Below, one piece after another: positions 1 to 58,103 of a stretch of 58,103 bases of DNA. The position numbers and the translations under genes are program-made. The notes beneath the pieces are model-generated. The model was not told the origin of the DNA. It did not search any database and saw nothing but the letters and a program-made list of their open reading frames with translations. Numbering within the stretch: the stretch's first letter is position 1; each line of letters begins with the position of its first letter. This DNA is from Nitrospirota bacterium (GTDB lineage Bacteria > Nitrospirota > Thermodesulfovibrionia > Thermodesulfovibrionales > UBA1546). The DNA lies in assembly GCA_016208915.1 (NCBI GenBank), contig JACQXE010000062.1, positions 1 through 58,103 of the forward strand, written 5' to 3'.

Positions 1-80
1 AAGGTTTTCTCTTTATTGTTACCCCTTTGTGTTATGTGGTGGGAGTATCCCTCAGCACATACTCTTGCAATCCTCGGCAT
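1..80 (-). CDS. RAYT / Y1-type transposase, N-terminal part (runs off window)
   Basis: Reading leftwards from the ATG at 80, the frame gives MPRIARVCAEGYSHHITQRG and then NNKEKT before the window edge. This matches the N-terminus of REP-associated tyrosine transposases (Y1_Tnp, IS200-like), single-strand transposases that handle short palindromes; HHITQRGN is the usual first strand of the fold. The catalytic HUH motif and tyrosine would lie outside the window, so activity cannot be judged. Two imperfect GGGA/TCCC palindromes lie directly upstream (95-137), as expected for a RAYT and its cognate repeats. Only 26 codons are visible. Confidence 0.75.
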   Translation of the reverse strand, partial: MPRIARVCAEGYSHHITQRGNNKEKT

Positions 81-94
81 GGTATTATGCTATC

Positions 95-137
95 TGAAGT
101 ATCCCAATTTGTCAATAAATATGGGAAGTGTCCCTAT
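95..137. repeat. Two REP-like imperfect palindromes upstream of the RAYT
   Basis: ATGGGAAGTGTCCCTAT (121-137) is an imperfect palindrome, and TGAAGTATCCCAA (95-107) is a related half-conserved copy. The same core recurs at 493-512 and 37659-37716. The position in front of a RAYT start codon suggests a transposase-recognised repeat family. Confidence 0.55.
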
Positions 138-165
138 GTTTTAATTATGTTTTATTGTTTTATTA

Positions 166-309
166 TTATGATAGTTTTTTTTGTTCTTCCTCGGTCAACT
201 GAAATTCTTTTGCAAGGTCGTCAACCGTTTCACGGAATGAATATTCTTCCTTATCTTCGATAAATTTTAAGAAAGGAAGCATGATGCTCTGATAATCAGG
301 AATTGCCAT
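166..309 (-). pseudogene. Mrr restriction endonuclease, N-terminal fragment
   Basis: From ATG at 309 the minus strand encodes 47 residues beginning MAIPDYQSIMLPFLKF and continuing through SFRETVDDLAKEFQLTEEE before a TAA at 166-168. This is the winged-helix N-terminal domain of Mrr-type type IV restriction enzymes, which cleave modified DNA. In full-length proteins a linker and a PD-(D/E)XK nuclease domain follow; here the frame stops straight after the first domain and the neighbouring DNA is the RAYT region. The simplest reading is an mrr gene cut by the mobile element, leaving a promoter-proximal stub with a plausible Shine-Dalgarno (GAGGAT) upstream. It could still express a small DNA-binding domain, but nothing shows this. 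Confidence 0.65.
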
Positions 310-613
310 ATCTTACTAATCCTCTCATGGACATAAACATATAATATACGAAGTTCGTTTTTTCTGACGATTTTATAAAATATAGCACAAAGCAAAACAT
401 TAGAGAATCAAGAGTTCAATAAAATCAACAAACCGAGTTTAATAACATTTTGTATTTTGCGGTAATAAGGACTAAAAGCAACGTTAGTATATCATGGGAA
501 ATTTGTCCCATGTATCCAAAATCATACCGCCGTATAAACCCTCAAATGCAAAAGTTACACTGCAACAGCAGCACTTTACCAATTCTTTAATAAGATGTTA
601 GAATTTCCATCTC
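310..613. other. Intergenic stretch with one strong palindrome
   Basis: AT-rich and without a convincing reading frame. The only clear structure is the 20-nt palindrome CATGGGAAATTTGTCCCATG at 493-512, which shares its GGGAA/TGTCCC core with the repeats by the RAYT at the window edge. The radC promoter must lie in or before this stretch, but no good -35/-10 pair stands out. Confidence 0.5.
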
Positions 614-1306
614 ATGGCGTACAAAAGTATAAAAGACTGGCCTGAGGATGAAAGGCCGAGAGAAAGGCTTCTTAAATCAGGGGCTGAAACTCTATCAGGC
701 GCACAACTACTTGCTATAATCCTGAGAACCGGTGGAGGAGGGAAAAGCGCAATAGACGTTGCAATGGAGATGCTTGGAACCTTCAAAAGCCTCAAAAAAA
801 TTGAGAATGCTCCTCTTAAGGAACTCACATCCGTAAAAGGAATCGGCTCTGCAAAGGCAGCACAGATTAAGGCAGCATTTGAACTGGGAAGAAGGCTTTT
901 AAGGGAGTCGGATGAAAAAGGCCCCATGTTTTCATCCAGCAGGGATGTATATTCCTATTATCACCCTATAGTGAAAGACTTAAAGAAAGAGGTGTTGTTA
1001 TGTGCGATGCTCGATGCAAAAAACAGGCTATTGGGAGACCGTAGGATATCAGAAGGGACCCTCACAAATTCGCTCATCCACCCGCGTGAAGCATTCAGCA
1101 ATGCAATAAGAGAATACGCAGCATCTGTGATATTTGTCCATAATCATCCGAGTGGCGATCCAACTCCGAGCCGTGAAGACGTTTCAATAACAGAGAGGCT
1201 TATACAGACAGGCGAGATTATAGGGATAAAAGTCCTCGATCATGTAATAATAGGACAAAACAAACATGTAAGTCTGATAGATGACGGATATATAAAAGCT
1301 AAATAA
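614..1306 (+). CDS. radC: RadC family protein (JAB/MPN metallo-domain)
   Basis: A 230-residue protein of normal RadC length. Residues about 1-100 form the N-terminal UPF0758 part with a helix-hairpin-helix segment (SVKGIGSAKAAQI, about 73-85) for DNA contact. The C-terminal JAB domain carries the zinc signature FVHNHPSGDPTPSRED near residues 174-189 with its two histidines and aspartate. The family was once linked to DNA repair but its reaction is not established; JAB domains are usually zinc isopeptidases or related hydrolases. No strong ribosome-binding site precedes the ATG at 614, which is nevertheless the expected start (MAYKSIKDWPEDERPRERL). The gene stands alone before the pur genes, separated by 78 bases. 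Confidence 0.9.
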   Translation: MAYKSIKDWPEDERPRERLLKSGAETLSGAQLLAIILRTGGGGKSAIDVAMEMLGTFKSLKKIENAPLKELTSVKGIGSAKAAQIKAAFELGRRLLRESDEKGPMFSSSRDVYSYYHPIVKDLKKEVLLCAMLDAKNRLLGDRRISEGTLTNSLIHPREAFSNAIREYAASVIFVHNHPSGDPTPSREDVSITERLIQTGEIIGIKVLDHVIIGQNKHVSLIDDGYIKAK

Positions 1307-1384
1307 TCAATAAACAAATCACAATAACCAAGTTTGTAATTTGACTATTGGTGTTTGCTAATTAAATTAAGAGGAGGTTCTTAA

Positions 1385-1987
1385 ATGCCGAAGATCAAAA
1401 GGGCGATTATAAGTGTGTCTGATAAAAAGGGGGTTGTTGATTTTGCAAAGGCTCTTCATTCTATGGGGGTAGAGATACTTTCAACCGGTGGCACTGCAAA
1501 GGCATTGCGCGATGCAGGTGTATCTGTAAAAGATGTATCTGATTATACAGGGTTCCCTGAGATGATGGACGGAAGGCTCAAGACGCTCCACCCTAAAGTG
1601 CACGGCGGACTGCTTGCGAGAAGGGATAATCCAAAGGACATAGAGGATATTAAGGAATACGGGATTGAGTTGATAGACATGATTGTTGTCAATCTCTATC
1701 CATTTGAGGAGACAATCGCCAAGCCAAATGTCACTTTTGCAGAGGCAATAGAAAACATTGATATAGGCGGGCCTACAATGCTCCGTTCTGCCTCCAAAAA
1801 CTTTAAGGACGTTGTAGTGGTAACTGACGCCAATGATTATGAAAAGATAATCAAGGAGATGAAGGAGAATAAAGGAGTACTGAGCTATAAGACACGCCTT
1901 GGGCTTGCGATAAGGGTATTCAGGACAACATCGAGATATGATGGCGCCATAGCTGATTATCTTACAAAGGAAGCTGAAAAGAAATGA
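1385..1987 (+). CDS. purH: IMP cyclohydrolase, stand-alone PurH N-terminal domain
   Basis: This 200-residue protein is the MGS-like IMP cyclohydrolase half of PurH, which closes FAICAR to IMP in the last step of purine synthesis. Recognisable are [15 protein letters not shown] (about 32-46), [14 protein letters not shown] (about 68-81) and [16 protein letters not shown] (about 124-139). Ordinary PurH is about 520 residues with an AICAR transformylase domain after the segment that here ends [17 protein letters not shown]. The frame stops at 1985-1987 and purD starts eight bases later, so there is no room for the second domain. Split PurH arrangements are known in some deltaproteobacteria, so this is probably natural; the transformylase (PurH C-half or PurP type) must be elsewhere. 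The start has a strong ribosome-binding site, GAGGAGG. Confidence 0.9.
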
Positions 1988-1994
1988 GGGATAA

Positions 1995-3275
1995 ATGATG
2001 AAGGTTCTTGTTATAGGAGGCGGTGGGAGGGAACATGCCATTGTCTGGAAACTCTCACAGAGCAGGCATATAGATAAGATATACTGCTGTCCCGGAAATG
2101 CAGGCATATCAGAATTAGCTGAATGCATAGATGTTGACGGTGATAATTTCTCTTCACTAGTTGATTTTGCCAAGTATGAAGGGATAGACATGACCATTGT
2201 GGGGCCAGAGGCTCCGTTGTCAAAGGGCATTGTTGATATGTTCGAGAGAGAAGGCAGAAAAATTCTCGGACCGAATGCCAAGGCTGCACAGCTTGAAGGA
2301 AGCAAGGTTTTTGCGAAAGATATTATGAGGAGATACGGAATACCAACAGCAGAATATAAGGTGTTTACGTCCTATATTCATGCAGAAGACTATGTGAGAA
2401 TGAAGGGTGCGCCCATAGTTATCAAGGCAGACGGGCTCGCAGCAGGAAAAGGCGTGATAGTGGCAAAGACAGGCGATGAGGCTATTGATGCATTGAGACT
2501 TATAATGAAAGAGCGCGCATTCGGAGACGCAGGAAACCGAGTAGTAGTAGAGGAATGCATAGAGGGCGAAGAGGCATCATTTATGGCATTTACAGACGGA
2601 GAGACAATACTTCCTATGGTAAGCTCTCAGGATCACAAGAGGATATTTGATGAAGACAAAGGACCAAACACAGGGGGCATGGGCGCATACAGCCCTGCGC
2701 CTGTTATTACGGATGCTCTCGAATCAATAATCATGGAAAAGATTATGGCGCCTGTGGTGAAAGGCATGCGGGCAGAGGGAATAAAATACAAAGGGATTCT
2801 TTATGCAGGTGTTATGATAAAAAATAACCAGCCGTACACTCTCGAATTCAATTGCAGGCTCGGAGACCCTGAGACCCAGCCGGTGATTTCGAGGCTTAAG
2901 ACAGACCTTGTGGATATTGCGCTTGCAATAGCAGATGAGAAGTTATCAAAGATAAAACTTGAATGGGAATCCGATGCCTCTGTATGCGTTGTTATAGCAT
3001 CCAAAGGTTATCCCGGCCCATATGAAAAAGGCAAGGTTATAAACGGGCTTAATGATGTAAAAAAGATGAGTGGGGTGCAGGTATTTCATGCCGGCACAGC
3101 ATTTACGGACGAGAAAATAATCAGCTCAGGAGGCAGGGTTCTCGGTGTGACCGCACTGGGCAAAGATATAAGAGATGCAAAAAACAAGGCATATGAAGCC
3201 ATAGGGAAGATACATTTTGAAGGGATGCATTACAGAAAGGATATTGCAAACAGGGCGCTGGTGCGGCTCAAATGA
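1995..3275 (+). CDS. purD: Phosphoribosylamine-glycine ligase
   Basis: GAR synthetase, the ATP-grasp enzyme that joins glycine to phosphoribosylamine in step two of purine synthesis. At 426 residues it has the usual length. Seen are the N-terminal VLVIGGGGREHAIVWKL, TIVGPEAPLSKGIVDMF, the ATP-grasp strand VIKADGLAAGKGVIVA, the loop PNTGGMGAYSPAP and the metal-binding EFNCRLGDPETQ. Two adjacent ATG codons (1995 and 1998) could each be the start; the GAGGG at 1986-1990 favours neither strongly. It follows purH by seven bases and overlaps the next gene by four (ATGA), so the three are one operon. Confidence 0.95.
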   Translation: MMKVLVIGGGGREHAIVWKLSQSRHIDKIYCCPGNAGISELAECIDVDGDNFSSLVDFAKYEGIDMTIVGPEAPLSKGIVDMFEREGRKILGPNAKAAQLEGSKVFAKDIMRRYGIPTAEYKVFTSYIHAEDYVRMKGAPIVIKADGLAAGKGVIVAKTGDEAIDALRLIMKERAFGDAGNRVVVEECIEGEEASFMAFTDGETILPMVSSQDHKRIFDEDKGPNTGGMGAYSPAPVITDALESIIMEKIMAPVVKGMRAEGIKYKGILYAGVMIKNNQPYTLEFNCRLGDPETQPVISRLKTDLVDIALAIADEKLSKIKLEWESDASVCVVIASKGYPGPYEKGKVINGLNDVKKMSGVQVFHAGTAFTDEKIISSGGRVLGVTALGKDIRDAKNKAYEAIGKIHFEGMHYRKDIANRALVRLK

Positions 3276-4084
3276 AAGGGATAATCGATTTTCATACACA
3301 TGTCTTTCCTGATGAACTTGCAGAGAAGGCTATGAAGGTTCTGCTGGAAGAAGGCAAGAAGAAGTCTGATGTTAAGGCCTATCTTGACGGCAGGCTTTCT
3401 TCACTTATTTCTTCCATGGATAAGAACGGGATTGAAAAGAGCGTTGTCTGCTCTATTGCTACAAAACCACCGCAATTCAGTTCGATAATCACCTGGTCTA
3501 AAAAGATAAAGTCAGACAGGATTATTCCATTCCCATCTTTTCACCCATCTGACGCTAAATTCGGCGAGCGTATATCACAGATCAAGGACGAAGGATTCAA
3601 GGGTATAAAATTCCATTCCTATTATCAGGATTTTGTAATTGATGATGAAAGCCTGCTGCCTGTTTATGAAAAGATATGCGAGGCAAACCTGATTGTTGTG
3701 ATGCATACAGGGTTTGATCTTGCCTTTGAAAGGAAAAGGATAGCTGACCCTAAAAAGATAGTTAAAGTGCTTGAAAGGTTTCCGGAACTCAAGCTGGTAA
3801 CAACCCATCTGGGCGCATGGGAAGACTGGGATGAAGTGGAAAAACTGATGGTCGGCAAGAAGATATATATGGAGATATCTTATTCACTGGATATCCTCAG
3901 CAGGGAAAAAGCAAGAAAGATTATTCTTAATCATCCAAGAGAATATATCCTCTTCGGAACAGACTCCCCCTGGACAGGACAGGACAAAACGCTTTCATTT
4001 TTGAAAAATCTTCAGCTTGATGCTGAGATGGAGAATCTCATCCTCAGGGATAATGCCCTTAAACTCCTTAATTCAGTCAGTTGA
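3272..4084 (+). CDS. Amidohydrolase-2 family metal-dependent hydrolase
   Basis: A 270-residue TIM-barrel hydrolase of the ACMSD/amidohydrolase-2 group. Metal ligands are seen in order: DFHTHVFPDE (HxH, residues 6-15), IKFHSYYQDF, VVMHTGFDL, VTTHLGAWEDW and the closing FGTDSPWTG aspartate. The family includes decarboxylases and hydrolases of small carboxylates, and the substrate cannot be read from sequence. The start codon overlaps the purD stop (ATGA), so it is translated with the purine genes, though no purine step in the standard pathway needs it. The N-terminal metal motif sits right at the start, so no extension is expected. Confidence 0.85.
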   Translation: MKGIIDFHTHVFPDELAEKAMKVLLEEGKKKSDVKAYLDGRLSSLISSMDKNGIEKSVVCSIATKPPQFSSIITWSKKIKSDRIIPFPSFHPSDAKFGERISQIKDEGFKGIKFHSYYQDFVIDDESLLPVYEKICEANLIVVMHTGFDLAFERKRIADPKKIVKVLERFPELKLVTTHLGAWEDWDEVEKLMVGKKIYMEISYSLDILSREKARKIILNHPREYILFGTDSPWTGQDKTLSFLKNLQLDAEMENLILRDNALKLLNSVS

Positions 4085-4377
4085 TTTTAGTTACTTGAGG
4101 AGTTCATAAGTAAGACTACATTAGACCTTTTTCTGTCTTTGCGGCTTGTCCGCAATCCTTCCGGAAAAGAAAGATTCCCGGCAAGCGGGAATGACAAGAG
4201 TAACAAATAAGAGAATATCTTGGCAAAATAATGCCGCTCAAATGTTATATCCCGCCTTATAGACAAACATTGTCATAATATTTTTTGAGATGTTATCCCA
4301 GCCTGTTTTAAAAATTAGTTAAGCGGTTGAAAATACAATGTCTGTGTGATAATCTAAAAAACCTCGATATACTAAAG
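4085..4377. other. Intergenic region with hairpin repeat
   Basis: No credible gene. TTCCCG-GCAAG-CGGGAA at 4175-4191 is a clean hairpin of a type commonly dispersed in bacterial genomes, and a CTTCCGGAAA palindrome lies just before it. There is no T-tract, so a repeat is more likely than a terminator. A promoter for iorA is expected near 4240-4330 but is not clear. Confidence 0.5.
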
Positions 4378-6210
4378 ATGAAATCAAAGACCAACATAAA
4401 AGAGAAAGTTCTTCTTTCAGGTAATGAGGCCATTGCCCGCGGAGCATATGAAGCAGGTGTAAAGGTAGCTTCAGGATATCCCGGCACTCCATCAACAGAA
4501 ATACTCGAAAACCTCTCAAAATATAAAGGTGTTTATACAGAATGGGCGCCTAATGAGAAAGTTGCTGTTGAGGTTGCTTTGGGCGCCTCTTTCGCAGGAG
4601 TAAGGGCCATGGCAACAATGAAGCATGTTGGATTAAATATCGCTGCTGATCCATTATTTACCTCAGCATATACAGGCGTGAGGGGCGGTCTTGTTATTGT
4701 TACAGCCGATGACCCTGAGATGCACAGCTCACAGAATGAACAAGATAATAGGAATTATGCATTTGCAGCAAAGGTGCCTATGCTTGAACCATCTGACGCT
4801 TCTGAGGCAAAGGAGTTTTTAAAGCTTGCCTTGAACATTAGTGAAGAGTTTGACACACCGGTTCTCCTAAGAACAACAACAAGGGTGTCACATGTAAAGG
4901 GACTCGTTTCCATCAGCGATGTTAAGACATCACCTGTCAAGGCAGGGATTGAAAAGATACCAGAGAAATTCGTTATGCTTCCGTCCAATGCAAGAAAGCG
5001 CAGAATAGAGCTCGAAAAAAGGATGAAGAAACTGAAGGAATTTGCTGATGATTTCTCTGAGAACAAGATAGAGTGGGGAGATAAAAAAAGAGGCTTCATC
5101 ACATCAGGGGTTTCATATCTATATGTAAAAGATGCATTTCCTGATGCTTCTGTGCTTAAGCTTGGGATGGTCTATCCGTTCCCTGAACAGATGATAAAGG
5201 CTTTTGCAAAAGAGGTGGAAGAACTATTTATTGTTGAAGAACTCGACCCTTTTATAGAGCTTCATGTAAAGGCAATGGGTATCAAATGCCGTGGAAAAGA
5301 TCTGATTCCCTCTATAGGTGAACTAAATTCTTATATAGTTAGAAAATCTATAACAGGCGAAAAGGGCGAGGATCTTTTTGAACCTGCACAGATTCCAATG
5401 AGGCCGCCCAATCTCTGTCCTGGCTGCCCTCACAGGGGTATCTTTTATGCATTGTCAAGGCTCGGCGTTTTTATAGCAGGAGACATAGGATGCTATACCC
5501 TTGCTGCACTCAAGCCATTGTCAGCAATGGATACATGCGTATGCATGGGAGCAAGCATTGGAACAGCATTCGGGATGGAGAAGGCGCTGGGAAAAAATGC
5601 ATTGGGAAAGGTGGTTGCGGTCATAGGGGATTCAACCTTTATCCATTCAGGCATTACACCATTAATAAATATTGTCTATAACAAAGGATTTACAACAGTA
5701 GTTATTCTCGATAACAGTACTACGGCAATGACCGGACATCAGCCAAATCCTGCAACAGGCATAACAATCACAGGCGATTTCAGCACAATAGTTGACATCG
5801 AGGCCTTATGCAGGGCAATAGGAATAAAAAATATTCATATTGTCAATCCTCATGATATTGAGGCGACATTTAAAGTACTTAAGCAGGAGGTTGAGAGGCC
5901 GGAGCCCTCTGTTATTATCACCAAGTATCCATGTGTCCTTCTGCCTGAGATGAAAAAGAGGAAGAACAAGCCATTATATGTAGTTAGGACTGATAAATGC
6001 ACGGGTTGCAGGACATGCCTTAAGCTTGGATGCCCTGCAATAGAATGGGTTCCTGTAAGCGGAGATGAAGCAAAAAAACTCGGGTTAAAGCCAAAACAAA
6101 AGGGATACTCAAGGATTAACGCAGTTCTCTGTGATGGATGCGGACAGTGTGTAACTCTCTGCAAGTTTAAGGCAATCGTGATAGGAAAAAGAGATGAAAG
6201 AAAAGGGTAA
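4378..6210 (+). CDS. iorA: Indolepyruvate:ferredoxin oxidoreductase, alpha subunit
   Basis: The catalytic subunit of IOR oxidises arylpyruvates (indole-, phenyl-, hydroxyphenylpyruvate) with CoA to aryl-acetyl-CoA and reduced ferredoxin, reversibly. Order: pyrimidine-binding domain with ASGYPGTPSTEIL; middle transketolase-C-like domain; TPP domain starting PPNLCPGCPHRGIFYAL and holding GDIGCYTL and GDSTFIHSG; then an in-built ferredoxin domain with two cysteine sets (CTGCRTCLKLGC and CDGCGQCVTLC). The ATG at 4378 gives 610 residues starting MKSKTNIKEKVLLSGNEAIA. A TTG at 4327 would add 17 residues of unlike composition and is less likely. It overlaps iorB by 17 bases, so the pair is co-translated. 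Confidence 0.93.
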   Translation: MKSKTNIKEKVLLSGNEAIARGAYEAGVKVASGYPGTPSTEILENLSKYKGVYTEWAPNEKVAVEVALGASFAGVRAMATMKHVGLNIAADPLFTSAYTGVRGGLVIVTADDPEMHSSQNEQDNRNYAFAAKVPMLEPSDASEAKEFLKLALNISEEFDTPVLLRTTTRVSHVKGLVSISDVKTSPVKAGIEKIPEKFVMLPSNARKRRIELEKRMKKLKEFADDFSENKIEWGDKKRGFITSGVSYLYVKDAFPDASVLKLGMVYPFPEQMIKAFAKEVEELFIVEELDPFIELHVKAMGIKCRGKDLIPSIGELNSYIVRKSITGEKGEDLFEPAQIPMRPPNLCPGCPHRGIFYALSRLGVFIAGDIGCYTLAALKPLSAMDTCVCMGASIGTAFGMEKALGKNALGKVVAVIGDSTFIHSGITPLINIVYNKGFTTVVILDNSTTAMTGHQPNPATGITITGDFSTIVDIEALCRAIGIKNIHIVNPHDIEATFKVLKQEVERPEPSVIITKYPCVLLPEMKKRKNKPLYVVRTDKCTGCRTCLKLGCPAIEWVPVSGDEAKKLGLKPKQKGYSRINAVLCDGCGQCVTLCKFKAIVIGKRDERKG

Positions 6211-6790
6211 TATTATTTTTTGCGGAGTTGGCGGGCAGGGAATACTGCTTGCCAGCGAGATAACAGCCTCTGCCCTGATTAAATCTGGCTTTGATGTCAA
6301 AAAAAGCGAGGTGCACGGCATGGCGCAGAGAGGAGGCTCAGTTAGCGCCCACCTTAGATATGGCGAGAAAGTCTATTCTCCTTTAATAGAGCCGGGGACT
6401 GCTGATATAGAGATTGCATTTGAACTCCTGGAATCCCTGCGATATCTGCCTTATCTCAATAAGAAAAGCCGTGTGGTAGTGAATACGCAAAAAATACTGC
6501 CACCTTCTGTGGCAACAGGAGTTGAAAGGTATCCAGAGGATGTCCTTGAACAGCTTTGTCAGAGGGGATTGTCTGTGTTTCATATGGATGCATTTCAAAT
6601 AGCTAAATCAGCCGGTGAGATAAAGGCGGTAAATATGGTGCTTGTAGGCGCAATTTCCGCGTTCCTTCCTGCCGGAGAAAAGATTTTTCTTGATGTAGTT
6701 AAAGAAAGAGTGCCTGAAAAGTTCCGCAAGGTAAATTTAGATGCTTTTTCAAAGGGGAGAGCAATAATAAAGAAGTTTCAGGAGGTGTAA
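6194..6790 (+). CDS. iorB: Indolepyruvate:ferredoxin oxidoreductase, beta subunit
   Basis: The 198-residue gamma-type subunit of IOR, the partner of the preceding TPP/ferredoxin subunit in the cytoplasmic complex. It shows the family landmarks [15 protein letters not shown] at the N-terminus (nucleotide-like glycine loop), [21 protein letters not shown] and the closing segment of the 2-oxoacid oxidoreductase gamma domain. Its start lies within the last codons of iorA, and it is followed after seven bases by a PaaK ligase preceded by AGGAGGTGTAA. Because arylacetyl-CoA is the IOR product and the PaaK product, the two activities share a substrate pool. Confidence 0.93.
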
Positions 6791-6797
6791 CGCAGCC

Positions 6798-8099
6798 ATG
6801 ATATGGAATGAGGAATTTGAGACGTTGCCGAGAGAAGCGCTTGAGGCGCTTCAATTAAAGAGGATGAAGGCTGTTGTTGAGAGAGTATACACGGTAGTTC
6901 CTTACTATCGTAAAAAGATGGAGGAGGCAGGGATCAACCCATCAGAGATAAAAAGCCTTAAGGACATAAGCAAATTACCGTTTACCACAAAAGAGGACTT
7001 AAGAGTAAATTATCCTTTTGGATTGTTTGCCGTTCCGTTTGAGGAGGTAGTTAGGATTCATGCATCATCGGGGACCACTGGAAAGCCGACTGTTGTAGGC
7101 TACACAAGGCGTGATATCGATACATGGGCAGAACTTATGGCAAGGACACTTACTGCAGGCGGAGCACATAAAGGAGATGTGGTGCATAATGCGTATGGTT
7201 ACGGCCTGTTTACCGGAGGACTTGGCGCACATTATGGCGCTGAAAAGATAGGAGCTGCTGTAATACCAATTTCAGGTGGCAATACAAAGAGACAGATAAT
7301 GATTATGCAGGATTTCGGTTCAACAGTTTTGTTGTGCACTCCGTCTTATGCGCTGAATATCGCTGATGTGATGAAGGATATGAATATTGAGCCTTCTTCC
7401 TTGAAGCTCCGTGTAGGGCTTTTTGGAGCAGAGCCATGGAGCGAAAATATGAGGGAAGAAATAGAGAGAAAACTTAATATAAAGGCTATAGACATATATG
7501 GTCTGAGCGAGGTTATGGGTCCTGGAGTTGCTAGTGAGTGTATTGAAGGGAAAAAAGGGTTGCATGTATTTGAGGACTGTTTTATCCCAGAGATTATCAA
7601 CCCTGACACAGGTGAGGTGCTGCCTCATGGCTCTGCAGGTGAGCTGGTATTCACTACAATCATGAAAGAGGCGTTCCCGGTCATACGTTACAGAACAAGG
7701 GATATATCAAGGTTGATGCCTGAACCATGCGTATGCGGAAGGACATTCTACAGGATGCAGAGGATAACAGGCAGGTCTGATGATATGCTCATTATCAGGG
7801 GAGTGAATGTCTTTCCATCCCAGATAGAGCATGTGCTTATGGGAATAAAGGGCGTTGAGCCGCATTATCAGATCATTGTTGGCAGAGAAGGCGCTCTTGA
7901 TATGATGGAAGTGCAGGTAGAGATAAGCGAGGATATATTCTCAGACGAAGTTAAGGTTCTCGAAAAGCTTAATAAGCGAATAGAGAGAGAAATAAAGGAC
8001 CTCCTCGGGGTTTCGTGCAAGGTAAAACTTGTTGAGCCTAAGACTATACAGAGGAGTGAGGGCAAGGCGAAAAGGGTTATTGATAACAGAAAACTCTAA
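6798..8099 (+). CDS. paaK: Phenylacetate-CoA ligase (first copy)
   Basis: An adenylate-forming ligase of 433 residues that activates phenylacetate or another arylacetate with ATP and CoA. The P-loop [17 protein letters not shown] (about 91-107), the adenylation core [14 protein letters not shown], the Y-R-T-R-D hinge segment and [18 protein letters not shown] are all present, with the terminal lysine region RSEGKAKRV. It is close to, but not the same as, the second copy at 13481, with which it aligns over its whole length. It sits between iorB and an ACT-domain gene, so aryl-acid metabolism is the likely role; the exact acyl group is open. Confidence 0.9.
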
Positions 8100-8111
8100 G
8101 GGGGTAGAGTA

Positions 8112-8543
8112 ATGAAAGTCGAACAGATATCAGTATTCCTTGAGAACAAATCAGGGAGGCTTGCAGAAGTTTCAGATGTTCTTGCAAAGGCAGGAATCAA
8201 TATCCGAGCCCTTTCTCTGGCAGACACTACGGATTTTGGCATATTGAGACTTATCGTTAATGATACAGAAAAAGCAAAGCAAGCGCTTAAGGACAACGGC
8301 TATACCGTGGGCAAAACTGAGGTGGTTGCAGTAGAGGTAGAAGACAGGCCGGGAGGGCTTGCGAGGATATTGGACGTTATGAAGGACAAAGAGATAAATG
8401 TGGAATATATGTATGCATTTGTACAGAAAAGCGGAGGCAATGCTATAATTATATTCCGTTTTGATGAACTGGAGAAGGCTATTATTGAATTACAAAAAGC
8501 AGGAATAAAGATATTAAAGGGCGAGGATGTGCATGCCCTGTAA
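8112..8543 (+). CDS. Tandem ACT-domain protein
   Basis: A 143-residue protein made of two ACT domains: [20 protein letters not shown] (start) and [19 protein letters not shown] (about residues 75-93). ACT domains bind amino acids and regulate enzymes allosterically. Stand-alone tandem ACT proteins are very often encoded next to paaK and iorAB, and an aromatic amino acid is the natural ligand guess. No catalytic domain is attached. It is preceded by GGGGGTAGAGTA and follows paaK by 12 bases; a short hairpin with a T-run lies just after it. Confidence 0.85.
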
Positions 8544-8560
8544 TACACTCAAATAGTATA

Positions 8561-8587
8561 TCCTGCATTTGCAGGAATGATTTTTTT
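8561..8587 (+). terminator. Small hairpin with T-run (partial terminator)
   Basis: TCCTGCATTTGCAGGA (8561-8576) is a perfect short stem followed by ATGATTTTTTT. The stem is only six to seven pairs, so partial termination between the ior-paaK-ACT genes and livK is likely, giving the binding protein its own expression level. The livK ribosome-binding site AAGGAGGT follows directly. Confidence 0.5.
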
Positions 8588-8602
8588 AAAAAGGAGGTAG
8601 TT

Positions 8603-9748
8603 ATGAGAGTAGCGAAGTTGTTTGTGTTGGCAGTATTTCTGATGATTGCTTTAACTGTGGCGCCTGCTGCAGCAAAGGACACAATTAAGGTAGGAGCCAT
8701 TCTTGGCGTGACAGGTCCTGCCTCTTTTCTTGGCGCTCCTGAAGCCAAGACACTTGAGATGCTTGTTGATGATATCAACAAAAAAGGAGGAGTCAAAGGC
8801 AAAAAGATCGAGCTGATTATCAAAGACTCTAGTGCAAGCCCTGAAAAGGCGATCTCATTTGCTAAACAGCTAATAGAAGAAGATAAGGTCTTTGCTATTA
8901 TCGGGCCATCAACAAGCGGCGAGACTATGAAGATTAAGAACATTGCTGAAGAAGGAAAGACAATACTTTTGTCATGCGCAGCAGCAGAGGTTATAGTTAA
9001 CCCTGTTGCCAAATATGTCTTCAAGACCCCGCAGAAAGACAGCGATGCTGTAATAAAAATATTTCAACAGATGAAAAAGATGGGCATTACAAAGATCGGT
9101 GTTCTAAGCAGCAATACCGGATTTGGCAAGGCTGGGAAGGAACAGATAGAGAAGCTTGCCCCTGAACACGGCATTACCATACTCGTAAATGAGGTATATG
9201 ATAAGGCAGCCAGCGACCTTACTGCCGAGGTAACAAAGCTCAAGGCAGGTAATGTTCAGGCGCTTCTAAACTGGTCCATAGAGCCGGCCCAGTCTATTGT
9301 AATCAAGAATGCCAGACAAATCGGCCTGGATGTCCCAATTTTCCAGAGCCACGGTTTCGGGAATATACAGTATGTGCAGGCAGCAGGAGCGGCGGCTGAG
9401 GGCGTCATCTTCCCTGCAGGCAGGCTGCTTGTTGTTGATGAACTTTCGAAAAAAGACCCCCAGGAAGCTGTTCTTGCAAAATATAAGAAAGATTATGAGA
9501 CTAAGTTCAAAGAAGATGCAAGCACATTTGGAGGTCATGCATATGATGCGCTTATGATACTCGTTAAGGCTATAGAAAATGCAGGCGCTGATAAGGAAAA
9601 GGTAAGGGACGCTATCGAAAACATGAAAGGCTTTGTCGGCACAGGAGGTGTTTTCAATTTTTCTCCTGAAGACCACAATGGCCTTGATATAAATTCATTC
9701 GAGATGCTCACAGTGAAAAACGGCAAGTTCTCTGTCCTTAAGAAGTAA
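8603..9748 (+). CDS. livK: Branched-chain amino acid type ABC transporter, binding protein
   Basis: A 381-residue periplasmic solute-binding protein of the LivK/Leu-Ile-Val family. A signal peptide covers about residues 1-24 (hydrophobic core LFVLAVFLMIALTVAPAAA, cleavage after AAA). The mature part has IKVGAILGVTGPASFLG, a VKGKKIELIIKD segment and AIIGPSTSG. It feeds the LivHMGF importer downstream. Because it lies between two paaK genes and next to iorAB, an aromatic acid or aromatic amino acid may be the ligand instead of leucine; that is context only. A strong AAGGAGGT ribosome-binding site is present and a terminator follows, typical for the more abundant binding protein. Confidence 0.92.
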   Translation: MRVAKLFVLAVFLMIALTVAPAAAKDTIKVGAILGVTGPASFLGAPEAKTLEMLVDDINKKGGVKGKKIELIIKDSSASPEKAISFAKQLIEEDKVFAIIGPSTSGETMKIKNIAEEGKTILLSCAAAEVIVNPVAKYVFKTPQKDSDAVIKIFQQMKKMGITKIGVLSSNTGFGKAGKEQIEKLAPEHGITILVNEVYDKAASDLTAEVTKLKAGNVQALLNWSIEPAQSIVIKNARQIGLDVPIFQSHGFGNIQYVQAAGAAAEGVIFPAGRLLVVDELSKKDPQEAVLAKYKKDYETKFKEDASTFGGHAYDALMILVKAIENAGADKEKVRDAIENMKGFVGTGGVFNFSPEDHNGLDINSFEMLTVKNGKFSVLKK

Positions 9749-9767
9749 GAAACAGCTGAACGCCTTT

Positions 9768-9815
9768 ATTAATGGGGGGTATTCAAGTTTATGGATACTC
9801 CCCATTAATTTTGGT
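9768..9815 (+). terminator. Intrinsic terminator after livK
   Basis: TTAATGGGGGGTAT and ATACTCCCCATTAA form a long stem around a loop of about 12 bases, followed by TTTTGG. It lies 20 bases after the livK stop. Read-through would explain how the permease genes are still transcribed at a lower level. Confidence 0.75.
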
Positions 9816-9888
9816 CCTCCTGAGTAAGCCACTCTGCCTGTTTAGCGGCGCACAAATTTATTAACGAGATGGGTTAAAATATAAAGCT

Positions 9889-10662
9889 ATGAACATGGAA
9901 CTCTTTTTTCAATACATGGTTGCTGGAATTACCTATGGCGCTATCTATTCAATAGTCGCAATAGGTTTTAATATCATCTATAACACTACGGGCATAATCA
10001 ATTTTGCACAGGGAGAATTTGTTATGCTCGGGGGCATGATAGCAGTAACACTGAACAACTTCATGCCGCTTCCTTCCGCAATACTGGCGACTGTTTTAAT
10101 AACAATGATAATCGGAGCGCTCATAGAGATGATCTTTATAAGATGGCTGGTCAATCCGTCGGTACTGAGGATGATAATAATCACCATCGGGATCTCAATA
10201 ATCATCAGGGAGGCAGCACTTCATATCTGGGATGAGAAGGTGAGGGCATTGCCATATTTCACAGGCACAGAGGTGACATCAATACTTTTTTTTGGCGCCC
10301 ATATCTCTCCGCAGGTTTTATGGGTAATCGGAATATGTTCGGTAGTGGTAGTACTGCTGAATCTTTTTTTTAATTTCACAATGCGCGGCAGACAAATGCG
10401 CGCATGCGCTTCAAACAGAAACAGCGCAAGGTTATGCGGGATAAACGCAAAGAATATGGTAACCCTGTCTTTTGTACTGAGCGCCGGCATAGGAGCGCTT
10501 GCGGGATGCGTTATTTCGCCAATAACGTATGTGCATTATGACAGCGGCGCCCCGCTTGCAATCAAGGGTTTTACTGTTGCCATATTCGGAGGTCTCGGCA
10601 ATAGTATGGCTGCTGTTGTTGCCGGGCTTATCCTCGGGATACTCGAATCATTCAGCATATGA
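9889..10662 (+). CDS. livH: LivH-type ABC permease, cut short by an in-frame TGA
   Basis: An inner-membrane permease of the LivH family, with ITYGAIYSIVAIGFNIIYNT at its start, IINFAQGEFVMLGG, and the cytoplasmic coupling loop near FNFTMRGRQMRACASN. The frame stops at TGA 10660-10662 after LGILESFSI, giving 257 residues. Without that stop the same frame runs on as IMPTAYKDVISISILLIILF and VRPGGIFG, both expected LivH C-terminal sequence, ending at 10777-10779 in a TGATG overlap with livM, for about 296 residues, the usual family length. TGG (Trp) to TGA is the simplest change. It may be a real nonsense mutation, a sequencing error or rare read-through. The final membrane helix would be lost. 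Confidence 0.85.
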   Translation: MNMELFFQYMVAGITYGAIYSIVAIGFNIIYNTTGIINFAQGEFVMLGGMIAVTLNNFMPLPSAILATVLITMIIGALIEMIFIRWLVNPSVLRMIIITIGISIIIREAALHIWDEKVRALPYFTGTEVTSILFFGAHISPQVLWVIGICSVVVVLLNLFFNFTMRGRQMRACASNRNSARLCGINAKNMVTLSFVLSAGIGALAGCVISPITYVHYDSGAPLAIKGFTVAIFGGLGNSMAAVVAGLILGILESFSI

Positions 10663-10778
10663 ATAATGCCTACAGCATATAAGGATGTCATTTCTATCTC
10701 GATACTGTTGATAATTTTATTTGTGCGACCAGGCGGTATATTTGGAAGTAGAGAGGCATTAAATCTTAAGGAATTTTG

Positions 10779-11858
10779 ATGGGCAATAAAAAATACATAC
10801 AAACGATTGGCTTTGCAGCAGCTGTGGTTTCTATCCAGATAATCACCTATTTCTCTGCAACAGGTTACTTTCTAACACAGCTTACAATGTCAGGCTATTA
10901 CTCTATCGTGGTCATTGGCCTTTGTCTTCTGATGGGGTATGCAGGCCAGATATCAATAGGCCATGCCGGTTTTTTTGCTATGGGAGGATACATCACAGCT
11001 GTGCTGACAACCTTTAATTTTTCACCATTTGTGAAAAATACGCTGATAAGTCTTTTTTCCAAGACAGGAATTCTCATCGCGCGTCAGGATCTTTACGGAG
11101 GACAAATTCTTAGTTTCCATCCGTTATTCGCTTGTGCGGGCGCTGTAATCTTTACTATCGTAGTTGCGTATATAATCGGAGGCCCTGTATTAAAACTCAA
11201 GGGCCACTATCTTGCCATGGCAACGCTCGGACTTGGAACTATAATCTATAAGATTGTGATAGGCACTACGATATTGGGCGAAGCAGACGGGATCTCAGAT
11301 GTCCCTGCTTTTACTTTAATCCCCGGCCTTTTAGAGGTCAGCGGAAAGCCGTCCATGCGCATACAGAACTATTATTTTGCGTGGGGGTTGGTAATAATAA
11401 GCATGGTTTTTGTTCTAAACCTCATAGATTCACGCGTTGGCAGGGCATTGAGGTCTATTCACGGAGCAGAAGATGCCTCAAATGCAATGGGAGTTGACAC
11501 AGCAAAATATAAACTTCATACATTTGTGCTAAGCGCTGCGCTTGCAGCGATGGCAGGTGTCTTCCTTACACACTTTAATGGCGGCATAGGACCTTCGGAG
11601 GCAAGCATAATGAAGTCTGTGCGGTATGTTGCGATTGTTGCAGTGGGCGGCATGGCGAATCTCTGGGGAGCGCTTATAATGGGAGCTTTGCTGAATTTTT
11701 TTTCTATGAGAGGCTATTTCGGCACGCTGGACGATGCTGTATTTGGAGGGATACTGATATTAATTATGCTCTTTGCGCCTGAAGGACTTCTAAAAACAGA
11801 ACTCTTTAAGGTTAAGAGAAAAAATTTTCAAAGTGCAGAAAAATCAGGAGAAGTCTGA
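10779..11858 (+). CDS. livM: LivM-type ABC permease
   Basis: The second inner-membrane permease of the LivKHMGF importer, 359 residues and about eight to ten helices. Family landmarks are LLMGYAGQISIGHAGFFAMG, LKLKGHYLAMATLGLG, the coupling-helix region SRVGRALRSIHGAEDASNAMG and the closing FAPEGLL. The ATG at 10779 overlaps the stop of the full-length livH frame (TGATG), which supports translational coupling and argues against the TTG at 10776. It ends in TGA immediately before the livG ATG. Confidence 0.92.
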   Translation: MGNKKYIQTIGFAAAVVSIQIITYFSATGYFLTQLTMSGYYSIVVIGLCLLMGYAGQISIGHAGFFAMGGYITAVLTTFNFSPFVKNTLISLFSKTGILIARQDLYGGQILSFHPLFACAGAVIFTIVVAYIIGGPVLKLKGHYLAMATLGLGTIIYKIVIGTTILGEADGISDVPAFTLIPGLLEVSGKPSMRIQNYYFAWGLVIISMVFVLNLIDSRVGRALRSIHGAEDASNAMGVDTAKYKLHTFVLSAALAAMAGVFLTHFNGGIGPSEASIMKSVRYVAIVAVGGMANLWGALIMGALLNFFSMRGYFGTLDDAVFGGILILIMLFAPEGLLKTELFKVKRKNFQSAEKSGEV

Positions 11859-12624
11859 ATGTCAATCCTTGGGATCAAAGATCTGAATATCAGTTTTGGC
11901 GGACTTCAGGCTGTAAGCAATGTAAGTTTTCTTGTGAAGGAAGGCACAATCAAGGCTGTAATCGGGGCCGAATGGCGCAGGGAAAACCACTGTGTTTAAT
12001 CTGATCTCAGGCTTTCTCAGACCCAATTCAGGTGAGATCATGTTTAATGGGCAGCAGATTCAGGGTCTAAAGCCATACCATATAGCAGCAAAGGGCATGT
12101 CACGCACCTTTCAGCACATCAAGCTTTTTCCAAAAATGACAATACTCGAGAATGTCATGATCGGCAGACATGTCCACAGCAAATCCGAATTCATAGCAGG
12201 AATGCTTAATCTTCCATGGACAAGGCGCGAAGAGATGAGGATTAAAGAGAAGGCAATGGAGATCCTTGCATTTTTGGGGATTTCAGATATGGCAGATACA
12301 GAGGCTACAAGTCTTGCCTATGGCCAGCAACGTATGGTTGAGCTTGCGCGGGCGCTTGCATGCGAACCCAGGCTGCTTTTGCTTGATGAACCTGCGGCAG
12401 GGCTGAATATGAGGGAGACGGCTGAGATGGGACGTCTTATTACAAAGATAAGAGACAGCGGGATTACTGTGCTTATAGTCGAACATGACATGTCACTGGT
12501 CATGAATATATCTGACGAGATAGTTGTTTTAAGCTATGGTCAGAAGATTGCTGATGACGTGCCGTTAGCCATTCAGAAGGATAGTGAAGTAATACGGGTT
12601 TATCTCGGGGAAGAGAATGATTAA
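11859..12624 (+). pseudogene. livG: LivG-type ABC ATPase with frameshift in the Walker A motif
   Basis: The ATPase partner of LivHM. The first frame from ATG 11859 reads MSILGIKDLNISFGGLQAVS and reaches AVIGA, then goes out of frame. Removing one G from the GGGG run at 11964-11967 restores IGPNGAGKTTVFNLISGF, the Walker A, and the rest follows in one frame: SRTFQHIKLFPKMTILENV, signature LAYGQQRMVELARAL, Walker B LLLLDEPAAGLN and IVEHDMSLVMNISDEI. Intact it would be about 255 residues, normal for LivG. The indel sits in a homopolymer, so a sequencing or assembly error is at least as likely as true decay, especially since the rest is well conserved. It overlaps livF by eight bases. Confidence 0.88.
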
Positions 12625-13354
12625 GATCAAAAATCTTGAGACAGGTTATGGCAAACTCAAGGTGTTAAGAAGGATATCAATGCACGTTAACCCCGGAGAG
12701 ATAGTCACGATAATAGGCGCAAATGGCGCCGGAAAAACGACTCTGCTTAATACTATCTCTGGGATTGTAAGAACAAGAGCAGGCGAGATTATATTTGACA
12801 GACAGAATATTGCTAAGTTTCCACCTGAAAAGATAGTCCTTATGGGATGCTCTCTTGTCCCTGAAGGCAGGCAGGTATTCCCAACAATGACAGTGAAGGA
12901 AAACCTCCTGTTAGGGGCGCATGTCCTCTATCTGAAGAAGAGAAAAGGTCTCATAAAAGAGGAACTCGAAAGGATTTATACTATATTCCCTATACTCGAG
13001 GATAGAAGGCATCAGATGGCAGGCACGCTTTCCGGAGGAGAGCAGCAGATGCTTGCCATAGGAAGGGCGCTGATGTCAAAGCCAAAACTTATAATGATGG
13101 ATGAACCATCTATGGGACTGGCGCCGCTGATTGTGAAAGAGATATTTAATATCATCAGAAAACTCCGGGAGGACGGCAACACTGTGTTGCTTGTCGAACA
13201 GAATGCAAAAGCAGCATTGAAGATTGCAGACAGGGGATACGTCTTTGAAACAGGGAGGATTGTGCTTGAAGGCACTTCAGATGATATGCTTACGAACAAA
13301 GACGTCCAGAGAGCATATCTTGGAAGGGATCTTGATGCAGAAGCAAAATTGTAA
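12617..13354 (+). CDS. livF: LivF-type ABC ATPase
   Basis: The second ATPase of the importer, 245 residues. Walker A IGANGAGKTTLLNTISGI, the LivF-typical LVPEGRQVFPTMTVKENLLLG, signature LSGGEQQMLAIGRAL, Walker B LIMMDEPSMGLAP and the H-loop region replaced by LLVEQNAKAAL, where LivF proteins carry Gln in place of His, are all present. It starts within the end of livG (ATGATTAA overlap), so it depends on translation of that gene. Confidence 0.93.
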   Translation: MIKIKNLETGYGKLKVLRRISMHVNPGEIVTIIGANGAGKTTLLNTISGIVRTRAGEIIFDRQNIAKFPPEKIVLMGCSLVPEGRQVFPTMTVKENLLLGAHVLYLKKRKGLIKEELERIYTIFPILEDRRHQMAGTLSGGEQQMLAIGRALMSKPKLIMMDEPSMGLAPLIVKEIFNIIRKLREDGNTVLLVEQNAKAALKIADRGYVFETGRIVLEGTSDDMLTNKDVQRAYLGRDLDAEAKL

Positions 13355-13480
13355 AGGTTCAAGGATTCGAGGGTTCGAGGGGCTGAGCATTCTTTTTCGC
13401 TTGACCCCTTTGCCCCTTGTCGCCTCAGGCGACTCGCCGAGGAGAGGTCACTTGACCCCTATTATTTAACAGGAGGTTTT
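13355..13480. repeat. Short repeat-rich spacer
   Basis: Contains near-tandem GGTTCAAGGATTCGAGGGTTCG-type units followed by GTCGCCTCAGGCGAC, a perfect small dyad at 13419-13433, and two CTTGACCCCT copies. Similar CGCCTCGG/CGCCGAGGAG wording recurs inside slt (48500-48570) and before folC (25500-25560). The paaK ribosome-binding site AGGAGG ends the stretch. Confidence 0.45.
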
Positions 13481-14779
13481 ATGTACTGGGAACCTGATAA
13501 AGAGTGCATGAGTAGAGATGAGCTTGAACAGCTCCAGATTGAAAGGCTGGAGTCAACCCTTAACAGGGTTTACATGAATGTGCCTTTCTACAGGAAGAAG
13601 TTTGATGAGATTAAGATAGATATTGACGAGATACGCTCGCTGGATGATTTGAGAAGACTTCCTTTTACAACCAAGAATGATCTCAGGGAAAACTATCCGT
13701 ACAGGCTCTTTGCTGTTCCTTTGAGAGAGGTTGTAAGGATTCATGCGTCTTCAGGCACGACAGGAATGTCGACTGTTGTCGGTTATACAAAAAACGATAT
13801 AAAGACATGGTCCAATCTTGCGGCAAGAGTACTCACAGCAGGCGGGGTTACAAAGGATGATGTTGTACAGATAGCATTTGCTTATGGGCTTTTCACAGGC
13901 GGATTTGGCCTTCACTATGGCGCAGAGCGAATCGGAGCCTCAGTAATACCAATCTCAAGCGGTAACACGCAAAAACAGATAAAGATAATGCAGGACTTCA
14001 AGACAACAGCACTCGTCTGTACTCCGAGTTATGCTCTCCTTATAGCTGATACTCTCAGAGAGATGGGGGTTAATGTTAATTCCCTCTCTCTCAAATACGG
14101 ACTTTTCGGGGCTGAACCATGGTCAGAGGGCATGAGAAATGAGATACAGGAAAAACTAAAGATCATAGCAACAGACAACTATGGATTAAGCGAAGTGATG
14201 GGACCGGGAGTCGCGGGAGAATGCATTGAAAGAAATGGTCTCCATATCAACGAGGATCATTTCCTTGTTGAGGTTATTAACCCTGAAACGCTCGAACCTG
14301 TGCCTGTGGGTGAAACAGGCGAGCTTGTTATAACTACGCTCACAAAAGAGGCATTTCCTGTTATCAGATTCAGGACAAGAGACCTGACCCGGCTGATATC
14401 AGAGCCTTGCAGATGCGGAAGGAAGTTTATAAGGATGATGAGAGTCATGGGGAGGACAGATGACATGCTCATCATAAAAGGCGTAAATGTATTCCCTTCC
14501 CAGATAGAAGCCGTGCTTTTTGACATTGAGGGCACAGAGCCTCATTATCAGATAATCGTTGACCGGAAGGGACATCTCGATGAAGTGACTGTTCTTGTCG
14601 AGGTCTCTGAGACAATATTCTTTGATGAGATGAAGAAACAGAATGAACTTATCGAGACAATAAAGCAGATGCTTGCTACAGAACTCGGAATATCTGTTGA
14701 GGTCAAACTCGTTGAGAAAAAAACCATTGAAAGGACAGAGGGGAAGGCAAAAAGAGTTATTGACAGGAGAAAATTCTGA
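13481..14779 (+). CDS. paaK: Phenylacetate-CoA ligase (second copy)
   Basis: A 432-residue paralogue of the ligase at 6798. It has [17 protein letters not shown] (Met where the first copy has Lys-Pro), [32 protein letters not shown] and [10 protein letters not shown]. The SSGTTG core is intact, so it should be active; the substitution after the P-loop may alter substrate choice. Two copies bracket the liv transporter, which suggests activation of two different arylacetates or acyl acids taken up or produced by IOR. The start is well supported by AACAGGAGGTTTT. Confidence 0.9.
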
Positions 14780-14829
14780 AAATGTTTTAAAATCTAAGAT
14801 AGGTATATGAATGAAAAGGTGAGGTTGAT

Positions 14830-15858
14830 ATGAGTTTTAATTACATAATGGAGATGCCGAGTGTTCGTGAAATCCTTGAACGCATTCCTTTGTCTGAGGA
14901 GTTGAAGAAGATAAAGGGAAAAAGGGACAGCGAGATAACGGCTGTTCTGAAAAGGGAAAGCGAAAAATTCCTTGTGATAATAGGTCCCTGCTCTGCTGAC
15001 AATGAAGACGCTGTCTGCGAGTATGTTTCACGTCTTGCAAGGCTTCAGGATGAGGTCAAGGAGAAAATCATACTCATCCCGCGAATATATACCAACAAAC
15101 CACGCACTACAGGCGAGGGATATAAAGGCATGGCACACCAGCCAAAGCCTACAGAAGAGCCGAATATGGTGAAAGGCTTGAAGGCAATACGAAAGATGCA
15201 TATACGCGCGATGAAAGAATCCCATCTTACTGCTGCGGATGAGATGCTCTATCCGGGGAATTACCCTTATCTTGAGGATATCCTGAGTTATGTTGCAGTC
15301 GGAGCGCGTTCAGTAGAGAACCAGCTTCACCGTCTGACAATAAGCGGGCTTGATGTGCCTTCAGGGATGAAAAACCCTACAGGCGGGGACATAGAAGTTA
15401 TGCTCAACTCTGTGCAGGCAGCACAGATGCCCCATGTCTTTGTGTATAATGGCTGGGAGGTTAAAACAACCGGCAATCCCTTGACGCACTGCATACTGCG
15501 AGGTGCGGTTGACCCGTACGGCTCGAACATACCCAACTACCATTACGAAGACCTCATGAGGCTTGCAGAGATATACAAAAAGAGAAATCTTTTGTATCCT
15601 GCAATAATCGTTGACACCAACCATGCAAACTCGAACAAAAAATTTCATGAACAGCCGAGAATAGCAAAAGAGGTCATGAGGAGCCGTCAGGATTCAAAGA
15701 CTCTAAGGAACAAGGTAAAAGGCCTTATGATAGAAAGCTATCTTATGGAAGGCTCACAGAAAATCAGTGAAAATATATATGGCAAATCTATCACAGACCC
15801 ATGCCTCGGATGGGAGGATTCAGAGAGGCTTGTCATGGACCTTGCGGAATATATTTGA
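14830..15858 (+). CDS. aroG: 3-deoxy-7-phosphoheptulonate synthase, class I (AroG-like)
   Basis: DAHP synthase condenses phosphoenolpyruvate and erythrose 4-phosphate, the first step of the shikimate route to aromatic amino acids. At 342 residues it is a normal AroFGH-type enzyme: LVIIGPCSADNEDAVCEY, IPRIYTNKPRTTGEGYKG, the KNPTGGDIEV segment and IIVDTNHANSNKK near the C-terminus, plus the conserved Cys in GPCS. Feedback sites reside in the N-terminal arm in this class, and the arm is present. It follows the second paaK by 50 bases and fits the aromatic theme of the region. Confidence 0.93.
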   Translation: MSFNYIMEMPSVREILERIPLSEELKKIKGKRDSEITAVLKRESEKFLVIIGPCSADNEDAVCEYVSRLARLQDEVKEKIILIPRIYTNKPRTTGEGYKGMAHQPKPTEEPNMVKGLKAIRKMHIRAMKESHLTAADEMLYPGNYPYLEDILSYVAVGARSVENQLHRLTISGLDVPSGMKNPTGGDIEVMLNSVQAAQMPHVFVYNGWEVKTTGNPLTHCILRGAVDPYGSNIPNYHYEDLMRLAEIYKKRNLLYPAIIVDTNHANSNKKFHEQPRIAKEVMRSRQDSKTLRNKVKGLMIESYLMEGSQKISENIYGKSITDPCLGWEDSERLVMDLAEYI

Positions 15859-15927
15859 TAAAATCCTCTGACACGGATAATTGATAAACAATGTCTTGCC
15901 AAACAGGATACAGTATTTTTGCTCATT

Positions 15928-16941
15928 ATGCCCGGACTATTTGAGCTTATATATTATCTCGGATATTCGGTAAAAAAATATTATTCCCTCAAGAATCAGA
16001 AAAAACTTCCACACAAAGTAATCAGTATCGGCAACATAACAACTGGCGGAACAGGCAAAACGCCTGCTGTTATTGCTGTTGCAGAGGAAGCAAAGAGAAG
16101 AGGCTTCAATCCTGTAATATTAACAAGAGGGTATAAGGGTAAGGCTGAACCCCCTTGTTTTGTCGAGCTGTTAGCTGACAGCTATCAGCTGACAGCTAAA
16201 TATGGTGATGAGCCTGTCTTAATGACTGAGAAATTAAAAGATGTTTTGATTGTAAAATGCAAAGACAGATATAAGGGCGGAATGTTTGCACTCAAACAGC
16301 TTAAAGCTGTCAGCTTAAAGCTGTCAGCTAAAATGCTATTCATTCTCGACGATGGTTTTCAACACTGGCGTCTTTTCAGGGATAAGGATGTTCTACTAAT
16401 AGACTCTGAGAATCCTTTTACGAACAAAAGGCTTTTGCCTATGGGACTTCTCAGGGAGCCGTTGAAAGAGATAAGAAGGGCGGATATTATTGTTTTAACA
16501 AAAACCAGCAACTCGCAGTCAGAAGCCAGTAATTTAATCGAAGAGATTAAAAAATATAATTCAATGGCTTCAATATTTTTTGCAGAACATAAACCTTCAG
16601 GATTTACAAAACCCTCAGGCGAAACAAGGCCTGTTGAATGGGCGGCAGGCAAAAACCTTTTTGCATTCTGTGGAATAGGCAATCCTGAATCATTCCGGAA
16701 GACTGTTATATCAACAGGTGCAAACCTGAGATGTATGAAAACATACAGGGATCATTACAGATATGCACAAGGCGATATCGAAAATATTGTCATAGAGGCG
16801 CATAAGAACAATGCAGACCTGATTGTTACAACAGAAAAAGATATGGTGAGGCTCAGGGGGCTGAATATACCTAAGAATCTTATTGCACTGGCAATCGAGT
16901 TCAGAGCCGGAAAAGAGCTTTATGATGAAGTATTCAGTTAA
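15928..16941 (+). CDS. lpxK: Tetraacyldisaccharide 4'-kinase
   Basis: The lipid A kinase that phosphorylates the 4' position of the tetraacyl disaccharide at the inner membrane, showing that the organism makes lipopolysaccharide. It begins MPGLFELIYYLGYSVKKYYS and has the P-loop ISIGNITTGGTGKTPAV (about 33-49), LTRGYKGKAE, ILDDGFQHWRL and VTTEKDMVRL. The ATG at 15928 is preferred over the TTG at 15919. The sequence is oddly repetitive in two places: 16167-16200 (ELLADSYQLTAK) and 16299-16333 (LKAVSLKLSAKML) hold multiple AGCTGACAGCT / AAGCTGTCAGCT dyads, both in frame and in regions that are variable in the family. With 337 residues the total length is still normal. Confidence 0.9.
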   Translation: MPGLFELIYYLGYSVKKYYSLKNQKKLPHKVISIGNITTGGTGKTPAVIAVAEEAKRRGFNPVILTRGYKGKAEPPCFVELLADSYQLTAKYGDEPVLMTEKLKDVLIVKCKDRYKGGMFALKQLKAVSLKLSAKMLFILDDGFQHWRLFRDKDVLLIDSENPFTNKRLLPMGLLREPLKEIRRADIIVLTKTSNSQSEASNLIEEIKKYNSMASIFFAEHKPSGFTKPSGETRPVEWAAGKNLFAFCGIGNPESFRKTVISTGANLRCMKTYRDHYRYAQGDIENIVIEAHKNNADLIVTTEKDMVRLRGLNIPKNLIALAIEFRAGKELYDEVFS

Positions 16942-17089
16942 CCCTGCTTTTTCTCGAGAACGATTTTATGCCTTAAAAGGGATACCTTTTGAGATAGATC
17001 TTTCCTTCCTCTGGTCTCATCACATCTACACTTTCAAGATAGAGTTCTTCTTTACCGTCTTTCAATATATATGCATTTGCTTCACACAT
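16938..17089 (-). pseudogene. CooT-like small nickel-binding protein, disrupted
   Basis: From ATG 17089, behind a good GGGAGG, the minus strand encodes MCEANAYILKDGKEELYLES and continues VDVMRPEEGKIYLKRYPF before TAA at 16973. The first 30 residues match the CooT family, small (about 60-residue) proteins with an N-terminal Cys-Glu that bind nickel. In another frame just downstream lies VSLLRHKIVLEKKQG (ending at 16938), the expected CooT C-terminus. So the gene carries a frameshift, and probably a deletion of the middle strands, as the two parts together are shorter than the family. DUF3842 lies upstream on the same strand. It could be a real loss or an assembly error. Confidence 0.7.
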
Positions 17090-17125
17090 GTAAAAACCTC
17101 CCTTTAATTGCCTGATTTATCTAAA

Positions 17126-17251
17126 AGTCAGGATATAGTATTCGAGCGGTTTATTTTGCTGATATTCCAAAAATAGTAAATAGGAAATATCGAGAGGCAA
17201 AATCCTCGCAGGCCTTAGGCCGAGAATGAGCGAAAATACTATGCCCTGACT
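17126..17251 (+). repeat. Structured element, copy 1 (three-way-junction-like)
   Basis: The ends pair over about 17 bases (AGTCAGGATATAGTATT with AATACTATGCCCTGACT). Inside, ATTTTGC pairs with GCAAAAT and GATATTCC with GGAAATATC, and a third hairpin is formed by CTCG-CA-GGCC-TTA-GGCC-GAG. The unpaired blocks GAGCGG and GAATGAGCG are shared with a second copy at 54162-54300, where the stems differ in sequence but still pair. It is either a non-coding RNA or a palindromic mobile element. Strand is given as the orientation in which both copies match. Confidence 0.65.
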
Positions 17252-17257
17252 GTATAA

Positions 17258-17680
17258 TCATAATTTGTGAACAACCTCATGCCTGACAGCTTCTATTATC
17301 TTTTCTATAAGATGGGGAAGCGGTTCCTTTTCTATCCCTATGATATCAACCCGTTCCTGATTGAGCGAAAGCAATATCTTCTTTGCATCAGATTCTATAA
17401 TCGCCTCTGCTATTTTGGGCGTCAGCTCACCAAGCATGGCGTTAGGGAGCACAATGCTCAGAGGCCCGATTATGAAGTCAGCAGTTTTTGAATTAAGTAT
17501 AATGGCATTTTCACCTGTTGCGCCTTTGTTTGCCTTTGATTTCATCATGGCAGTGGTTGCAGTTGAATTTGTTCCCAGAGCAATAATCTCGACTTTGTCA
17601 ACAAATTCCTCTCGCAGCCTCTTGACAATGAGGCTTCCGATGCCACCGCCCTGACCATCAATGACTACTATCCGTTTCAT
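17258..17680 (-). CDS. DUF3842 family protein
   Basis: A 140-residue cytoplasmic protein. The start is MKRIVVIDGQGGGIGSLIVK at 17680, giving a Rossmann-like glycine-rich first loop (DGQGGGIGS). It continues with IIALGTNSTATTAMMKSKAN and IIGPLSIVLPNAMLGELTP, which I recognise as the DUF3842 family of anaerobes. A longer frame back to 17812 lacks family-like sequence. Function is unknown; the fold suggests nucleotide or dinucleotide binding. The disrupted CooT-like gene lies downstream on the same strand, with structured element copy 1 between them. From memory, CooT and DUF3842 genes tend to be neighbours in anaerobes, which hints at a metal-cofactor role; this is unverified. Confidence 0.75.
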   Translation of the reverse strand: MKRIVVIDGQGGGIGSLIVKRLREEFVDKVEIIALGTNSTATTAMMKSKANKGATGENAIILNSKTADFIIGPLSIVLPNAMLGELTPKIAEAIIESDAKKILLSLNQERVDIIGIEKEPLPHLIEKIIEAVRHEVVHKL

Positions 17681-17839
17681 GGATAAAGTATAAATGAAAA
17701 TGATAAAAGATGGCGAGTGGAAAGATGCAAAGAGAAGAGCAATAGAGCAAGGGAAGTTAGAAAGCCAGAAAGTTAGCACGTCTGTAAATTTATCAAGAAC
17801 CGCTACCTGCAATTTATAGCTTTTCTAAATCATATCAGT

Positions 17840-17871
17840 TATAATGACCATATCAACCATTATGATTGATA
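17840..17871 (+). promoter_or_regulatory. -10 box and operator dyad before the Phd-type antitoxin
   Basis: TATAAT at 17840-17845 is a perfect -10, with only a weak -35 upstream. Just downstream TATCAA-CCATTATGA-TTGATA (17851-17871) is a perfect six-base inverted repeat with a nine-base spacer, placed where an autoregulating antitoxin would bind to block transcription. Confidence 0.5.
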
Positions 17872-17898
17872 CGATGGCGAATTAAAGGAGGCTTTAGT

Positions 17899-18186
17899 AT
17901 GCTGAAAAAAATATCTGCGATAAAGGTCAGGCAGAATCTCGGGCATGTGATGAATGAGGTTGCCCTCAAAGAGGACGAATATATTGTTGAACGTGCCGGA
18001 AAGCCGCTGGTTGCGATAATACCGATTGACCAGTATCAACGCCTACGGGGCGAGAGGGAAGATTTCTTCAGAATGGTGGATGAAATACAAAAAGAGGCTG
18101 TTCGATCAAACAGAAAGGTTATTAACTCTGAGATCGAAGAGGCGGTTCAGGCATACAGAAAGTCTAAGAGCAAAACAAAGAAATGA
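17899..18186 (+). CDS. Phd/YefM-family antitoxin
   Basis: A 95-residue antitoxin. It starts MLKKISAIKVRQNLGHVMNE after a strong AAAGGAGG, so the longer frame from 17866 is not used. The N-terminal half is the Phd/YefM DNA-binding fold (residues about 1-55, including EYIVERAGKPLVAIIP). The C-terminal part is basic and polar and should wrap the toxin. Its last codons overlap the PIN-domain toxin start (ATGA), the standard antitoxin-first layout. A dyad operator lies upstream. Phd-type antitoxins usually pair with Fic/Doc or RelE toxins, but Phd-like with PIN is also common. Confidence 0.88.
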   Translation: MLKKISAIKVRQNLGHVMNEVALKEDEYIVERAGKPLVAIIPIDQYQRLRGEREDFFRMVDEIQKEAVRSNRKVINSEIEEAVQAYRKSKSKTKK

Positions 18187-18626
18187 TCAGGGCCGTCATT
18201 GACGCCAATCAGTTTGTGAGCGCCCTGCTCAAGCCTGAATCCAACCCGGCTGATGTCCTCCAGCTTGCTCGCGAGGGTAAGATTCAATTGGTTATATCGC
18301 CTGATATTGTTGATGAGATAAGATCTGTGCTCCTCTACCCAAAAATCATGAAGCGCCACCGAAGGACTCCGGAACAGATAAAACTCTTTCTGAAAAAATT
18401 ACTGAAAACAGCAGTTGTCACACATAGGGGGGCGAGCCTCGATGTTATCAAAGATGACCCTTCTGACAACAAATATCTGGAATGCGCTGTGGAAGGACGG
18501 GCAGACTATATTATCTCTGGTGACGGTCACCTCACTGACCTGAGGTCTTTCCATGGCATAAAGATAGTGACCCCGGCACAATTTCTAAAAACCCTTAAAG
18601 AAGGCGGGTTAAAGGAAAAAAGCTAA
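18183..18626 (+). CDS. PIN-domain toxin (VapC-like ribonuclease)
   Basis: A 147-residue PIN nuclease, the toxin of the pair with the preceding antitoxin. Acidic residues that bind the catalytic metal are seen: Asp in AVIDANQFVSALL (N-terminus), Glu in DIVDEIRSVL, Asp in IKDDPSDNKYLECA and Asp in YIISGDGHL. This is the pattern of the large PIN subgroup annotated as putative toxin-antitoxin component, which cuts RNA. All acidic positions are intact, so the toxin should be active. A degenerate repeat (about 18650-18795) follows. Confidence 0.9.
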   Translation: MIRAVIDANQFVSALLKPESNPADVLQLAREGKIQLVISPDIVDEIRSVLLYPKIMKRHRRTPEQIKLFLKKLLKTAVVTHRGASLDVIKDDPSDNKYLECAVEGRADYIISGDGHLTDLRSFHGIKIVTPAQFLKTLKEGGLKEKS

Positions 18627-18649
18627 TGCCCGATCATGACACCTGACGA

Positions 18650-18795
18650 CATACTCTGATTTTTCGTCTGTCCGGTCTACATTACGATAGTCCAAGAGTC
18701 AAAAGCGCTATAGTCAGAAGCACGGAAATCTGCAAGCTCGTAGTTCCTGAGATTGCGATTCTTCACTGACGCTTCGAAAAGCGTTGAGATGCAAT
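18650..18795. repeat. Degenerate repeat, copy 1 of 3, after the Phd/PIN pair
   Basis: Contains AAATCTGCAAGCTCGTAG and CACTGACGCTTCGAAAAGCG, which match copy 3 at 20400-20512 in the same order with scattered substitutions. It fills most of the gap between the PIN toxin and the next toxin-antitoxin pair. No reading frame is convincing in it. Confidence 0.55.
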
Positions 18796-18869
18796 GTGAT
18801 TCAAGGTTCTCGTCTGCTATAATAGTTTATGTTCACGCTGGAGGAGATTGCGATTGTGGAGGGGAAAGG

Positions 18870-19181
18870 ATGAAATCTGAAATATTCCTTTCAGTAAAAA
18901 CACCTATAGGTATTGAAGTCAGAACTACTGTTCAGTATTGGGAATACCTTGCTTCATTCAAACATCCAGTAATGAGAAATAAGGAAGATATTGTAAAGTC
19001 TGTTTTGCAGATGCCTGATGAAATAAGACAAAGCAAAACGGATAAAGAAGTCTTTCTTTATTATAGGCAGTCTGATAGACTATATTGTGTGGTTGTCAAG
19101 CATGCAGGAAAGGAAGGTTTTTTAATTACTGCATATCCTGTTGATAAGGTAAAGGAAGGAGAAATTGTATGGACAAAGTAA
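18870..19181 (+). CDS. DUF4258-like small protein, putative toxin
   Basis: A 103-residue protein starting MKSEIFLSVKTPIGIEVRT behind GGAGGGG; the longer frame from 18753 begins in repeat DNA and is not used. The centre and end, VLQMPDEIRQSKTDKEVFLY and FLITAYPVDKVKEGEIVW, are typical of small proteins with the compact alpha/beta fold of RNase toxins (DUF4258/BECR-like). It overlaps the DUF2283 gene by 13 bases; DUF4258-DUF2283 pairs are recurrent and are read as toxin and antitoxin. No nuclease activity is proven for the family as far as I know, so the toxin label is inference. Confidence 0.65.
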   Translation: MKSEIFLSVKTPIGIEVRTTVQYWEYLASFKHPVMRNKEDIVKSVLQMPDEIRQSKTDKEVFLYYRQSDRLYCVVVKHAGKEGFLITAYPVDKVKEGEIVWTK

Positions 19182-19381
19182 AAGTTTATTACAACAATGA
19201 GTCGGATACAATGGACATCTGGTTTGGCAATCCCGAGGATGAAGTCGTATGTGAAGAGGCGGGAGAAGGCATTATTCTTAAAAAAGATAAAAATGGGAAG
19301 ACTATAGGGATTGAAAAGCTATATGTAAGCAAAACTGTCGGTATTGACAAGCCTTTACCTGTCGAATTAGTAGTTGCGTGA
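19169..19381 (+). CDS. DUF2283 family protein, putative antitoxin
   Basis: A 70-residue protein with the DUF2283 pattern: VYYNNESDTMDIWFGNPED at the start, then EGIILKKDKNGKTIGIEKL in the middle. The family is small, acidic and usually encoded directly beside a DUF4258-like toxin, as here, where it begins within the end of that gene. Its role as an antitoxin is inferred from this pairing. Confidence 0.8.
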   Translation: MDKVKVYYNNESDTMDIWFGNPEDEVVCEEAGEGIILKKDKNGKTIGIEKLYVSKTVGIDKPLPVELVVA

Positions 19382-19382
19382 T

Positions 19383-19526
19383 AAATACCACGCTATCTCA
19401 CTTGTTGATCTAATCCTTTCCCTAAAACAAAAAGACCTGCACGCGGACACTTCATCCCTTGAACGCCAGATTGACGAAATAGTCTATGTCCTCAAAGGAT
19501 TTTTTGGATATCCTATATTCAAATAA
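19383..19526 (+). pseudogene. Possible C-terminal remnant of a large methylase / type IIG enzyme
   Basis: An open frame without a start reads YHAISLVDLILSLKQKDL and then SSLERQIDEIVYVLKGFFGY before TAA at 19524-19526. The ERQIDEIVYxLxG wording is what one sees at the extreme C-terminus of Eco57I/type IIG and related DNA methylases, whose last helix has this pattern. Only about 47 codons remain, so the body of the gene has been lost. The assignment rests on a short motif and is tentative. Confidence 0.4.
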
Positions 19527-19559
19527 AGAAAAATGGCTTTAAATCAAAACATGCCGCCT

Positions 19560-19665
19560 GTCCACACCAATATAGTGCAGTCGCTCCGGCGACTCTCCGC
19601 TGCCGCTCCGAAAAGCGCCATAGTGCAGAAGTACGGCAGTTCAGCGACGCGAAACAACAAAAAAA
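19560..19665. repeat. Degenerate repeat, copy 2 of 3, before the MNT/HEPN pair
   Basis: Holds CTCTCCGCTGCCGCTCCGAA and ATAGTGCAGAAGTACGG, which recur with small changes at 20400-20512, although in a different order. AGTCGCTCCGGCGACT within it is a clear dyad. No gene is seen. Confidence 0.5.
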
Positions 19666-19703
19666 TCGCAACAAATACAAAACAAACCTGCTAAAATATA
19701 GCC

Positions 19704-20015
19704 ATGAAACAGGCAGTGAAGAATGTAGAGGAAGCCAAAGCAGTCCTGAAAGAGCATAAGGATGAAGTTATTCAAAAATACCGCGTGAGCGCGATCGGTA
19801 TCTTTGGTTCATTCGTGCGAGGAGAACAGAAAAAAAGAAGCGACATTGATATTCTGGTGGAATTCGATGAGAGAAATATCCCGGGTCTTCTCAAACTCAG
19901 CGAGATGGAAAGGTATCTCCAACGGCTTCTCAGAAAAAAGGTCGATTTGGTTATAAAGAGCGGGATTCGTCCGGAGCTCAAAAAAGGCATACTGAAGGAG
20001 GTCGTCTATATATGA
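19704..20015 (+). CDS. MNT-type minimal nucleotidyltransferase (MntA-like antitoxin)
   Basis: A 103-residue DNA polymerase beta-like nucleotidyltransferase. The signature IGIFGSFVRGEQKKRSDIDI shows the GS motif and the two metal-binding aspartates (DID), with a third Asp in KKVDLVIKSG. In characterised HEPN-MNT pairs this protein transfers AMP groups to the HEPN toxin next to its active site and so neutralises it. The catalytic residues are intact here. It overlaps the HEPN gene by four bases (ATGA), so both come from one message. Confidence 0.9.
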   Translation: MKQAVKNVEEAKAVLKEHKDEVIQKYRVSAIGIFGSFVRGEQKKRSDIDILVEFDERNIPGLLKLSEMERYLQRLLRKKVDLVIKSGIRPELKKGILKEVVYI

Positions 20016-20377
20016 CGAGAGAATGGAAATTCTTCATTCGGGACATCTATGACGCAATGCAGTACATAAAAGAGTTTGTCGGCACAATGAAGCGCAAGGA
20101 TTTCCTCGCTGATGAGAAGACAAGGAGTGCTGTTGCGTTTAAGATCGAAAACATCGGGGAAGCGTCAAAGAATATACCAAAAGAGGTAAGGGCAAAGTAC
20201 AAGGACCTTCCCTGGACCGACATGGCGAGGATGAGAGATAAGATCACTCATTTTTATTTCGGGATCAATTACAAAGTTGTTTGGTCGGTTGTAAAGAAAG
20301 AATTGCCTGCAATAGAACCTGCCATTACGAAGGTATTAAGCGACCTGAAGGCGTCTAAATCCACCAAAAAGAAATAG
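20012..20377 (+). CDS. HEPN-domain RNase toxin (HepT-like, DUF86)
   Basis: A 121-residue all-helical HEPN protein, the toxin partner of the preceding nucleotidyltransferase. The catalytic R-x4-H-x-Y motif is intact in MRDKITHFYFGIN (about residues 75-87); the tyrosine is the known site for AMP modification in HepT systems. FKIENIGEASKNIPKEV is typical of DUF86. HEPN RNases cleave tRNA or other RNA and several such pairs act in phage defence. The pair sits between two degenerate repeats that also border the other toxin-antitoxin pairs of this island. Confidence 0.9.
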   Translation: MTREWKFFIRDIYDAMQYIKEFVGTMKRKDFLADEKTRSAVAFKIENIGEASKNIPKEVRAKYKDLPWTDMARMRDKITHFYFGINYKVVWSVVKKELPAIEPAITKVLSDLKASKSTKKK

Positions 20378-20399
20378 TTTTCATTTCACTATCCACATT

Positions 20400-20512
20400 C
20401 ACCCGCCGCCTGTCCCGTCCGCCCCACGATAGCGCAGAAGTGCGGAATGCAAATCTGCAAGCTCATACTTCTGACAATTGCGACTCTCCGCTGACGCTCC
20501 GAGAAGCGCAAA
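20400..20512. repeat. Degenerate repeat, copy 3 of 3, after the MNT/HEPN pair
   Basis: Shares CAAATCTGCAAGCTCATA, CTCTCCGCTGACGCTCCGA and ATAGCGCAGAAGTGCGG with the copies at 18650 and 19560. It lies directly after the HEPN gene and before the zinc-ribbon gene. It looks like a decayed dispersed repeat. Confidence 0.55.
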
Positions 20513-20630
20513 AAAAGAAAGTTCCATAGCATCAACGTCTCAGAGACCAAAGAGCAGAAGGGTTGAAATCAGAAGGTCAAAATACACAGATTCGGATAAT
20601 GTCTTATATGCTATAATAATTTTCTGAATA

Positions 20631-20846
20631 ATGGAAAAGAATAAGAGTGATATGTCTGTAAATATGGATGGGATATTGCCTCTCTGCCCTGTCTGCGGAA
20701 GAGAACTCGAAATGGACAAGATAAATGATAAAAACGGATGGGACTGCAAATGCGGCGAGTTTATTCCAAAGCAGCTTGTAATAAATCCTTTTGAAGGCTG
20801 TACGCACGGGCTTAACTGCAACTGCAGAAGGAAAATGAGGAGATGA
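20631..20846 (+). CDS. Small cysteine-rich zinc-ribbon protein upstream of trpB
   Basis: A 71-residue protein with a Cys4-like zinc ribbon: [11 protein letters not shown] (about 18-28) and DCKCGEFIP (about 38-46), followed by [16 protein letters not shown] with further cysteines and a histidine. No known enzyme domain is present. Its stop overlaps the trpB start (ATGA), so it is translationally coupled to tryptophan synthase. It could be a metal-binding or regulatory protein; I know no named family for it. The start ATG 20631 lacks a strong ribosome-binding site. Confidence 0.7.
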
Positions 20847-22018
20847 AAAAAGGCTATTTCGGACAATACGGGGGAAGGTTTGTCCCTGAAACCTTAATGC
20901 CTGCCTTAATAGAGCTTGAGAAGGCATATCTGGTCTCAAAAAAAGATAAAGATTTTCAAAAAGAACTTTCACATCTTCATAAGACCTATATCGGAAGACC
21001 AACCCCATTGTATTTTGCAAAGAGGATTACAGAACAGCTTGCCGGCGCAAAGATATACCTGAAAAGAGAAGACCTTGCACACACAGGCGCGCATAAGATT
21101 AACAATGCTTTGGGACAGGCGCTCCTCGCAAAAAAGATAGGGAAGAAAAGATTAATAGCTGAGACAGGAGCAGGCCAGCATGGAGTAGCAACAGCAACAG
21201 GCGCTGCGCTTGTCGGTCTTGAGTGTGAAGTCTATATGGGATCAGATGATATGAAGAGACAATCTCTGAATGTCTTCAGAATGAGACTGCTGGGCGCGCG
21301 GGTCATCGAGGTGCCTGTTGGCTCAAGGACATTAAAGGATGCGATTAATGAGGCTCTCAGAGACTGGACAACAAATGTACGGACAACACACTATGTCCTT
21401 GGGACTGTCTTCGGGCCTCATCCATTTCCGACAATGGTTAGGGATTTTCAGTCTGTAATAGGCAGGGAGGCAAGGAAACAGATACTTCAGGCAGAGCAAC
21501 GACTTCCTGACTATCTGATTGCATGCGTTGGAGGGGGAAGCAATGCAATGGGACTTTTTTACGAGTTTCTTAATGACAATATAAAGATGATTGGCGTTGA
21601 GGCAGGCGGTAAAGGAATTGAGACCGGAGAACATGCAGCAAGATTTGCAGGAGGCTCGGTCGGTGTCTTTCAGGGATGCAAAACTTATCTGCTTCAGGAT
21701 GAAGACGGGAATGTGCTGGGAACGCATTCTGTATCTGCAGGTCTTGATTATGCCGCAATCGGTCCTGAGCACCCATATCTTAAAGATATGGGACGCGTTC
21801 AGTATACTTATGCAACTGATGACGAGGCATTATCTGCATTCGAACTTCTTTCAAAGACCGAAGGTATAATCCCTGCTCTTGAATCCGCACATGCTCTGGC
21901 AGAGACAATAAAAATTGCCCCAAAACTATCTAAAAATAAGCTTGTTATCGTAAACCTCTCCGGCAGGGGAGATAAAGATGTGCAGCATATTGCAGATATT
22001 AAAGGGATAAAGCTGTGA
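20843..22018 (+). CDS. trpB: Tryptophan synthase beta subunit
   Basis: A 391-residue PLP enzyme that joins indole and serine to tryptophan. It starts [20 protein letters not shown] after the initial Met-Lys-Lys-Gly, the TrpB1 N-terminus. The PLP lysine lies in [14 protein letters not shown], the substrate loop in [15 protein letters not shown], and the phosphate cup in [10 protein letters not shown]. The C-terminal [11 protein letters not shown] is intact. It is coupled at both ends: ATGA overlap with the zinc-ribbon gene and GTGA overlap with trpA. The earlier trp genes (trpEDCF) are not in the window. Confidence 0.97.
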
Positions 22019-22794
22019 ACAGGATTGAGAAGAGATTCAAAGAACTGAAGGCAGAAAATAAAAAGGCATTCATCCCATATGTAATGGCAGGAGACCCGAG
22101 CCCTAAAGAGACAAAAAAGATCGTGCTTGTGCTTGAAGAGTGCGGCGCCGATATTGTCGAATTGGGCGTGCCGTTTACAGACCCGTTGGCAGACGGGCCG
22201 ACAATTCAAAGAGCTGCTGAACGCGCCATAAAAAAAAGAGTTACACTAAAGAGAGTTATTTCTCTTGTAAGGGACCTGAGACGCAGGACAGAAATACCCC
22301 TGATATTAATGACCTATTATAATCCTGTGTTCAAATACGGAGATGAGAGATTTATAGGCGATGCAAAGGAAGCAGGCGTTGACGGGGTTATCATACCTGA
22401 CCTTCCTCCTGACGAGGCAGGAGAATTTATAAAATTTGCAAGGAAGAAAGATATTGCTACTATATTCCTGCTTGCTCCAACCTCTACAGATGAGAGAATC
22501 AAAAAGGTAGCTGTTTCATCGAGAGGTTTTATCTATTATGTTTCTATGACAGGGATAACAGGTTCAAGGCTTTTAATCGATAATTCTACCGGTAGGTCAA
22601 TAAGAAATATTCGTAGGATTACAGATAAGCCCATTGCAGTAGGATTCGGCGTTTCAAATCCAGATGAGGCCAAGGCAGTAGCAAAAATATCTGAAGGAGT
22701 AATAGTGGGAAGCGCAATAGTGAAAAAGGTTAAGGGAGGATCAGGAAAAAAACTCAGGGAGTTTCTGTTAAAACTTAGAACAGCCATTAAATGA
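22015..22794 (+). CDS. trpA: Tryptophan synthase alpha subunit
   Basis: A 259-residue TIM barrel that releases indole from indoleglycerol phosphate and channels it to TrpB. Landmarks are [15 protein letters not shown], the catalytic Glu and Asp in [34 protein letters not shown] and [11 protein letters not shown] with the phosphate-binding GSAIV. The start is GTG at 22015, overlapping the trpB stop; no better ATG exists. The end overlaps the next gene by four bases. Confidence 0.96.
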
Positions 22795-23885
22795 GCGAAA
22801 TATTAGTTAAGAAACTAAACCAGCTCAATACCCTAATAGATCTTATTGCCTTAATTAATTCTACTCTCGACACTCGCGAGATAAGGAAGCGCGCAATTGA
22901 GGCAGCTACAAGATTGGCTGAGGCAGAGGCAGGAAGCCTACTCCTTATAGACAAAAATTCCGGGGAACTTTTTTTTGAGGTGGCACTTGGTGAAAAAGGA
23001 GCAGAAGTTAAGGAGACAAGACTTAAAAAGGGAGAGGGGATAGCAGGATGGGTTGCTGAAAAAGGTGAGGCTGTTATAATACACGATGTACAGTCAGACC
23101 CGAGATTTTTTAAAGAAGCCGACATAAAAAGTAATTTTGTCACGAGGAATATGATATGTGTTCCTGTCAGGACAAAGGATAAGGTGGTAGGTGTGCTTGA
23201 GGCGATAAATAAAAAGGCAGACAGGTTTAATGATGATGACATGGAGATGCTCAGCAGTCTTGCTAATGAAGTGGCAGTTGCAATAGAGAATGCAAATCTG
23301 TATCAGGAATTAAAGGATACATTTTATGGCACTGCTCAGGCATTGGCAGAGACGATTGAAAAGAGGGATCCGTATACGGGCGGGCATACTAAAAGGGTCA
23401 TGAATTATAGCCTTGCAATTGGCCGTATGATGGGGCTCAACAAGGCGGAACTCGAGAACCTTAAACTTTCTGCAATACTTCATGATATCGGAAAGATCGG
23501 CATAAGAGACAAGATATTGATGAAAAAGGGAAGGCTTGAGCCTGCAGAGATTGAAATGATGAATATGCACCCCAAATATGGCTCTGAAATATTAAAACAT
23601 GTAAAACAGCTTAAGGATATTATACCCGGAATGAGAGGGCATCATGAAAAATATGACGGAAGCGGTTATCCTGATGGTTTAAAGGGTAATCAGATACCAT
23701 TAGCAGCAAGGATTATTGCAGTTGCAGATACATTTGATGCAATAACAACTGACAGGCCTTACAGCAAAGCGCTTAGTGTTGATGCAGCCTTTGATGAAAT
23801 GAAAAAGAATGCAGGCAGACAGTTTGACCCTGAAGTTTTAGCGGCATTTTTAGATGCGTGGAAGTCAATGGAGATTACGGCATGA
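22791..23885 (+). CDS. GAF-HD-GYP cyclic-di-GMP phosphodiesterase
   Basis: A 364-residue signalling protein with an N-terminal GAF domain (about 15-170: AEAGSLLLIDKNSG, GEGIAGWVAEKGE, VPVRTKDKVVGVLEAINK) and a C-terminal HD-GYP domain (about 180-360). The metal and signature motifs are intact: GHTKRVMNYS, HDIGKIGIRD, HHEKYDGSGYPDG (the GYP) and ADTFDAITTDRPY. The family hydrolyses cyclic di-GMP, and some members other cyclic dinucleotides. No membrane segment is present, so it is cytosolic and probably ligand-controlled through GAF. It overlaps trpA and the MBL gene by four bases each, an unusual place for a signalling gene. Confidence 0.92.
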   Translation: MSEILVKKLNQLNTLIDLIALINSTLDTREIRKRAIEAATRLAEAEAGSLLLIDKNSGELFFEVALGEKGAEVKETRLKKGEGIAGWVAEKGEAVIIHDVQSDPRFFKEADIKSNFVTRNMICVPVRTKDKVVGVLEAINKKADRFNDDDMEMLSSLANEVAVAIENANLYQELKDTFYGTAQALAETIEKRDPYTGGHTKRVMNYSLAIGRMMGLNKAELENLKLSAILHDIGKIGIRDKILMKKGRLEPAEIEMMNMHPKYGSEILKHVKQLKDIIPGMRGHHEKYDGSGYPDGLKGNQIPLAARIIAVADTFDAITTDRPYSKALSVDAAFDEMKKNAGRQFDPEVLAAFLDAWKSMEITA

Positions 23886-24643
23886 AGATAAAGGTTCTTG
23901 GCTGTTCCGGAGCTGAATTTCCGGGATTCAATCCGCCTGCATTTCTGATAGATGGCAAATTGCTTCTTGATGCAGGGACTATAGGTTCTTCATTGTCCGA
24001 AAGTGCCCAGTGGAAGATCCATAATATTATTGTATCTCATGCACATCTGGATCATATAAAAGGAATACCATTTCTTGCGGACAATATAATTATAAAAAAC
24101 AAAAGGCATAGAGTTACAGTTGCAGGAATTGCCGCTGTGCTGAATATAATGAAGAAAAACCTTTTGAATGACAAGCTATGGCCTGATTTTACAATGATAC
24201 CCACAAGAGAAAATTCTGTGATTAAGTTTTCAGAGATAGTTGCAGGTTCAACTACAAAGCTTGGAGGTTATAAGGTAACTGCATATAAAGTCAGTCATTC
24301 TGTCCCTGCAGTCGGCTATGTAATCGAAGACAAAAAAGGAAAACGGCTGCTTTACACCGGTGATACCGGCCCGACAGATACCATATGGGAAAAGGCAGGG
24401 AAGTTACATAGTTCTATAATAGAAGTCTCTTTCCCGAACAGAATGGAGGCATTGGCAATAGAAACAGGCCATCTAACGCCAAAGCTCCTGAAAAAAGAGA
24501 TTGCAAAGATGAAAATAATCCCTGATCAAATACTGATAACACATCCTAAACCACAGCACAGGAAGTCGATAAATGCTGAGATTAGAAAATTAAAGATGAA
24601 TAATATAAGAATATTAAAGGACGGAGAGGTAATTACAGTCTGA
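23882..24643 (+). CDS. MBL-fold hydrolase, class II cyclic nucleotide phosphodiesterase / RNase Z-like
   Basis: A 253-residue metallo-beta-lactamase-fold protein. It starts MKIKVLGCSGAEFPGFNP, with the ATG overlapping the previous stop. The metal motif IIVSHAHLDHIKGIPF (HxHxDH), then SHSVPAVGYVI, LYTGDTGPTD and a late ITHPKP histidine are seen. This subgroup includes the class II 3',5'-cyclic-nucleotide phosphodiesterases and related hydrolases. Being coupled to a c-di-GMP-type phosphodiesterase suggests that the two may act in sequence on a cyclic (di)nucleotide and its product, which is inference. It overlaps accD by one base (TGATG). Confidence 0.85.
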   Translation: MKIKVLGCSGAEFPGFNPPAFLIDGKLLLDAGTIGSSLSESAQWKIHNIIVSHAHLDHIKGIPFLADNIIIKNKRHRVTVAGIAAVLNIMKKNLLNDKLWPDFTMIPTRENSVIKFSEIVAGSTTKLGGYKVTAYKVSHSVPAVGYVIEDKKGKRLLYTGDTGPTDTIWEKAGKLHSSIIEVSFPNRMEALAIETGHLTPKLLKKEIAKMKIIPDQILITHPKPQHRKSINAEIRKLKMNNIRILKDGEVITV

Positions 24644-25473
24644 TGTGGTTTAAAAAGACAAAAGAGCCCAAAGTGCAGAAAAAGGTTAAGATCCCTGAAG
24701 GCCTATGGGTGAAATGCGACAACTGTAAAGAGATCATATACAAAAAAGAGATAGACAAAAATCTTAAGGTATGTCCTAAGTGTAATTATCATTTTAGGAT
24801 AAGCGCTAAAGAAAGGATTAAGCTTTTAGCAGATGAAGGGACCTTTATCGAGCTTGATTCAGATATCAGCTCAAGTGACCCTCTAAAATTTAAGGATTCG
24901 CTAACCTATCCTGAGAGGATAAAAGAGAACCAGAAAAAGAGCGGTATGCAGGAAGCGGTGATTTCAGGAGAGGCATTATTAAGCGGTACACCGGTGATTT
25001 TTGTCATAATGGATTTTTCATTTATGGGCGGGAGCATGGGTTCTGTTGTCGGAGAAAAGATTGCAAGGGCTGCTGAGACTGCCCTTGAAAAAAAGCTTCC
25101 GATGATAAGCGTTGCGTCATCAGGCGGCGCCAGAATGCAGGAGGGCATATTCTCTTTGATGCAGATGGCAAAGGTATCCGCAGCCATAGGCAGGCTGAAA
25201 GACAACGGGGTGCCATTCATATCAGTACTTGCAGATCCGACTTTTGGCGGCGTTGCTGCAAGCTTTGCCATGCTTGGAGATGTGATAATTGCTGAACCGA
25301 GAAGCCTGATCGGTTTTGCAGGGCCGCGTGTAATCGAACAGACAATGAAGCAGCAACTCCCTGATAATTTTCAGAGGGCAGAGTTTCTGCTTGAGCATGG
25401 CTTGATAGATACGGTTGTCAGCAGAGAGAATATGAAAGAGACGCTGGCAAAACTCATAAGATTACTCGCATAA
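24643..25473 (+). CDS. accD: Acetyl-CoA carboxylase carboxyltransferase beta subunit
   Basis: A 276-residue subunit that transfers the carboxyl group from biotin to acetyl-CoA, opening fatty-acid synthesis, together with AccA (not in the window). The N-terminal zinc ribbon WVKCDNCKEIIYKKE with the second pair VCPKCNYHF is intact. The crotonase-like core shows FMGGSMGSVVGEKIARAAE, VASSGGARMQEGIFSLMQM and ADPTFGGVAASFAMLGD. The gene order trpA...accD-folC is classic, here with two signalling genes inserted in between. Confidence 0.96.
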   Translation: MWFKKTKEPKVQKKVKIPEGLWVKCDNCKEIIYKKEIDKNLKVCPKCNYHFRISAKERIKLLADEGTFIELDSDISSSDPLKFKDSLTYPERIKENQKKSGMQEAVISGEALLSGTPVIFVIMDFSFMGGSMGSVVGEKIARAAETALEKKLPMISVASSGGARMQEGIFSLMQMAKVSAAIGRLKDNGVPFISVLADPTFGGVAASFAMLGDVIIAEPRSLIGFAGPRVIEQTMKQQLPDNFQRAEFLLEHGLIDTVVSRENMKETLAKLIRLLA

Positions 25474-25544
25474 GCAGATTAAAGGGTAAGACAGGTATTG
25501 TATTGTCGCTTTCGCCTTGGTCGCCTCGCCTATGAGAGCAAAGC

Positions 25545-25559
25545 AGTCTGAGGCAGACT
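25545..25559. repeat. Small perfect hairpin before folC
   Basis: AGTCTG-AGG-CAGACT in the 139-base accD-folC spacer, next to CGCCTTGGTCGCCTCGCC-type repeat wording also found inside slt. It has no T-tract and is therefore not a convincing terminator. Confidence 0.4.
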
Positions 25560-25612
25560 TCCCGTTAAAGGCATTGAACCCGAATAATGCATTTTTTGGA
25601 TGAAATATTTAT

Positions 25613-27007
25613 ATGTCTTACAATGACTCTATAGATTATCTTTACGGTTTGCAAAAGTATGGCGTCAAGTTCGGACTCGATAATATAAGAAAGCTTCTTT
25701 CTCTTTTTAACAATCCCCAGAACAAATTCAGATCTGTACACATTGCAGGCACTAATGGGAAGGGTTCGACGTCTGCTATGGTAGCGTCAATACTGCAGGC
25801 GGAAGGTTTTAAGGTTGGTCTTTTTACATCGCCTCATCTCGTAAGCTTTACAGAAAGAATCAAGGTCAACAATGAAGAGATAGCAGAGTCTGATGTAGTA
25901 ACTCTTACAGAAGAGATAAGAGAGAGAATCAGGGAAGGAATAGACAGGGATTTCTCTCCAACATTTTTTGAATTTGTGACTGCAATGGGATTTCTTTATT
26001 TCAATAAGCAGGGTGTTGAATGGGCAGTGGTTGAAACAGGGATGGGAGGAAGGCTCGATGCGACAAATGTTCTTATGCCTCAGATCTCAGTTATTACGAA
26101 TATAAGTTATGACCATAAGGAGTTTCTGGGGAATACCCTTTCAGCAATCGCAGGTGAGAAGGCAGGGATTATAAAAGACGGCGTTCCTATTGTATGCGCA
26201 ATGCAGGAAAAGGAAGTTGAGAAGGTGATAAGGCAAAAGGCAGAAGAAAAAAGATCGCAATTATTTATCTACGGGAAAGACTTCTACGGATTACTAAGGT
26301 CATCTGGCATTAATGGAATTACCTTTGACTATTGCGACTCTGAACTCACAAACCTATTTTTGCCTCTCGCAGGAAAACACCAACTTGTAAATGCATGCCT
26401 TGCAATAAAGGCAGCAATAGTTGCGATTGACAGAGCAAAAGAGCAAAAGAGCAAAAGAGCAAAAGAAATATTTGATATTGCTGCACTACGGCACTACGGC
26501 ACTACGGCGCTGAGAGAGGGTCTTGCCAACACCCGATGGCCCGGCAGGCTCGAACTAATCTCCGGGAATCCGCCTGTATTGATTGATGGAGCTCATAATC
26601 CTTCTGCAGCCAATATACTGGCAGATTCGCTGAAAAAGATTTTTCTGAAGAGATACAAGAAAATGATACTGATTTTGGGCATAATGGCTGATAAGGAGAT
26701 AGAAGGTATAATGTCGCCTTTGTTGCCTTTAGCATCTGAGATAATATTTACAGCGCCTGCCTATGAAAGGGCAGCGCCCCCGCAAAGACTTGCAGAAATT
26801 GCGTCAGCTATGGGATTCTCTAATGTGCAGATTGCTAAAACAGTTAAGGATGCTATTGAAATGGCTACGAAACATTCAGCGTTGAGCATTCAGGATTCAG
26901 CTGATGAAAATTCTGGACTGATTGTTATTACAGGTTCTTTTTACACAATAGGCGAGGCAAAGGAAGCGCTCGGCGAGAAAGGCATTCTTTCAAGGTTAAG
27001 GGAATGA
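25613..27007 (+). CDS. folC: Folylpolyglutamate synthase / dihydrofolate synthase
   Basis: A 464-residue Mur-ligase-fold enzyme that adds glutamate to (dihydro)folate or dihydropteroate. The P-loop HIAGTNGKGSTSAMVASIL (about 43-61), VVETGMGGRLDATNVL, NISYDHKEFLGNTL with metal-binding His, AGKHQLVNACLAIKA and LIDGAHNPSAA are intact. A region about residues 272-305 is unusual: four tandem GAGCAAAA units (about 26443-26463) and three CACTACGG units (26487-26510) encode KEQKSKRAKE and LRHYGTTALRE. Each unit is eight bases, so a change in copy number shifts the frame. The start ATG lacks a clear ribosome-binding site; the end overlaps lptD (ATGA). Confidence 0.93.
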   Translation: MSYNDSIDYLYGLQKYGVKFGLDNIRKLLSLFNNPQNKFRSVHIAGTNGKGSTSAMVASILQAEGFKVGLFTSPHLVSFTERIKVNNEEIAESDVVTLTEEIRERIREGIDRDFSPTFFEFVTAMGFLYFNKQGVEWAVVETGMGGRLDATNVLMPQISVITNISYDHKEFLGNTLSAIAGEKAGIIKDGVPIVCAMQEKEVEKVIRQKAEEKRSQLFIYGKDFYGLLRSSGINGITFDYCDSELTNLFLPLAGKHQLVNACLAIKAAIVAIDRAKEQKSKRAKEIFDIAALRHYGTTALREGLANTRWPGRLELISGNPPVLIDGAHNPSAANILADSLKKIFLKRYKKMILILGIMADKEIEGIMSPLLPLASEIIFTAPAYERAAPPQRLAEIASAMGFSNVQIAKTVKDAIEMATKHSALSIQDSADENSGLIVITGSFYTIGEAKEALGEKGILSRLRE

Positions 27008-29046
27008 CTAAAAAGAGTTGTCAGTTGTCAGTCGTCAGTTGTCGGTCAAAAAAAGTAGGGCACTTTTTGGTAATTCTCATTTGGCTGCTTACTGTTTACT
27101 TTTCACTGTTTACTCTTCACTGTTACGCTGAAGAGCCTCCAGCGGTTATAACCTCAGACTCGCTGGAATATGACGGGAAGACCTCAATATATACGGCAAT
27201 AGGCTCTGTAAAGGTTGAGCAAGGCAATGCTACTATAAATTCGAAGAAGATGCGTTATAATGAAAAGACCGCAACAGTTTTTGCTGAAGGCGATGTAGTA
27301 TATGATACCTCTGACATCTCGCTAAAGGCAGAAACCGCAGAGTATAACCTCGATACAAAACAGGGCATATTCTACAATTCAGAGATCTTCTCTAAAACAG
27401 ACAATCTTCATATCTCAGGCACGAAGATAGAAAAACAGGGAGAAAAGAAATATTTTTTCGATAAGGCATCGCTCACAACCTGCGATGCTGTCCTGCCAGC
27501 CTGGTGTTTTAAGGGACGCAATGCGGATTTGATTATCGGCGACAGGCTAAAGGCAAAAGATGTGACCTTCAATGTAAGAGGATTGCCTGTCATGTACACA
27601 CCCTATATCTGGGCGCCTATATTAACCGAAAGAAAGACCGGATTCCTAACGCCTACAATAGGCTATTCCAAGACAAAAGATTTTTATTTCAGACAGCCTT
27701 TTTTCTGGGCAATCTCTGAGAACAGGGATGCAACATTCGTTCTTGACTGGTACAGCAAAATAGGGATTGGGAAGGGACTGGAATACAGATATATTTATCC
27801 CGGGGATATCGAAGGCACGCACTGGCTTTACAATTTGAATGACAGGACAACAGGGAAAAAAATTTATGAATGGCGCTCTTACCATGTGAAGCGGAGCAGT
27901 GATGGCATTTCAGCATATATCAACCTGAATTATTTGAATGAAAAGAGATTCTACCGTGATTACAGCATTTTTCGTCATGAACGTATAAAAAGATTTCTCG
28001 AATCAACAGGAGAGATATCCCTGCCAATGGATGATTCACATTTTTATATCATGTCGCGGTATCTTATAGACCTGAAGGATGGCAGCAATGATTCAGCTGT
28101 AGTACAGCGCCTTCCTGAGGCTGGATATGTCTTTAACCCTTACAAGATAGGCCCTGTCATATTTTCTCTTACATCATCAGCATCAAACCTATGGAGAAAA
28201 GAAGGTGTATATGGACAGAGACTGGATATAAATCCAAGATTATCACATTTTTTTGGAGACAGCATAGTTATTTCACAGTATCTCGGGCTGCGAGAGACCG
28301 CATACTCTTTGCACAAAAATGAACTGGAAGGATTCAAAAAGTCTGTCCAGAGAGAGACGTTTGACTATAATATCACTGCATCAAGCCGGATTATAAAACG
28401 CTATGAAAATTTTACACATGCCATAGAACCTTCTCTGGGATACACATTCATACCATGGATCAAAAAGGATAAAATAAACCTCCCCCTTTTTGATTCGACA
28501 GAGAACTATTCGAAACAGGCATCAGGCAACCTTTCTATTACGAATAGGATTCTTGACAGCCTCGGTGAATTTTTTACGCTCAGTTTATCCCAGTCATACA
28601 ACGGATATGAGAGGATCAGACCGTTTTCACCTTTAAGTATAGCAGCCTCTATTGGAAGGCCATTACAGCTGAGGGGTGATATCGCATACAATAGCTACAG
28701 CGGTCGCATTGAGAATATAAACTCAGATATGTCTATGAGCCTGCAAAGGGTGTCGTTAAACTTGGGAGAGAGATATGACAGGGTTCAGAATAGGATGTTT
28801 TATAATATCGACATACAATATACCCACCCCAAGAACTTGTCTACAGCACTCAAACTCTGGTATGATGCTAAAGGAGGCGGATTGAGAGACACTACGCTGA
28901 CAATAGGTTATCAGAAACAGTGTTGGGGCGTAACCTTTATCATCAATAGGAAACCCGCTGATGAAATCAATAAAAAACCGAGTGATTTGACTGTTTTTAT
29001 GACCATTAACCTCCTTGGACTCGGCTCTCTTTCTGGGGGAAAATAG
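27004..29046 (+). CDS. lptD: LPS-assembly outer membrane protein LptD
   Basis: A 680-residue outer-membrane barrel that inserts lipopolysaccharide into the outer leaflet. After a signal sequence (about 18-43, VILIWLLTVYFSLFTLH) comes the periplasmic OstA/LptA-like domain (AVITSDSLEYDGKTSIYTA, about 48-66; INSKKMRYNEKTATVFAEG), then the barrel with RGLPVMYTPYIWAPI, the LTERKTGFLTPTIGYS segment and repeated aromatic-rich strands to the C-terminus. Cysteines flanking the domain (TTCDAVLPAWCF) are present. The very N-terminus is odd: SCQLSVVSCRS comes from a TTGTCAGT repeat (27015-27047), which lengthens the signal peptide n-region. Partners LptE, LptA and LptBFG are not in the window. Confidence 0.9.
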   Translation: MTKKSCQLSVVSCRSKKVGHFLVILIWLLTVYFSLFTLHCYAEEPPAVITSDSLEYDGKTSIYTAIGSVKVEQGNATINSKKMRYNEKTATVFAEGDVVYDTSDISLKAETAEYNLDTKQGIFYNSEIFSKTDNLHISGTKIEKQGEKKYFFDKASLTTCDAVLPAWCFKGRNADLIIGDRLKAKDVTFNVRGLPVMYTPYIWAPILTERKTGFLTPTIGYSKTKDFYFRQPFFWAISENRDATFVLDWYSKIGIGKGLEYRYIYPGDIEGTHWLYNLNDRTTGKKIYEWRSYHVKRSSDGISAYINLNYLNEKRFYRDYSIFRHERIKRFLESTGEISLPMDDSHFYIMSRYLIDLKDGSNDSAVVQRLPEAGYVFNPYKIGPVIFSLTSSASNLWRKEGVYGQRLDINPRLSHFFGDSIVISQYLGLRETAYSLHKNELEGFKKSVQRETFDYNITASSRIIKRYENFTHAIEPSLGYTFIPWIKKDKINLPLFDSTENYSKQASGNLSITNRILDSLGEFFTLSLSQSYNGYERIRPFSPLSIAASIGRPLQLRGDIAYNSYSGRIENINSDMSMSLQRVSLNLGERYDRVQNRMFYNIDIQYTHPKNLSTALKLWYDAKGGGLRDTTLTIGYQKQCWGVTFIINRKPADEINKKPSDLTVFMTINLLGLGSLSGGK

Positions 29047-29048
29047 CT

Positions 29049-30731
29049 ATGGTAATGAAAAAGAAATTTCTGGGCGAGCTGTTAATCGAGGCCGGAGCAA
29101 TAACCACTGAGCAAAGAGACAAGGCGCTTCAGGAACAGAAAAGGCTGGGTAAAAGGCTTGGAGAGGCGCTTATCAGCCTGGGCTTTATTACAGAAGAAAA
29201 GATGGCCCAGGTGCTCGGCAGTCAACTGGAGATTCCCTTTGTAAGACTTAAAGACATAAACGTTGCCCCTGAGGCAGTGAAACTTGTCAATGAGAATCTT
29301 GCGAGAAAACTTAAAGTCTTTCCTATGACCAGCTACAATGAGACTCTGACCATAGCTATGGCAGACCCGCTTGACGTTTTTGCCATAGATGAAATAAAAA
29401 GGGTCACGAAGTTTGCAGTAAATCCTGTTGTAATAACAGAAACAGAACTGATGAATGCATATGACAGATATTACAGGGGTACGGGAGCAATGGAAGAGGT
29501 TATAAAGGATATAGGTGTTGAATCTGTTTATGTTCCAGACGAGGAAAGGAGAGCTTCGATCGAGGGTGTTGGAGATGAGACGCCTGTTGTCAAACTTGTT
29601 AACCTGCTGATTACCCAGGCTGTAAGAGACAGGGCAAGCGACATACACATAGAGGCTGAAGCGAATATACTCAGGGTAAGGTATAGGGTTGACGGTATTC
29701 TCCATGAGGTTATGACACCCCCAAGACATCTGCATTTAGGAATAGTTTCGAGGGTTAAGATTCTTTCCGGCATGGACATCGCTGAGAAGAGGATTCCTCA
29801 GGACGGAAGATTCCCGGTAAATGTAGAGGGCAAACAGCTTGATGTAAGGACATCTACTCTGCCTACTCTTTATGGGGAAAAGGTGGTGATGAGGCTTCTC
29901 GAAAAGACAGCAGGGCTTCCGCCATTAACAGGTCTGGGATTTTCAGAGGATACCCTTAATGTATTTATCAAGCTCATTAAGAAACCTTACGGATTCATAC
30001 TCGCAACAGGGCCTACAGGAAGCGGTAAGACGACGACTATATATTCAGCTCTGAAACACATAAGCAGCACAGAGAAAAACATAATCACAATCGAAGATCC
30101 TATAGAATACAACCTAAAATTCATAAATCAGGTACAGATTAATCCAAAGGCAGGGCTAACATTTGGAAACGGCCTTCGATCAATATTGAGGCAGGACCCT
30201 GATATCATAATGGTAGGTGAAATAAGAGATCTTGACACCGCATCGATTGCTACTCATGCAGCATTGACAGGGCATCTTGTGCTGAGCACATTGCACACAA
30301 ATGAGGCAGTAGGCGCTATAGCTCGACTTATAGACATGGGAGTTGAGCCTTTTCTAATAACATCATCTCTTATAGGTGTTGTGGCCCAGCGACTTATCAG
30401 AAAGGTCTGTCCCCACTGCAAAGAGACATACAAAGGCTCGTCTGACCTGCTAAAGGAGGTCGGGGTGAAAGGCGATGTCGAGCTTGTAAAGAGCAAGGGT
30501 TGTAATGAATGCAGGTCTACCGGTTATCTCGGCAGAGAAGGCCTTCTTGAGATATTGTTGATTACAGAAAGCATAAAAAAGCTAATAATCCAAAAGGCAA
30601 CTGCCAGCGAACTTAAGGCGCAGGCTGTAAGAGACAGATTCAGAACTATGCGCGAAGAAGGGATTATCAAGGCAATGAAGAAAGTCACAACAATAGAAGA
30701 GGTTATAAGGGTAACTCAGGAGACAGAGTAA
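29049..30731 (+). CDS. pilB: Type IV pilus / type II secretion assembly ATPase
   Basis: A 560-residue hexameric ATPase that powers pilus or pseudopilus extension from the cytoplasmic side. An N-terminal GSPII_E domain (KKFLGELLIEAGAITTEQRD) leads to the core: Walker A LATGPTGSGKTTTIYSAL, the Asp and His boxes (ITIEDPIEYNL, TGHLVLSTLHTNEA), IMVGEIRDLDTA, and the tetracysteine zinc site CPHCKET...CNECRSTG. Both PilB and GspE fit; the presence of a PilC-like platform and a PilS/PilR-like pair favours pili but is not decisive, so the symbol is provisional. ATG at 29049 or 29055 is possible. Confidence 0.9.
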   Translation: MVMKKKFLGELLIEAGAITTEQRDKALQEQKRLGKRLGEALISLGFITEEKMAQVLGSQLEIPFVRLKDINVAPEAVKLVNENLARKLKVFPMTSYNETLTIAMADPLDVFAIDEIKRVTKFAVNPVVITETELMNAYDRYYRGTGAMEEVIKDIGVESVYVPDEERRASIEGVGDETPVVKLVNLLITQAVRDRASDIHIEAEANILRVRYRVDGILHEVMTPPRHLHLGIVSRVKILSGMDIAEKRIPQDGRFPVNVEGKQLDVRTSTLPTLYGEKVVMRLLEKTAGLPPLTGLGFSEDTLNVFIKLIKKPYGFILATGPTGSGKTTTIYSALKHISSTEKNIITIEDPIEYNLKFINQVQINPKAGLTFGNGLRSILRQDPDIIMVGEIRDLDTASIATHAALTGHLVLSTLHTNEAVGAIARLIDMGVEPFLITSSLIGVVAQRLIRKVCPHCKETYKGSSDLLKEVGVKGDVELVKSKGCNECRSTGYLGREGLLEILLITESIKKLIIQKATASELKAQAVRDRFRTMREEGIIKAMKKVTTIEEVIRVTQETE

Positions 30732-31952
30732 GTGCCCAATTACACCTATAGGGGAAGAACTAAGTCAGGGGAGATTGTAAGTGGTGTTATTGATGCCCCA
30801 ACAGCAGAGGCAGTCGCAGAGCAGCTTTTTTCAAAAGGGCACATACCTATAAAGATAGAAGCAGGAATCCATGATGACGTATCTCCTACAAGTACGGGGC
30901 TGGGGATTTTTGACAGGATAAAGACCGAAGACCTCATTGTTTTCAGCCGCCAGCTCGCAACCCTTATAACAGCAGGTGTATCCTTCATAAAGAGCCTAGA
31001 TACGCTTGCTGAGCAGACGAGGAGCAGGAGGCTTAAGAGGATCATAGAGGATATAAGAAAAGACATAGAAGGAGGCAATTCTTTTTCTGATGCGCTGTCA
31101 AAATTCCCAGCTGTTTTTTCGCCTCTTTATGTGAGCATGATAAGGGTTGGCGAAGAGGCTGGAGTGCTCGATGATATACTGGAAAGATTGGCATCCCTTC
31201 TTGAGCACGATGCGGCAACACATGCAAGAATAAAGGCAGCAACACGGTATCCATTGATAGTGGTAATCAGCATAACAATAGCCTTCTTTGTGCTTACAAC
31301 ATTTGTCGTCCCTAAATTTGCAGCATTGTATCAGTCCTCAAAGGTTGAGCTTCCATTGCCGACGCGCATGCTTATTTTTACGAATAAAGCAATAAGAGGC
31401 TACTGGCCGATAATAATAGGAGCTGTGGCAGGTCTTGTCTTTGGGATAAAAGGATATATAAAAACACCATCAGGCAGATGGAACTTGGACAAGATGAAGT
31501 TAGGAATACCGATAATAGGGGCTGTTGTTGAAAAAACGGTCATGTCAAGATTTGCAAGGATTTTTTCTACGCTATACAAAAGCGGTATCCCAATACTTCA
31601 CGCCCTTGAGATAGTTTCAGGGACGCTTGGCAATGTAATTATAGCGAGGGCTGTCGGAGTGATTAAAGAAAGCGTTAGAGAAGGAAAGGGCATTGCGCAG
31701 CCGATGGCTAACACAAAGGTGTTTCCTCCCATGGTGACCCAGATGGTTGCTGTCGGAGAGGAGACAGGCGCTCTCGATAATATGCTCACGAAGGTTTCTG
31801 ATTACTATGACCTTGAGGTAGAGTATTCAATAAAGAATCTTTCCACCACCCTTGAACCTCTACTATTGGTTTTACTGGCAGGCATGATACTATTCCTGGC
31901 GCTGGGGATATTCCTTCCAATATGGGACATGATACGCGTTATGAGAGGATAA
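30732..31952 (+). CDS. pilC: Type IV pilus / type II secretion inner-membrane platform protein
   Basis: A 406-residue polytopic inner-membrane protein that couples the PilB/GspE ATPase to pilin assembly. It starts with GTG (30732) directly after the ATPase stop, reading MPNYTYRGRTKSGEIVSGVI. Two T2SSF domains are seen: DLIVFSRQLATLITAGVSF with FSDALSKFPAVFSPLYVSMI, and the second starting FARIFSTLYKSGIPILHALE. Three membrane segments occur (about 170-195, 220-240, 375-400). The ATPase and platform are adjacent but no pilin, prepilin peptidase or secretin gene is in view. Confidence 0.92.
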   Translation: MPNYTYRGRTKSGEIVSGVIDAPTAEAVAEQLFSKGHIPIKIEAGIHDDVSPTSTGLGIFDRIKTEDLIVFSRQLATLITAGVSFIKSLDTLAEQTRSRRLKRIIEDIRKDIEGGNSFSDALSKFPAVFSPLYVSMIRVGEEAGVLDDILERLASLLEHDAATHARIKAATRYPLIVVISITIAFFVLTTFVVPKFAALYQSSKVELPLPTRMLIFTNKAIRGYWPIIIGAVAGLVFGIKGYIKTPSGRWNLDKMKLGIPIIGAVVEKTVMSRFARIFSTLYKSGIPILHALEIVSGTLGNVIIARAVGVIKESVREGKGIAQPMANTKVFPPMVTQMVAVGEETGALDNMLTKVSDYYDLEVEYSIKNLSTTLEPLLLVLLAGMILFLALGIFLPIWDMIRVMRG

Positions 31953-33280
31953 AATTTGCATTTTTGCGGAGGAGATTCTATCTCGGTCTCTCTGTTTTCC
32001 TGCCGGTGTTTTTTTCTGCCTTTGCCTTAGCCGCTCCACTTATCTTTCTGATGAAATTGAAGGCAGCGCTGCGAAGTCGCATTGTCAGCGCAGGAGAACT
32101 TTTAGCTGTTTATGAGACTGCTGAGCAGTGGACATACATCTTTACATTTGTAGCATTTGTTACCGGGCTGGTTGTTGCATACGGGCTTATAAAGCCTGCA
32201 AAGAGATTGCTCAGAGAAAAGACAAAAGACAAGGACATAGAAGAATTCAGCACACTCGGAAAAGAATTCACAGAGATAGCAACATCCTTCAGAAAATATG
32301 CATCCCTGCTTGAAAGCACAACAGGCGGTATAATGGTAGTCAGCAAAAAGGGAGAGATAACAATGGCGAATCCGTATGCATGTTATATACTGGGGCATAC
32401 AGAGCCTGATATAGTTGGCAGAAATATCAATGCGCTGCTTGATATATCGAGGGATTTTACACAGGCGATGAAAGGAGAGATTATGACCGCAGAACTCAAT
32501 ACAGTAATAATGGGAGAAAACCGTGCGATAGGATATACAATTTCTCCGATAAAAGGAAGGGACGCAATCGAAGGGGCTGTACTTAATTTTATTGACACCA
32601 CGAAGATCAAAGAGATGCATTATGAAATGCAGAAGACAGAGAGGCTTGCAAATATAGGGACACTGGCGATGGAAGTTGCACACGAGGTCAGAAACCCACT
32701 CGCTGCGATTAAAGGGCTTGCACAGCTTATAGGAGAGGACCTACAAACAGATGACCATAAGAAGGTCTATATAGATACGATACTAAAAGAAACAGAGAGG
32801 CTTAATATGGTTGTCGATACTATCTTCGAGAAAAAAACTGCGCTTCCCAGCAAAGAAAGTCTCAAGGAAATAATACATAAGGTGGTGTTTCTGTGCAGTT
32901 TTGCAGTAAAGGATAAAGCTGTGAAAGTGACAGAGGATTACGACGAATCAGCAGGCAAGATGCAGGTATCAGACGAGAAATTCTTTCATGCAATCTACAA
33001 CATAGTTTTGAACGCATATGAGGCGGTTGATAAAGAGGGCGAGATAAATATAAGGACAGAGAAGATAGGGAACAAGATGTTAATTGAGGTCTCCAATAAT
33101 TCCGAGATAAACCCTGAAATAATGATGGACAAGATATTTGATAAAGATATGACAACCAAGGGAGCAGGGCACGGAATAGGGCTGAAGATAGCGAGGGATG
33201 CAATAAGGGGTATCGGCGGCGATATAAAGATAGAGAGTTTTGATGGCAAGACAAAGGTTATAATCCAGCTTCCGGCTTGA
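31922..33280 (+). CDS. Membrane PAS-domain sensor histidine kinase (NtrB/PilS-like)
   Basis: A 452-residue kinase. Two membrane segments (about 19-44 and 69-90) flank a short periplasmic loop, then a PAS domain (about 125-225, STTGGIMVVSKKGEITMANP), the H-box AHEVRNPLAAIKGLAQL with the phospho-accepting His, and an HATPase domain with NIVLNAYEAV (N-box) and GAGHGIGLKIARD (G-box). The start at 31922 lies 31 bases inside pilC; a later start around residue 15 cannot be excluded. It belongs with the NtrC-type regulator at 34562, from which it is split only by an opposite-strand gene. Confidence 0.88.
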   Translation: MGHDTRYERIKFAFLRRRFYLGLSVFLPVFFSAFALAAPLIFLMKLKAALRSRIVSAGELLAVYETAEQWTYIFTFVAFVTGLVVAYGLIKPAKRLLREKTKDKDIEEFSTLGKEFTEIATSFRKYASLLESTTGGIMVVSKKGEITMANPYACYILGHTEPDIVGRNINALLDISRDFTQAMKGEIMTAELNTVIMGENRAIGYTISPIKGRDAIEGAVLNFIDTTKIKEMHYEMQKTERLANIGTLAMEVAHEVRNPLAAIKGLAQLIGEDLQTDDHKKVYIDTILKETERLNMVVDTIFEKKTALPSKESLKEIIHKVVFLCSFAVKDKAVKVTEDYDESAGKMQVSDEKFFHAIYNIVLNAYEAVDKEGEINIRTEKIGNKMLIEVSNNSEINPEIMMDKIFDKDMTTKGAGHGIGLKIARDAIRGIGGDIKIESFDGKTKVIIQLPA

Positions 33281-33281
33281 G

Positions 33282-34481
33282 TTACAACCTTTTTCTGAAC
33301 TGCACAAAAAAATGCTCTTTGATTTTCTCACATGTGCTGCGTCTTATCCACTGGTCTAAATCTATTTTCACTGAATGCTCAAGGTCTTCGTTGAATACAT
33401 CTGTCATATGCTGTCCGAACTCTTCATCGAGTATGCCGACATTGCCCTCATCATTCCATCTCAATGACTGAAAATCAAGATTTGCAGAACCTATAATGCT
33501 CCAGCAGCCGTCAAATACTGCTGTCTTTGCATGAAGGATATTCCCCTCATAGTTATAAATCTCAACCCCCCTCCTGAGCAGTTTTGTGAATGAGGATCTT
33601 CCTGCATAATGTGCCGCAGTTATATCGCCTCTGAAAGGCAGAAGCAGTTTAACGGTCACGCCTCTTCTTGCCGCTTCGGTAAGCGTGTCAACCATTCTGC
33701 GGCTTGGAGTGAAATAAGCCGTCGTAAAAAACATGCTCTGCCTTGCATGATTTATGCTGTAATATAACAGTCTTCTGAATTTTCTCCTGCCTCTGGCAGA
33801 GCTTGCAAATATGGGGAGAGCAGCCACCTTCTCTGATTCCTTAGATTCTGTATTGTTGCCGGCCGGAAACTGCTGTTTGCTGATGCACGATTTTATCGGG
33901 TCTCCGCCAAAGATTATCCAGCTTTTGACAAATTCATTGAGAAGTGAAAGGGCTATCGGACCCTCGAGGATTATTCCTGTATCTCTCCAGCCTTCCCTGT
34001 GTTTTTTAAAATAATACCCCCTGTATTCGTTTGCGATATTTAGTCCGCCTGTGAAGGCCTTTACGCCATCTATGATAATGAGTTTTTTATGGTCGCGGTG
34101 GACATATCTCAAAGGCGAGGTCCATTTGAACGGATGGGATGCCCTTACATTTATACCGGCATTCCTCAGTTCTCTCCAGAATTTCCGCTGAGTTTCGAAA
34201 GAGCCAAAATGGTCATAGAGGATATAGATGTTGATCCCTTCGGCAGCCTTCTTTTTCAGCAGGGTTGCCAATTCGGTTCCTGTCTCATCATCCCTGAATA
34301 TATAAAACTCAAGGCAGATAATTTTTTCTGCTGCTGAAATAGAATCGAATATAGTTTGAAACGACTCCCGTGCTCTTCTTAAAAGATGAACTTCGTTGCC
34401 GTTTACAAATCTGCTGTTATATAACCTTTCTATCTCGGATTTTGTGAATTTTGCGCTAGGGCCATTTTTGCTCAGCATCAT
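33282..34481 (-). CDS. Cardiolipin synthase-like phospholipase D
   Basis: A 399-residue protein with two PLD (HKD) motifs: VHRDHKKLIIIDGVKAFTGG in the first half and LHAKTAVFDGCWSIIGSANL in the second. Cardiolipin synthases condense two phosphatidylglycerols at the inner membrane; here the usual N-terminal membrane anchor is missing, as in the ClsB group. The start could be either Met of MMLSKNGPSAKFTKSE. It lies convergent with the PAS kinase (one base apart) and divergent from the NtrC-type gene. A role in phospholipid remodelling is likely; other PLD reactions are possible. Confidence 0.88.
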   Translation of the reverse strand: MMLSKNGPSAKFTKSEIERLYNSRFVNGNEVHLLRRARESFQTIFDSISAAEKIICLEFYIFRDDETGTELATLLKKKAAEGINIYILYDHFGSFETQRKFWRELRNAGINVRASHPFKWTSPLRYVHRDHKKLIIIDGVKAFTGGLNIANEYRGYYFKKHREGWRDTGIILEGPIALSLLNEFVKSWIIFGGDPIKSCISKQQFPAGNNTESKESEKVAALPIFASSARGRRKFRRLLYYSINHARQSMFFTTAYFTPSRRMVDTLTEAARRGVTVKLLLPFRGDITAAHYAGRSSFTKLLRRGVEIYNYEGNILHAKTAVFDGCWSIIGSANLDFQSLRWNDEGNVGILDEEFGQHMTDVFNEDLEHSVKIDLDQWIRRSTCEKIKEHFFVQFRKRL

Positions 34482-34561
34482 AAATAATTGCCGAAATAGT
34501 GTTTTCTGTCAATCCTTCTCTTTGGCTGTGCTAAAATATTACAGAAATGAGAGGAGCTTTT

Positions 34562-35944
34562 ATGCCATTCATTGAAGATGAACACAGGATACTGGTGGTG
34601 GACGACGATCCCAGCATGCAGTTTTTCCTCGGGGAACTCCTTAAGAAGGAAGGTCTCCGGTTCGATATTGCAGGCACAGGCACCGAAGCTATAGAGCGTC
34701 TGAAGAATAATGACTACAGCCTTGTCCTCCTTGATGAAAAGATACCTGAGATGAGCGGGACAGAGGTGCTCGGACATATAAAAAAAACAGGGTATCCGAC
34801 ACCTGTGATAATGATAACCGCATACGGTTCAAAAGAGCTTGCACTGAGGGCTATACAACAGGGCGCATACGATTTTTTTACAAAGCCTGTTGATATAGAT
34901 ATAGTAAGGACTGTGATCAGCAGGGCTATCGAGAGATATGAACTGCAAAGAGATCTGAATGCTCTGAAGACAGAAGGTACAGACAAAATTCTCCGGAATG
35001 AGATTATTGTCGAGAGCGATAATATGAAAAGGGCGCTTGAGCTTTCAAAAAAGGTAGCAGGCACAGATGTTACAGTGCTGATAACAGGGGAGAGCGGTTC
35101 GGGCAAGGAACTGATTGCAAGGACAATACACAAGTTAAGCGACAGGAGAGACAGTCCCTTCGTAAGCGTGAACTGCGCGGCAATTCCGGAGTCTCTTCTC
35201 GAATCAGAGTTTTTTGGCTATGAAAAAGGCGCATTTACAGGCGCTGCCAGACAACATATCGGAAAGTTTGAAAGGGCAGCTCAGGGCACTATCTTTCTTG
35301 ACGAGATTGGGGATCTTTCCTTTGGGCTTCAGGCAAAACTTCTAAGGGTGCTTCAGAATAAGGAGATAGAGAGACTTGGCAGTACAAAGCCGGTAAAGGT
35401 TGACATAAGGTTAATATCTGCAACAAATAAGGATCTGAATACCGCTATTGCTGAAGGAGGCTTCAGGGAAGACCTTTTTTACAGGGTAAGGGTTTTTGAG
35501 GTTAGTGTTCCGCCGCTCAGAGAAAGGAAAAAGGATATTCCCCTTCTTGCTGATCATTTTCTGAAGAAATACAGTAAAAGCATTGGCAAGGAAATCACCG
35601 GCATTTCTTCATCTGCAATAAGATTTTTTTTGGGTTACAACTGGCCGGGCAATGTGAGAGAGATGGAAAATCTCATACAGAGGGCTATTATTCTTGCAGA
35701 AGGAGATAAAATTACAGGGGAAACAGTAATTGAGCTTATGCATCTGGATGACAAAAGCAGACCCTTGGCGATAAATGTCAGAGAAAGGCTGGAAACAATA
35801 AAATCAGAGGAAGAGAAAAAACTAATAGTAGACGCATTAACAGAGACAAGATGGAAAAGGACAGATGCGGCAGCCCGCCTCGGCATCAGCAGGAAAAGCC
35901 TTTTCAACAAGATGAAAAAATACGGGCTGCTGATAAAACATTGA
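34562..35944 (+). CDS. NtrC-family sigma-54-dependent response regulator
   Basis: A 460-residue regulator: receiver domain (about 8-125, ILVVDDDPSMQFFLGEL, phospho-Asp in LVLLDEKIPEMSG, TAYGSKELALR), AAA+ domain with Walker A TGESGSGKELIARTIH, the sigma-54 contact loop GAFTGA, FLDEIGDL and the arginine region, and a C-terminal Fis-type helix-turn-helix (TDAAARLGISRKSLFNKMKK). All key residues are intact. ATG 34562 is chosen for the GAGAGGAGC ahead of it; the upstream ATG at 34547 would lie within that ribosome-binding site. Probable partner is the PAS kinase at 31922. The targets should have -24/-12 promoters; I saw no clear one in the window. Confidence 0.93.
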   Translation: MPFIEDEHRILVVDDDPSMQFFLGELLKKEGLRFDIAGTGTEAIERLKNNDYSLVLLDEKIPEMSGTEVLGHIKKTGYPTPVIMITAYGSKELALRAIQQGAYDFFTKPVDIDIVRTVISRAIERYELQRDLNALKTEGTDKILRNEIIVESDNMKRALELSKKVAGTDVTVLITGESGSGKELIARTIHKLSDRRDSPFVSVNCAAIPESLLESEFFGYEKGAFTGAARQHIGKFERAAQGTIFLDEIGDLSFGLQAKLLRVLQNKEIERLGSTKPVKVDIRLISATNKDLNTAIAEGGFREDLFYRVRVFEVSVPPLRERKKDIPLLADHFLKKYSKSIGKEITGISSSAIRFFLGYNWPGNVREMENLIQRAIILAEGDKITGETVIELMHLDDKSRPLAINVRERLETIKSEEEKKLIVDALTETRWKRTDAAARLGISRKSLFNKMKKYGLLIKH

Positions 35945-35958
35945 AGACACTCTGGGAT

Positions 35959-36960
35959 ATGAATACGCTCATTTCCTCGTATTGGGGAATGTATGCTATT
36001 CAAGCCGTGCTTCATTCAGCAATTGCCTCTGTAATCGTTGACTTTGCACTCATCGCCTGGGATATGAGAACACCGCACGTGAAGCAGCGGTTTCGCTTTA
36101 TGGTCATTTTTTTGCCGGTTGCATCGTTTCCCTTCTACCAGCTGATATTGCCGAGCAGGGGCAATGTGTATTTCAGGCTTGAGAGCCTGCTGGACAGCAA
36201 CAAATGGTTTTTTCTCGAACTGTGGGAGGGCATTCCAATGTTCGCAGTGTTTATTGGTATACTATTATTCACCTCTATCATCTTCATCATTCAGGAGCTT
36301 GTGCCCATAGTTTTAGACATACTGGAGCAGATGCGTGGGGCTAATGAGACGGTTGCTGATGAGGTGGAGGAGGAGTCCATGGTACAGAAAGTATTAAGTG
36401 CCATGGAGGACCTGCCGCTTGATGAGAAGTCCGTTGAGATCCTGAATGATGAAGATCTTGCACTTTTTTCATCTACAGGGCTGAACCCACGGATTTATGT
36501 ATCGACTGGGCTGATTAAGTCTTTTAGCACTGAGCATCTGCAGGCGGCCTTTGCCCATGAAATCGGCCATATCCAAAGGAGCAGAAAGCCTGTCCTTATT
36601 TTTGGATATATCTTAAGGGTATTTATGTTATATAATCCTATCGCCATGATTGAGTTCAGAAAACTAGTCGAGGAGGAGGAAAAAGTCTGCGACGATATTG
36701 CAGTTTCACTGACTGGCAAGCCTGAAGCCCTTTTCGAGGCAGTCGACATGCTCCGTCCAGCACCCGAGGACTACAATCTTGACAAAAACCCCAGAGGGAT
36801 TAGAGGCATCGCATCTGCGCTCGAACACTACAGCCACGACGTCCTTATGAAAAAAAGGGCTCGAAGAATCAGACAGCACCACCAAGACGACCCTTACTGG
36901 GGTATCCCCTATTTCGTTACTTTGGTGCTTATCGTTGGTATAAACTATTTTGTTGTGTAA
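35959..36960 (+). CDS. Membrane-embedded M48/M56-type zinc metallopeptidase
   Basis: A 333-residue integral membrane peptidase. Membrane segments occur at about 9-30, 40-58, 90-115, 215-235 and 312-330. The cytosolic or periplasmic catalytic part has the zinc motif FAHEIGHIQRSRK (HExxH, about 195-207) and a downstream VEEEEKVCDDIAV acidic segment able to give the third zinc ligand. ISTGL-like VSTGLIKSF before the motif is typical of BlaR1/M56 and HtpX-like enzymes. The ATG at 35959 gives MNTLISSYWGMYAIQAV; the longer frame overlaps the regulator and is not used. It opens the block that contains the small membrane proteins and cytochromes, so its substrate may be among them. Confidence 0.82.
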   Translation: MNTLISSYWGMYAIQAVLHSAIASVIVDFALIAWDMRTPHVKQRFRFMVIFLPVASFPFYQLILPSRGNVYFRLESLLDSNKWFFLELWEGIPMFAVFIGILLFTSIIFIIQELVPIVLDILEQMRGANETVADEVEEESMVQKVLSAMEDLPLDEKSVEILNDEDLALFSSTGLNPRIYVSTGLIKSFSTEHLQAAFAHEIGHIQRSRKPVLIFGYILRVFMLYNPIAMIEFRKLVEEEEKVCDDIAVSLTGKPEALFEAVDMLRPAPEDYNLDKNPRGIRGIASALEHYSHDVLMKKRARRIRQHHQDDPYWGIPYFVTLVLIVGINYFVV

Positions 36961-36961
36961 T

Positions 36962-37513
36962 ATGGAAATGTGGGAAAACAGGATAATGAAAACAATGCGT
37001 GGGTTGCTTTGGTTTACCATAATGGCTGGAGGGGTTATCGCGCTCTTAGCTACGGTGAACTGGCTGCCTTCCCTGACGCAGAAGGACTTTGCGCGGCAGT
37101 ATGGCAGCGTCGAGGATGCCAAAAGATCACTTGGGCTTGACAATGTCCATGTCCCTGCGTATTTCCCTGAAGGCATTTCCTGGCCGCCGTCCCTTGTCCT
37201 TGCACAGAAGAAACCCTACAAGGCGGTTGTGATGGAATTCAAGGATACAGAATCAATGAAGACTAAGCTGATTGTAATTCAGTCATCCATGCAGGGCAGC
37301 GATGTGCAGCTCCAGCGAATCACGCTGTCTGAATTGAAGAAAGAGACCCAATACCATTTGAAAGGCAAAATTGCCCTCCTTCAGGTCGGTACGTGTGACA
37401 ACAAGATGACATGTAGCAGGATGACATGGCAAGACCATAGCCTCCACTACACGGTTCTCTTTATGTCCTCCCCTTTTGAACTAATCAAAATAGCGGAAAG
37501 CATGATCCACTAA
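36962..37513 (+). CDS. Membrane-anchored protein of unknown function
   Basis: A 183-residue protein. One N-terminal membrane segment (about 13-32, GLLWFTIMAGGVIALLATV) is followed by a soluble domain of mixed strands, FPEGISWPPSLVLAQKKPYK and ESMKTKLIVIQSS, with a CDNKMTC pair that could form a disulphide. It resembles the DUF4367-like anchored domains in general wording, but I do not assign it firmly. It starts two bases after the peptidase stop, so it is likely its translational partner, perhaps a substrate or inhibitor (inference). Confidence 0.6.
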   Translation: MEMWENRIMKTMRGLLWFTIMAGGVIALLATVNWLPSLTQKDFARQYGSVEDAKRSLGLDNVHVPAYFPEGISWPPSLVLAQKKPYKAVVMEFKDTESMKTKLIVIQSSMQGSDVQLQRITLSELKKETQYHLKGKIALLQVGTCDNKMTCSRMTWQDHSLHYTVLFMSSPFELIKIAESMIH

Positions 37514-37780
37514 TAAAAAACTCATTACTTATTGTGTCATTGCAAGGAGCAATCTTCGCAGCGTAGTAATCTCTAAATAGCTGATTTTTATAAATGTGAG
37601 ATTGTTTCGTTACTCTTGCAAATACAGAAAATAGACTTTTTCAGCAGCCTGCTGGAATTGGGATATTTTCCCATCTTCAAATAGGGACAATTTCCTATCA
37701 ATATAAGAAGTACTTCCTATTTTCATTCCCTTTTCAAGCTGATATCATTTAATTAAGAAAAACGAAAGGAGGATTAGGCA
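37514..37780. other. Intergenic region with dispersed-repeat pieces and three phased palindromes
   Basis: Starts with CATTGCAAGGAGCAATCTTC-type repeat wording, then a near-match (37635-37651) to the 17-bp IS end seen at 57453. Three imperfect palindromes follow: TTGGGATATTTTCCCA (37659-37674), TAGGGACAATTTCCTA (37682-37697) and one centred on GAAGTACTTC (37707-37716). Their centres are about 22 bp apart, as if bound on one face of the helix. They could be operators for the operon that starts at 37781, or REP-like sequences related to those near the RAYT at 95-137. Confidence 0.55.
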
Positions 37781-38173
37781 ATGGTTACACAGAGTCAGCA
37801 GATGCAGATGACAGGAGAAGGGACGACATTCGCTACGAGCGGCAACGAACCGCAGGAGGAGAGAATGCAGCTCTTCAGAAACAAAGTTTTGAGGTTATCG
37901 GGACTGACAGCGCTTTCTATACTTTTTCTTTTCGGGCTTGTGCTGTCAATTATATTTCCTTATGGCATAGGGGTAGCGGTTTTTGTCTGGATTATTGCCC
38001 TGCTCGGAGCGCTCTGCGGGGCGGGATTAGCATGTTTCAACCTCGTGAAGGATATGCTCGGCAAAACCGCAACCTTTGGGTACGCACCCACTACGGCGTA
38101 CATGACCGGGAAAAAGATGAAGAAGAGACGGAGAGAAGAATCCTCGGAAGAGGAAAAGACAGACAAACAATAA
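37781..38173 (+). CDS. Small two-helix membrane protein with AYMTG tail motif (1 of 4)
   Basis: A 130-residue protein with a polar N-terminus, two membrane helices (about 38-59 and 62-86) and a strongly basic then acidic C-terminal tail. The tail carries YAPTTAYMTGKKMKK at about 101-115. Equivalent tails occur in the next three genes, giving a shared [WY]-x-P-x-x-A-Y-[FM]-[ST]-G-x-[RK]-K pattern, although the rest of the proteins differ. By the positive-inside rule the tail faces the cytoplasm. No known family is recognised. The start has AAAGGAGGA and lies after the three palindromes; it is probably the first gene of the operon. Confidence 0.75.
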   Translation: MVTQSQQMQMTGEGTTFATSGNEPQEERMQLFRNKVLRLSGLTALSILFLFGLVLSIIFPYGIGVAVFVWIIALLGALCGAGLACFNLVKDMLGKTATFGYAPTTAYMTGKKMKKRRREESSEEEKTDKQ

Positions 38174-38227
38174 GAGCTTTTGTACTGGGCAATAAGCATG
38201 CCCAGCTCTTCAAGAGGAGGTGCAGAA

Positions 38228-38671
38228 ATGGTCATATATAAAGGTGGAATGGTTGTAGAAAAAGGGTTGTACTGGAATCCCATGGACGGCCAGCGAGTTA
38301 ATGTGTTGGAGGATGGTATACTTCCGGGTGATGAAAACAAGAGTTATCTGAAGACATCAACGGTAGGTCTCCTTGCCATCGCACCTCTCTTTGGAATGAT
38401 GTATGTGATGTTCCTGCCGCTCTTTGGGATAGGCGTATTCCTTATCTCTGGGCTGGTCTTTATCATTGACACCCTTGCCGCAGTTGCTATAACTGGCGTC
38501 CGGGTTTGCAGCAGGACTAACAGCAGAAGCGTAGTCTCCAACTGGAACCCATCAAGGGCATATTTCTCTGGCGTCCGTAAAAAGGAGAAGACAGGCATCA
38601 GGCATACATTGAGTGTCAAGGAGGGAACGACGAACTCACTGACTCCACGAGAGAAAAGAGATAGATCATGA
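38228..38671 (+). CDS. Small two-helix membrane protein with AYFSG tail motif (2 of 4)
   Basis: A 147-residue protein. A cytoplasmic N-terminal part contains VEKGLYWNPMDGQRVNVLED (about 10-29), then helices at about 45-66 and 68-93, then the tail WNPSRAYFSGVRKKEK (about 106-121). ATG 38228 has the good ribosome-binding site GGAGGTG; the longer frame from 38180 is not needed. The tail matches those of the flanking genes. It overlaps the third member by four bases. Function is unknown; its place before the cytochrome genes suggests an accessory or assembly role. Confidence 0.75.
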   Translation: MVIYKGGMVVEKGLYWNPMDGQRVNVLEDGILPGDENKSYLKTSTVGLLAIAPLFGMMYVMFLPLFGIGVFLISGLVFIIDTLAAVAITGVRVCSRTNSRSVVSNWNPSRAYFSGVRKKEKTGIRHTLSVKEGTTNSLTPREKRDRS

Positions 38672-39051
38672 AATCAGGTAAGGCAGCAAAAAAAGCGGTA
38701 TATATTGGAGCTGGAGCAGGACTGGCCCTTTTCGGACTAATCGGCCTGCTCCGCAGCTCATTATTAGGGGGAATCATAGGAATGAAAATAGCGGGAGGAC
38801 TATTCGGTTTCCCATTGACATCAAATCTCCTTCCGAGGTTGACCGTAGGCATATCTATGCTTCTGGGCGTCCTCGTAACAGGCAGTGTTTTTGCTGCTTG
38901 TGGAGCGATGACGGGCTGGACGATAGAGCAGGTGATTGACTCCTTGAAAACCTCAAAGGTGTTCAGATACAACCTGAATACCTCCTTCTTCTCAGGGAGT
39001 ACGAAAAAGCTCAGACACAACAAAAAGAGAGAGAAGGGAAAAGATGGATAA
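38668..39051 (+). CDS. Small membrane protein with SFFSG tail motif (3 of 4)
   Basis: A 127-residue protein with glycine-rich hydrophobic helices (about 11-28, 32-50 and 58-84) and the tail YNLNTSFFSGSTKK (about 101-114) followed by a very basic end. The motif is the most divergent of the four (Leu for Pro, Ser-Phe for Ala-Tyr) but keeps F-S-G and the lysines. It is coupled to the preceding gene by an ATGA overlap. No family recognised. Confidence 0.72.
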   Translation: MKSGKAAKKAVYIGAGAGLALFGLIGLLRSSLLGGIIGMKIAGGLFGFPLTSNLLPRLTVGISMLLGVLVTGSVFAACGAMTGWTIEQVIDSLKTSKVFRYNLNTSFFSGSTKKLRHNKKREKGKDG

Positions 39052-39098
39052 TTCTCATGCTACCTTTGGTAGCCCATAACAAACCAGGAGGCACTTAC

Positions 39099-39500
39099 AT
39101 GCACACGCTTTTCGATTTTATCAGTAATGTTAACGCAATGCAGTATGGGCTTGCGCTTTTTTTCATCCTTGGTTTCATCATCTTTTATGAGATACTGAAG
39201 CCAAAGCCGTTCGAGGGATTGCTGAAATCAGCAGCAGATGACGTCAAATTTATTAAAGCACAGAGAAAAGAGACATCTGTTCAGCTTATCAAAAAAATAG
39301 CATTGGCACCGATGTACATCCTGTTTTACCTCGCTGCGGTGCCAGTCCTCTTTGTCCAAGGGTTTTCCATACCGCTCGGCAAGGGGATCGCCACTGTGAC
39401 ATCCGCTGGTTGGAGCCCTGTGCGCGCCTATTTCACCGGAAGCAGGAAAGCGAAGAAAGCCCAGGGGAACGACCCCGGACAACAGACTAACAGACTTTAG
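39099..39500 (+). CDS. Small two-helix membrane protein with AYFTG tail motif (4 of 4)
   Basis: A 133-residue protein starting MHTLFDFISNVNAMQYGLAL behind AGGAGGCAC; the 14 residues that a start at 39057 would add are unlikely. One helix lies at about 15-33, a basic amphipathic segment with KSAADDVKFIKAQ follows, and a second helix is at about 68-90. The tail WSPVRAYFTGSRKAKK is at about 105-120. It precedes the first cytochrome by 19 bases. Small helical subunits of this size occur in Hmc- and Cbc-type complexes, so a structural subunit role is possible. Confidence 0.75.
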   Translation: MHTLFDFISNVNAMQYGLALFFILGFIIFYEILKPKPFEGLLKSAADDVKFIKAQRKETSVQLIKKIALAPMYILFYLAAVPVLFVQGFSIPLGKGIATVTSAGWSPVRAYFTGSRKAKKAQGNDPGQQTNRL

Positions 39501-39519
39501 AATAGGAGGCAGGCGAGGT

Positions 39520-39987
39520 ATGAACAGATATACTGTGAAAATACCGTGGCTTTTGGTCTGTACGGTACTGGCTTCTTTGGGGCTGCTTGCCGTACTATCC
39601 ATGTCACCGGCAAGGGTTGAAGGAGTGAATATGCCCGGCACTATCGTCATCAAATACATCGAAAACAGGTTCGGGCCAGTTACTTTTAACCACACAATGC
39701 ATACGTCATTGGCAGAAAGTTGCGGCATATGCCATCACCAGCACAATGACAAAATAAGGTCTGGGTGCAAAGATTGCCACTCTCTGAATGCCGATCAATT
39801 TAAGGCCTCAGTAAAAAATGGGTTTCTCCCCTGCAGCGGATGCCATACAGACTACTCTCCAGAGATGCCTGAGATGCCAGGGCTGAAGGTCGCATTTCAC
39901 AAGAAGTGCTTCCAATGCCATGTGGGTATCGGAGAACTCGGCTCCTCGCCCGGCGGATGCGTCAAAACGTGTCATACAATGAAATAA
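39520..39987 (+). CDS. Five-haem class III-like cytochrome c, membrane-anchored
   Basis: A 155-residue cytochrome with an N-terminal anchor or signal (about 9-27). Haem motifs are CGICH (68), CKDCH (83), CSGCH (105), CFQCH (130) and a CVKTCH (147) that has three residues between the cysteines, as found in some cytochromes c3/c7. VTFNHTMHTS and VAFHKKC supply likely distal histidines. It should work in the periplasm as the electron entry or exit of the complex encoded downstream (Fe-S protein, NrfD-like subunit, 13-haem cytochrome, cytochrome b). Spacing and strand put it in the same operon as the four small membrane proteins. Confidence 0.88.
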   Translation: MNRYTVKIPWLLVCTVLASLGLLAVLSMSPARVEGVNMPGTIVIKYIENRFGPVTFNHTMHTSLAESCGICHHQHNDKIRSGCKDCHSLNADQFKASVKNGFLPCSGCHTDYSPEMPEMPGLKVAFHKKCFQCHVGIGELGSSPGGCVKTCHTMK

Positions 39988-40060
39988 TGAGCATGAACCA
40001 CTGATCTGAAATATTCTGAAAAAAATTATCATATAATTAATATATAAGGAGGTCATATCT

Positions 40061-41053
40061 ATGTCTGAGATTAAAAAGGGCCGGCAGACAGATGGCTCTG
40101 AGCACGGCATGACACAAGACGCCGCAGGCCCTTCAAGCGGGCTCACGAGGCGGAACTTCCTTTCGATGTCAATGCTTGCTGGGTGTGCTGCGATAGGTGT
40201 TCCTTCGCACGCTCAGGCTATGCCTGAGTTCGAGGGCTGGCCCAAGAGCTACGGCATGCTGACTGACTTCACTGCATGCGTTGGATGCAGGAGCTGCGAA
40301 AGAGCATGCAATGAAGCCAACAAAATGCCTGCACCAGATAAGCCCTTTGACGACGGTTCGGTCTTTGAAGAACATCGTTGGCCCTCGGCAAAGGCCCTCA
40401 CTGTGGTCAACCGATACAAAAACCCAGGCAATCCCTCCAGCCCCGTGTACCGAAAGATCCAGTGCAACCACTGCCTGGAGCCTGCATGTGCAACCGCATG
40501 CCCCATTCACGCGTACACGAAGACACCGGAGGGTGCGGTCATCTACAATAAGGACCTCTGCTTTGGCTGCAGATATTGCGTTATCGCGTGCCCGTTTAAC
40601 ATGCCGGGCTACGATTACGAAAGTCCGTTCGATGCAAAGATCGTCAAATGCATCTTCTGTTACGGCAGGATTAAAGAAGGGCAAATCCCTGCCTGTGCAG
40701 AGGCCTGTCCGGGCGGGGCACTTACCTTCGGGAGAAGAGCAGATCTGCTAAAACTCGCCCGAAAAAGGATCGTGGATTACCCAGAAAAATACATAGACCA
40801 TATTTATGGAGAGTACGAAGTCGGGGGCACTTCATGGATTTACATCTCTGGCGTGCCGTTTGAACATCTCGGTTTTCCTACAAACCTTCCAAAGAAGCCT
40901 CTCATCGAGCTTTCAAAGGGCTACCTCTCCATGGTGCCTGTGATTTTCACGACATTTCCTGCATTATTCGGTGCGTTATATGCTATGATGCACGATAAGG
41001 CTGCAGGAAAAGAGGATAGCCACGACAAACATCAGGAGGTGCACAATGGGTAA
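40061..41053 (+). CDS. Tat-exported four-cluster ferredoxin subunit (HmcB/HybA-like)
   Basis: A 330-residue electron-transfer protein. The twin-arginine signal LTRRNFLSMSMLAGCAAIG (about 28-46) directs folded export; the LAGC within it also resembles a lipobox. Four cysteine groups for [4Fe-4S] clusters follow: CVGCRSCERAC, CNHCLEPACATAC, CFGCRYCVIAC and CIFCYGRIKEGQIPACAEAC. A C-terminal membrane helix lies at about 294-313. It should sit on the periplasmic face and pass electrons between the NrfD-type subunit and cytochromes. The start has AAGGAGG, and the end overlaps the next gene by eight bases. Confidence 0.92.
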   Translation: MSEIKKGRQTDGSEHGMTQDAAGPSSGLTRRNFLSMSMLAGCAAIGVPSHAQAMPEFEGWPKSYGMLTDFTACVGCRSCERACNEANKMPAPDKPFDDGSVFEEHRWPSAKALTVVNRYKNPGNPSSPVYRKIQCNHCLEPACATACPIHAYTKTPEGAVIYNKDLCFGCRYCVIACPFNMPGYDYESPFDAKIVKCIFCYGRIKEGQIPACAEACPGGALTFGRRADLLKLARKRIVDYPEKYIDHIYGEYEVGGTSWIYISGVPFEHLGFPTNLPKKPLIELSKGYLSMVPVIFTTFPALFGALYAMMHDKAAGKEDSHDKHQEVHNG

Positions 41054-42302
41054 CGACGTTCAATATACGACTCAATCTCCCGACTCTTTGAATGGATTCA
41101 AAGCTTGGTTTATGAACAAGCTGTTTATGGGTATGAGCATGTCGGAGTACTCCAGGTCACTTGCCACCCCTTTTAATTTTGTCGCTGCCTTGATCCTTGT
41201 GGTTTCTGCACCCATTTTTACGATACGGTATGTCAAGGGGCTTGCCACGGTGCTTCACGCCACTAACGAATACCCATGGGGACTCCTGCTCAGTTGGGGA
41301 ATCTTTGCCGGAGAGCCGCTGTTCGCAGCCGGTTTTGTGGTGGCAGCAGCTTACTATATCTTCGGGATGAAGTCCTACAGGTCGTTAGTGCGCATTGCTG
41401 TGCTTGGCGGTATGCTGGGATATATGTTTGCAGCCTCATATCTTCTGATCGACCTTGGCCGTCCGTGGCGCATTTACTATCCCATGCTCATCAACTTTGG
41501 GACGTCCTCAATCCTGTTCATCGTGGCATGGCACGTATCGCTTTACATTACAGTTCAGCTTTTAGAGTTCTCGCCGGCTATTCTTGAATGGCTGGGCTCG
41601 AAACGGCTGCACAGGTGGGCGACTTCCATAACTGTTGCGCTCATTATCGGCGGAGTTATCCTCTCTACAGTGCACCAGTCCGCCCTCGGGGCTCTGTATC
41701 TCCTGACGCCAGGCAAGCTCCATCCTCTGTGGTACTCCTCACACCTTCCACTGCTTTTCTTCAGTTCCGCGATTTATGCAGCTATGTCGTTCGCTATCCT
41801 GCTTGCTTTTGTAGCCGTGCGATATTTCAAGGACAAGTGCGATAAGGAGTTTCTCGAGAATACGCCATCGCTGACGCTGGGTCTGGGCAAAGGGGCTGCG
41901 GTGTCGATGTATGTATACTTCGCCATCAATATCCTCGCTATGGCGCAAGACAACAAGTGGGGGCTTCTGTTCACACCATACGGCTACTGGTACCTCGTGG
42001 AGTTGCTTGGTTTTGTGGCGATACCGATGGGTCTGTTTACTATCGGGGTGAAGAATAAAAGACTGAAGCTGACCAGATTCTCTGCGCTGTATGCGGTTAT
42101 CGGGATTGTCCTAAACAGGGTCAATGTCAACCTGATTGTCTTCAACTGGAATCAACCTGACCATTTTCACCACATAATCCCGCCGTGGACTGAGCTCATG
42201 ATGATCGCAGCTATGATAACGCTTAATGTGCTTATTTTCAGGTGGATAGTCAACAGGTTCCCGGTAACACGCGAGCTGCACGGGTACAGGGGTATGCACT
42301 AG
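41046..42302 (+). CDS. NrfD/HmcC-like quinone-binding membrane subunit
   Basis: A 418-residue protein with about ten membrane helices of the NrfD/PsrC/HmcC family. These proteins bind menaquinol near the periplasmic side and exchange electrons with a ferredoxin-type subunit, here the one encoded just upstream. YPWGLLLSWGIFAGEPLFAA and the following YLLIDLGRPWRIYYPML are typical wording. LHPLWYSSHLPLLFFSSAIY is the further conserved stretch. Length and order are as in Hmc and in several Cbc-type complexes of Geobacter. The proposed complex would be menaquinol:cytochrome c oxidoreductase or the reverse. Confidence 0.92.
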   Translation: MGNDVQYTTQSPDSLNGFKAWFMNKLFMGMSMSEYSRSLATPFNFVAALILVVSAPIFTIRYVKGLATVLHATNEYPWGLLLSWGIFAGEPLFAAGFVVAAAYYIFGMKSYRSLVRIAVLGGMLGYMFAASYLLIDLGRPWRIYYPMLINFGTSSILFIVAWHVSLYITVQLLEFSPAILEWLGSKRLHRWATSITVALIIGGVILSTVHQSALGALYLLTPGKLHPLWYSSHLPLLFFSSAIYAAMSFAILLAFVAVRYFKDKCDKEFLENTPSLTLGLGKGAAVSMYVYFAINILAMAQDNKWGLLFTPYGYWYLVELLGFVAIPMGLFTIGVKNKRLKLTRFSALYAVIGIVLNRVNVNLIVFNWNQPDHFHHIIPPWTELMMIAAMITLNVLIFRWIVNRFPVTRELHGYRGMH

Positions 42303-42334
42303 CCGTGGTGGAGGTTGATTCCAAGGGAAACAGC

Positions 42335-43780
42335 GTGAGATCTGTAGCATATATAATATGGGTCGCACTCATTTTCTGCTTCGCGTTTCCTGCGTGGTCG
42401 TCCTCTGTTCAGGACAGCGTAGAGGATCAGGAAAAAAGGCAATGTCTTAAATGTCATGAGGAGCAGGGTTCGGTGAAGAAATTCCCTGACGGGGACTTTG
42501 TCTCGACTTATGTAGACACAAATGCCCTTACTATGTCAGTCCATCGGTCGCTCCAGTGCACCGCGTGCCACAAGGAGTTCTCCGACCAGCGCCATCCAGA
42601 CCGTGCCTTTAGAAACAAGCTCCAGTTCAGGATAAAAGAGTCTCACGTATGCAGAGACTGTCATGCTGTCGAGAAAATCAAGTTCCGGACTATTCATGAG
42701 GCACTGTTTAAAAAAGAAGGGGTTGGAGAGGCGGTCGTTTGCACCGATTGCCATAGCGCCCATGCCGTTACCCCTGTAACGGGGGGCAATGTATCAACAT
42801 CGGAGGAGAAGTACTGTCTACGCTGTCACGCCTCTGAGAAGCACATGGTCTTCAAAAGCGGGAAGTCTGTCTCGATACGTGTCCAAGTCGCTGAACTCAG
42901 GAACTCCCCTCACAGAAATGTCAGTTGCTCGGACTGCCACTTCGGCTTCTCTGCTGAGGAGCATCCCTACAGGCGGTTCAGTTCCGAACGCCAATACCAA
43001 CTTGCGTCATCCGAGATCTGCAGGCGGTGCCATTTCGACAAATATTCAAAGTTCTCCGAAAGCATCCACAATGCTATGCTGAGCATAGGGAAGCTGGAGG
43101 CGCCCACCTGTATTGATTGCCATGGCGGACACGCGGTTTTATCACTCAGCGAAAACAGGCTTGCGATTGTGCAGAAATGTAAGACATGCCATAATGCGGT
43201 CTACGACATATACGCCCGGAGCATCCATGGGAGCGCCCTGTTCAAAGAAAACAACAAAGATGTTCCAATCTGCATCGACTGCCATTCATCCCACAGTATC
43301 AAGAACCCTTTCTTATCGGACTTCCACGACTTTATACCGGACATGTGCAGCAAATGCCATTCGAACGCAGTGATCATGGGCAAGTATGGGCTGTCCACTG
43401 ATGTGGTGAAGACCTATCTCTCAGATTTCCACGGCGTAACACTTGGCCTTTACAGAAAAGAGGCGCAGAAACGCTATCGGCCCGATGATCGACCCATGGC
43501 CGTCTGCACAGACTGCCATGGCACTCATGAGATCGCCAGCGTTTCGGGCACCGACATACAGACGTTAAAGAAGACTTTACAGAAACGGTGTCAGACGTGT
43601 CACACCAACGCAACCGCAAGCTTCCCCGATGCATGGCTCTCCCACTATAAGCCAAGCTTTACAAACGCCCCCGGGGTTTTTATCGTTGAACAGTTCTACA
43701 AGATTATGATGCCGCTCATGGTGGTGGGTTTGCTGTTCCAAGTCTTTCTGCACATCTGGCGATACCTCGTGAGCAGGTAA
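42335..43780 (+). CDS. 13-haem membrane-anchored cytochrome c
   Basis: A multihaem cytochrome of about 481 residues. Thirteen CxxCH motifs are present in order: CLKCH, CTACH, CRDCH, CTDCH, CLRCH, CSDCH, CRRCH, CIDCH, CKTCH, CIDCH, CSKCH, CTDCH, CQTCH. Most are followed by further histidines suitable as distal ligands. A C-terminal helix (FYKIMMPLMVVGLLFQVFLH) anchors it in the inner membrane with the haems in the periplasm. GTG at 42335 gives a signal peptide (SVAYIIWVALIFCFAFPAWS) and is preferred; an upstream start inside the previous gene is less likely. The cytochrome is presumably a wire from the membrane complex to periplasmic or outer-membrane partners. Confidence 0.9.
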   Translation: MRSVAYIIWVALIFCFAFPAWSSSVQDSVEDQEKRQCLKCHEEQGSVKKFPDGDFVSTYVDTNALTMSVHRSLQCTACHKEFSDQRHPDRAFRNKLQFRIKESHVCRDCHAVEKIKFRTIHEALFKKEGVGEAVVCTDCHSAHAVTPVTGGNVSTSEEKYCLRCHASEKHMVFKSGKSVSIRVQVAELRNSPHRNVSCSDCHFGFSAEEHPYRRFSSERQYQLASSEICRRCHFDKYSKFSESIHNAMLSIGKLEAPTCIDCHGGHAVLSLSENRLAIVQKCKTCHNAVYDIYARSIHGSALFKENNKDVPICIDCHSSHSIKNPFLSDFHDFIPDMCSKCHSNAVIMGKYGLSTDVVKTYLSDFHGVTLGLYRKEAQKRYRPDDRPMAVCTDCHGTHEIASVSGTDIQTLKKTLQKRCQTCHTNATASFPDAWLSHYKPSFTNAPGVFIVEQFYKIMMPLMVVGLLFQVFLHIWRYLVSR

Positions 43781-43792
43781 GGAGGGAACACT

Positions 43793-44506
43793 ATGGTATC
43801 GAGAGAGTCGTCAGGCGATAAGGAATATATCAGGAGGTTCAGTTTCTGCAGGGTCGTCGAGCATCTTGCACTCATTGTGCTCTTTGTCATTCTGGCGGTA
43901 ACTGGGCTTTCCCAGAAGTTCCACTTCTTAGGTGTTTCACAGTCCCTTATCATCGCCATGGGAGGGATCGACGATGTGAGGTTTCTCCACCATGTCGTTG
44001 GCATACTTTTCATGGTGCTCACTGCACAGCATATCTTTGTAAATCTCGTGGGTATCGTTTTCCAGCAATGGGAGCCCTCTATGCTTATTACGTTCAAGGA
44101 TGCCCATGATGCCCTGTATAATGTCAGATATTACTTGGGCCTCGTCGGCCAGCCGGCGATGTGTGGTAGATATAACTACAAGGAAAAATTCATCTATTGG
44201 CTCATACTCTTAGGAGGCATCCAGCAGATCATCACAGGGTTTATCCTTTGGTTCCCTGTTGCTGCGACAAAATACCTTCCAGGCCAATTCATCCCGATTT
44301 CAAAGGCCATACACACGAACGAGGCAATGCTGATTTTCCTCATAATAGCTGTCTGGCACATCTACGATTCCATGTTCAGCCCTGAAGTATTTCCTCTCAA
44401 CACGAGCATATTTACAGGATATATTGAAAAAAAACGAATGCAGCAGGAGCATCCCTTGGAGCTGGCACAACTCATAGAGGCAGGGGAAGAAGAGTTGTCG
44501 GATTGA
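43793..44506 (+). CDS. Di-haem-type cytochrome b subunit (FdnI/b561-like)
   Basis: A 237-residue membrane protein with about four to five helices and histidines placed for b haems: FCRVVEHLALIVLFVILAV, RFLHHVVGILFMVLTAQH, and AIHTNEAMLIFLIIAVWHIY near the end. This pattern is that of formate-dehydrogenase gamma/cytochrome b561-like subunits that link quinone to periplasmic cytochromes. It starts 12 bases after the 13-haem cytochrome, with AAGGAGGG, and completes the complex. The C-terminal tail is polar and cytoplasmic. Confidence 0.88.
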   Translation: MVSRESSGDKEYIRRFSFCRVVEHLALIVLFVILAVTGLSQKFHFLGVSQSLIIAMGGIDDVRFLHHVVGILFMVLTAQHIFVNLVGIVFQQWEPSMLITFKDAHDALYNVRYYLGLVGQPAMCGRYNYKEKFIYWLILLGGIQQIITGFILWFPVAATKYLPGQFIPISKAIHTNEAMLIFLIIAVWHIYDSMFSPEVFPLNTSIFTGYIEKKRMQQEHPLELAQLIEAGEEELSD

Positions 44507-44540
44507 CAGAAGAGATTCGTTATTGTTATTTTTATGATGA

Positions 44541-46370
44541 ATGCAGAAAAAAATTCTCATCGCTATAATCCTTAACGTTATTGTAATATCGGCTACGCTT
44601 GGAATAATAAGCTACTTCGCAGTCAATGAAAGCATTAACCGATCTCTGCAGGACAGGCTCACACTCGCCAGGATCATCTCGAACTATGTCGAAGTCTTTC
44701 TGAATAGAAATCTCAACAGGCTCTACGACGTCTCTCTCTCAGGGAAGATTAACCTGGAAGACGATGATTGGCAGCCTGAGAAAAGGATGCTCGAAACCGC
44801 CTATAATTATTCGCTTTTTACTGAAGGCGTATTCCTTCTTGATAAACATGGCAATGAACTGTTGACCTATCCTCCGCACGTCGAGTATTTCTCGAATCTC
44901 ACTTATATCAATTACGTAAATCAGGTTCTCCAGTATGGGAAATCGGTAATCTCTAACATATACACAATCGAACCGATCAAAAAAAAGGTGATATTCATAA
45001 TGGTGCCGCTTAAGGACAGCGAAGGCATGATCACCGGTATTGTGGGCGGAACTCTTGGCCCAACAGAACATTTTCTTAATCAGCTCCTACAGAGCGGCAA
45101 GATTGAAAATAACAGTTATATAGAGATCATTGACTCGAATGAAATTGTAGTCGCTTCGGATAATCCTTCGCGCATATTTCAGCACCACAAACATGATTCT
45201 ATTCTAAGTAAGATGATCATTGAAGGCAAGGCTGGAATTCTGGAATGCAGACATGGTTTTTCCTCTCCTGATTCTGCAAAGAAACCGATTGACCGTCTTG
45301 CATTCGTTCCTTTAAGTGCGGCTCCATGGGGGGTTATTGTGGGACAGTCGGAGAAGGAAGTTTTTGAAACCTCGATGAAACTGAAGAGATGGTTTCTATC
45401 TTTTGCAATTATATTTGTAGCGTCATCAACAGTGTTTGCTGTAGGCTTAAGCAGAAATATTGTAAAGCCAATAAAGTCACTAATTGCGGCCACAAACAGA
45501 ATAGCAGAGGGAGACCTGTCAAAAGCCGTGGGCAATTTTGGAAGCGATGAGACTCTCATGCTCAGCAGAAGTTTCGATGACATGAGATTGAGGCTGGCAG
45601 AATCCCGCGATAGCATCCAGAGACACAACTTAGAGCTGGAACAGCGGGTTGCCCAAAGGACAAAGGAACTTGAAGAAAACAGAAAAAAACTTGCAGACCT
45701 TCTTATGGAGGTGATGAGCGCCCAGGAAGAGGAGCGAAAGAGAATAGCAAGGGAACTGCATGATGACACGAGTCAGTCTTTGAATGCAATGCTCATGTCT
45801 CTCGATGCCCTGAGCATGTCACTTGACGGGAATGATATGCTCAAGCACCGGCTTGGGCAACTAAGGGAACATTCAATGCTGACGCTGCATGGGGTACACC
45901 AGATGATAAAAGACTTGAGGCCTCCTGTGCTTGATGACCTTGGGCTTGAGTCTGCAATAAGATGGTGCCTCGAAAGGCATCTTGGCGAAAAGGGAATCCA
46001 GTTTTATTTCAAAACCACCGGAAAGTGTAAGGAGATACAGACCTGTAGCGGTGCTGTTCTCAGCTGTGCAAAGATTGAGCTTATGTTATTCAGGGTGATA
46101 CAGGAAGCCATAATTAATGTGTCAAAACATGCCAATGCAGAGAATGTGCTTGTATCCCTTGCATTTCATGATTCATCCCTTGAGATAACAATAGAGGATG
46201 ATGGAGAAGGATTTGATATTCAAAAGGTCTTTGCTTCTTTCAAAACAGGCAAAAACAGAGGGTTTGGGCTTCTCGGCATGAAGGAACGCATAGCTCTCGT
46301 AGGAGGCAGATTAAGAATATGTTCAAGACCTCAAGAGGGAACGATGATAAGCGCCTGTATACCTCTTTAA
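44541..46370 (+). CDS. Cache-type sensor histidine kinase (NarX-like, HisKA_3)
   Basis: A 609-residue kinase. An N-terminal helix (about 5-27), a large periplasmic Cache-like sensor (about 35-280), a second helix (about 285-306), a HAMP linker (IVKPIKSLIAATNRIAEGD) and a coiled coil lead to the HisKA_3 box EEERKRIARELHDDTSQSLN with the phospho-accepting His, and an HATPase domain with DDGEGFDIQKV and GFGLLGMKERI. It pairs with the NarL-like regulator 13 bases downstream. Its position straight after the cytochrome operon suggests control of that operon by a periplasmic redox or small-molecule signal. Confidence 0.92.
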   Translation: MQKKILIAIILNVIVISATLGIISYFAVNESINRSLQDRLTLARIISNYVEVFLNRNLNRLYDVSLSGKINLEDDDWQPEKRMLETAYNYSLFTEGVFLLDKHGNELLTYPPHVEYFSNLTYINYVNQVLQYGKSVISNIYTIEPIKKKVIFIMVPLKDSEGMITGIVGGTLGPTEHFLNQLLQSGKIENNSYIEIIDSNEIVVASDNPSRIFQHHKHDSILSKMIIEGKAGILECRHGFSSPDSAKKPIDRLAFVPLSAAPWGVIVGQSEKEVFETSMKLKRWFLSFAIIFVASSTVFAVGLSRNIVKPIKSLIAATNRIAEGDLSKAVGNFGSDETLMLSRSFDDMRLRLAESRDSIQRHNLELEQRVAQRTKELEENRKKLADLLMEVMSAQEEERKRIARELHDDTSQSLNAMLMSLDALSMSLDGNDMLKHRLGQLREHSMLTLHGVHQMIKDLRPPVLDDLGLESAIRWCLERHLGEKGIQFYFKTTGKCKEIQTCSGAVLSCAKIELMLFRVIQEAIINVSKHANAENVLVSLAFHDSSLEITIEDDGEGFDIQKVFASFKTGKNRGFGLLGMKERIALVGGRLRICSRPQEGTMISACIPL

Positions 46371-46383
46371 TTTTTAGGTAAGT

Positions 46384-47034
46384 ATGTCCAAGACAAAGAT
46401 ACTCATAGTTGATGACCATGCACTTGTGAGAGAAGGGATAACCGCCATTCTGAGGTTCTACGATGATGTCGAGATACTGGGCGAGGCCTCAGACGGGAAA
46501 GAGGCAATTGACAAGGCAAGCAAACTTAATCCTGATGTCATTCTTATGGACATAGCAATGCCTGGCCTCGGGGGTCTTGAGGCAACTTTTGAGATTAAAA
46601 AAAAGAACCCTGAAATAAAGATACTTATATTGAGCCAGTATGATGACAAGGAGTATATAAGCAGATTTCTGAAAGCAGGTGTTTCCGGTTATATACTCAA
46701 GAAGGCGGTAGGGACAGAATTAATAAATGCCATAAGGGCAGTTGCACGAGGTGAGTCATATCTTCACTCTGCAATTGCATCCAGCGTAATAGACGGTTAT
46801 ATTGGGAGAAAGACCATCGCTGTTGAAGACCCATACGAAAAGCTCACGGATAGGGAGAAACAGATACTGAAACTCATTGCTGAGGGACACACTCACAAGG
46901 AAATAGCCGACATATTGGGGATAAGCGCTAAGACAGCAATCGCCCATCAGACAAATATCTCTGAAAAGCTCGATATACACGCGCGGGCAGGCCTTATAAA
47001 ATTTGCAATCACAAAAGGGATAATCAAACTATAG
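46384..47034 (+). CDS. NarL-family response regulator
   Basis: A 216-residue two-domain regulator. The receiver domain (about 4-120) has ILIVDDHALVREGITAI, phospho-Asp in VILMDIAMPGLGG and the Lys of YILKKAVG. The LuxR-type helix-turn-helix (about 150-212) reads LTDREKQILKLIAEGHTHKE with the recognition helix ISAKTAIAHQTNI. The C-terminal LINAIRAVARGESYL linker is standard. It follows its kinase by 13 bases, so they form a two-component pair. It overlaps nothing; zapA is convergent after nine bases. Confidence 0.93.
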   Translation: MSKTKILIVDDHALVREGITAILRFYDDVEILGEASDGKEAIDKASKLNPDVILMDIAMPGLGGLEATFEIKKKNPEIKILILSQYDDKEYISRFLKAGVSGYILKKAVGTELINAIRAVARGESYLHSAIASSVIDGYIGRKTIAVEDPYEKLTDREKQILKLIAEGHTHKEIADILGISAKTAIAHQTNISEKLDIHARAGLIKFAITKGIIKL

Positions 47035-47043
47035 AGCAGGACT

Positions 47044-47313
47044 TCATTTTTCGAAGAGTCCGCTCAGGATGTTAGTCCTCTCCTCTATTTGGTTTGCAAC
47101 GACCTCCTGATCTGTCCTCAGCTTGCAGAGTTCATCCGCAATATTGAGAGCAGCAAGTATGGATGCCTTTAATGGCGTGATATTCGGAGAATTGATATAA
47201 ACCTCTTTTATCTTTGAATCGACAAGAGCAGCAACCTTCTGTATATAGTCCTCCGGAGCATCACCCTTTACAGTGTATTTCTGTCCAAGTATGTACACAT
47301 CTACACTACCCAT
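47044..47313 (-). CDS. zapA: Cell division protein ZapA
   Basis: An 89-residue ZapA: SVDVYILGQKYTVKGDAPED at the start, then KVAALVDSKIKEV, ALNIADELCKL and a C-terminal coiled coil. ZapA tetramers bundle FtsZ filaments at the division site. The upstream coiled-coil gene ends one base away, so the pair is co-transcribed, a layout usual for zapA with a ZapB-like partner. Length and motifs are normal. Confidence 0.9.
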   Translation of the reverse strand: MGSVDVYILGQKYTVKGDAPEDYIQKVAALVDSKIKEVYINSPNITPLKASILAALNIADELCKLRTDQEVVANQIEERTNILSGLFEK

Positions 47314-47637
47314 TTATATAACCTCTAATGAATCGAGTTCGCTCAAAAGTCCCTCCACTTGGTTCTTGATAGCTGTTTTTTCTGTACGGAGCTTTTCTAT
47401 CTCCTGTTCTTTGACATCAAGTTTTTCTTCCAGTTCCTTTAACTTGCCTTCAAGAACAGTTTTTTCTTCTTTTAGCGCCTTTACCTTGTCTATAGCGCCT
47501 GCTATGTTGTTCTCAAGATTTTTAAGTCTGTCCAAGGCAGCAACCTCCTTTTTACTACTGCTCTTCTGTGGTGACTCCTTATTGTTTTGGGGAGGCACAT
47601 GGTGATTATCGTCAAAAAGGGTCTTGATCTTGCCCAT
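47314..47637 (-). CDS. Coiled-coil protein, ZapB-like partner of ZapA
   Basis: About 107 residues beginning MGKIKTLFDDNHHVPPQN. After a polar N-terminal part, a long heptad-rich stretch (about 35-105) with AIDKVKALKEEKTVLEGKLK and LEEKLDVKEQEIEKLRTEK predicts a parallel coiled coil. Proteins of this type upstream of zapA are usually ZapB-like or generic cell-division coiled coils. The start could also be 47643 or further upstream. No catalytic domain is present. Confidence 0.72.
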   Translation of the reverse strand: MGKIKTLFDDNHHVPPQNNKESPQKSSSKKEVAALDRLKNLENNIAGAIDKVKALKEEKTVLEGKLKELEEKLDVKEQEIEKLRTEKTAIKNQVEGLLSELDSLEVI

Positions 47638-47691
47638 GATCATTAAAGATAACAGATGTAACAATCTGTCTTCAAGTGAATGTTTTCTCCA

Positions 47692-49782
47692 TTATAGCAT
47701 CTTGGGAATTCCTTTTTCCCCTGAAGAGCGATAATATTCAAAATAAGTGGTAATAACCCTTTTTGTGAAGTTTCTTGTTTCTTCATACGGTATATCCTCT
47801 ATAAACTCATCATATGACCTGTAATTGCCTGTTTTAAGCCATTTCCTTACGATGTCCTCACCTGCATTATATGATGCAATGGCTGCAGGTATGGAATTAA
47901 ACTCTTTTATAAGCGTGTTTATATAATATGATCCGAGAGCTATATTTACCTGTACATCGTACAACTGTTCCTGCGATTTTATTCCGAGATTAATCCTTCT
48001 GTCTATTGCATAAGCTGTCTGGGGCATCAGCTGCATGAGTCCGAGTGCGCCTACATGTGAGCGCGCTTCAGAGTCAAAATGGCTTTCCTCTCTCATAACA
48101 GAGAGTACTATGAGGGGATCAACCCCGTATTTTTCAGAGACCTTGCTGACAACAGGCCAGTGGGCAAGCGGATACAGAATGCCATGTGCAGGCTCTCTGT
48201 AAGGCAGTCTTGCTGCAAGGTTAAGTGCAAGTTTGTACTCACCGGCTTCCTGCAGCCTTACAGATATGGACATGACCTCATAAGGAGCAGTTGCTTTTTT
48301 GGCTATCGCAGACAATTCTGCTGCTGCCTCTTTTTTCATGCCAAGTTCCATGAGAAGATCAATCCGTTCAGATCTGAATGGTTTAAGCTCTGGAGATTTG
48401 GAGTCTTGGAGATCGGAAGCCTTTAAACTCTCTGATATTTTAGTATCAGATCCTTCCTGGTCTAAAGATGATTTCTGAGCGCTGAATTCTGACTTCTCGC
48501 CTTGGTCCGCGCTCGGGAGGATTCCCGCCTCGGGCGGGTCGCCGAGGAGACGCCGAGGAGAACGAGTCGCCAAAGGAGACTGATTGCTGTATTTTATCTG
48601 TACAAGCACGGCGTAAAAGTCCTGCTGTTTTTCGAGAAACTGCTTATAGATGTTGTCAGAGGCTTTCCCAAGTTTTTCGAGTGACTGCGCCTTCCAGTAG
48701 AGATATTTTGAACCGCTGTATGTGTTACTCAATTCTGTAAAGGCGCTTAGCGCCTTCTGGTAATCGCCGGTGAGATAATAAGTCCAGCCTATTTCCCATA
48801 GTGTATACTCGGTTTCAGAAGGATATTTTGCCTTTACATCATTATATATGCTCAATGCCTCATCGATTTCTCCGTTCCTCCTCTTGTCAGATGCGATGAG
48901 TGTTAGGAACGAGCCTGTCCGACTGTCTCCCATCGAAGCCAGTTTTTTTACAGCGGTATCGAGTTCAGTCTTGTCCCCTGCCCTGTAAAGCGCTCTTGCC
49001 CTTGCATAAAGGTCTCCTGCCTTTTCATATATCTCTGCTGACTCCCTATATTTCTTTTGCTTGAAAAGAGAAAGCCCAAGTTTTTTGAGAATCTCACGCC
49101 TGTGCTTCACATCGTCTCTCAGAAGCGCCTTCCTGAGCAATGACTCTGCTGTCGGGTATCCCATTGTATCTATAAGGTTTGATGCCTTTTCTATAATATC
49201 CTGCAGGGTAATATCAGAAGGGGACAATTCATTTATTGCCAGTTTTGAAAATCTATTCTCGCTGTTAATATAGATGTTCCTGTATATTTGCTTTGCCTTC
49301 TCTGCCATCCCCTGCTTAGCGAGTAATTGAGCATAGAGAAACTTGATTTCATAATCCTCAGGATAATCCTTGACATAGGATTCAAATGCATGGAGCTTCG
49401 TGCGTGAGGCCTCTGCATCATCAGAATCACCTGTCGCAGGGATGTTATTTTTTGAACCAATAATGTTTTTGAGTTCCAGATTTCTTGCGTTTTTCCTCAG
49501 CAGCGAATCAGGATAATGTTTGAGCAATTCTTTTATGGTAGAGTTTGATTCATCGAAATTGCCAAGCTCTCTGTGCGCCGTTGACAGCCATAAAAGTATA
49601 TAATCTCCAATAACAGGCAATTTTTTATAAGCTTCCTTGAGGTGTTCAGATGCAACCGCGTATCTGCCTGAATCAAATTCATTCTTGGCGCTAATCAAGA
49701 TAGTTCTTGCATTTGTTTCATCTGCATGAACATGCGCTGTAAAGCAGAAAAACATAACAATACACAGGATAATTCTCTTCAT
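47692..49782 (-). CDS. slt: Soluble lytic murein transglycosylase with TPR region
   Basis: A 696-residue periplasmic enzyme that cleaves peptidoglycan to 1,6-anhydromuropeptides. A signal peptide (RIILCIVMFFCFTAHVHA) precedes a long helical TPR-like region (about 25-530) and the C-terminal SLT domain (about 545-680), whose catalytic Glu is in LSVMREESHFDSEARSHVG, followed by ALGLMQLMPQTAYAID and SYNAGEDIVRKWL. Residues about 401-466 are a low-complexity insertion (SPLATRSPRRLLGDPPEAG, then SLKASDLQDSKSPELKPF) encoded by repeat DNA at about 48370-48590, in frame between two TPR-like helices. The symbol is by family; the exact Slt/MltC type is not fixed. Confidence 0.9.
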   Translation of the reverse strand: MKRIILCIVMFFCFTAHVHADETNARTILISAKNEFDSGRYAVASEHLKEAYKKLPVIGDYILLWLSTAHRELGNFDESNSTIKELLKHYPDSLLRKNARNLELKNIIGSKNNIPATGDSDDAEASRTKLHAFESYVKDYPEDYEIKFLYAQLLAKQGMAEKAKQIYRNIYINSENRFSKLAINELSPSDITLQDIIEKASNLIDTMGYPTAESLLRKALLRDDVKHRREILKKLGLSLFKQKKYRESAEIYEKAGDLYARARALYRAGDKTELDTAVKKLASMGDSRTGSFLTLIASDKRRNGEIDEALSIYNDVKAKYPSETEYTLWEIGWTYYLTGDYQKALSAFTELSNTYSGSKYLYWKAQSLEKLGKASDNIYKQFLEKQQDFYAVLVQIKYSNQSPLATRSPRRLLGDPPEAGILPSADQGEKSEFSAQKSSLDQEGSDTKISESLKASDLQDSKSPELKPFRSERIDLLMELGMKKEAAAELSAIAKKATAPYEVMSISVRLQEAGEYKLALNLAARLPYREPAHGILYPLAHWPVVSKVSEKYGVDPLIVLSVMREESHFDSEARSHVGALGLMQLMPQTAYAIDRRINLGIKSQEQLYDVQVNIALGSYYINTLIKEFNSIPAAIASYNAGEDIVRKWLKTGNYRSYDEFIEDIPYEETRNFTKRVITTYFEYYRSSGEKGIPKML

Positions 49783-49871
49783 GAAATATGATAACCGAAC
49801 AGGAGTATTTTGAGCAATGAATGATAGTTGTGAGCATAGAATATTTTACGGGTATATGGTATATTTTCATT

Positions 49872-51713
49872 ATGATTAGAGACCTCAGGCTTCATGGGAA
49901 CGTCGGACCTGTTGAGTTTTTTGCATTAGTAGGTGGAGCCAGCGTCGAGAGCACATATTTCTATGAAGAGACAGCATCCTCAATAAGATTCTTTTCGAAA
50001 GGGAACGAATTCACCATTACAAAAGAGGGCATTCATTATAAAGGCACGGGCGGCAGCTTCTGTGAGTACATGTTTGGAGTTGAAAAGCCCCTGAAGGACA
50101 TGATAAAGGGAAAAATCTCAAACAGACTGATAATGTTCGGTGCCTTTCTCAATGAAAAAGAGAAAATCGTATTCACAAATGATACAGAAGGAAGCGAATC
50201 ATACTACAGACTTTTCCTGCAGGGTAACGCCGTAAAAAACTACTGTTTCTTTGTTTCTTCAGAGCTAAGAGGAGAACATAAGAAAAGACAGCAGCAGATA
50301 CTCGGTTCTGTTGGAAAATTTCTAAAGAGAACGGATTTCGTAAGTAAAGACAATGATACAGAGCTTATAAATAATTTCATAAGCGAATTAAACGAGCAGA
50401 AATCAACTGTGTTCATATTCAAGATAATACATAGAGCGAATGAGGAATTTTACAGAGCATTCGAGGGATTCTATGCTCATGAGAGAAAACTGACCTCTCA
50501 GGAAGATCTTTTTCTTGAAGACATAGTTGCGAAATATATGATAGACAGCTATCAGCGGGAGAGGATGAAGATCGATGTAATGTACAAGCATCCGGAAAAC
50601 AGGCGCGTTGTTGATGAATACAGGGATATACTTCTGAACGCCATTTCCAAAGAGAGCCTTGAGCATTCAGATGCCGCAAGGCTGAGGAGGCTCAAAACAC
50701 TGGGCATAAGGAACAACATACCGAGCATCCTCTTTGATACTCTTGATGATCTTCTGCTCAGGGGGAAGAAATTACAGGAGGTAAAAGAACCGGAATATCT
50801 GAAGGAGGCAAGGTCTATACTCGAAAACCTGTTTTTCAAAGACCCTTCCCTGAAAAAACATATAATAAACGAAGATATAGTAAGGCTGATCAAGGCAAAA
50901 CACAGGGCACATTCTCAGAGCGATATGGGTTTCGAACAACTTCTTCTTGATACCGGCAGGGCATGTGATGAGATAGCCAGAGAGACAAATGATTTCAGTA
51001 TCTTCGAAGAGTTCAGCTCCATAGTTACATATTTTGATAGATATAATAACGTCCAGACAGTGCTGAGCCAGATGGCTTTTATGGAAAATGTTGATTTTTC
51101 AGAAGACTCCCTCAGAAGCCTCATAGGCAATAAAAATGAATTTGACAAACTCGACACCGAATTCTTTGGTGAAATATTCATAAAAGATCTTCTTAATAAC
51201 AAATATATAACAGCATTTGGCAGGAGAAAGATCAATGCCATATCAAAGGGGATTGCCAAGATATACGAAGGAGATTCATCCCTGAGGGATGTGGTAACTG
51301 AACTGAAGATAATCAGGGATGAGGAGAGGCTTTATTATCATGTGCATGGCGTGCTGAAAGAAAGGATGCGCAGTTTTTATCCGAGATTAAACACAAAAGA
51401 GGGAAAGGCTGAGATCAAAAAAGACATAGAACAAGAACTCATAGAGGAAGGCTTTGCGAGGAGGGTTCCCCAGAAACTTTTTGAAAAGGCGCTGATCGAC
51501 CTCAAAAAAGAATCTTTTTATCTCAACCATCTCCTGCCGGTAATCATAGATAAGAAAGATACCAATCTTCGAGAAGACTTCCTTAAGAACAGCGGTCTTG
51601 ACAGGTTTTATATCGAGACCATAGAGAAAGAATACCTTGAAAGCAAAGGCTTTGATTTCGGCGTTATCGAACAGATAAGGGAAAGCAAAGAACTTTCAAG
51701 TATCGTTAACTAA
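49872..51713 (+). CDS. Conserved 613-residue protein of unknown function
   Basis: Starts [20 protein letters not shown]; the longer frame from 49821 adds a hydrophobic stretch unlike the family and is not favoured. The N-terminal 110 residues are strand-rich ([34 protein letters not shown]), and the remainder is almost all charged helix, with a possible coiled coil around residues 340-500. No membrane segment or catalytic motif is obvious. I recall near-identical N-termini in Geobacter proteins placed in an uncharacterised family (TIGR04442, from memory and unverified). It precedes cysK by 11 bases, but that link may be only positional. Confidence 0.75.
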
Positions 51714-51724
51714 AAGAGACAGCA

Positions 51725-52654
51725 ATGAAACTTAACAAAAATAGTTTAACACTGATAGGGAACACGCCTCTCGTAAGGATTAACCAGTTCTGTTCAGATG
51801 AGGATGCCGAGATATGGGCAAAACTTGAAGGATGCAATATCGGCGGCTCTGTCAAAGACAGAATCGCCCTTTCGATGATAGAAACAGCGGAGAAAGATGG
51901 AAGGCTTAAACCCGGCGGAACGATCATAGAGCCAACGAGCGGCAATACCGGAATAGGGCTTGCAATAGTGGCAGCGGTGAAGGGGTACAGATTAGTACTT
52001 ACGATGCCTGAAACAATGTCTATGGAGAGGCGGCAGCTTTTGAAGGCTTATGGTGCGGAACTTGTTTTGACAGAAGGCAAGAAGGGAATGATGGGCGCTA
52101 TTGAGAAGGCAGAGGAGATTTACAAGGGGGAAACAGATTATTTCATGCCCCAGCAGTTTGAGAATCCTGCAAATCCTGAGATACACAAAAAGACGACTGT
52201 TGTTGAGATTCTTGAAGACCTTGGCACAGTGCCTGATGGCTTTGTTGCAGGTGTTGGCACAGGAGGGACAATCACTGGCGTTGGTGAGGCCTTAAGAAGC
52301 AAAAGGCCTGATGTATGGATAGCAGCAGTAGAGCCTGCTGCATCGCCAGTGCTTTCAGGCGGAAATCCAGGACCGCATAAGATTGCCGGAATAGGAGCAG
52401 GCTTTTATCCTGGTGTCTTAAATACGAAGATATACAATGAAGTCATTCAAGTGACAGATACTGATGCTGCGGATACTGCAAAACAGTTGGCTTTAAAAGA
52501 GGGATTGCTCTGTGGAATATCTTCAGGCGCTGCAATGTGGGCAGCAATAAAGGTTGCGAAGAAACTCGGCAAGAGTAAAAGAGTTGTTGTGATATTGCCT
52601 GACAGGGGAGAGCGCTATTTGAGCACAGGGTTGTTTGCTCAAGAGACACCATAA
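51725..52654 (+). CDS. cysK: Cysteine synthase (O-acetylserine sulfhydrylase)
   Basis: A 309-residue PLP enzyme making cysteine from O-acetylserine and sulfide. The start region reads [15 protein letters not shown]; the PLP lysine is in [14 protein letters not shown]; the substrate loop is [14 protein letters not shown]; the phosphate cup is [15 protein letters not shown]; and [12 protein letters not shown] closes it. CysK and CysM are hard to separate here; the length favours CysK. It ends 11 bases short of no further operon gene: the next gene, a lipoprotein, is 110 bases away. Confidence 0.95.
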
Positions 52655-52764
52655 ACAGCGGAGGTTGGAGATTTCTCGTGACTGAACCTGCTATTTCCCA
52701 TAAAATCTCACCAAAAAACGCATGCGACATAAAAAATAATGTTAGCACTCAAACGGAATAAAAT

Positions 52765-53226
52765 ATGAAAAAGATAAATTATACATTTTTAATACTACTA
52801 CTTCTCTGCATTTTTGTTATTGGTTGCGGTGGCTATCATTCAAAAAGTTACAGTGGCCCAGAACTGGATAAATCAGAAATATCTATAATCACGACAGATG
52901 ATCAATTCGTAACTATTGCTGGTGTTGATGGGAAAAAGATTGATAGGTCAAATTCATCAAACTTCTTTAACGCTTTAATGTGGGGTGGCCGATTTCCTAG
53001 AACGATATCTGTGAAACCTGGCTGTCATTCAATATGGCCATGTTATCAAAATCCATATGAAGAAGTTTGTGCGGAAGGTTGGATTGATATAGAAACCGAA
53101 CATGGAGAATCGTATATTATTAAACATGAGCGCACCAAAGAAGCGAATAGCAAAAAGATCAAATTTTGGATTGAAAAACAAGAAGAATCGGATAAAACCC
53201 GGCATCAAAAACTTTTGGGTTTATAA
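52765..53226 (+). CDS. Small lipoprotein of unknown function
   Basis: A 153-residue protein with a lipoprotein signal: NYTFLILLLLCIFVIGCGG, lipid attachment at the Cys of VIGC (about residue 21). The mature part has DDQFVTIAGVDGKKID and KPGCHSIWPCYQNPYEEVC, with paired cysteines and an overall strand-rich look, and a charged C-terminus. This is like small outer-membrane-attached proteins of unknown role. Upstream (52655-52764) there is no clear promoter. Composition appears AT-richer than its neighbours. Confidence 0.7.
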   Translation: MKKINYTFLILLLLCIFVIGCGGYHSKSYSGPELDKSEISIITTDDQFVTIAGVDGKKIDRSNSSNFFNALMWGGRFPRTISVKPGCHSIWPCYQNPYEEVCAEGWIDIETEHGESYIIKHERTKEANSKKIKFWIEKQEESDKTRHQKLLGL

Positions 53227-53242
53227 AAATAAGGGGCTTAAT

Positions 53243-53526
53243 GGGGTCAGGCTTGAATTAATGAATATAGCCATAGTATAATTCGTCATAGCAAGACCTC
53301 CTCGCATGCAATTTCCAAACGCCTTTTACCATGTAATCGTCAGAGGCAATCAGCAACAAACTCTTTTTTCAGGCGACACTGACAGAATGGTTTACCTTGA
53401 ACTTTTAAACCGCTACAAAAAGAAGTGCGGCTTCATTCTTTATGCATATGTCCTGATGAACAATAAGACAGGGAATCAATGAAAAAATTAATGAAAAGTT
53501 TATATTCACTAATTCAAGCCTGACCC
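53243..53526. mobile_element. Decayed RAYT unit with terminal inverted repeats
   Basis: Left end begins GGGGTCAGGCTTGAATTA (53243-53260), continuing to about 53269, and the right end (53501-53526) is the near-exact reverse complement, ending AATTCAAGCCTGACCCC. Between them is a broken transposase fragment (53288-53482). The unit is 284 bases, so it is a MITE-like remnant that may still be mobilised in trans by a full RAYT or related transposase. Confidence 0.65.
53288..53482 (+). pseudogene. RAYT transposase fragment with lost start codon
   Basis: The frame reads IARPPRMQFPNAFYHVIVRG and then FILYAYVLMNNKTGNQ. Intact RAYTs start MARPLRIEFPGA, so the ATG has become ATA at 53288. The following NHxHLL-type catalytic region is gone; after LMNN the sequence jumps to KTGNQ and a stop. 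About 64 codons remain of about 200. The fragment lies inside the inverted repeats of the preceding feature. Confidence 0.7.
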
Positions 53527-53582
53527 CCTTTTTTTCCTTTACTTTCTTTGAGTTTTGGCGTTATCACAAATACTCCAAATTA

Positions 53583-54140
53583 TCACTCTCCAGAATTAAT
53601 CGAACACTTAATCGCATCAAATGCAAGCAGAATGCGTTTTTCCTTTTCTATTCTATTCGGAGAGAGTTCCTTAAGCTCAACCTGTTCCATCAGCATCAAA
53701 AGCTCTTCTCGTGAAGGAATCTTTTCAATTCCCTCTCTTATCACCTTGCCTGTAAGTGTATCAAGAACTTCTGCATGATTGCCGTCTGTCACAATAGCAA
53801 AAGGTATCTGATAGGAATCAATCAGCCTTGCGCAAGCGATCACCTGCCTCTCCCTCGATGCAAGCGCTCCAACAAAGCATTTAATGAGCATAAGCCTTCT
53901 GTTGTTTAGTTTTATTATGAAGTCCGCGCATGACATCGCCTTCTCATCCCCCACAACAAGCTCAAATTTGGCATTCTTTTCAACTTCATCAGACAAATAG
54001 CCTTTGTTGTTGAGAAGAAATTTTTCAATGCCCTCTTTTATTATTGAAAGCTCAGATTCAGCAGCCTCAAACTCCTTCTGTATGAGCGATTCAATCGCCT
54101 TTCCCCTATTGTCAAAGCCCTCTGGCAGTTTAATTTCCAT
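53583..54140 (-). CDS. HSDR_N_2-like protein (type I restriction N-terminal domain family)
   Basis: A 185-residue protein. The centre, CADFIIKLNNRRLMLIKCFV and ASRERQVIACARLIDSYQIP, followed by FAIVTDGNHAEVLDTLTGKV, is the HSDR_N_2 pattern, a PD-(D/E)XK nuclease-like fold. In active members the strand reads like E-x-K; here it is M-L-I-K-C, so the Glu is missing and cleavage activity is doubtful, though the Asp and Lys remain. Other stand-alone members are annotated as type I restriction enzyme N-terminal protein; the true role is not known. It lies between the RAYT remnant and structured element copy 2. Confidence 0.65.
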   Translation of the reverse strand: MEIKLPEGFDNRGKAIESLIQKEFEAAESELSIIKEGIEKFLLNNKGYLSDEVEKNAKFELVVGDEKAMSCADFIIKLNNRRLMLIKCFVGALASRERQVIACARLIDSYQIPFAIVTDGNHAEVLDTLTGKVIREGIEKIPSREELLMLMEQVELKELSPNRIEKEKRILLAFDAIKCSINSGE

Positions 54141-54161
54141 TACAAATAATTTTTACTCTTT

Positions 54162-54300
54162 CATAGAGAGGATACAGTATTTGAGCGGCATTATTTTGCC
54201 GATATTCAGACGACACCTATTTAAATAATCAAGAGGCAAAATACCTCGGAGGTCGCCAGAGGCGACCGAGAATGAGCGAAAATGCTGTATCCTCTCTATG
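54162..54300 (+). repeat. Structured element, copy 2
   Basis: CATAGAGAGGATACAG at the left end pairs perfectly over 16 bases with CTGTATCCTCTCTATG at the right end. Inside, ATTTTGCC pairs with the GGCAAAAT block, and CTCGGAGGTCGCC-AGA-GGCGACCGAG forms a long hairpin. Compared with copy 1 (17126-17251) the outer and third stems have different bases that still pair, while GAGCGG, GAGGCAAAAT and GAATGAGCGAAAAT are conserved. The right end abuts the cbiO stop codon (54301-54303). Confidence 0.7.
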
Positions 54301-55365
54301 CTATCTTGATACATCAGCAATCCTTTTTGCCTTTTCAAATAACCCATCCATCTTTTTCGTGCTCTCAGCAATTTCTTGCAATATCTTATGCAGCTCTTTG
54401 TTCCCTGATGCGCTTGCCTTTTCCGCCCACTCAAGATATGTCTTTGCATGCTCTTCATTATGCTCTGCCCAGTGTTCAAGAAGTTTCCTGAGCTTCTCAA
54501 TTTCTGTCATCTGAAAAATTACCTCCTCTCCGGTTTTTTTCTCTATTGTGCCCGTGTCTTTGATTTCATTTAATGCCACATGCTCGTGATCATGCATGCC
54601 AAAATGACTATGCTCATGCATATACCAGCTATGTCTGTGAATATGTCTGTGAATAAGGTTTGCCTTCAAGAGCGAGTCTGTATCATCTATTACATCCCAA
54701 GGCTTGCCTTCGAGGAGAATCCTGTGATTTTCGCCTATAACGATTGTCCGGTTAGAGATATCCTCGATAATTCCAAGGTCATGTGTCGCTGTGATTATGG
54801 TCTTTCCTGACGTTCTGAGTTCATTTATCAGATCAACAAATTCTACCTGGCTTTTTGGATCAAGACCTGATGTCGGTTCATCAAGGAGAATTATATCAGG
54901 GTTGATGCTCAGACACGTGCCAAGTGCTACCTTTTTCATCTCGCCTCCGCTTAAATCCCATGGTCCTCTGTTGCACAGGTGTTCTATACTGAGGAGTTTC
55001 AGAATGTCTTCTGCCCTTTTTTGTATTTCATCATTGTCAAGTCCGAGTTGCAAGGGGCCAAAACACAATTCATCCCAGACACTGAGTAAAAACAACTGCG
55101 CATGAGGGTTCTGAAACAGCAGGGATATTCTGCTTCTTATTTCAGGCGTGAGTCCGTTATTCGTATCGCTTCCGAATATCTTTATGTTTCCGCTTTCAGG
55201 TTTCAGGAGACCATTCAGGAGATAGAGTAAAGTAGATTTGCCAGAGCCATTCGTGCCTATTATTGTCAGGCTTTCACCTTTTTGGACAGTGAAAGATACT
55301 CCATCAAGAGCCTGCTTTCCTCCCTTATATGAGTACGATATGTTTTTTACGTCTAAAATTTCCAA
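54301..55365 (-). CDS. cbiO: ECF nickel/cobalt transporter ATPase with His-rich and helical C-terminal extension
   Basis: An ATPase of the CbiMNQO-type importer. From TTG at 55365 (GGAG ahead, overlapping the end of cbiQ) it reads LEILDVKNISYSYKGGKQAL. Walker A IIGTNGSGKSTLLYLL, signature DLSGGEMKKVALGTCL, Walker B IILLDEPTSGLD and the H-loop TATHDLGII are normal over residues 1-220. Then comes a His-rich stretch (HRHIHRHSWYMHEHSHFGMH, about 237-256) and a C-terminal helical domain with LEHWAEHNEEHAKTYLEWAE. The extension, absent from ordinary CbiO, probably binds metal and may sense it. The stop sits against the structured element, so the very end may have been changed by its insertion. Confidence 0.9.
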   Translation of the reverse strand: MEILDVKNISYSYKGGKQALDGVSFTVQKGESLTIIGTNGSGKSTLLYLLNGLLKPESGNIKIFGSDTNNGLTPEIRSRISLLFQNPHAQLFLLSVWDELCFGPLQLGLDNDEIQKRAEDILKLLSIEHLCNRGPWDLSGGEMKKVALGTCLSINPDIILLDEPTSGLDPKSQVEFVDLINELRTSGKTIITATHDLGIIEDISNRTIVIGENHRILLEGKPWDVIDDTDSLLKANLIHRHIHRHSWYMHEHSHFGMHDHEHVALNEIKDTGTIEKKTGEEVIFQMTEIEKLRKLLEHWAEHNEEHAKTYLEWAEKASASGNKELHKILQEIAESTKKMDGLFEKAKRIADVSR

Positions 55366-56285
55366 AGCATTACTCCAGAAAATATAATAGAAAATAATAT
55401 CCATATCCTGTCGTATCCTGAAACCTTGAACTTTGAATCTTGAACCTTAAATCTTTCATTTGTATATCCCCGCGATTCCATTGCCTGCTCGAGCTCTTTG
55501 CTCAGCTTAAGGCTTATTGAGAACAGAAGGCTCATCCTTGATGCAGCCCAACCCTGTCCGGCTCGGGTATTTTTGTAAAATACAGGCGAGATATTTCTTG
55601 ATTTGAACCCCATTATAAACTCCTCGACCTTTCTAATAAGAAAAAAAATGTATCTGTAGCTAATAGACACGATTAAACTAAGTGCCGCAGGCATAAAATA
55701 AGACGCAGCCTTAATAAACCTGTTGGGTGGTGTTGTAAATGTCATAAGAAAAACAAAAGAAACGGATGCAGTTACCCTTATCAGCAAAGATAAAACGCTT
55801 AAAACTCCCTCATGTGTGATGAATATTTCCTGCGGGATAATCAATCTGCCTATGCTATATTGATCTTTAAGTGCACAAATTTTTATTAAGGGTTTGCCAT
55901 TTACAATGATATTTAAGGTTGCAGGCATTGAGATAAAGAGCGTGAATATAAAAACAGGCAGAAGTCTTTTTATGAATAGATAAAGCGGTATTCTTGAAAA
56001 TAAAGCCAGTGCCAAGGAGACAACGAGAAATATTGCAATGCTGTTAATGCCTTTCTGGAGGCTTAGGATAACGATGAAGATTAATATTGTAAAGATCTTT
56101 GTCCTCGGCTCAATTTTCTGAAAAAAGCCGTTTTTTGATGAGACCATGTCATTAAACATAGTATCCTCAGTAAAAGAGACTATCTGTTGTAGAGTTTTAT
56201 CGAGGAATCTCTCTTTTGTCTTTTTTACTGACAACTGATGACTGACAACTGATGACTGTTTTTTGAGCCACTCAGGTATTGCCAT
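55353..56285 (-). CDS. cbiQ: ECF transporter T component
   Basis: The membrane coupling protein of the nickel/cobalt importer, about 310 residues. ATG 56285 (MAIPEWLKKQ), with GAGGAAAA upstream, is preferred. Membrane helices begin with IFTILIFIVILSLQKG; the typical coupling motif ELEQAMESRGYTNER lies near the C-terminus. Residues about 11-22 (SSVVSHQLSVKK) come from a TGTCAGT-type repeat (about 56230-56258) that resembles that in lptD, and form a non-conserved N-terminal extension of about 40 residues. The gene overlaps cbiN upstream and cbiO downstream, so translation is coupled. Confidence 0.88.
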   Translation of the reverse strand: MAIPEWLKKQSSVVSHQLSVKKTKERFLDKTLQQIVSFTEDTMFNDMVSSKNGFFQKIEPRTKIFTILIFIVILSLQKGINSIAIFLVVSLALALFSRIPLYLFIKRLLPVFIFTLFISMPATLNIIVNGKPLIKICALKDQYSIGRLIIPQEIFITHEGVLSVLSLLIRVTASVSFVFLMTFTTPPNRFIKAASYFMPAALSLIVSISYRYIFFLIRKVEEFIMGFKSRNISPVFYKNTRAGQGWAASRMSLLFSISLKLSKELEQAMESRGYTNERFKVQDSKFKVSGYDRIWILFSIIFSGVMLWKF

Positions 56286-56613
56286 TTTTCCTCGCAAGAA
56301 TTTTTCCGATTAAGATTGATACGCCTACAACCAGCAAAACACCTATTATCCCGGATATGATATATCCTATGTACGACTTAATCCCGGAATCCCATTCTGA
56401 AAAAGAATAATCAGGTATCGGTGATTTCCAGATATCAGAGAATTTTTTAATGCCTTTAGGAATATAGCCAACAATTTTCTCAATCTCTTCTGCGCTCCAT
56501 TCTCCCCATGCACTGCCTGCCTTGAAAACCTTTGGAAGAATCAGGCCTAAAGGTGATAAAAGTATTAATAGCCCAATACCTATCCAGAGTTTTTTTAATC
56601 TTGAACCCTTCAT
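56272..56613 (-). CDS. cbiN: CbiN/PDGLE-domain small subunit
   Basis: A 113-residue protein with an N-terminal helix (LWIGIGLLILLSPLGLILP), a periplasmic loop with AWGEWSAEEIEKIVGYIPKG, the PDGLE-domain wording, and a C-terminal helix (YIISGIIGVLLVVGVSILIG). In CbiMNQO systems such a subunit interacts with CbiM and stimulates metal uptake. It overlaps cbiM by four bases and cbiQ by about 14. CbiN proper and NikN/PDGLE proteins play the same part; the latter name fits as well. Confidence 0.85.
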   Translation of the reverse strand: MKGSRLKKLWIGIGLLILLSPLGLILPKVFKAGSAWGEWSAEEIEKIVGYIPKGIKKFSDIWKSPIPDYSFSEWDSGIKSYIGYIISGIIGVLLVVGVSILIGKILARKNGNT

Positions 56614-57278
56614 TTAATTAACTCAGGATGTGACTTTCGCAAATAGATTAATACAAGTATAGTAATCACTGCTTCCAAAACTCCGAACAGCAGTACATGT
56701 TCAATCATAATAGCAGGGATTGTAATCGTTAGTGGAAATGGGCTGTACATTGGTCTGCCATCTGTCCCGGAATGTAAAATGGTCTGAATCCCAAGTTCAA
56801 ATGCAGTGAGAAAAGCAGCGAGATTTATGCCTATATATGCTCCAGCCCCAGCTCCAATTATCCGCCTCTTAGATGTAATACCTGATTTTCCTGCGACAAG
56901 CTTATAGATAAGATAACCAACCAATGCTTCTGCAAATGCCATATTAAAACAATTTGCACCTATGGCTGTTATGCCTCCGTCGCCAAATATCAATGCCTGA
57001 ATAATAAGTGCAATGGATACAGCAAGAACTGCTGCCCATGGCCCGATTAAGATTGAGATAAGGACAACACCTGTTGCATGTCCTGTCGTACCTCCCGGTA
57101 TCGGCACATTGAACATCATGATAACAAAGCTGAAGGCTGCACTGAGGGCAAGGAGTGGAATTTGGGATGCTTTTAGCACTTTCTGGACCCTCTTTGACGC
57201 AAAGATCCAGATAGGAACTATGGCTGCCCATAGTCCGCCGTACGTGTAAGGTCCCAAATACCCATCAGGGATATGCAT
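56610..57278 (-). CDS. cbiM: ECF nickel/cobalt-binding membrane subunit
   Basis: The substrate-binding S component, 222 residues and about six to seven helices. The metal is bound by the amino-terminal MHIPDGYLGP with its conserved His2, along with a second His in PGGTTGHATGVVL. AIGANCFNMAFAEALVGYLI is family-typical. CbiM (cobalt) and NikM (nickel) cannot be told apart reliably from this alone; the His-rich ATPase and the nickel-related CooT-like gene at 17 kb favour nickel slightly. It is first in the operon, behind a leader with a terminator-like hairpin. Confidence 0.92.
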   Translation of the reverse strand: MHIPDGYLGPYTYGGLWAAIVPIWIFASKRVQKVLKASQIPLLALSAAFSFVIMMFNVPIPGGTTGHATGVVLISILIGPWAAVLAVSIALIIQALIFGDGGITAIGANCFNMAFAEALVGYLIYKLVAGKSGITSKRRIIGAGAGAYIGINLAAFLTAFELGIQTILHSGTDGRPMYSPFPLTITIPAIMIEHVLLFGVLEAVITILVLIYLRKSHPELIK

Positions 57279-57343
57279 TAAAACCTCAATGTAATTCCTG
57301 ATACAAAATTTTTTCTCTCATTCCTATGCTCCTGTTTTAAAAA

Positions 57344-57402
57344 TAAAAAAGCCAAGAAGGCTTATAAGATCTGCTGACCTTTGAATATGCCTTCATGGCT
57401 TT
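57344..57402 (-). terminator. Intrinsic terminator in the cbiM leader
   Basis: Read on the minus strand, AAAGCCATGAAGGC pairs with GCCTTCTTGGCTTT (one mismatch) around a loop of about 27 bases and is followed by TTTTTTATTTTT. It stands about 70 bases before the cbiM ATG. It may end transcription from the IS side or serve as an attenuator. I see no known cobalamin or NiCo aptamer consensus beside it. Confidence 0.65.
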
Positions 57403-57452
57403 GAATTTCTGGAAAAAAATAACATTAAAAGGTTGTATTTGTCAAGAAACAA

Positions 57453-57892
57453 CAGCCTGTTGAAAAACTCTAACAAAAAATATTCATAAAGTACTTCTAG
57501 TCGGATTTCACATATATGAAGATTCCATAAAGGAAGCAAAAGAACTCAACAAGACCAAAGAGTACCGGCTCTCACAGAGAATGAGGAAGCGGATAGAGGA
57601 GCTATTTGGAGAGGCAAAGGAATTTATGGGGATGAGACAGGCGAAGTTCCGAACATTGAAGTTTGTAAAAGAACAGGTATTGATGACAGCTACAGTTCAG
57701 AATATAAAGAGGATGGTAAAACTTCTGATCGGAATAAGGCCGAAAGTGGTTGCATTGGCAATGGAAAAGAAGGATGAAAAATCTTTCATAGGCAAATTCT
57801 CAAAGATATTCTACTTTTTATTCCCGAGTTTTGATCGAAATCGATTTTTATATAAAGACTTGTTTGCAGGAATTTAGTTTTTCAACAGGCTG
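57453..57892 (+). mobile_element. IS remnant with perfect 17-bp inverted repeats
   Basis: CAGCCTGTTGAAAAACT (57453-57469) and its exact reverse complement (57876-57892) bound a 440-base unit. Inside is only the C-terminal part of a DDE transposase. The original element, probably IS5- or IS1182-like judging by the transposase end, would be over 1 kb; its first part has been deleted while the ends were kept. A degraded match to the end is also at 37635-37651. Confidence 0.75.
57479..57877 (+). pseudogene. DDE transposase, C-terminal fragment
   Basis: An open frame without an upstream start reads VGFHIYEDSIKEAKELNKTK, then MRKRIEELFGEAKEFMGMRQ (57581 onward) and VLMTATVQNIKRMVKLLIG. The R-x-x-I-E-x-x-F-G-x-x-K segment is the conserved region around the last catalytic Glu in IS5/IS1182-type DDE transposases. 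About 130 codons of roughly 450 remain; the first two catalytic aspartates are missing, so it is inactive. Confidence 0.75.
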
Positions 57893-58103
57893 ACAAGACC
57901 TGACACTAAGTTCAGTTCTCCTGCGAGGGTGGTAAAACACAGCCCGTGTTCCGTTTATGTAATTAAGTAGCCTGTTTTATATAGAGTTGTAGCTATTTGG
58001 TATAAAGGGCAAGAGATTCAGCCTCTTACCCTTTATTTTTGTAACTAATAAGCGGCTAACACAGAAACAACAGGGCACTGAAGTTCATTGTCAATCATAT
58101 CTT
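57893..58103. other. Non-coding end of window with a terminator
   Basis: No reading frame stands out. ATAAAGGGCAAGAG (58002-58015) and CTCTTACCCTTTAT (58023-58036) form a strong stem with one mismatch, followed by TTTTTG, so a + strand transcript probably ends near 58040. CGAGGGTGGTAAAACACAGCC upstream is GC-richer than its surroundings and may belong to a small RNA, but no known RNA family is recognised. Confidence 0.5.

Follow-up and report, generated by a model that had tools for sequence, protein, structure and literature searches.

Several described systems resemble the locus studied here. In Desulfovibrio, the high-molecular-weight cytochrome (Hmc) transmembrane complex combines HmcB, HmcC and HmcD subunits with a cytochrome b and a large cytochrome of 16 haems, all from one operon. 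In the PEP-CTERM/exosortase and LPXTG/sortase systems, several proteins have a short C-terminal motif located before a hydrophobic segment and a basic end, and the genome profile of the motif tracks the gene of a dedicated membrane protease. M56 peptidases of the BlaR1/MecR1 type have several transmembrane (TM) segments, an HEXXH motif, a downstream acidic region and a predicted periplasmic domain. FdnI, finally, is the gamma subunit of formate dehydrogenase-N (FDH-gamma). We compared these systems with an operon from a Nitrospirota bacterium, located in a window of 58,103 nucleotides (the whole stretch of DNA that was analysed, a complete contig). Its genes, all on the + strand, are the following.

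35851–36960, +: M56/M48-type membrane zinc peptidase, HEIGH motif intact (PF05569, 35.3 bits, cut-off 31; PF01435, 28.7 bits, cut-off 20.3)
36950–37513, +: DUF4367-like protein (hereafter DUF), one TM followed by a domain that is probably periplasmic and has a conserved pair of Cys residues (PF14285, 13–14.6 bits, below the cut-off of 22.1)
37781–38173, +: gene 1, KGG-family paralogue without the N-terminal KGG domain, tail YAPTTAYMTGKKMKK (KGG profile 2.5e-10 over the second half)
38228–38671, +: gene 2, full KGG-family protein with GG..KG.YWN...LPGD domain, hydrophobic segment and tail WNPSRAYFSGVRKK (KGG profile E 4.9e-38; alignments)
38668–39051, +: gene 3, chimera of residues 1 to ~95 from a tail-less family and a grafted tail FRYNLNTSFFSGSTKK (body comparison)
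39099–39500, +: gene 4, HmcD-like first half, extra hydrophobic segment and tail WSPVRAYFTGSRKAKK (alignments; NF045712 matches in homologues)
39520–39987, +: tetrahaem class III cytochrome c (c3), optional in the operon (PF02085, 1.3e-8)
40061–41053, +: HmcB-like iron-sulphur subunit, optional (NF045715, 383.4 bits, cut-off 420)
41046–42302, +: HmcC-like NrfD subunit, optional (NF045714, 389.3 bits, cut-off 550; PF03916)
42242–43780, +: 13-haem cytochrome with C-terminal TM, start uncertain (13 CxxCH; alignment)
43793–44506, +: FDH-gamma-like cytochrome b with four TMs, ending in a loosely similar stretch FPLNTSIFTGYI (PF01292, 45.4 bits; aligns with FdnI, 1kqf_C)
44541–46370 and 46384–47034, +: two-component sensor kinase and NarL-type regulator (conserved downstream in most relatives)

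Gene order and relation to described systems

The first-pass annotation had noted a zinc peptidase gene upstream and electron-transfer genes downstream of four small genes, and comparison of relatives revealed that this neighbourhood is a conserved operon and not a chance arrangement. The conserved order is M56 peptidase, DUF, one to four tail proteins, an optional block of cytochrome c3, HmcB-like and HmcC-like NrfD subunits, 13-haem cytochrome, FDH-gamma-like cytochrome b, sensor kinase and response regulator. A shorter version has M56, DUF, KGG, 13-haem cytochrome, cytochrome b, kinase and regulator, without the c3, HmcB, HmcC and HmcD-type genes. Upstream of the peptidase gene lie a second kinase (31922–33280) and a sigma-54-type regulator (34547–35944), with a phospholipase-D-like gene between them on the other strand (33282–34481).

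Because it contains HmcB-, HmcC- and HmcD-like genes, the last as one half of gene 4, together with a large multihaem cytochrome and a cytochrome b, we call the unit Hmc-like. It was not filed as Hmc proper because the NCBIfam models tested for HmcB and HmcC scored below their cut-offs. It differs from Hmc in having a cytochrome of 13 instead of 16 haems and a cytochrome b of the FDH-gamma type, and in additionally possessing the M56 peptidase, the DUF, the KGG proteins and the tail. No HmcF-like (HdrD-like) gene was apparent among the operon genes examined, and no match to NF045713 was obtained with the 13-haem cytochrome; the tetrahaem c3 matches this model weakly. The cytochrome b aligns with FdnI over residues 13–222, and a stretch of the FPLDTSIFTG type is conserved behind the last TM of its homologues; most of 28 homologues end there in a FSPEVFPLDTSIFTGYIS-type sequence that is loosely tail-like. 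This stretch was set aside as evidence on the tail, since it lies in a region common to the FDH-gamma family and its Pro-to-Gly spacing differs from that of the tail motif.

The peptidase, whose true start is probably downstream of position 35851, was assigned to M56 on the basis of a PF05569 score above the cut-off and the presence of HEXXH, which is kept in 28 of 28 homologues. It shares with BlaR1/MecR1 the multi-TM architecture, the zinc motif, the downstream acidic region and a predicted periplasmic domain, which is a separate protein here. Unlike them, the 349-residue M56 protein gives no match to a penicillin-binding sensor domain and is linked to multihaem cytochromes, not to a beta-lactamase system; the NCBIfam BlaR1 model scored 14.3 bits against a cut-off of 400, and the protein was not placed among the BlaR1 beta-lactam sensors. 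The adjacent DUF was likewise not placed in the DUF4367 family proper, given its PF14285 score. In its alignment C138 is invariant and C144 is present in at least 90% of sequences.

A C-terminal tail shared by four small membrane proteins

It had been claimed that four adjacent small membrane proteins share a C-terminal tail motif, and both the coordinates and the tails of the tandem genes 1 to 4 were verified. In each of them a hydrophobic segment is followed by [WY]xPxx[AS][YF][FLM]xG and then by Lys/Arg residues, the fit being looser in gene 3. Of the four proposed starts (37781, 38228, 38668 and 39099), clear ribosome-binding sites precede 37781, 38228 and 39099, and all four tail copies of the window belong to one operon. 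Searching the whole 2.5 Mb genome with a degenerate DNA pattern of the motif gave three matches, all in the four-gene cluster, with gene 3 (YNLNTSFFSG) falling outside the strict pattern; the reversed pattern, used as a control on the same genome, gave none.

A loose regular expression was then applied to six-frame open reading frames of 47 homologous loci (494,197 residues). It produced 88 matches, of which 84 were C-terminal tails of these small proteins and 4 were unrelated. Of the 98 proteins that the family profiles recruited, 84 have the motif, and the remaining 14 are mostly near-variants of the motif or cytochromes caught by the profiles. None of 247 other proteins with a tail after the last TM, taken from the 1331 other predicted proteins of the loci, carries it, even though 80 of these tails are basic; as the loci were picked via a tail protein, this exclusivity is relative to other proteins of the same loci, and conservation is to be read within the family. 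On the question of whether homologues are devoid of the motif, or whether basic tails in general have it at an equal rate, these counts favour the finding. In 35 HmcD-type homologues W105, P107, Y111 and G114 are invariant and A110 is found in at least 90%. The motif is near-invariant across Nitrospirota in both the KGG and the HmcD-type families, the basic end varies between homologues in length and sequence, and some KGG paralogues (L055, L057) have lost the motif.

The bodies preceding the tail had been described as otherwise different. This is correct for gene 3, whose body is unrelated to the others, but not for genes 1 and 2, which are paralogues, and only in part for gene 4, in which the tail and the preceding hydrophobic segment are shared with gene 2 (34% over 49 aa, E 5e-5); the proposal that all four bodies are unrelated was rejected accordingly. 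Proteins of the KGG family consist of an N-terminal GG..V.KG.YWN..tG.RV....G.LPGD...YY domain, predicted by AlphaFold2 as four strands (pLDDT about 84–89), a hydrophobic segment and the tail. The N-terminal domain is absent from gene 1 and kept by its homologues in loci L054, L057 and L058. The NF045712 HmcD model was matched at E up to 0.01 by 27 of the 35 HmcD-type homologues (best E 5e-7) and not by the window copy, and the two scores seen were both under the cut-off of 34 bits. Neither the KGG family nor genes 1 to 3 reached the cut-off of any Pfam or NCBIfam family, sequence searches of the PDB returned weak, chance-like matches only, and fold comparison of two AlphaFold2 models found nothing at E up to 0.001. 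Two protein families are thus defined here that have no Pfam or NCBIfam model at cut-off, namely KGG and HmcD plus tail. The open-licence papers and family libraries searched contained no account of the tail or of the KGG family.

Gene 3 is a chimera. Its residues 1 to ~95 are 52% identical (E 2e-30) to a stand-alone protein encoded in another genome; that protein terminates soon after this point, and most matches to this body family, which is present in 58 of 149 relatives, stop near residue 97. Three further copies exist in the host genome (G000:C18, C28, C86), and among the copies whose open reading frames were read the tail is on the window copy only. In two relatives (L053, which is genome G018, and L054) the small gene right before the HmcD-type gene encodes a KGG body with a matching tail, ...SFFSG..KK. 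The simplest reading of this comparison would be that the body of gene 3 was replaced and the tail retained. The tail is joined to at least three different protein bodies. Members of the gene-3 body family are widespread small two-TM, glycine-rich proteins, frequently in tandem pairs (L088:4166-4489 and 4535-4876; L049:8773-9463).

Distribution of the tail and of its operon

Searches of relatives with gene 4 found it in 19 of 61 genomes. A tail profile matched 69 of 396 genomes of the phylum, and removal of four matches that were marginal or outside the tail (G143, G036, G293, G362) left 65. The DUF, which also served as proxy for the adjacent M56 gene, is present in 65 of the 396 genomes, and 63 are common to DUF and tail, even where the tail genes are unlinked (counts ignore kinship). 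The mismatches are G007, with the DUF at a contig end, G126, which is 74% complete, G210, with an M56 gene in the locus, and G130, with 8% contamination. The full-length 13-haem cytochrome tracks the same genomes as tail and DUF; shorter related cytochrome matches (families f9, f10) were found without either. The tail is thus almost confined to genomes with a haem-based electron-transfer system that has its own membrane protease. KGG genes also occur in a small clade reached via a genome named Deltaproteobacteria, in 3 of 148 genomes of that phylum.

Most system-bearing genomes have one M56-DUF pair and several tail proteins; KGG copies number up to five in several genomes, many of them unlinked. 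Five genomes (G064, G073, G103, G082, whose core operon is cut by a contig end, and G285) have no intact KGG gene in the core operon and single KGG genes elsewhere; in G285 (L194:7710-9500) the 13-haem cytochrome is preceded by a degenerate KGG reading frame that continues into it in frame, and the intact KGG genes are located at other places in that genome. G278 has tails together with an M56-DUF pair apart from the cytochrome operon. In G046 (L198) a deletion extends from M56 into the end of NrfD, and cytochrome b, 13-haem cytochrome and regulator are also broken, so that the whole unit is decaying together.

Candidate roles of the tail

The charge-free stretch that precedes the motif measures 34–36 residues in the median, long for one helix, and reaches 51 residues in gene 1. 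The tail has a net positive charge in 26 of 26 KGG-type rows and 29 of 35 HmcD-type rows. If KGG, HmcD-type and gene 1 proteins formed a hairpin with its two ends on the cytoplasmic side, they would agree with the positive-inside rule, whereas AlphaFold2, with shallow alignments, predicts one long helix and a low-confidence tail. The tail is probably on the cytoplasmic side.

Retention of the motif on differing bodies had been taken to suggest a common binding partner, a sorting signal or a processing site. The near-invariance, the third body and the co-occurrence even of unlinked genes support a selected, portable module with a common partner, and leave a sharp question, whether this cytoplasmic-side C-terminal motif is a docking address or a protease address. 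The electron-transfer machinery probably uses the tail as a docking or processing tag of an undescribed kind. Our favoured reading, to which we give not quite an even chance, is a docking tag on the cytoplasmic side, carried by accessory subunits of a divergent Hmc-like complex. A hydrophobic segment of ~35 residues, perhaps a hairpin, would anchor these small subunits in the membrane, with the tag just past it at the cytoplasmic face. KGG, HmcD-type and gene-3 proteins would bind one common site through the aromatic/Pro/Ala-Tyr/Gly motif and the basic residues. This site would lie on the membrane part of a complex of 13-haem cytochrome and FDH-gamma-like cytochrome b, with optional c3, HmcB-like and HmcC-like subunits, that would transfer electrons between the quinone pool and haems in the periplasm; we infer the topology, the binding site and the electron-transfer role. 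Docking is supported by the conserved motif, its graft onto one foreign body, its absence from background tails, the conserved operon and the co-occurrence in genomes. It is further supported by tail genes that survive elsewhere in genomes whose operon copy has gone, by the joint decay of the unit in G046, and by net positive tails behind a long hydrophobic stretch. Co-occurrence also points to a partner in the core set (M56, DUF, 13-haem cytochrome, cytochrome b, kinase, regulator), and the optional Hmc-like subunits are unlikely partners, since loci and genomes that lack them also have tails. Against docking stand the KGG copies, whose number and frequent lack of linkage are odd for a fixed subunit, the KGG paralogues that lack the motif, the single long helix with low-confidence tail modelled by AlphaFold2, and the fact that co-occurrence points to cytochrome b, the M56 peptidase and the DUF alike (counts ignore kinship).

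In a rival reading the M56 peptidase would recognize the tail on the cytoplasmic side and cut there, the Cys-pair DUF acting as periplasmic sensor, so that the small proteins would be matured or destroyed according to redox or haem status. Such a C-terminal sorting-type system would have its motif past the TM, as in all homologues aligned, and not before it as in PEP-CTERM and LPXTG proteins. In BlaR1 the M56 zinc site is cytoplasmic. The single M56-DUF pair facing several tail proteins, the intact zinc motif and the tails of G278, where the pair is separate from the cytochromes, fit this reading, and a redox-controlled proteolytic role is possible because of the zinc motif in all 28 homologues and the invariant and near-invariant DUF cysteines. 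However, in nearly all loci the M56-DUF pair lies inside the 13-haem/cytochrome b operon, so co-occurrence is not specific to the peptidase, and most tail bodies are of one family, as opposed to the many substrates of classical sorting systems; processing is possible but unlikely, and docking on the cytochrome complex is favoured over it. Rather doubtful is the fuller proposal of an undescribed tag-and-reader system, in which a dedicated M56 protein with its Cys-pair periplasmic sensor would read the motif on several small proteins and control assembly or turnover of the multihaem respiratory complex. Aromatic and basic flanks are common at TM ends, and the variable basic end would suit a tail that pins the segment to the cytoplasmic face of the membrane without any specific partner. 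Anchoring by itself would not call for the fixed spacing and near-invariance of W, P, Y and G, the absence from other tails, basic ones included, or the confinement to genomes with a single gene set, and this reading is improbable. Most improbable is that the tail is a functionless remnant of recent duplication. The kinship of genes 1 and 2 and the segment common to genes 2 and 4 are consistent with simple paralogy; yet the bodies diverged around a near-invariant tail, the gene-1 lineage dropped its N-terminal domain and kept the tail, and the gene-3 body is unrelated, which together indicate that selection acts on the tail. The gene-3 chimera, with the matching tail on a KGG body at the same operon position in relatives, is the strongest single argument for selection on the tail itself, and with the phylum-wide conservation it largely refutes paralogy.

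The tail would mark partner proteins of a multihaem electron-transfer system in Nitrospirota and offers a sequence handle for accessory subunits, including unlinked ones. By inspection, the neighbours of orphan KGG genes have no common function. In two genomes (L145:6696-7079, L147:6567-6989) an orphan KGG gene lies upstream of a putative gene for a nitrogen-regulatory P-II protein, the neighbours of other orphans being unrelated. Beside a KGG gene in two further loci (L143:6988-8904, L196:7389-9230) is a second type of multihaem cytochrome, which has a KGG-like N-terminal membrane segment (GPLLGLLYIMFMPF) and was caught by the family profiles.
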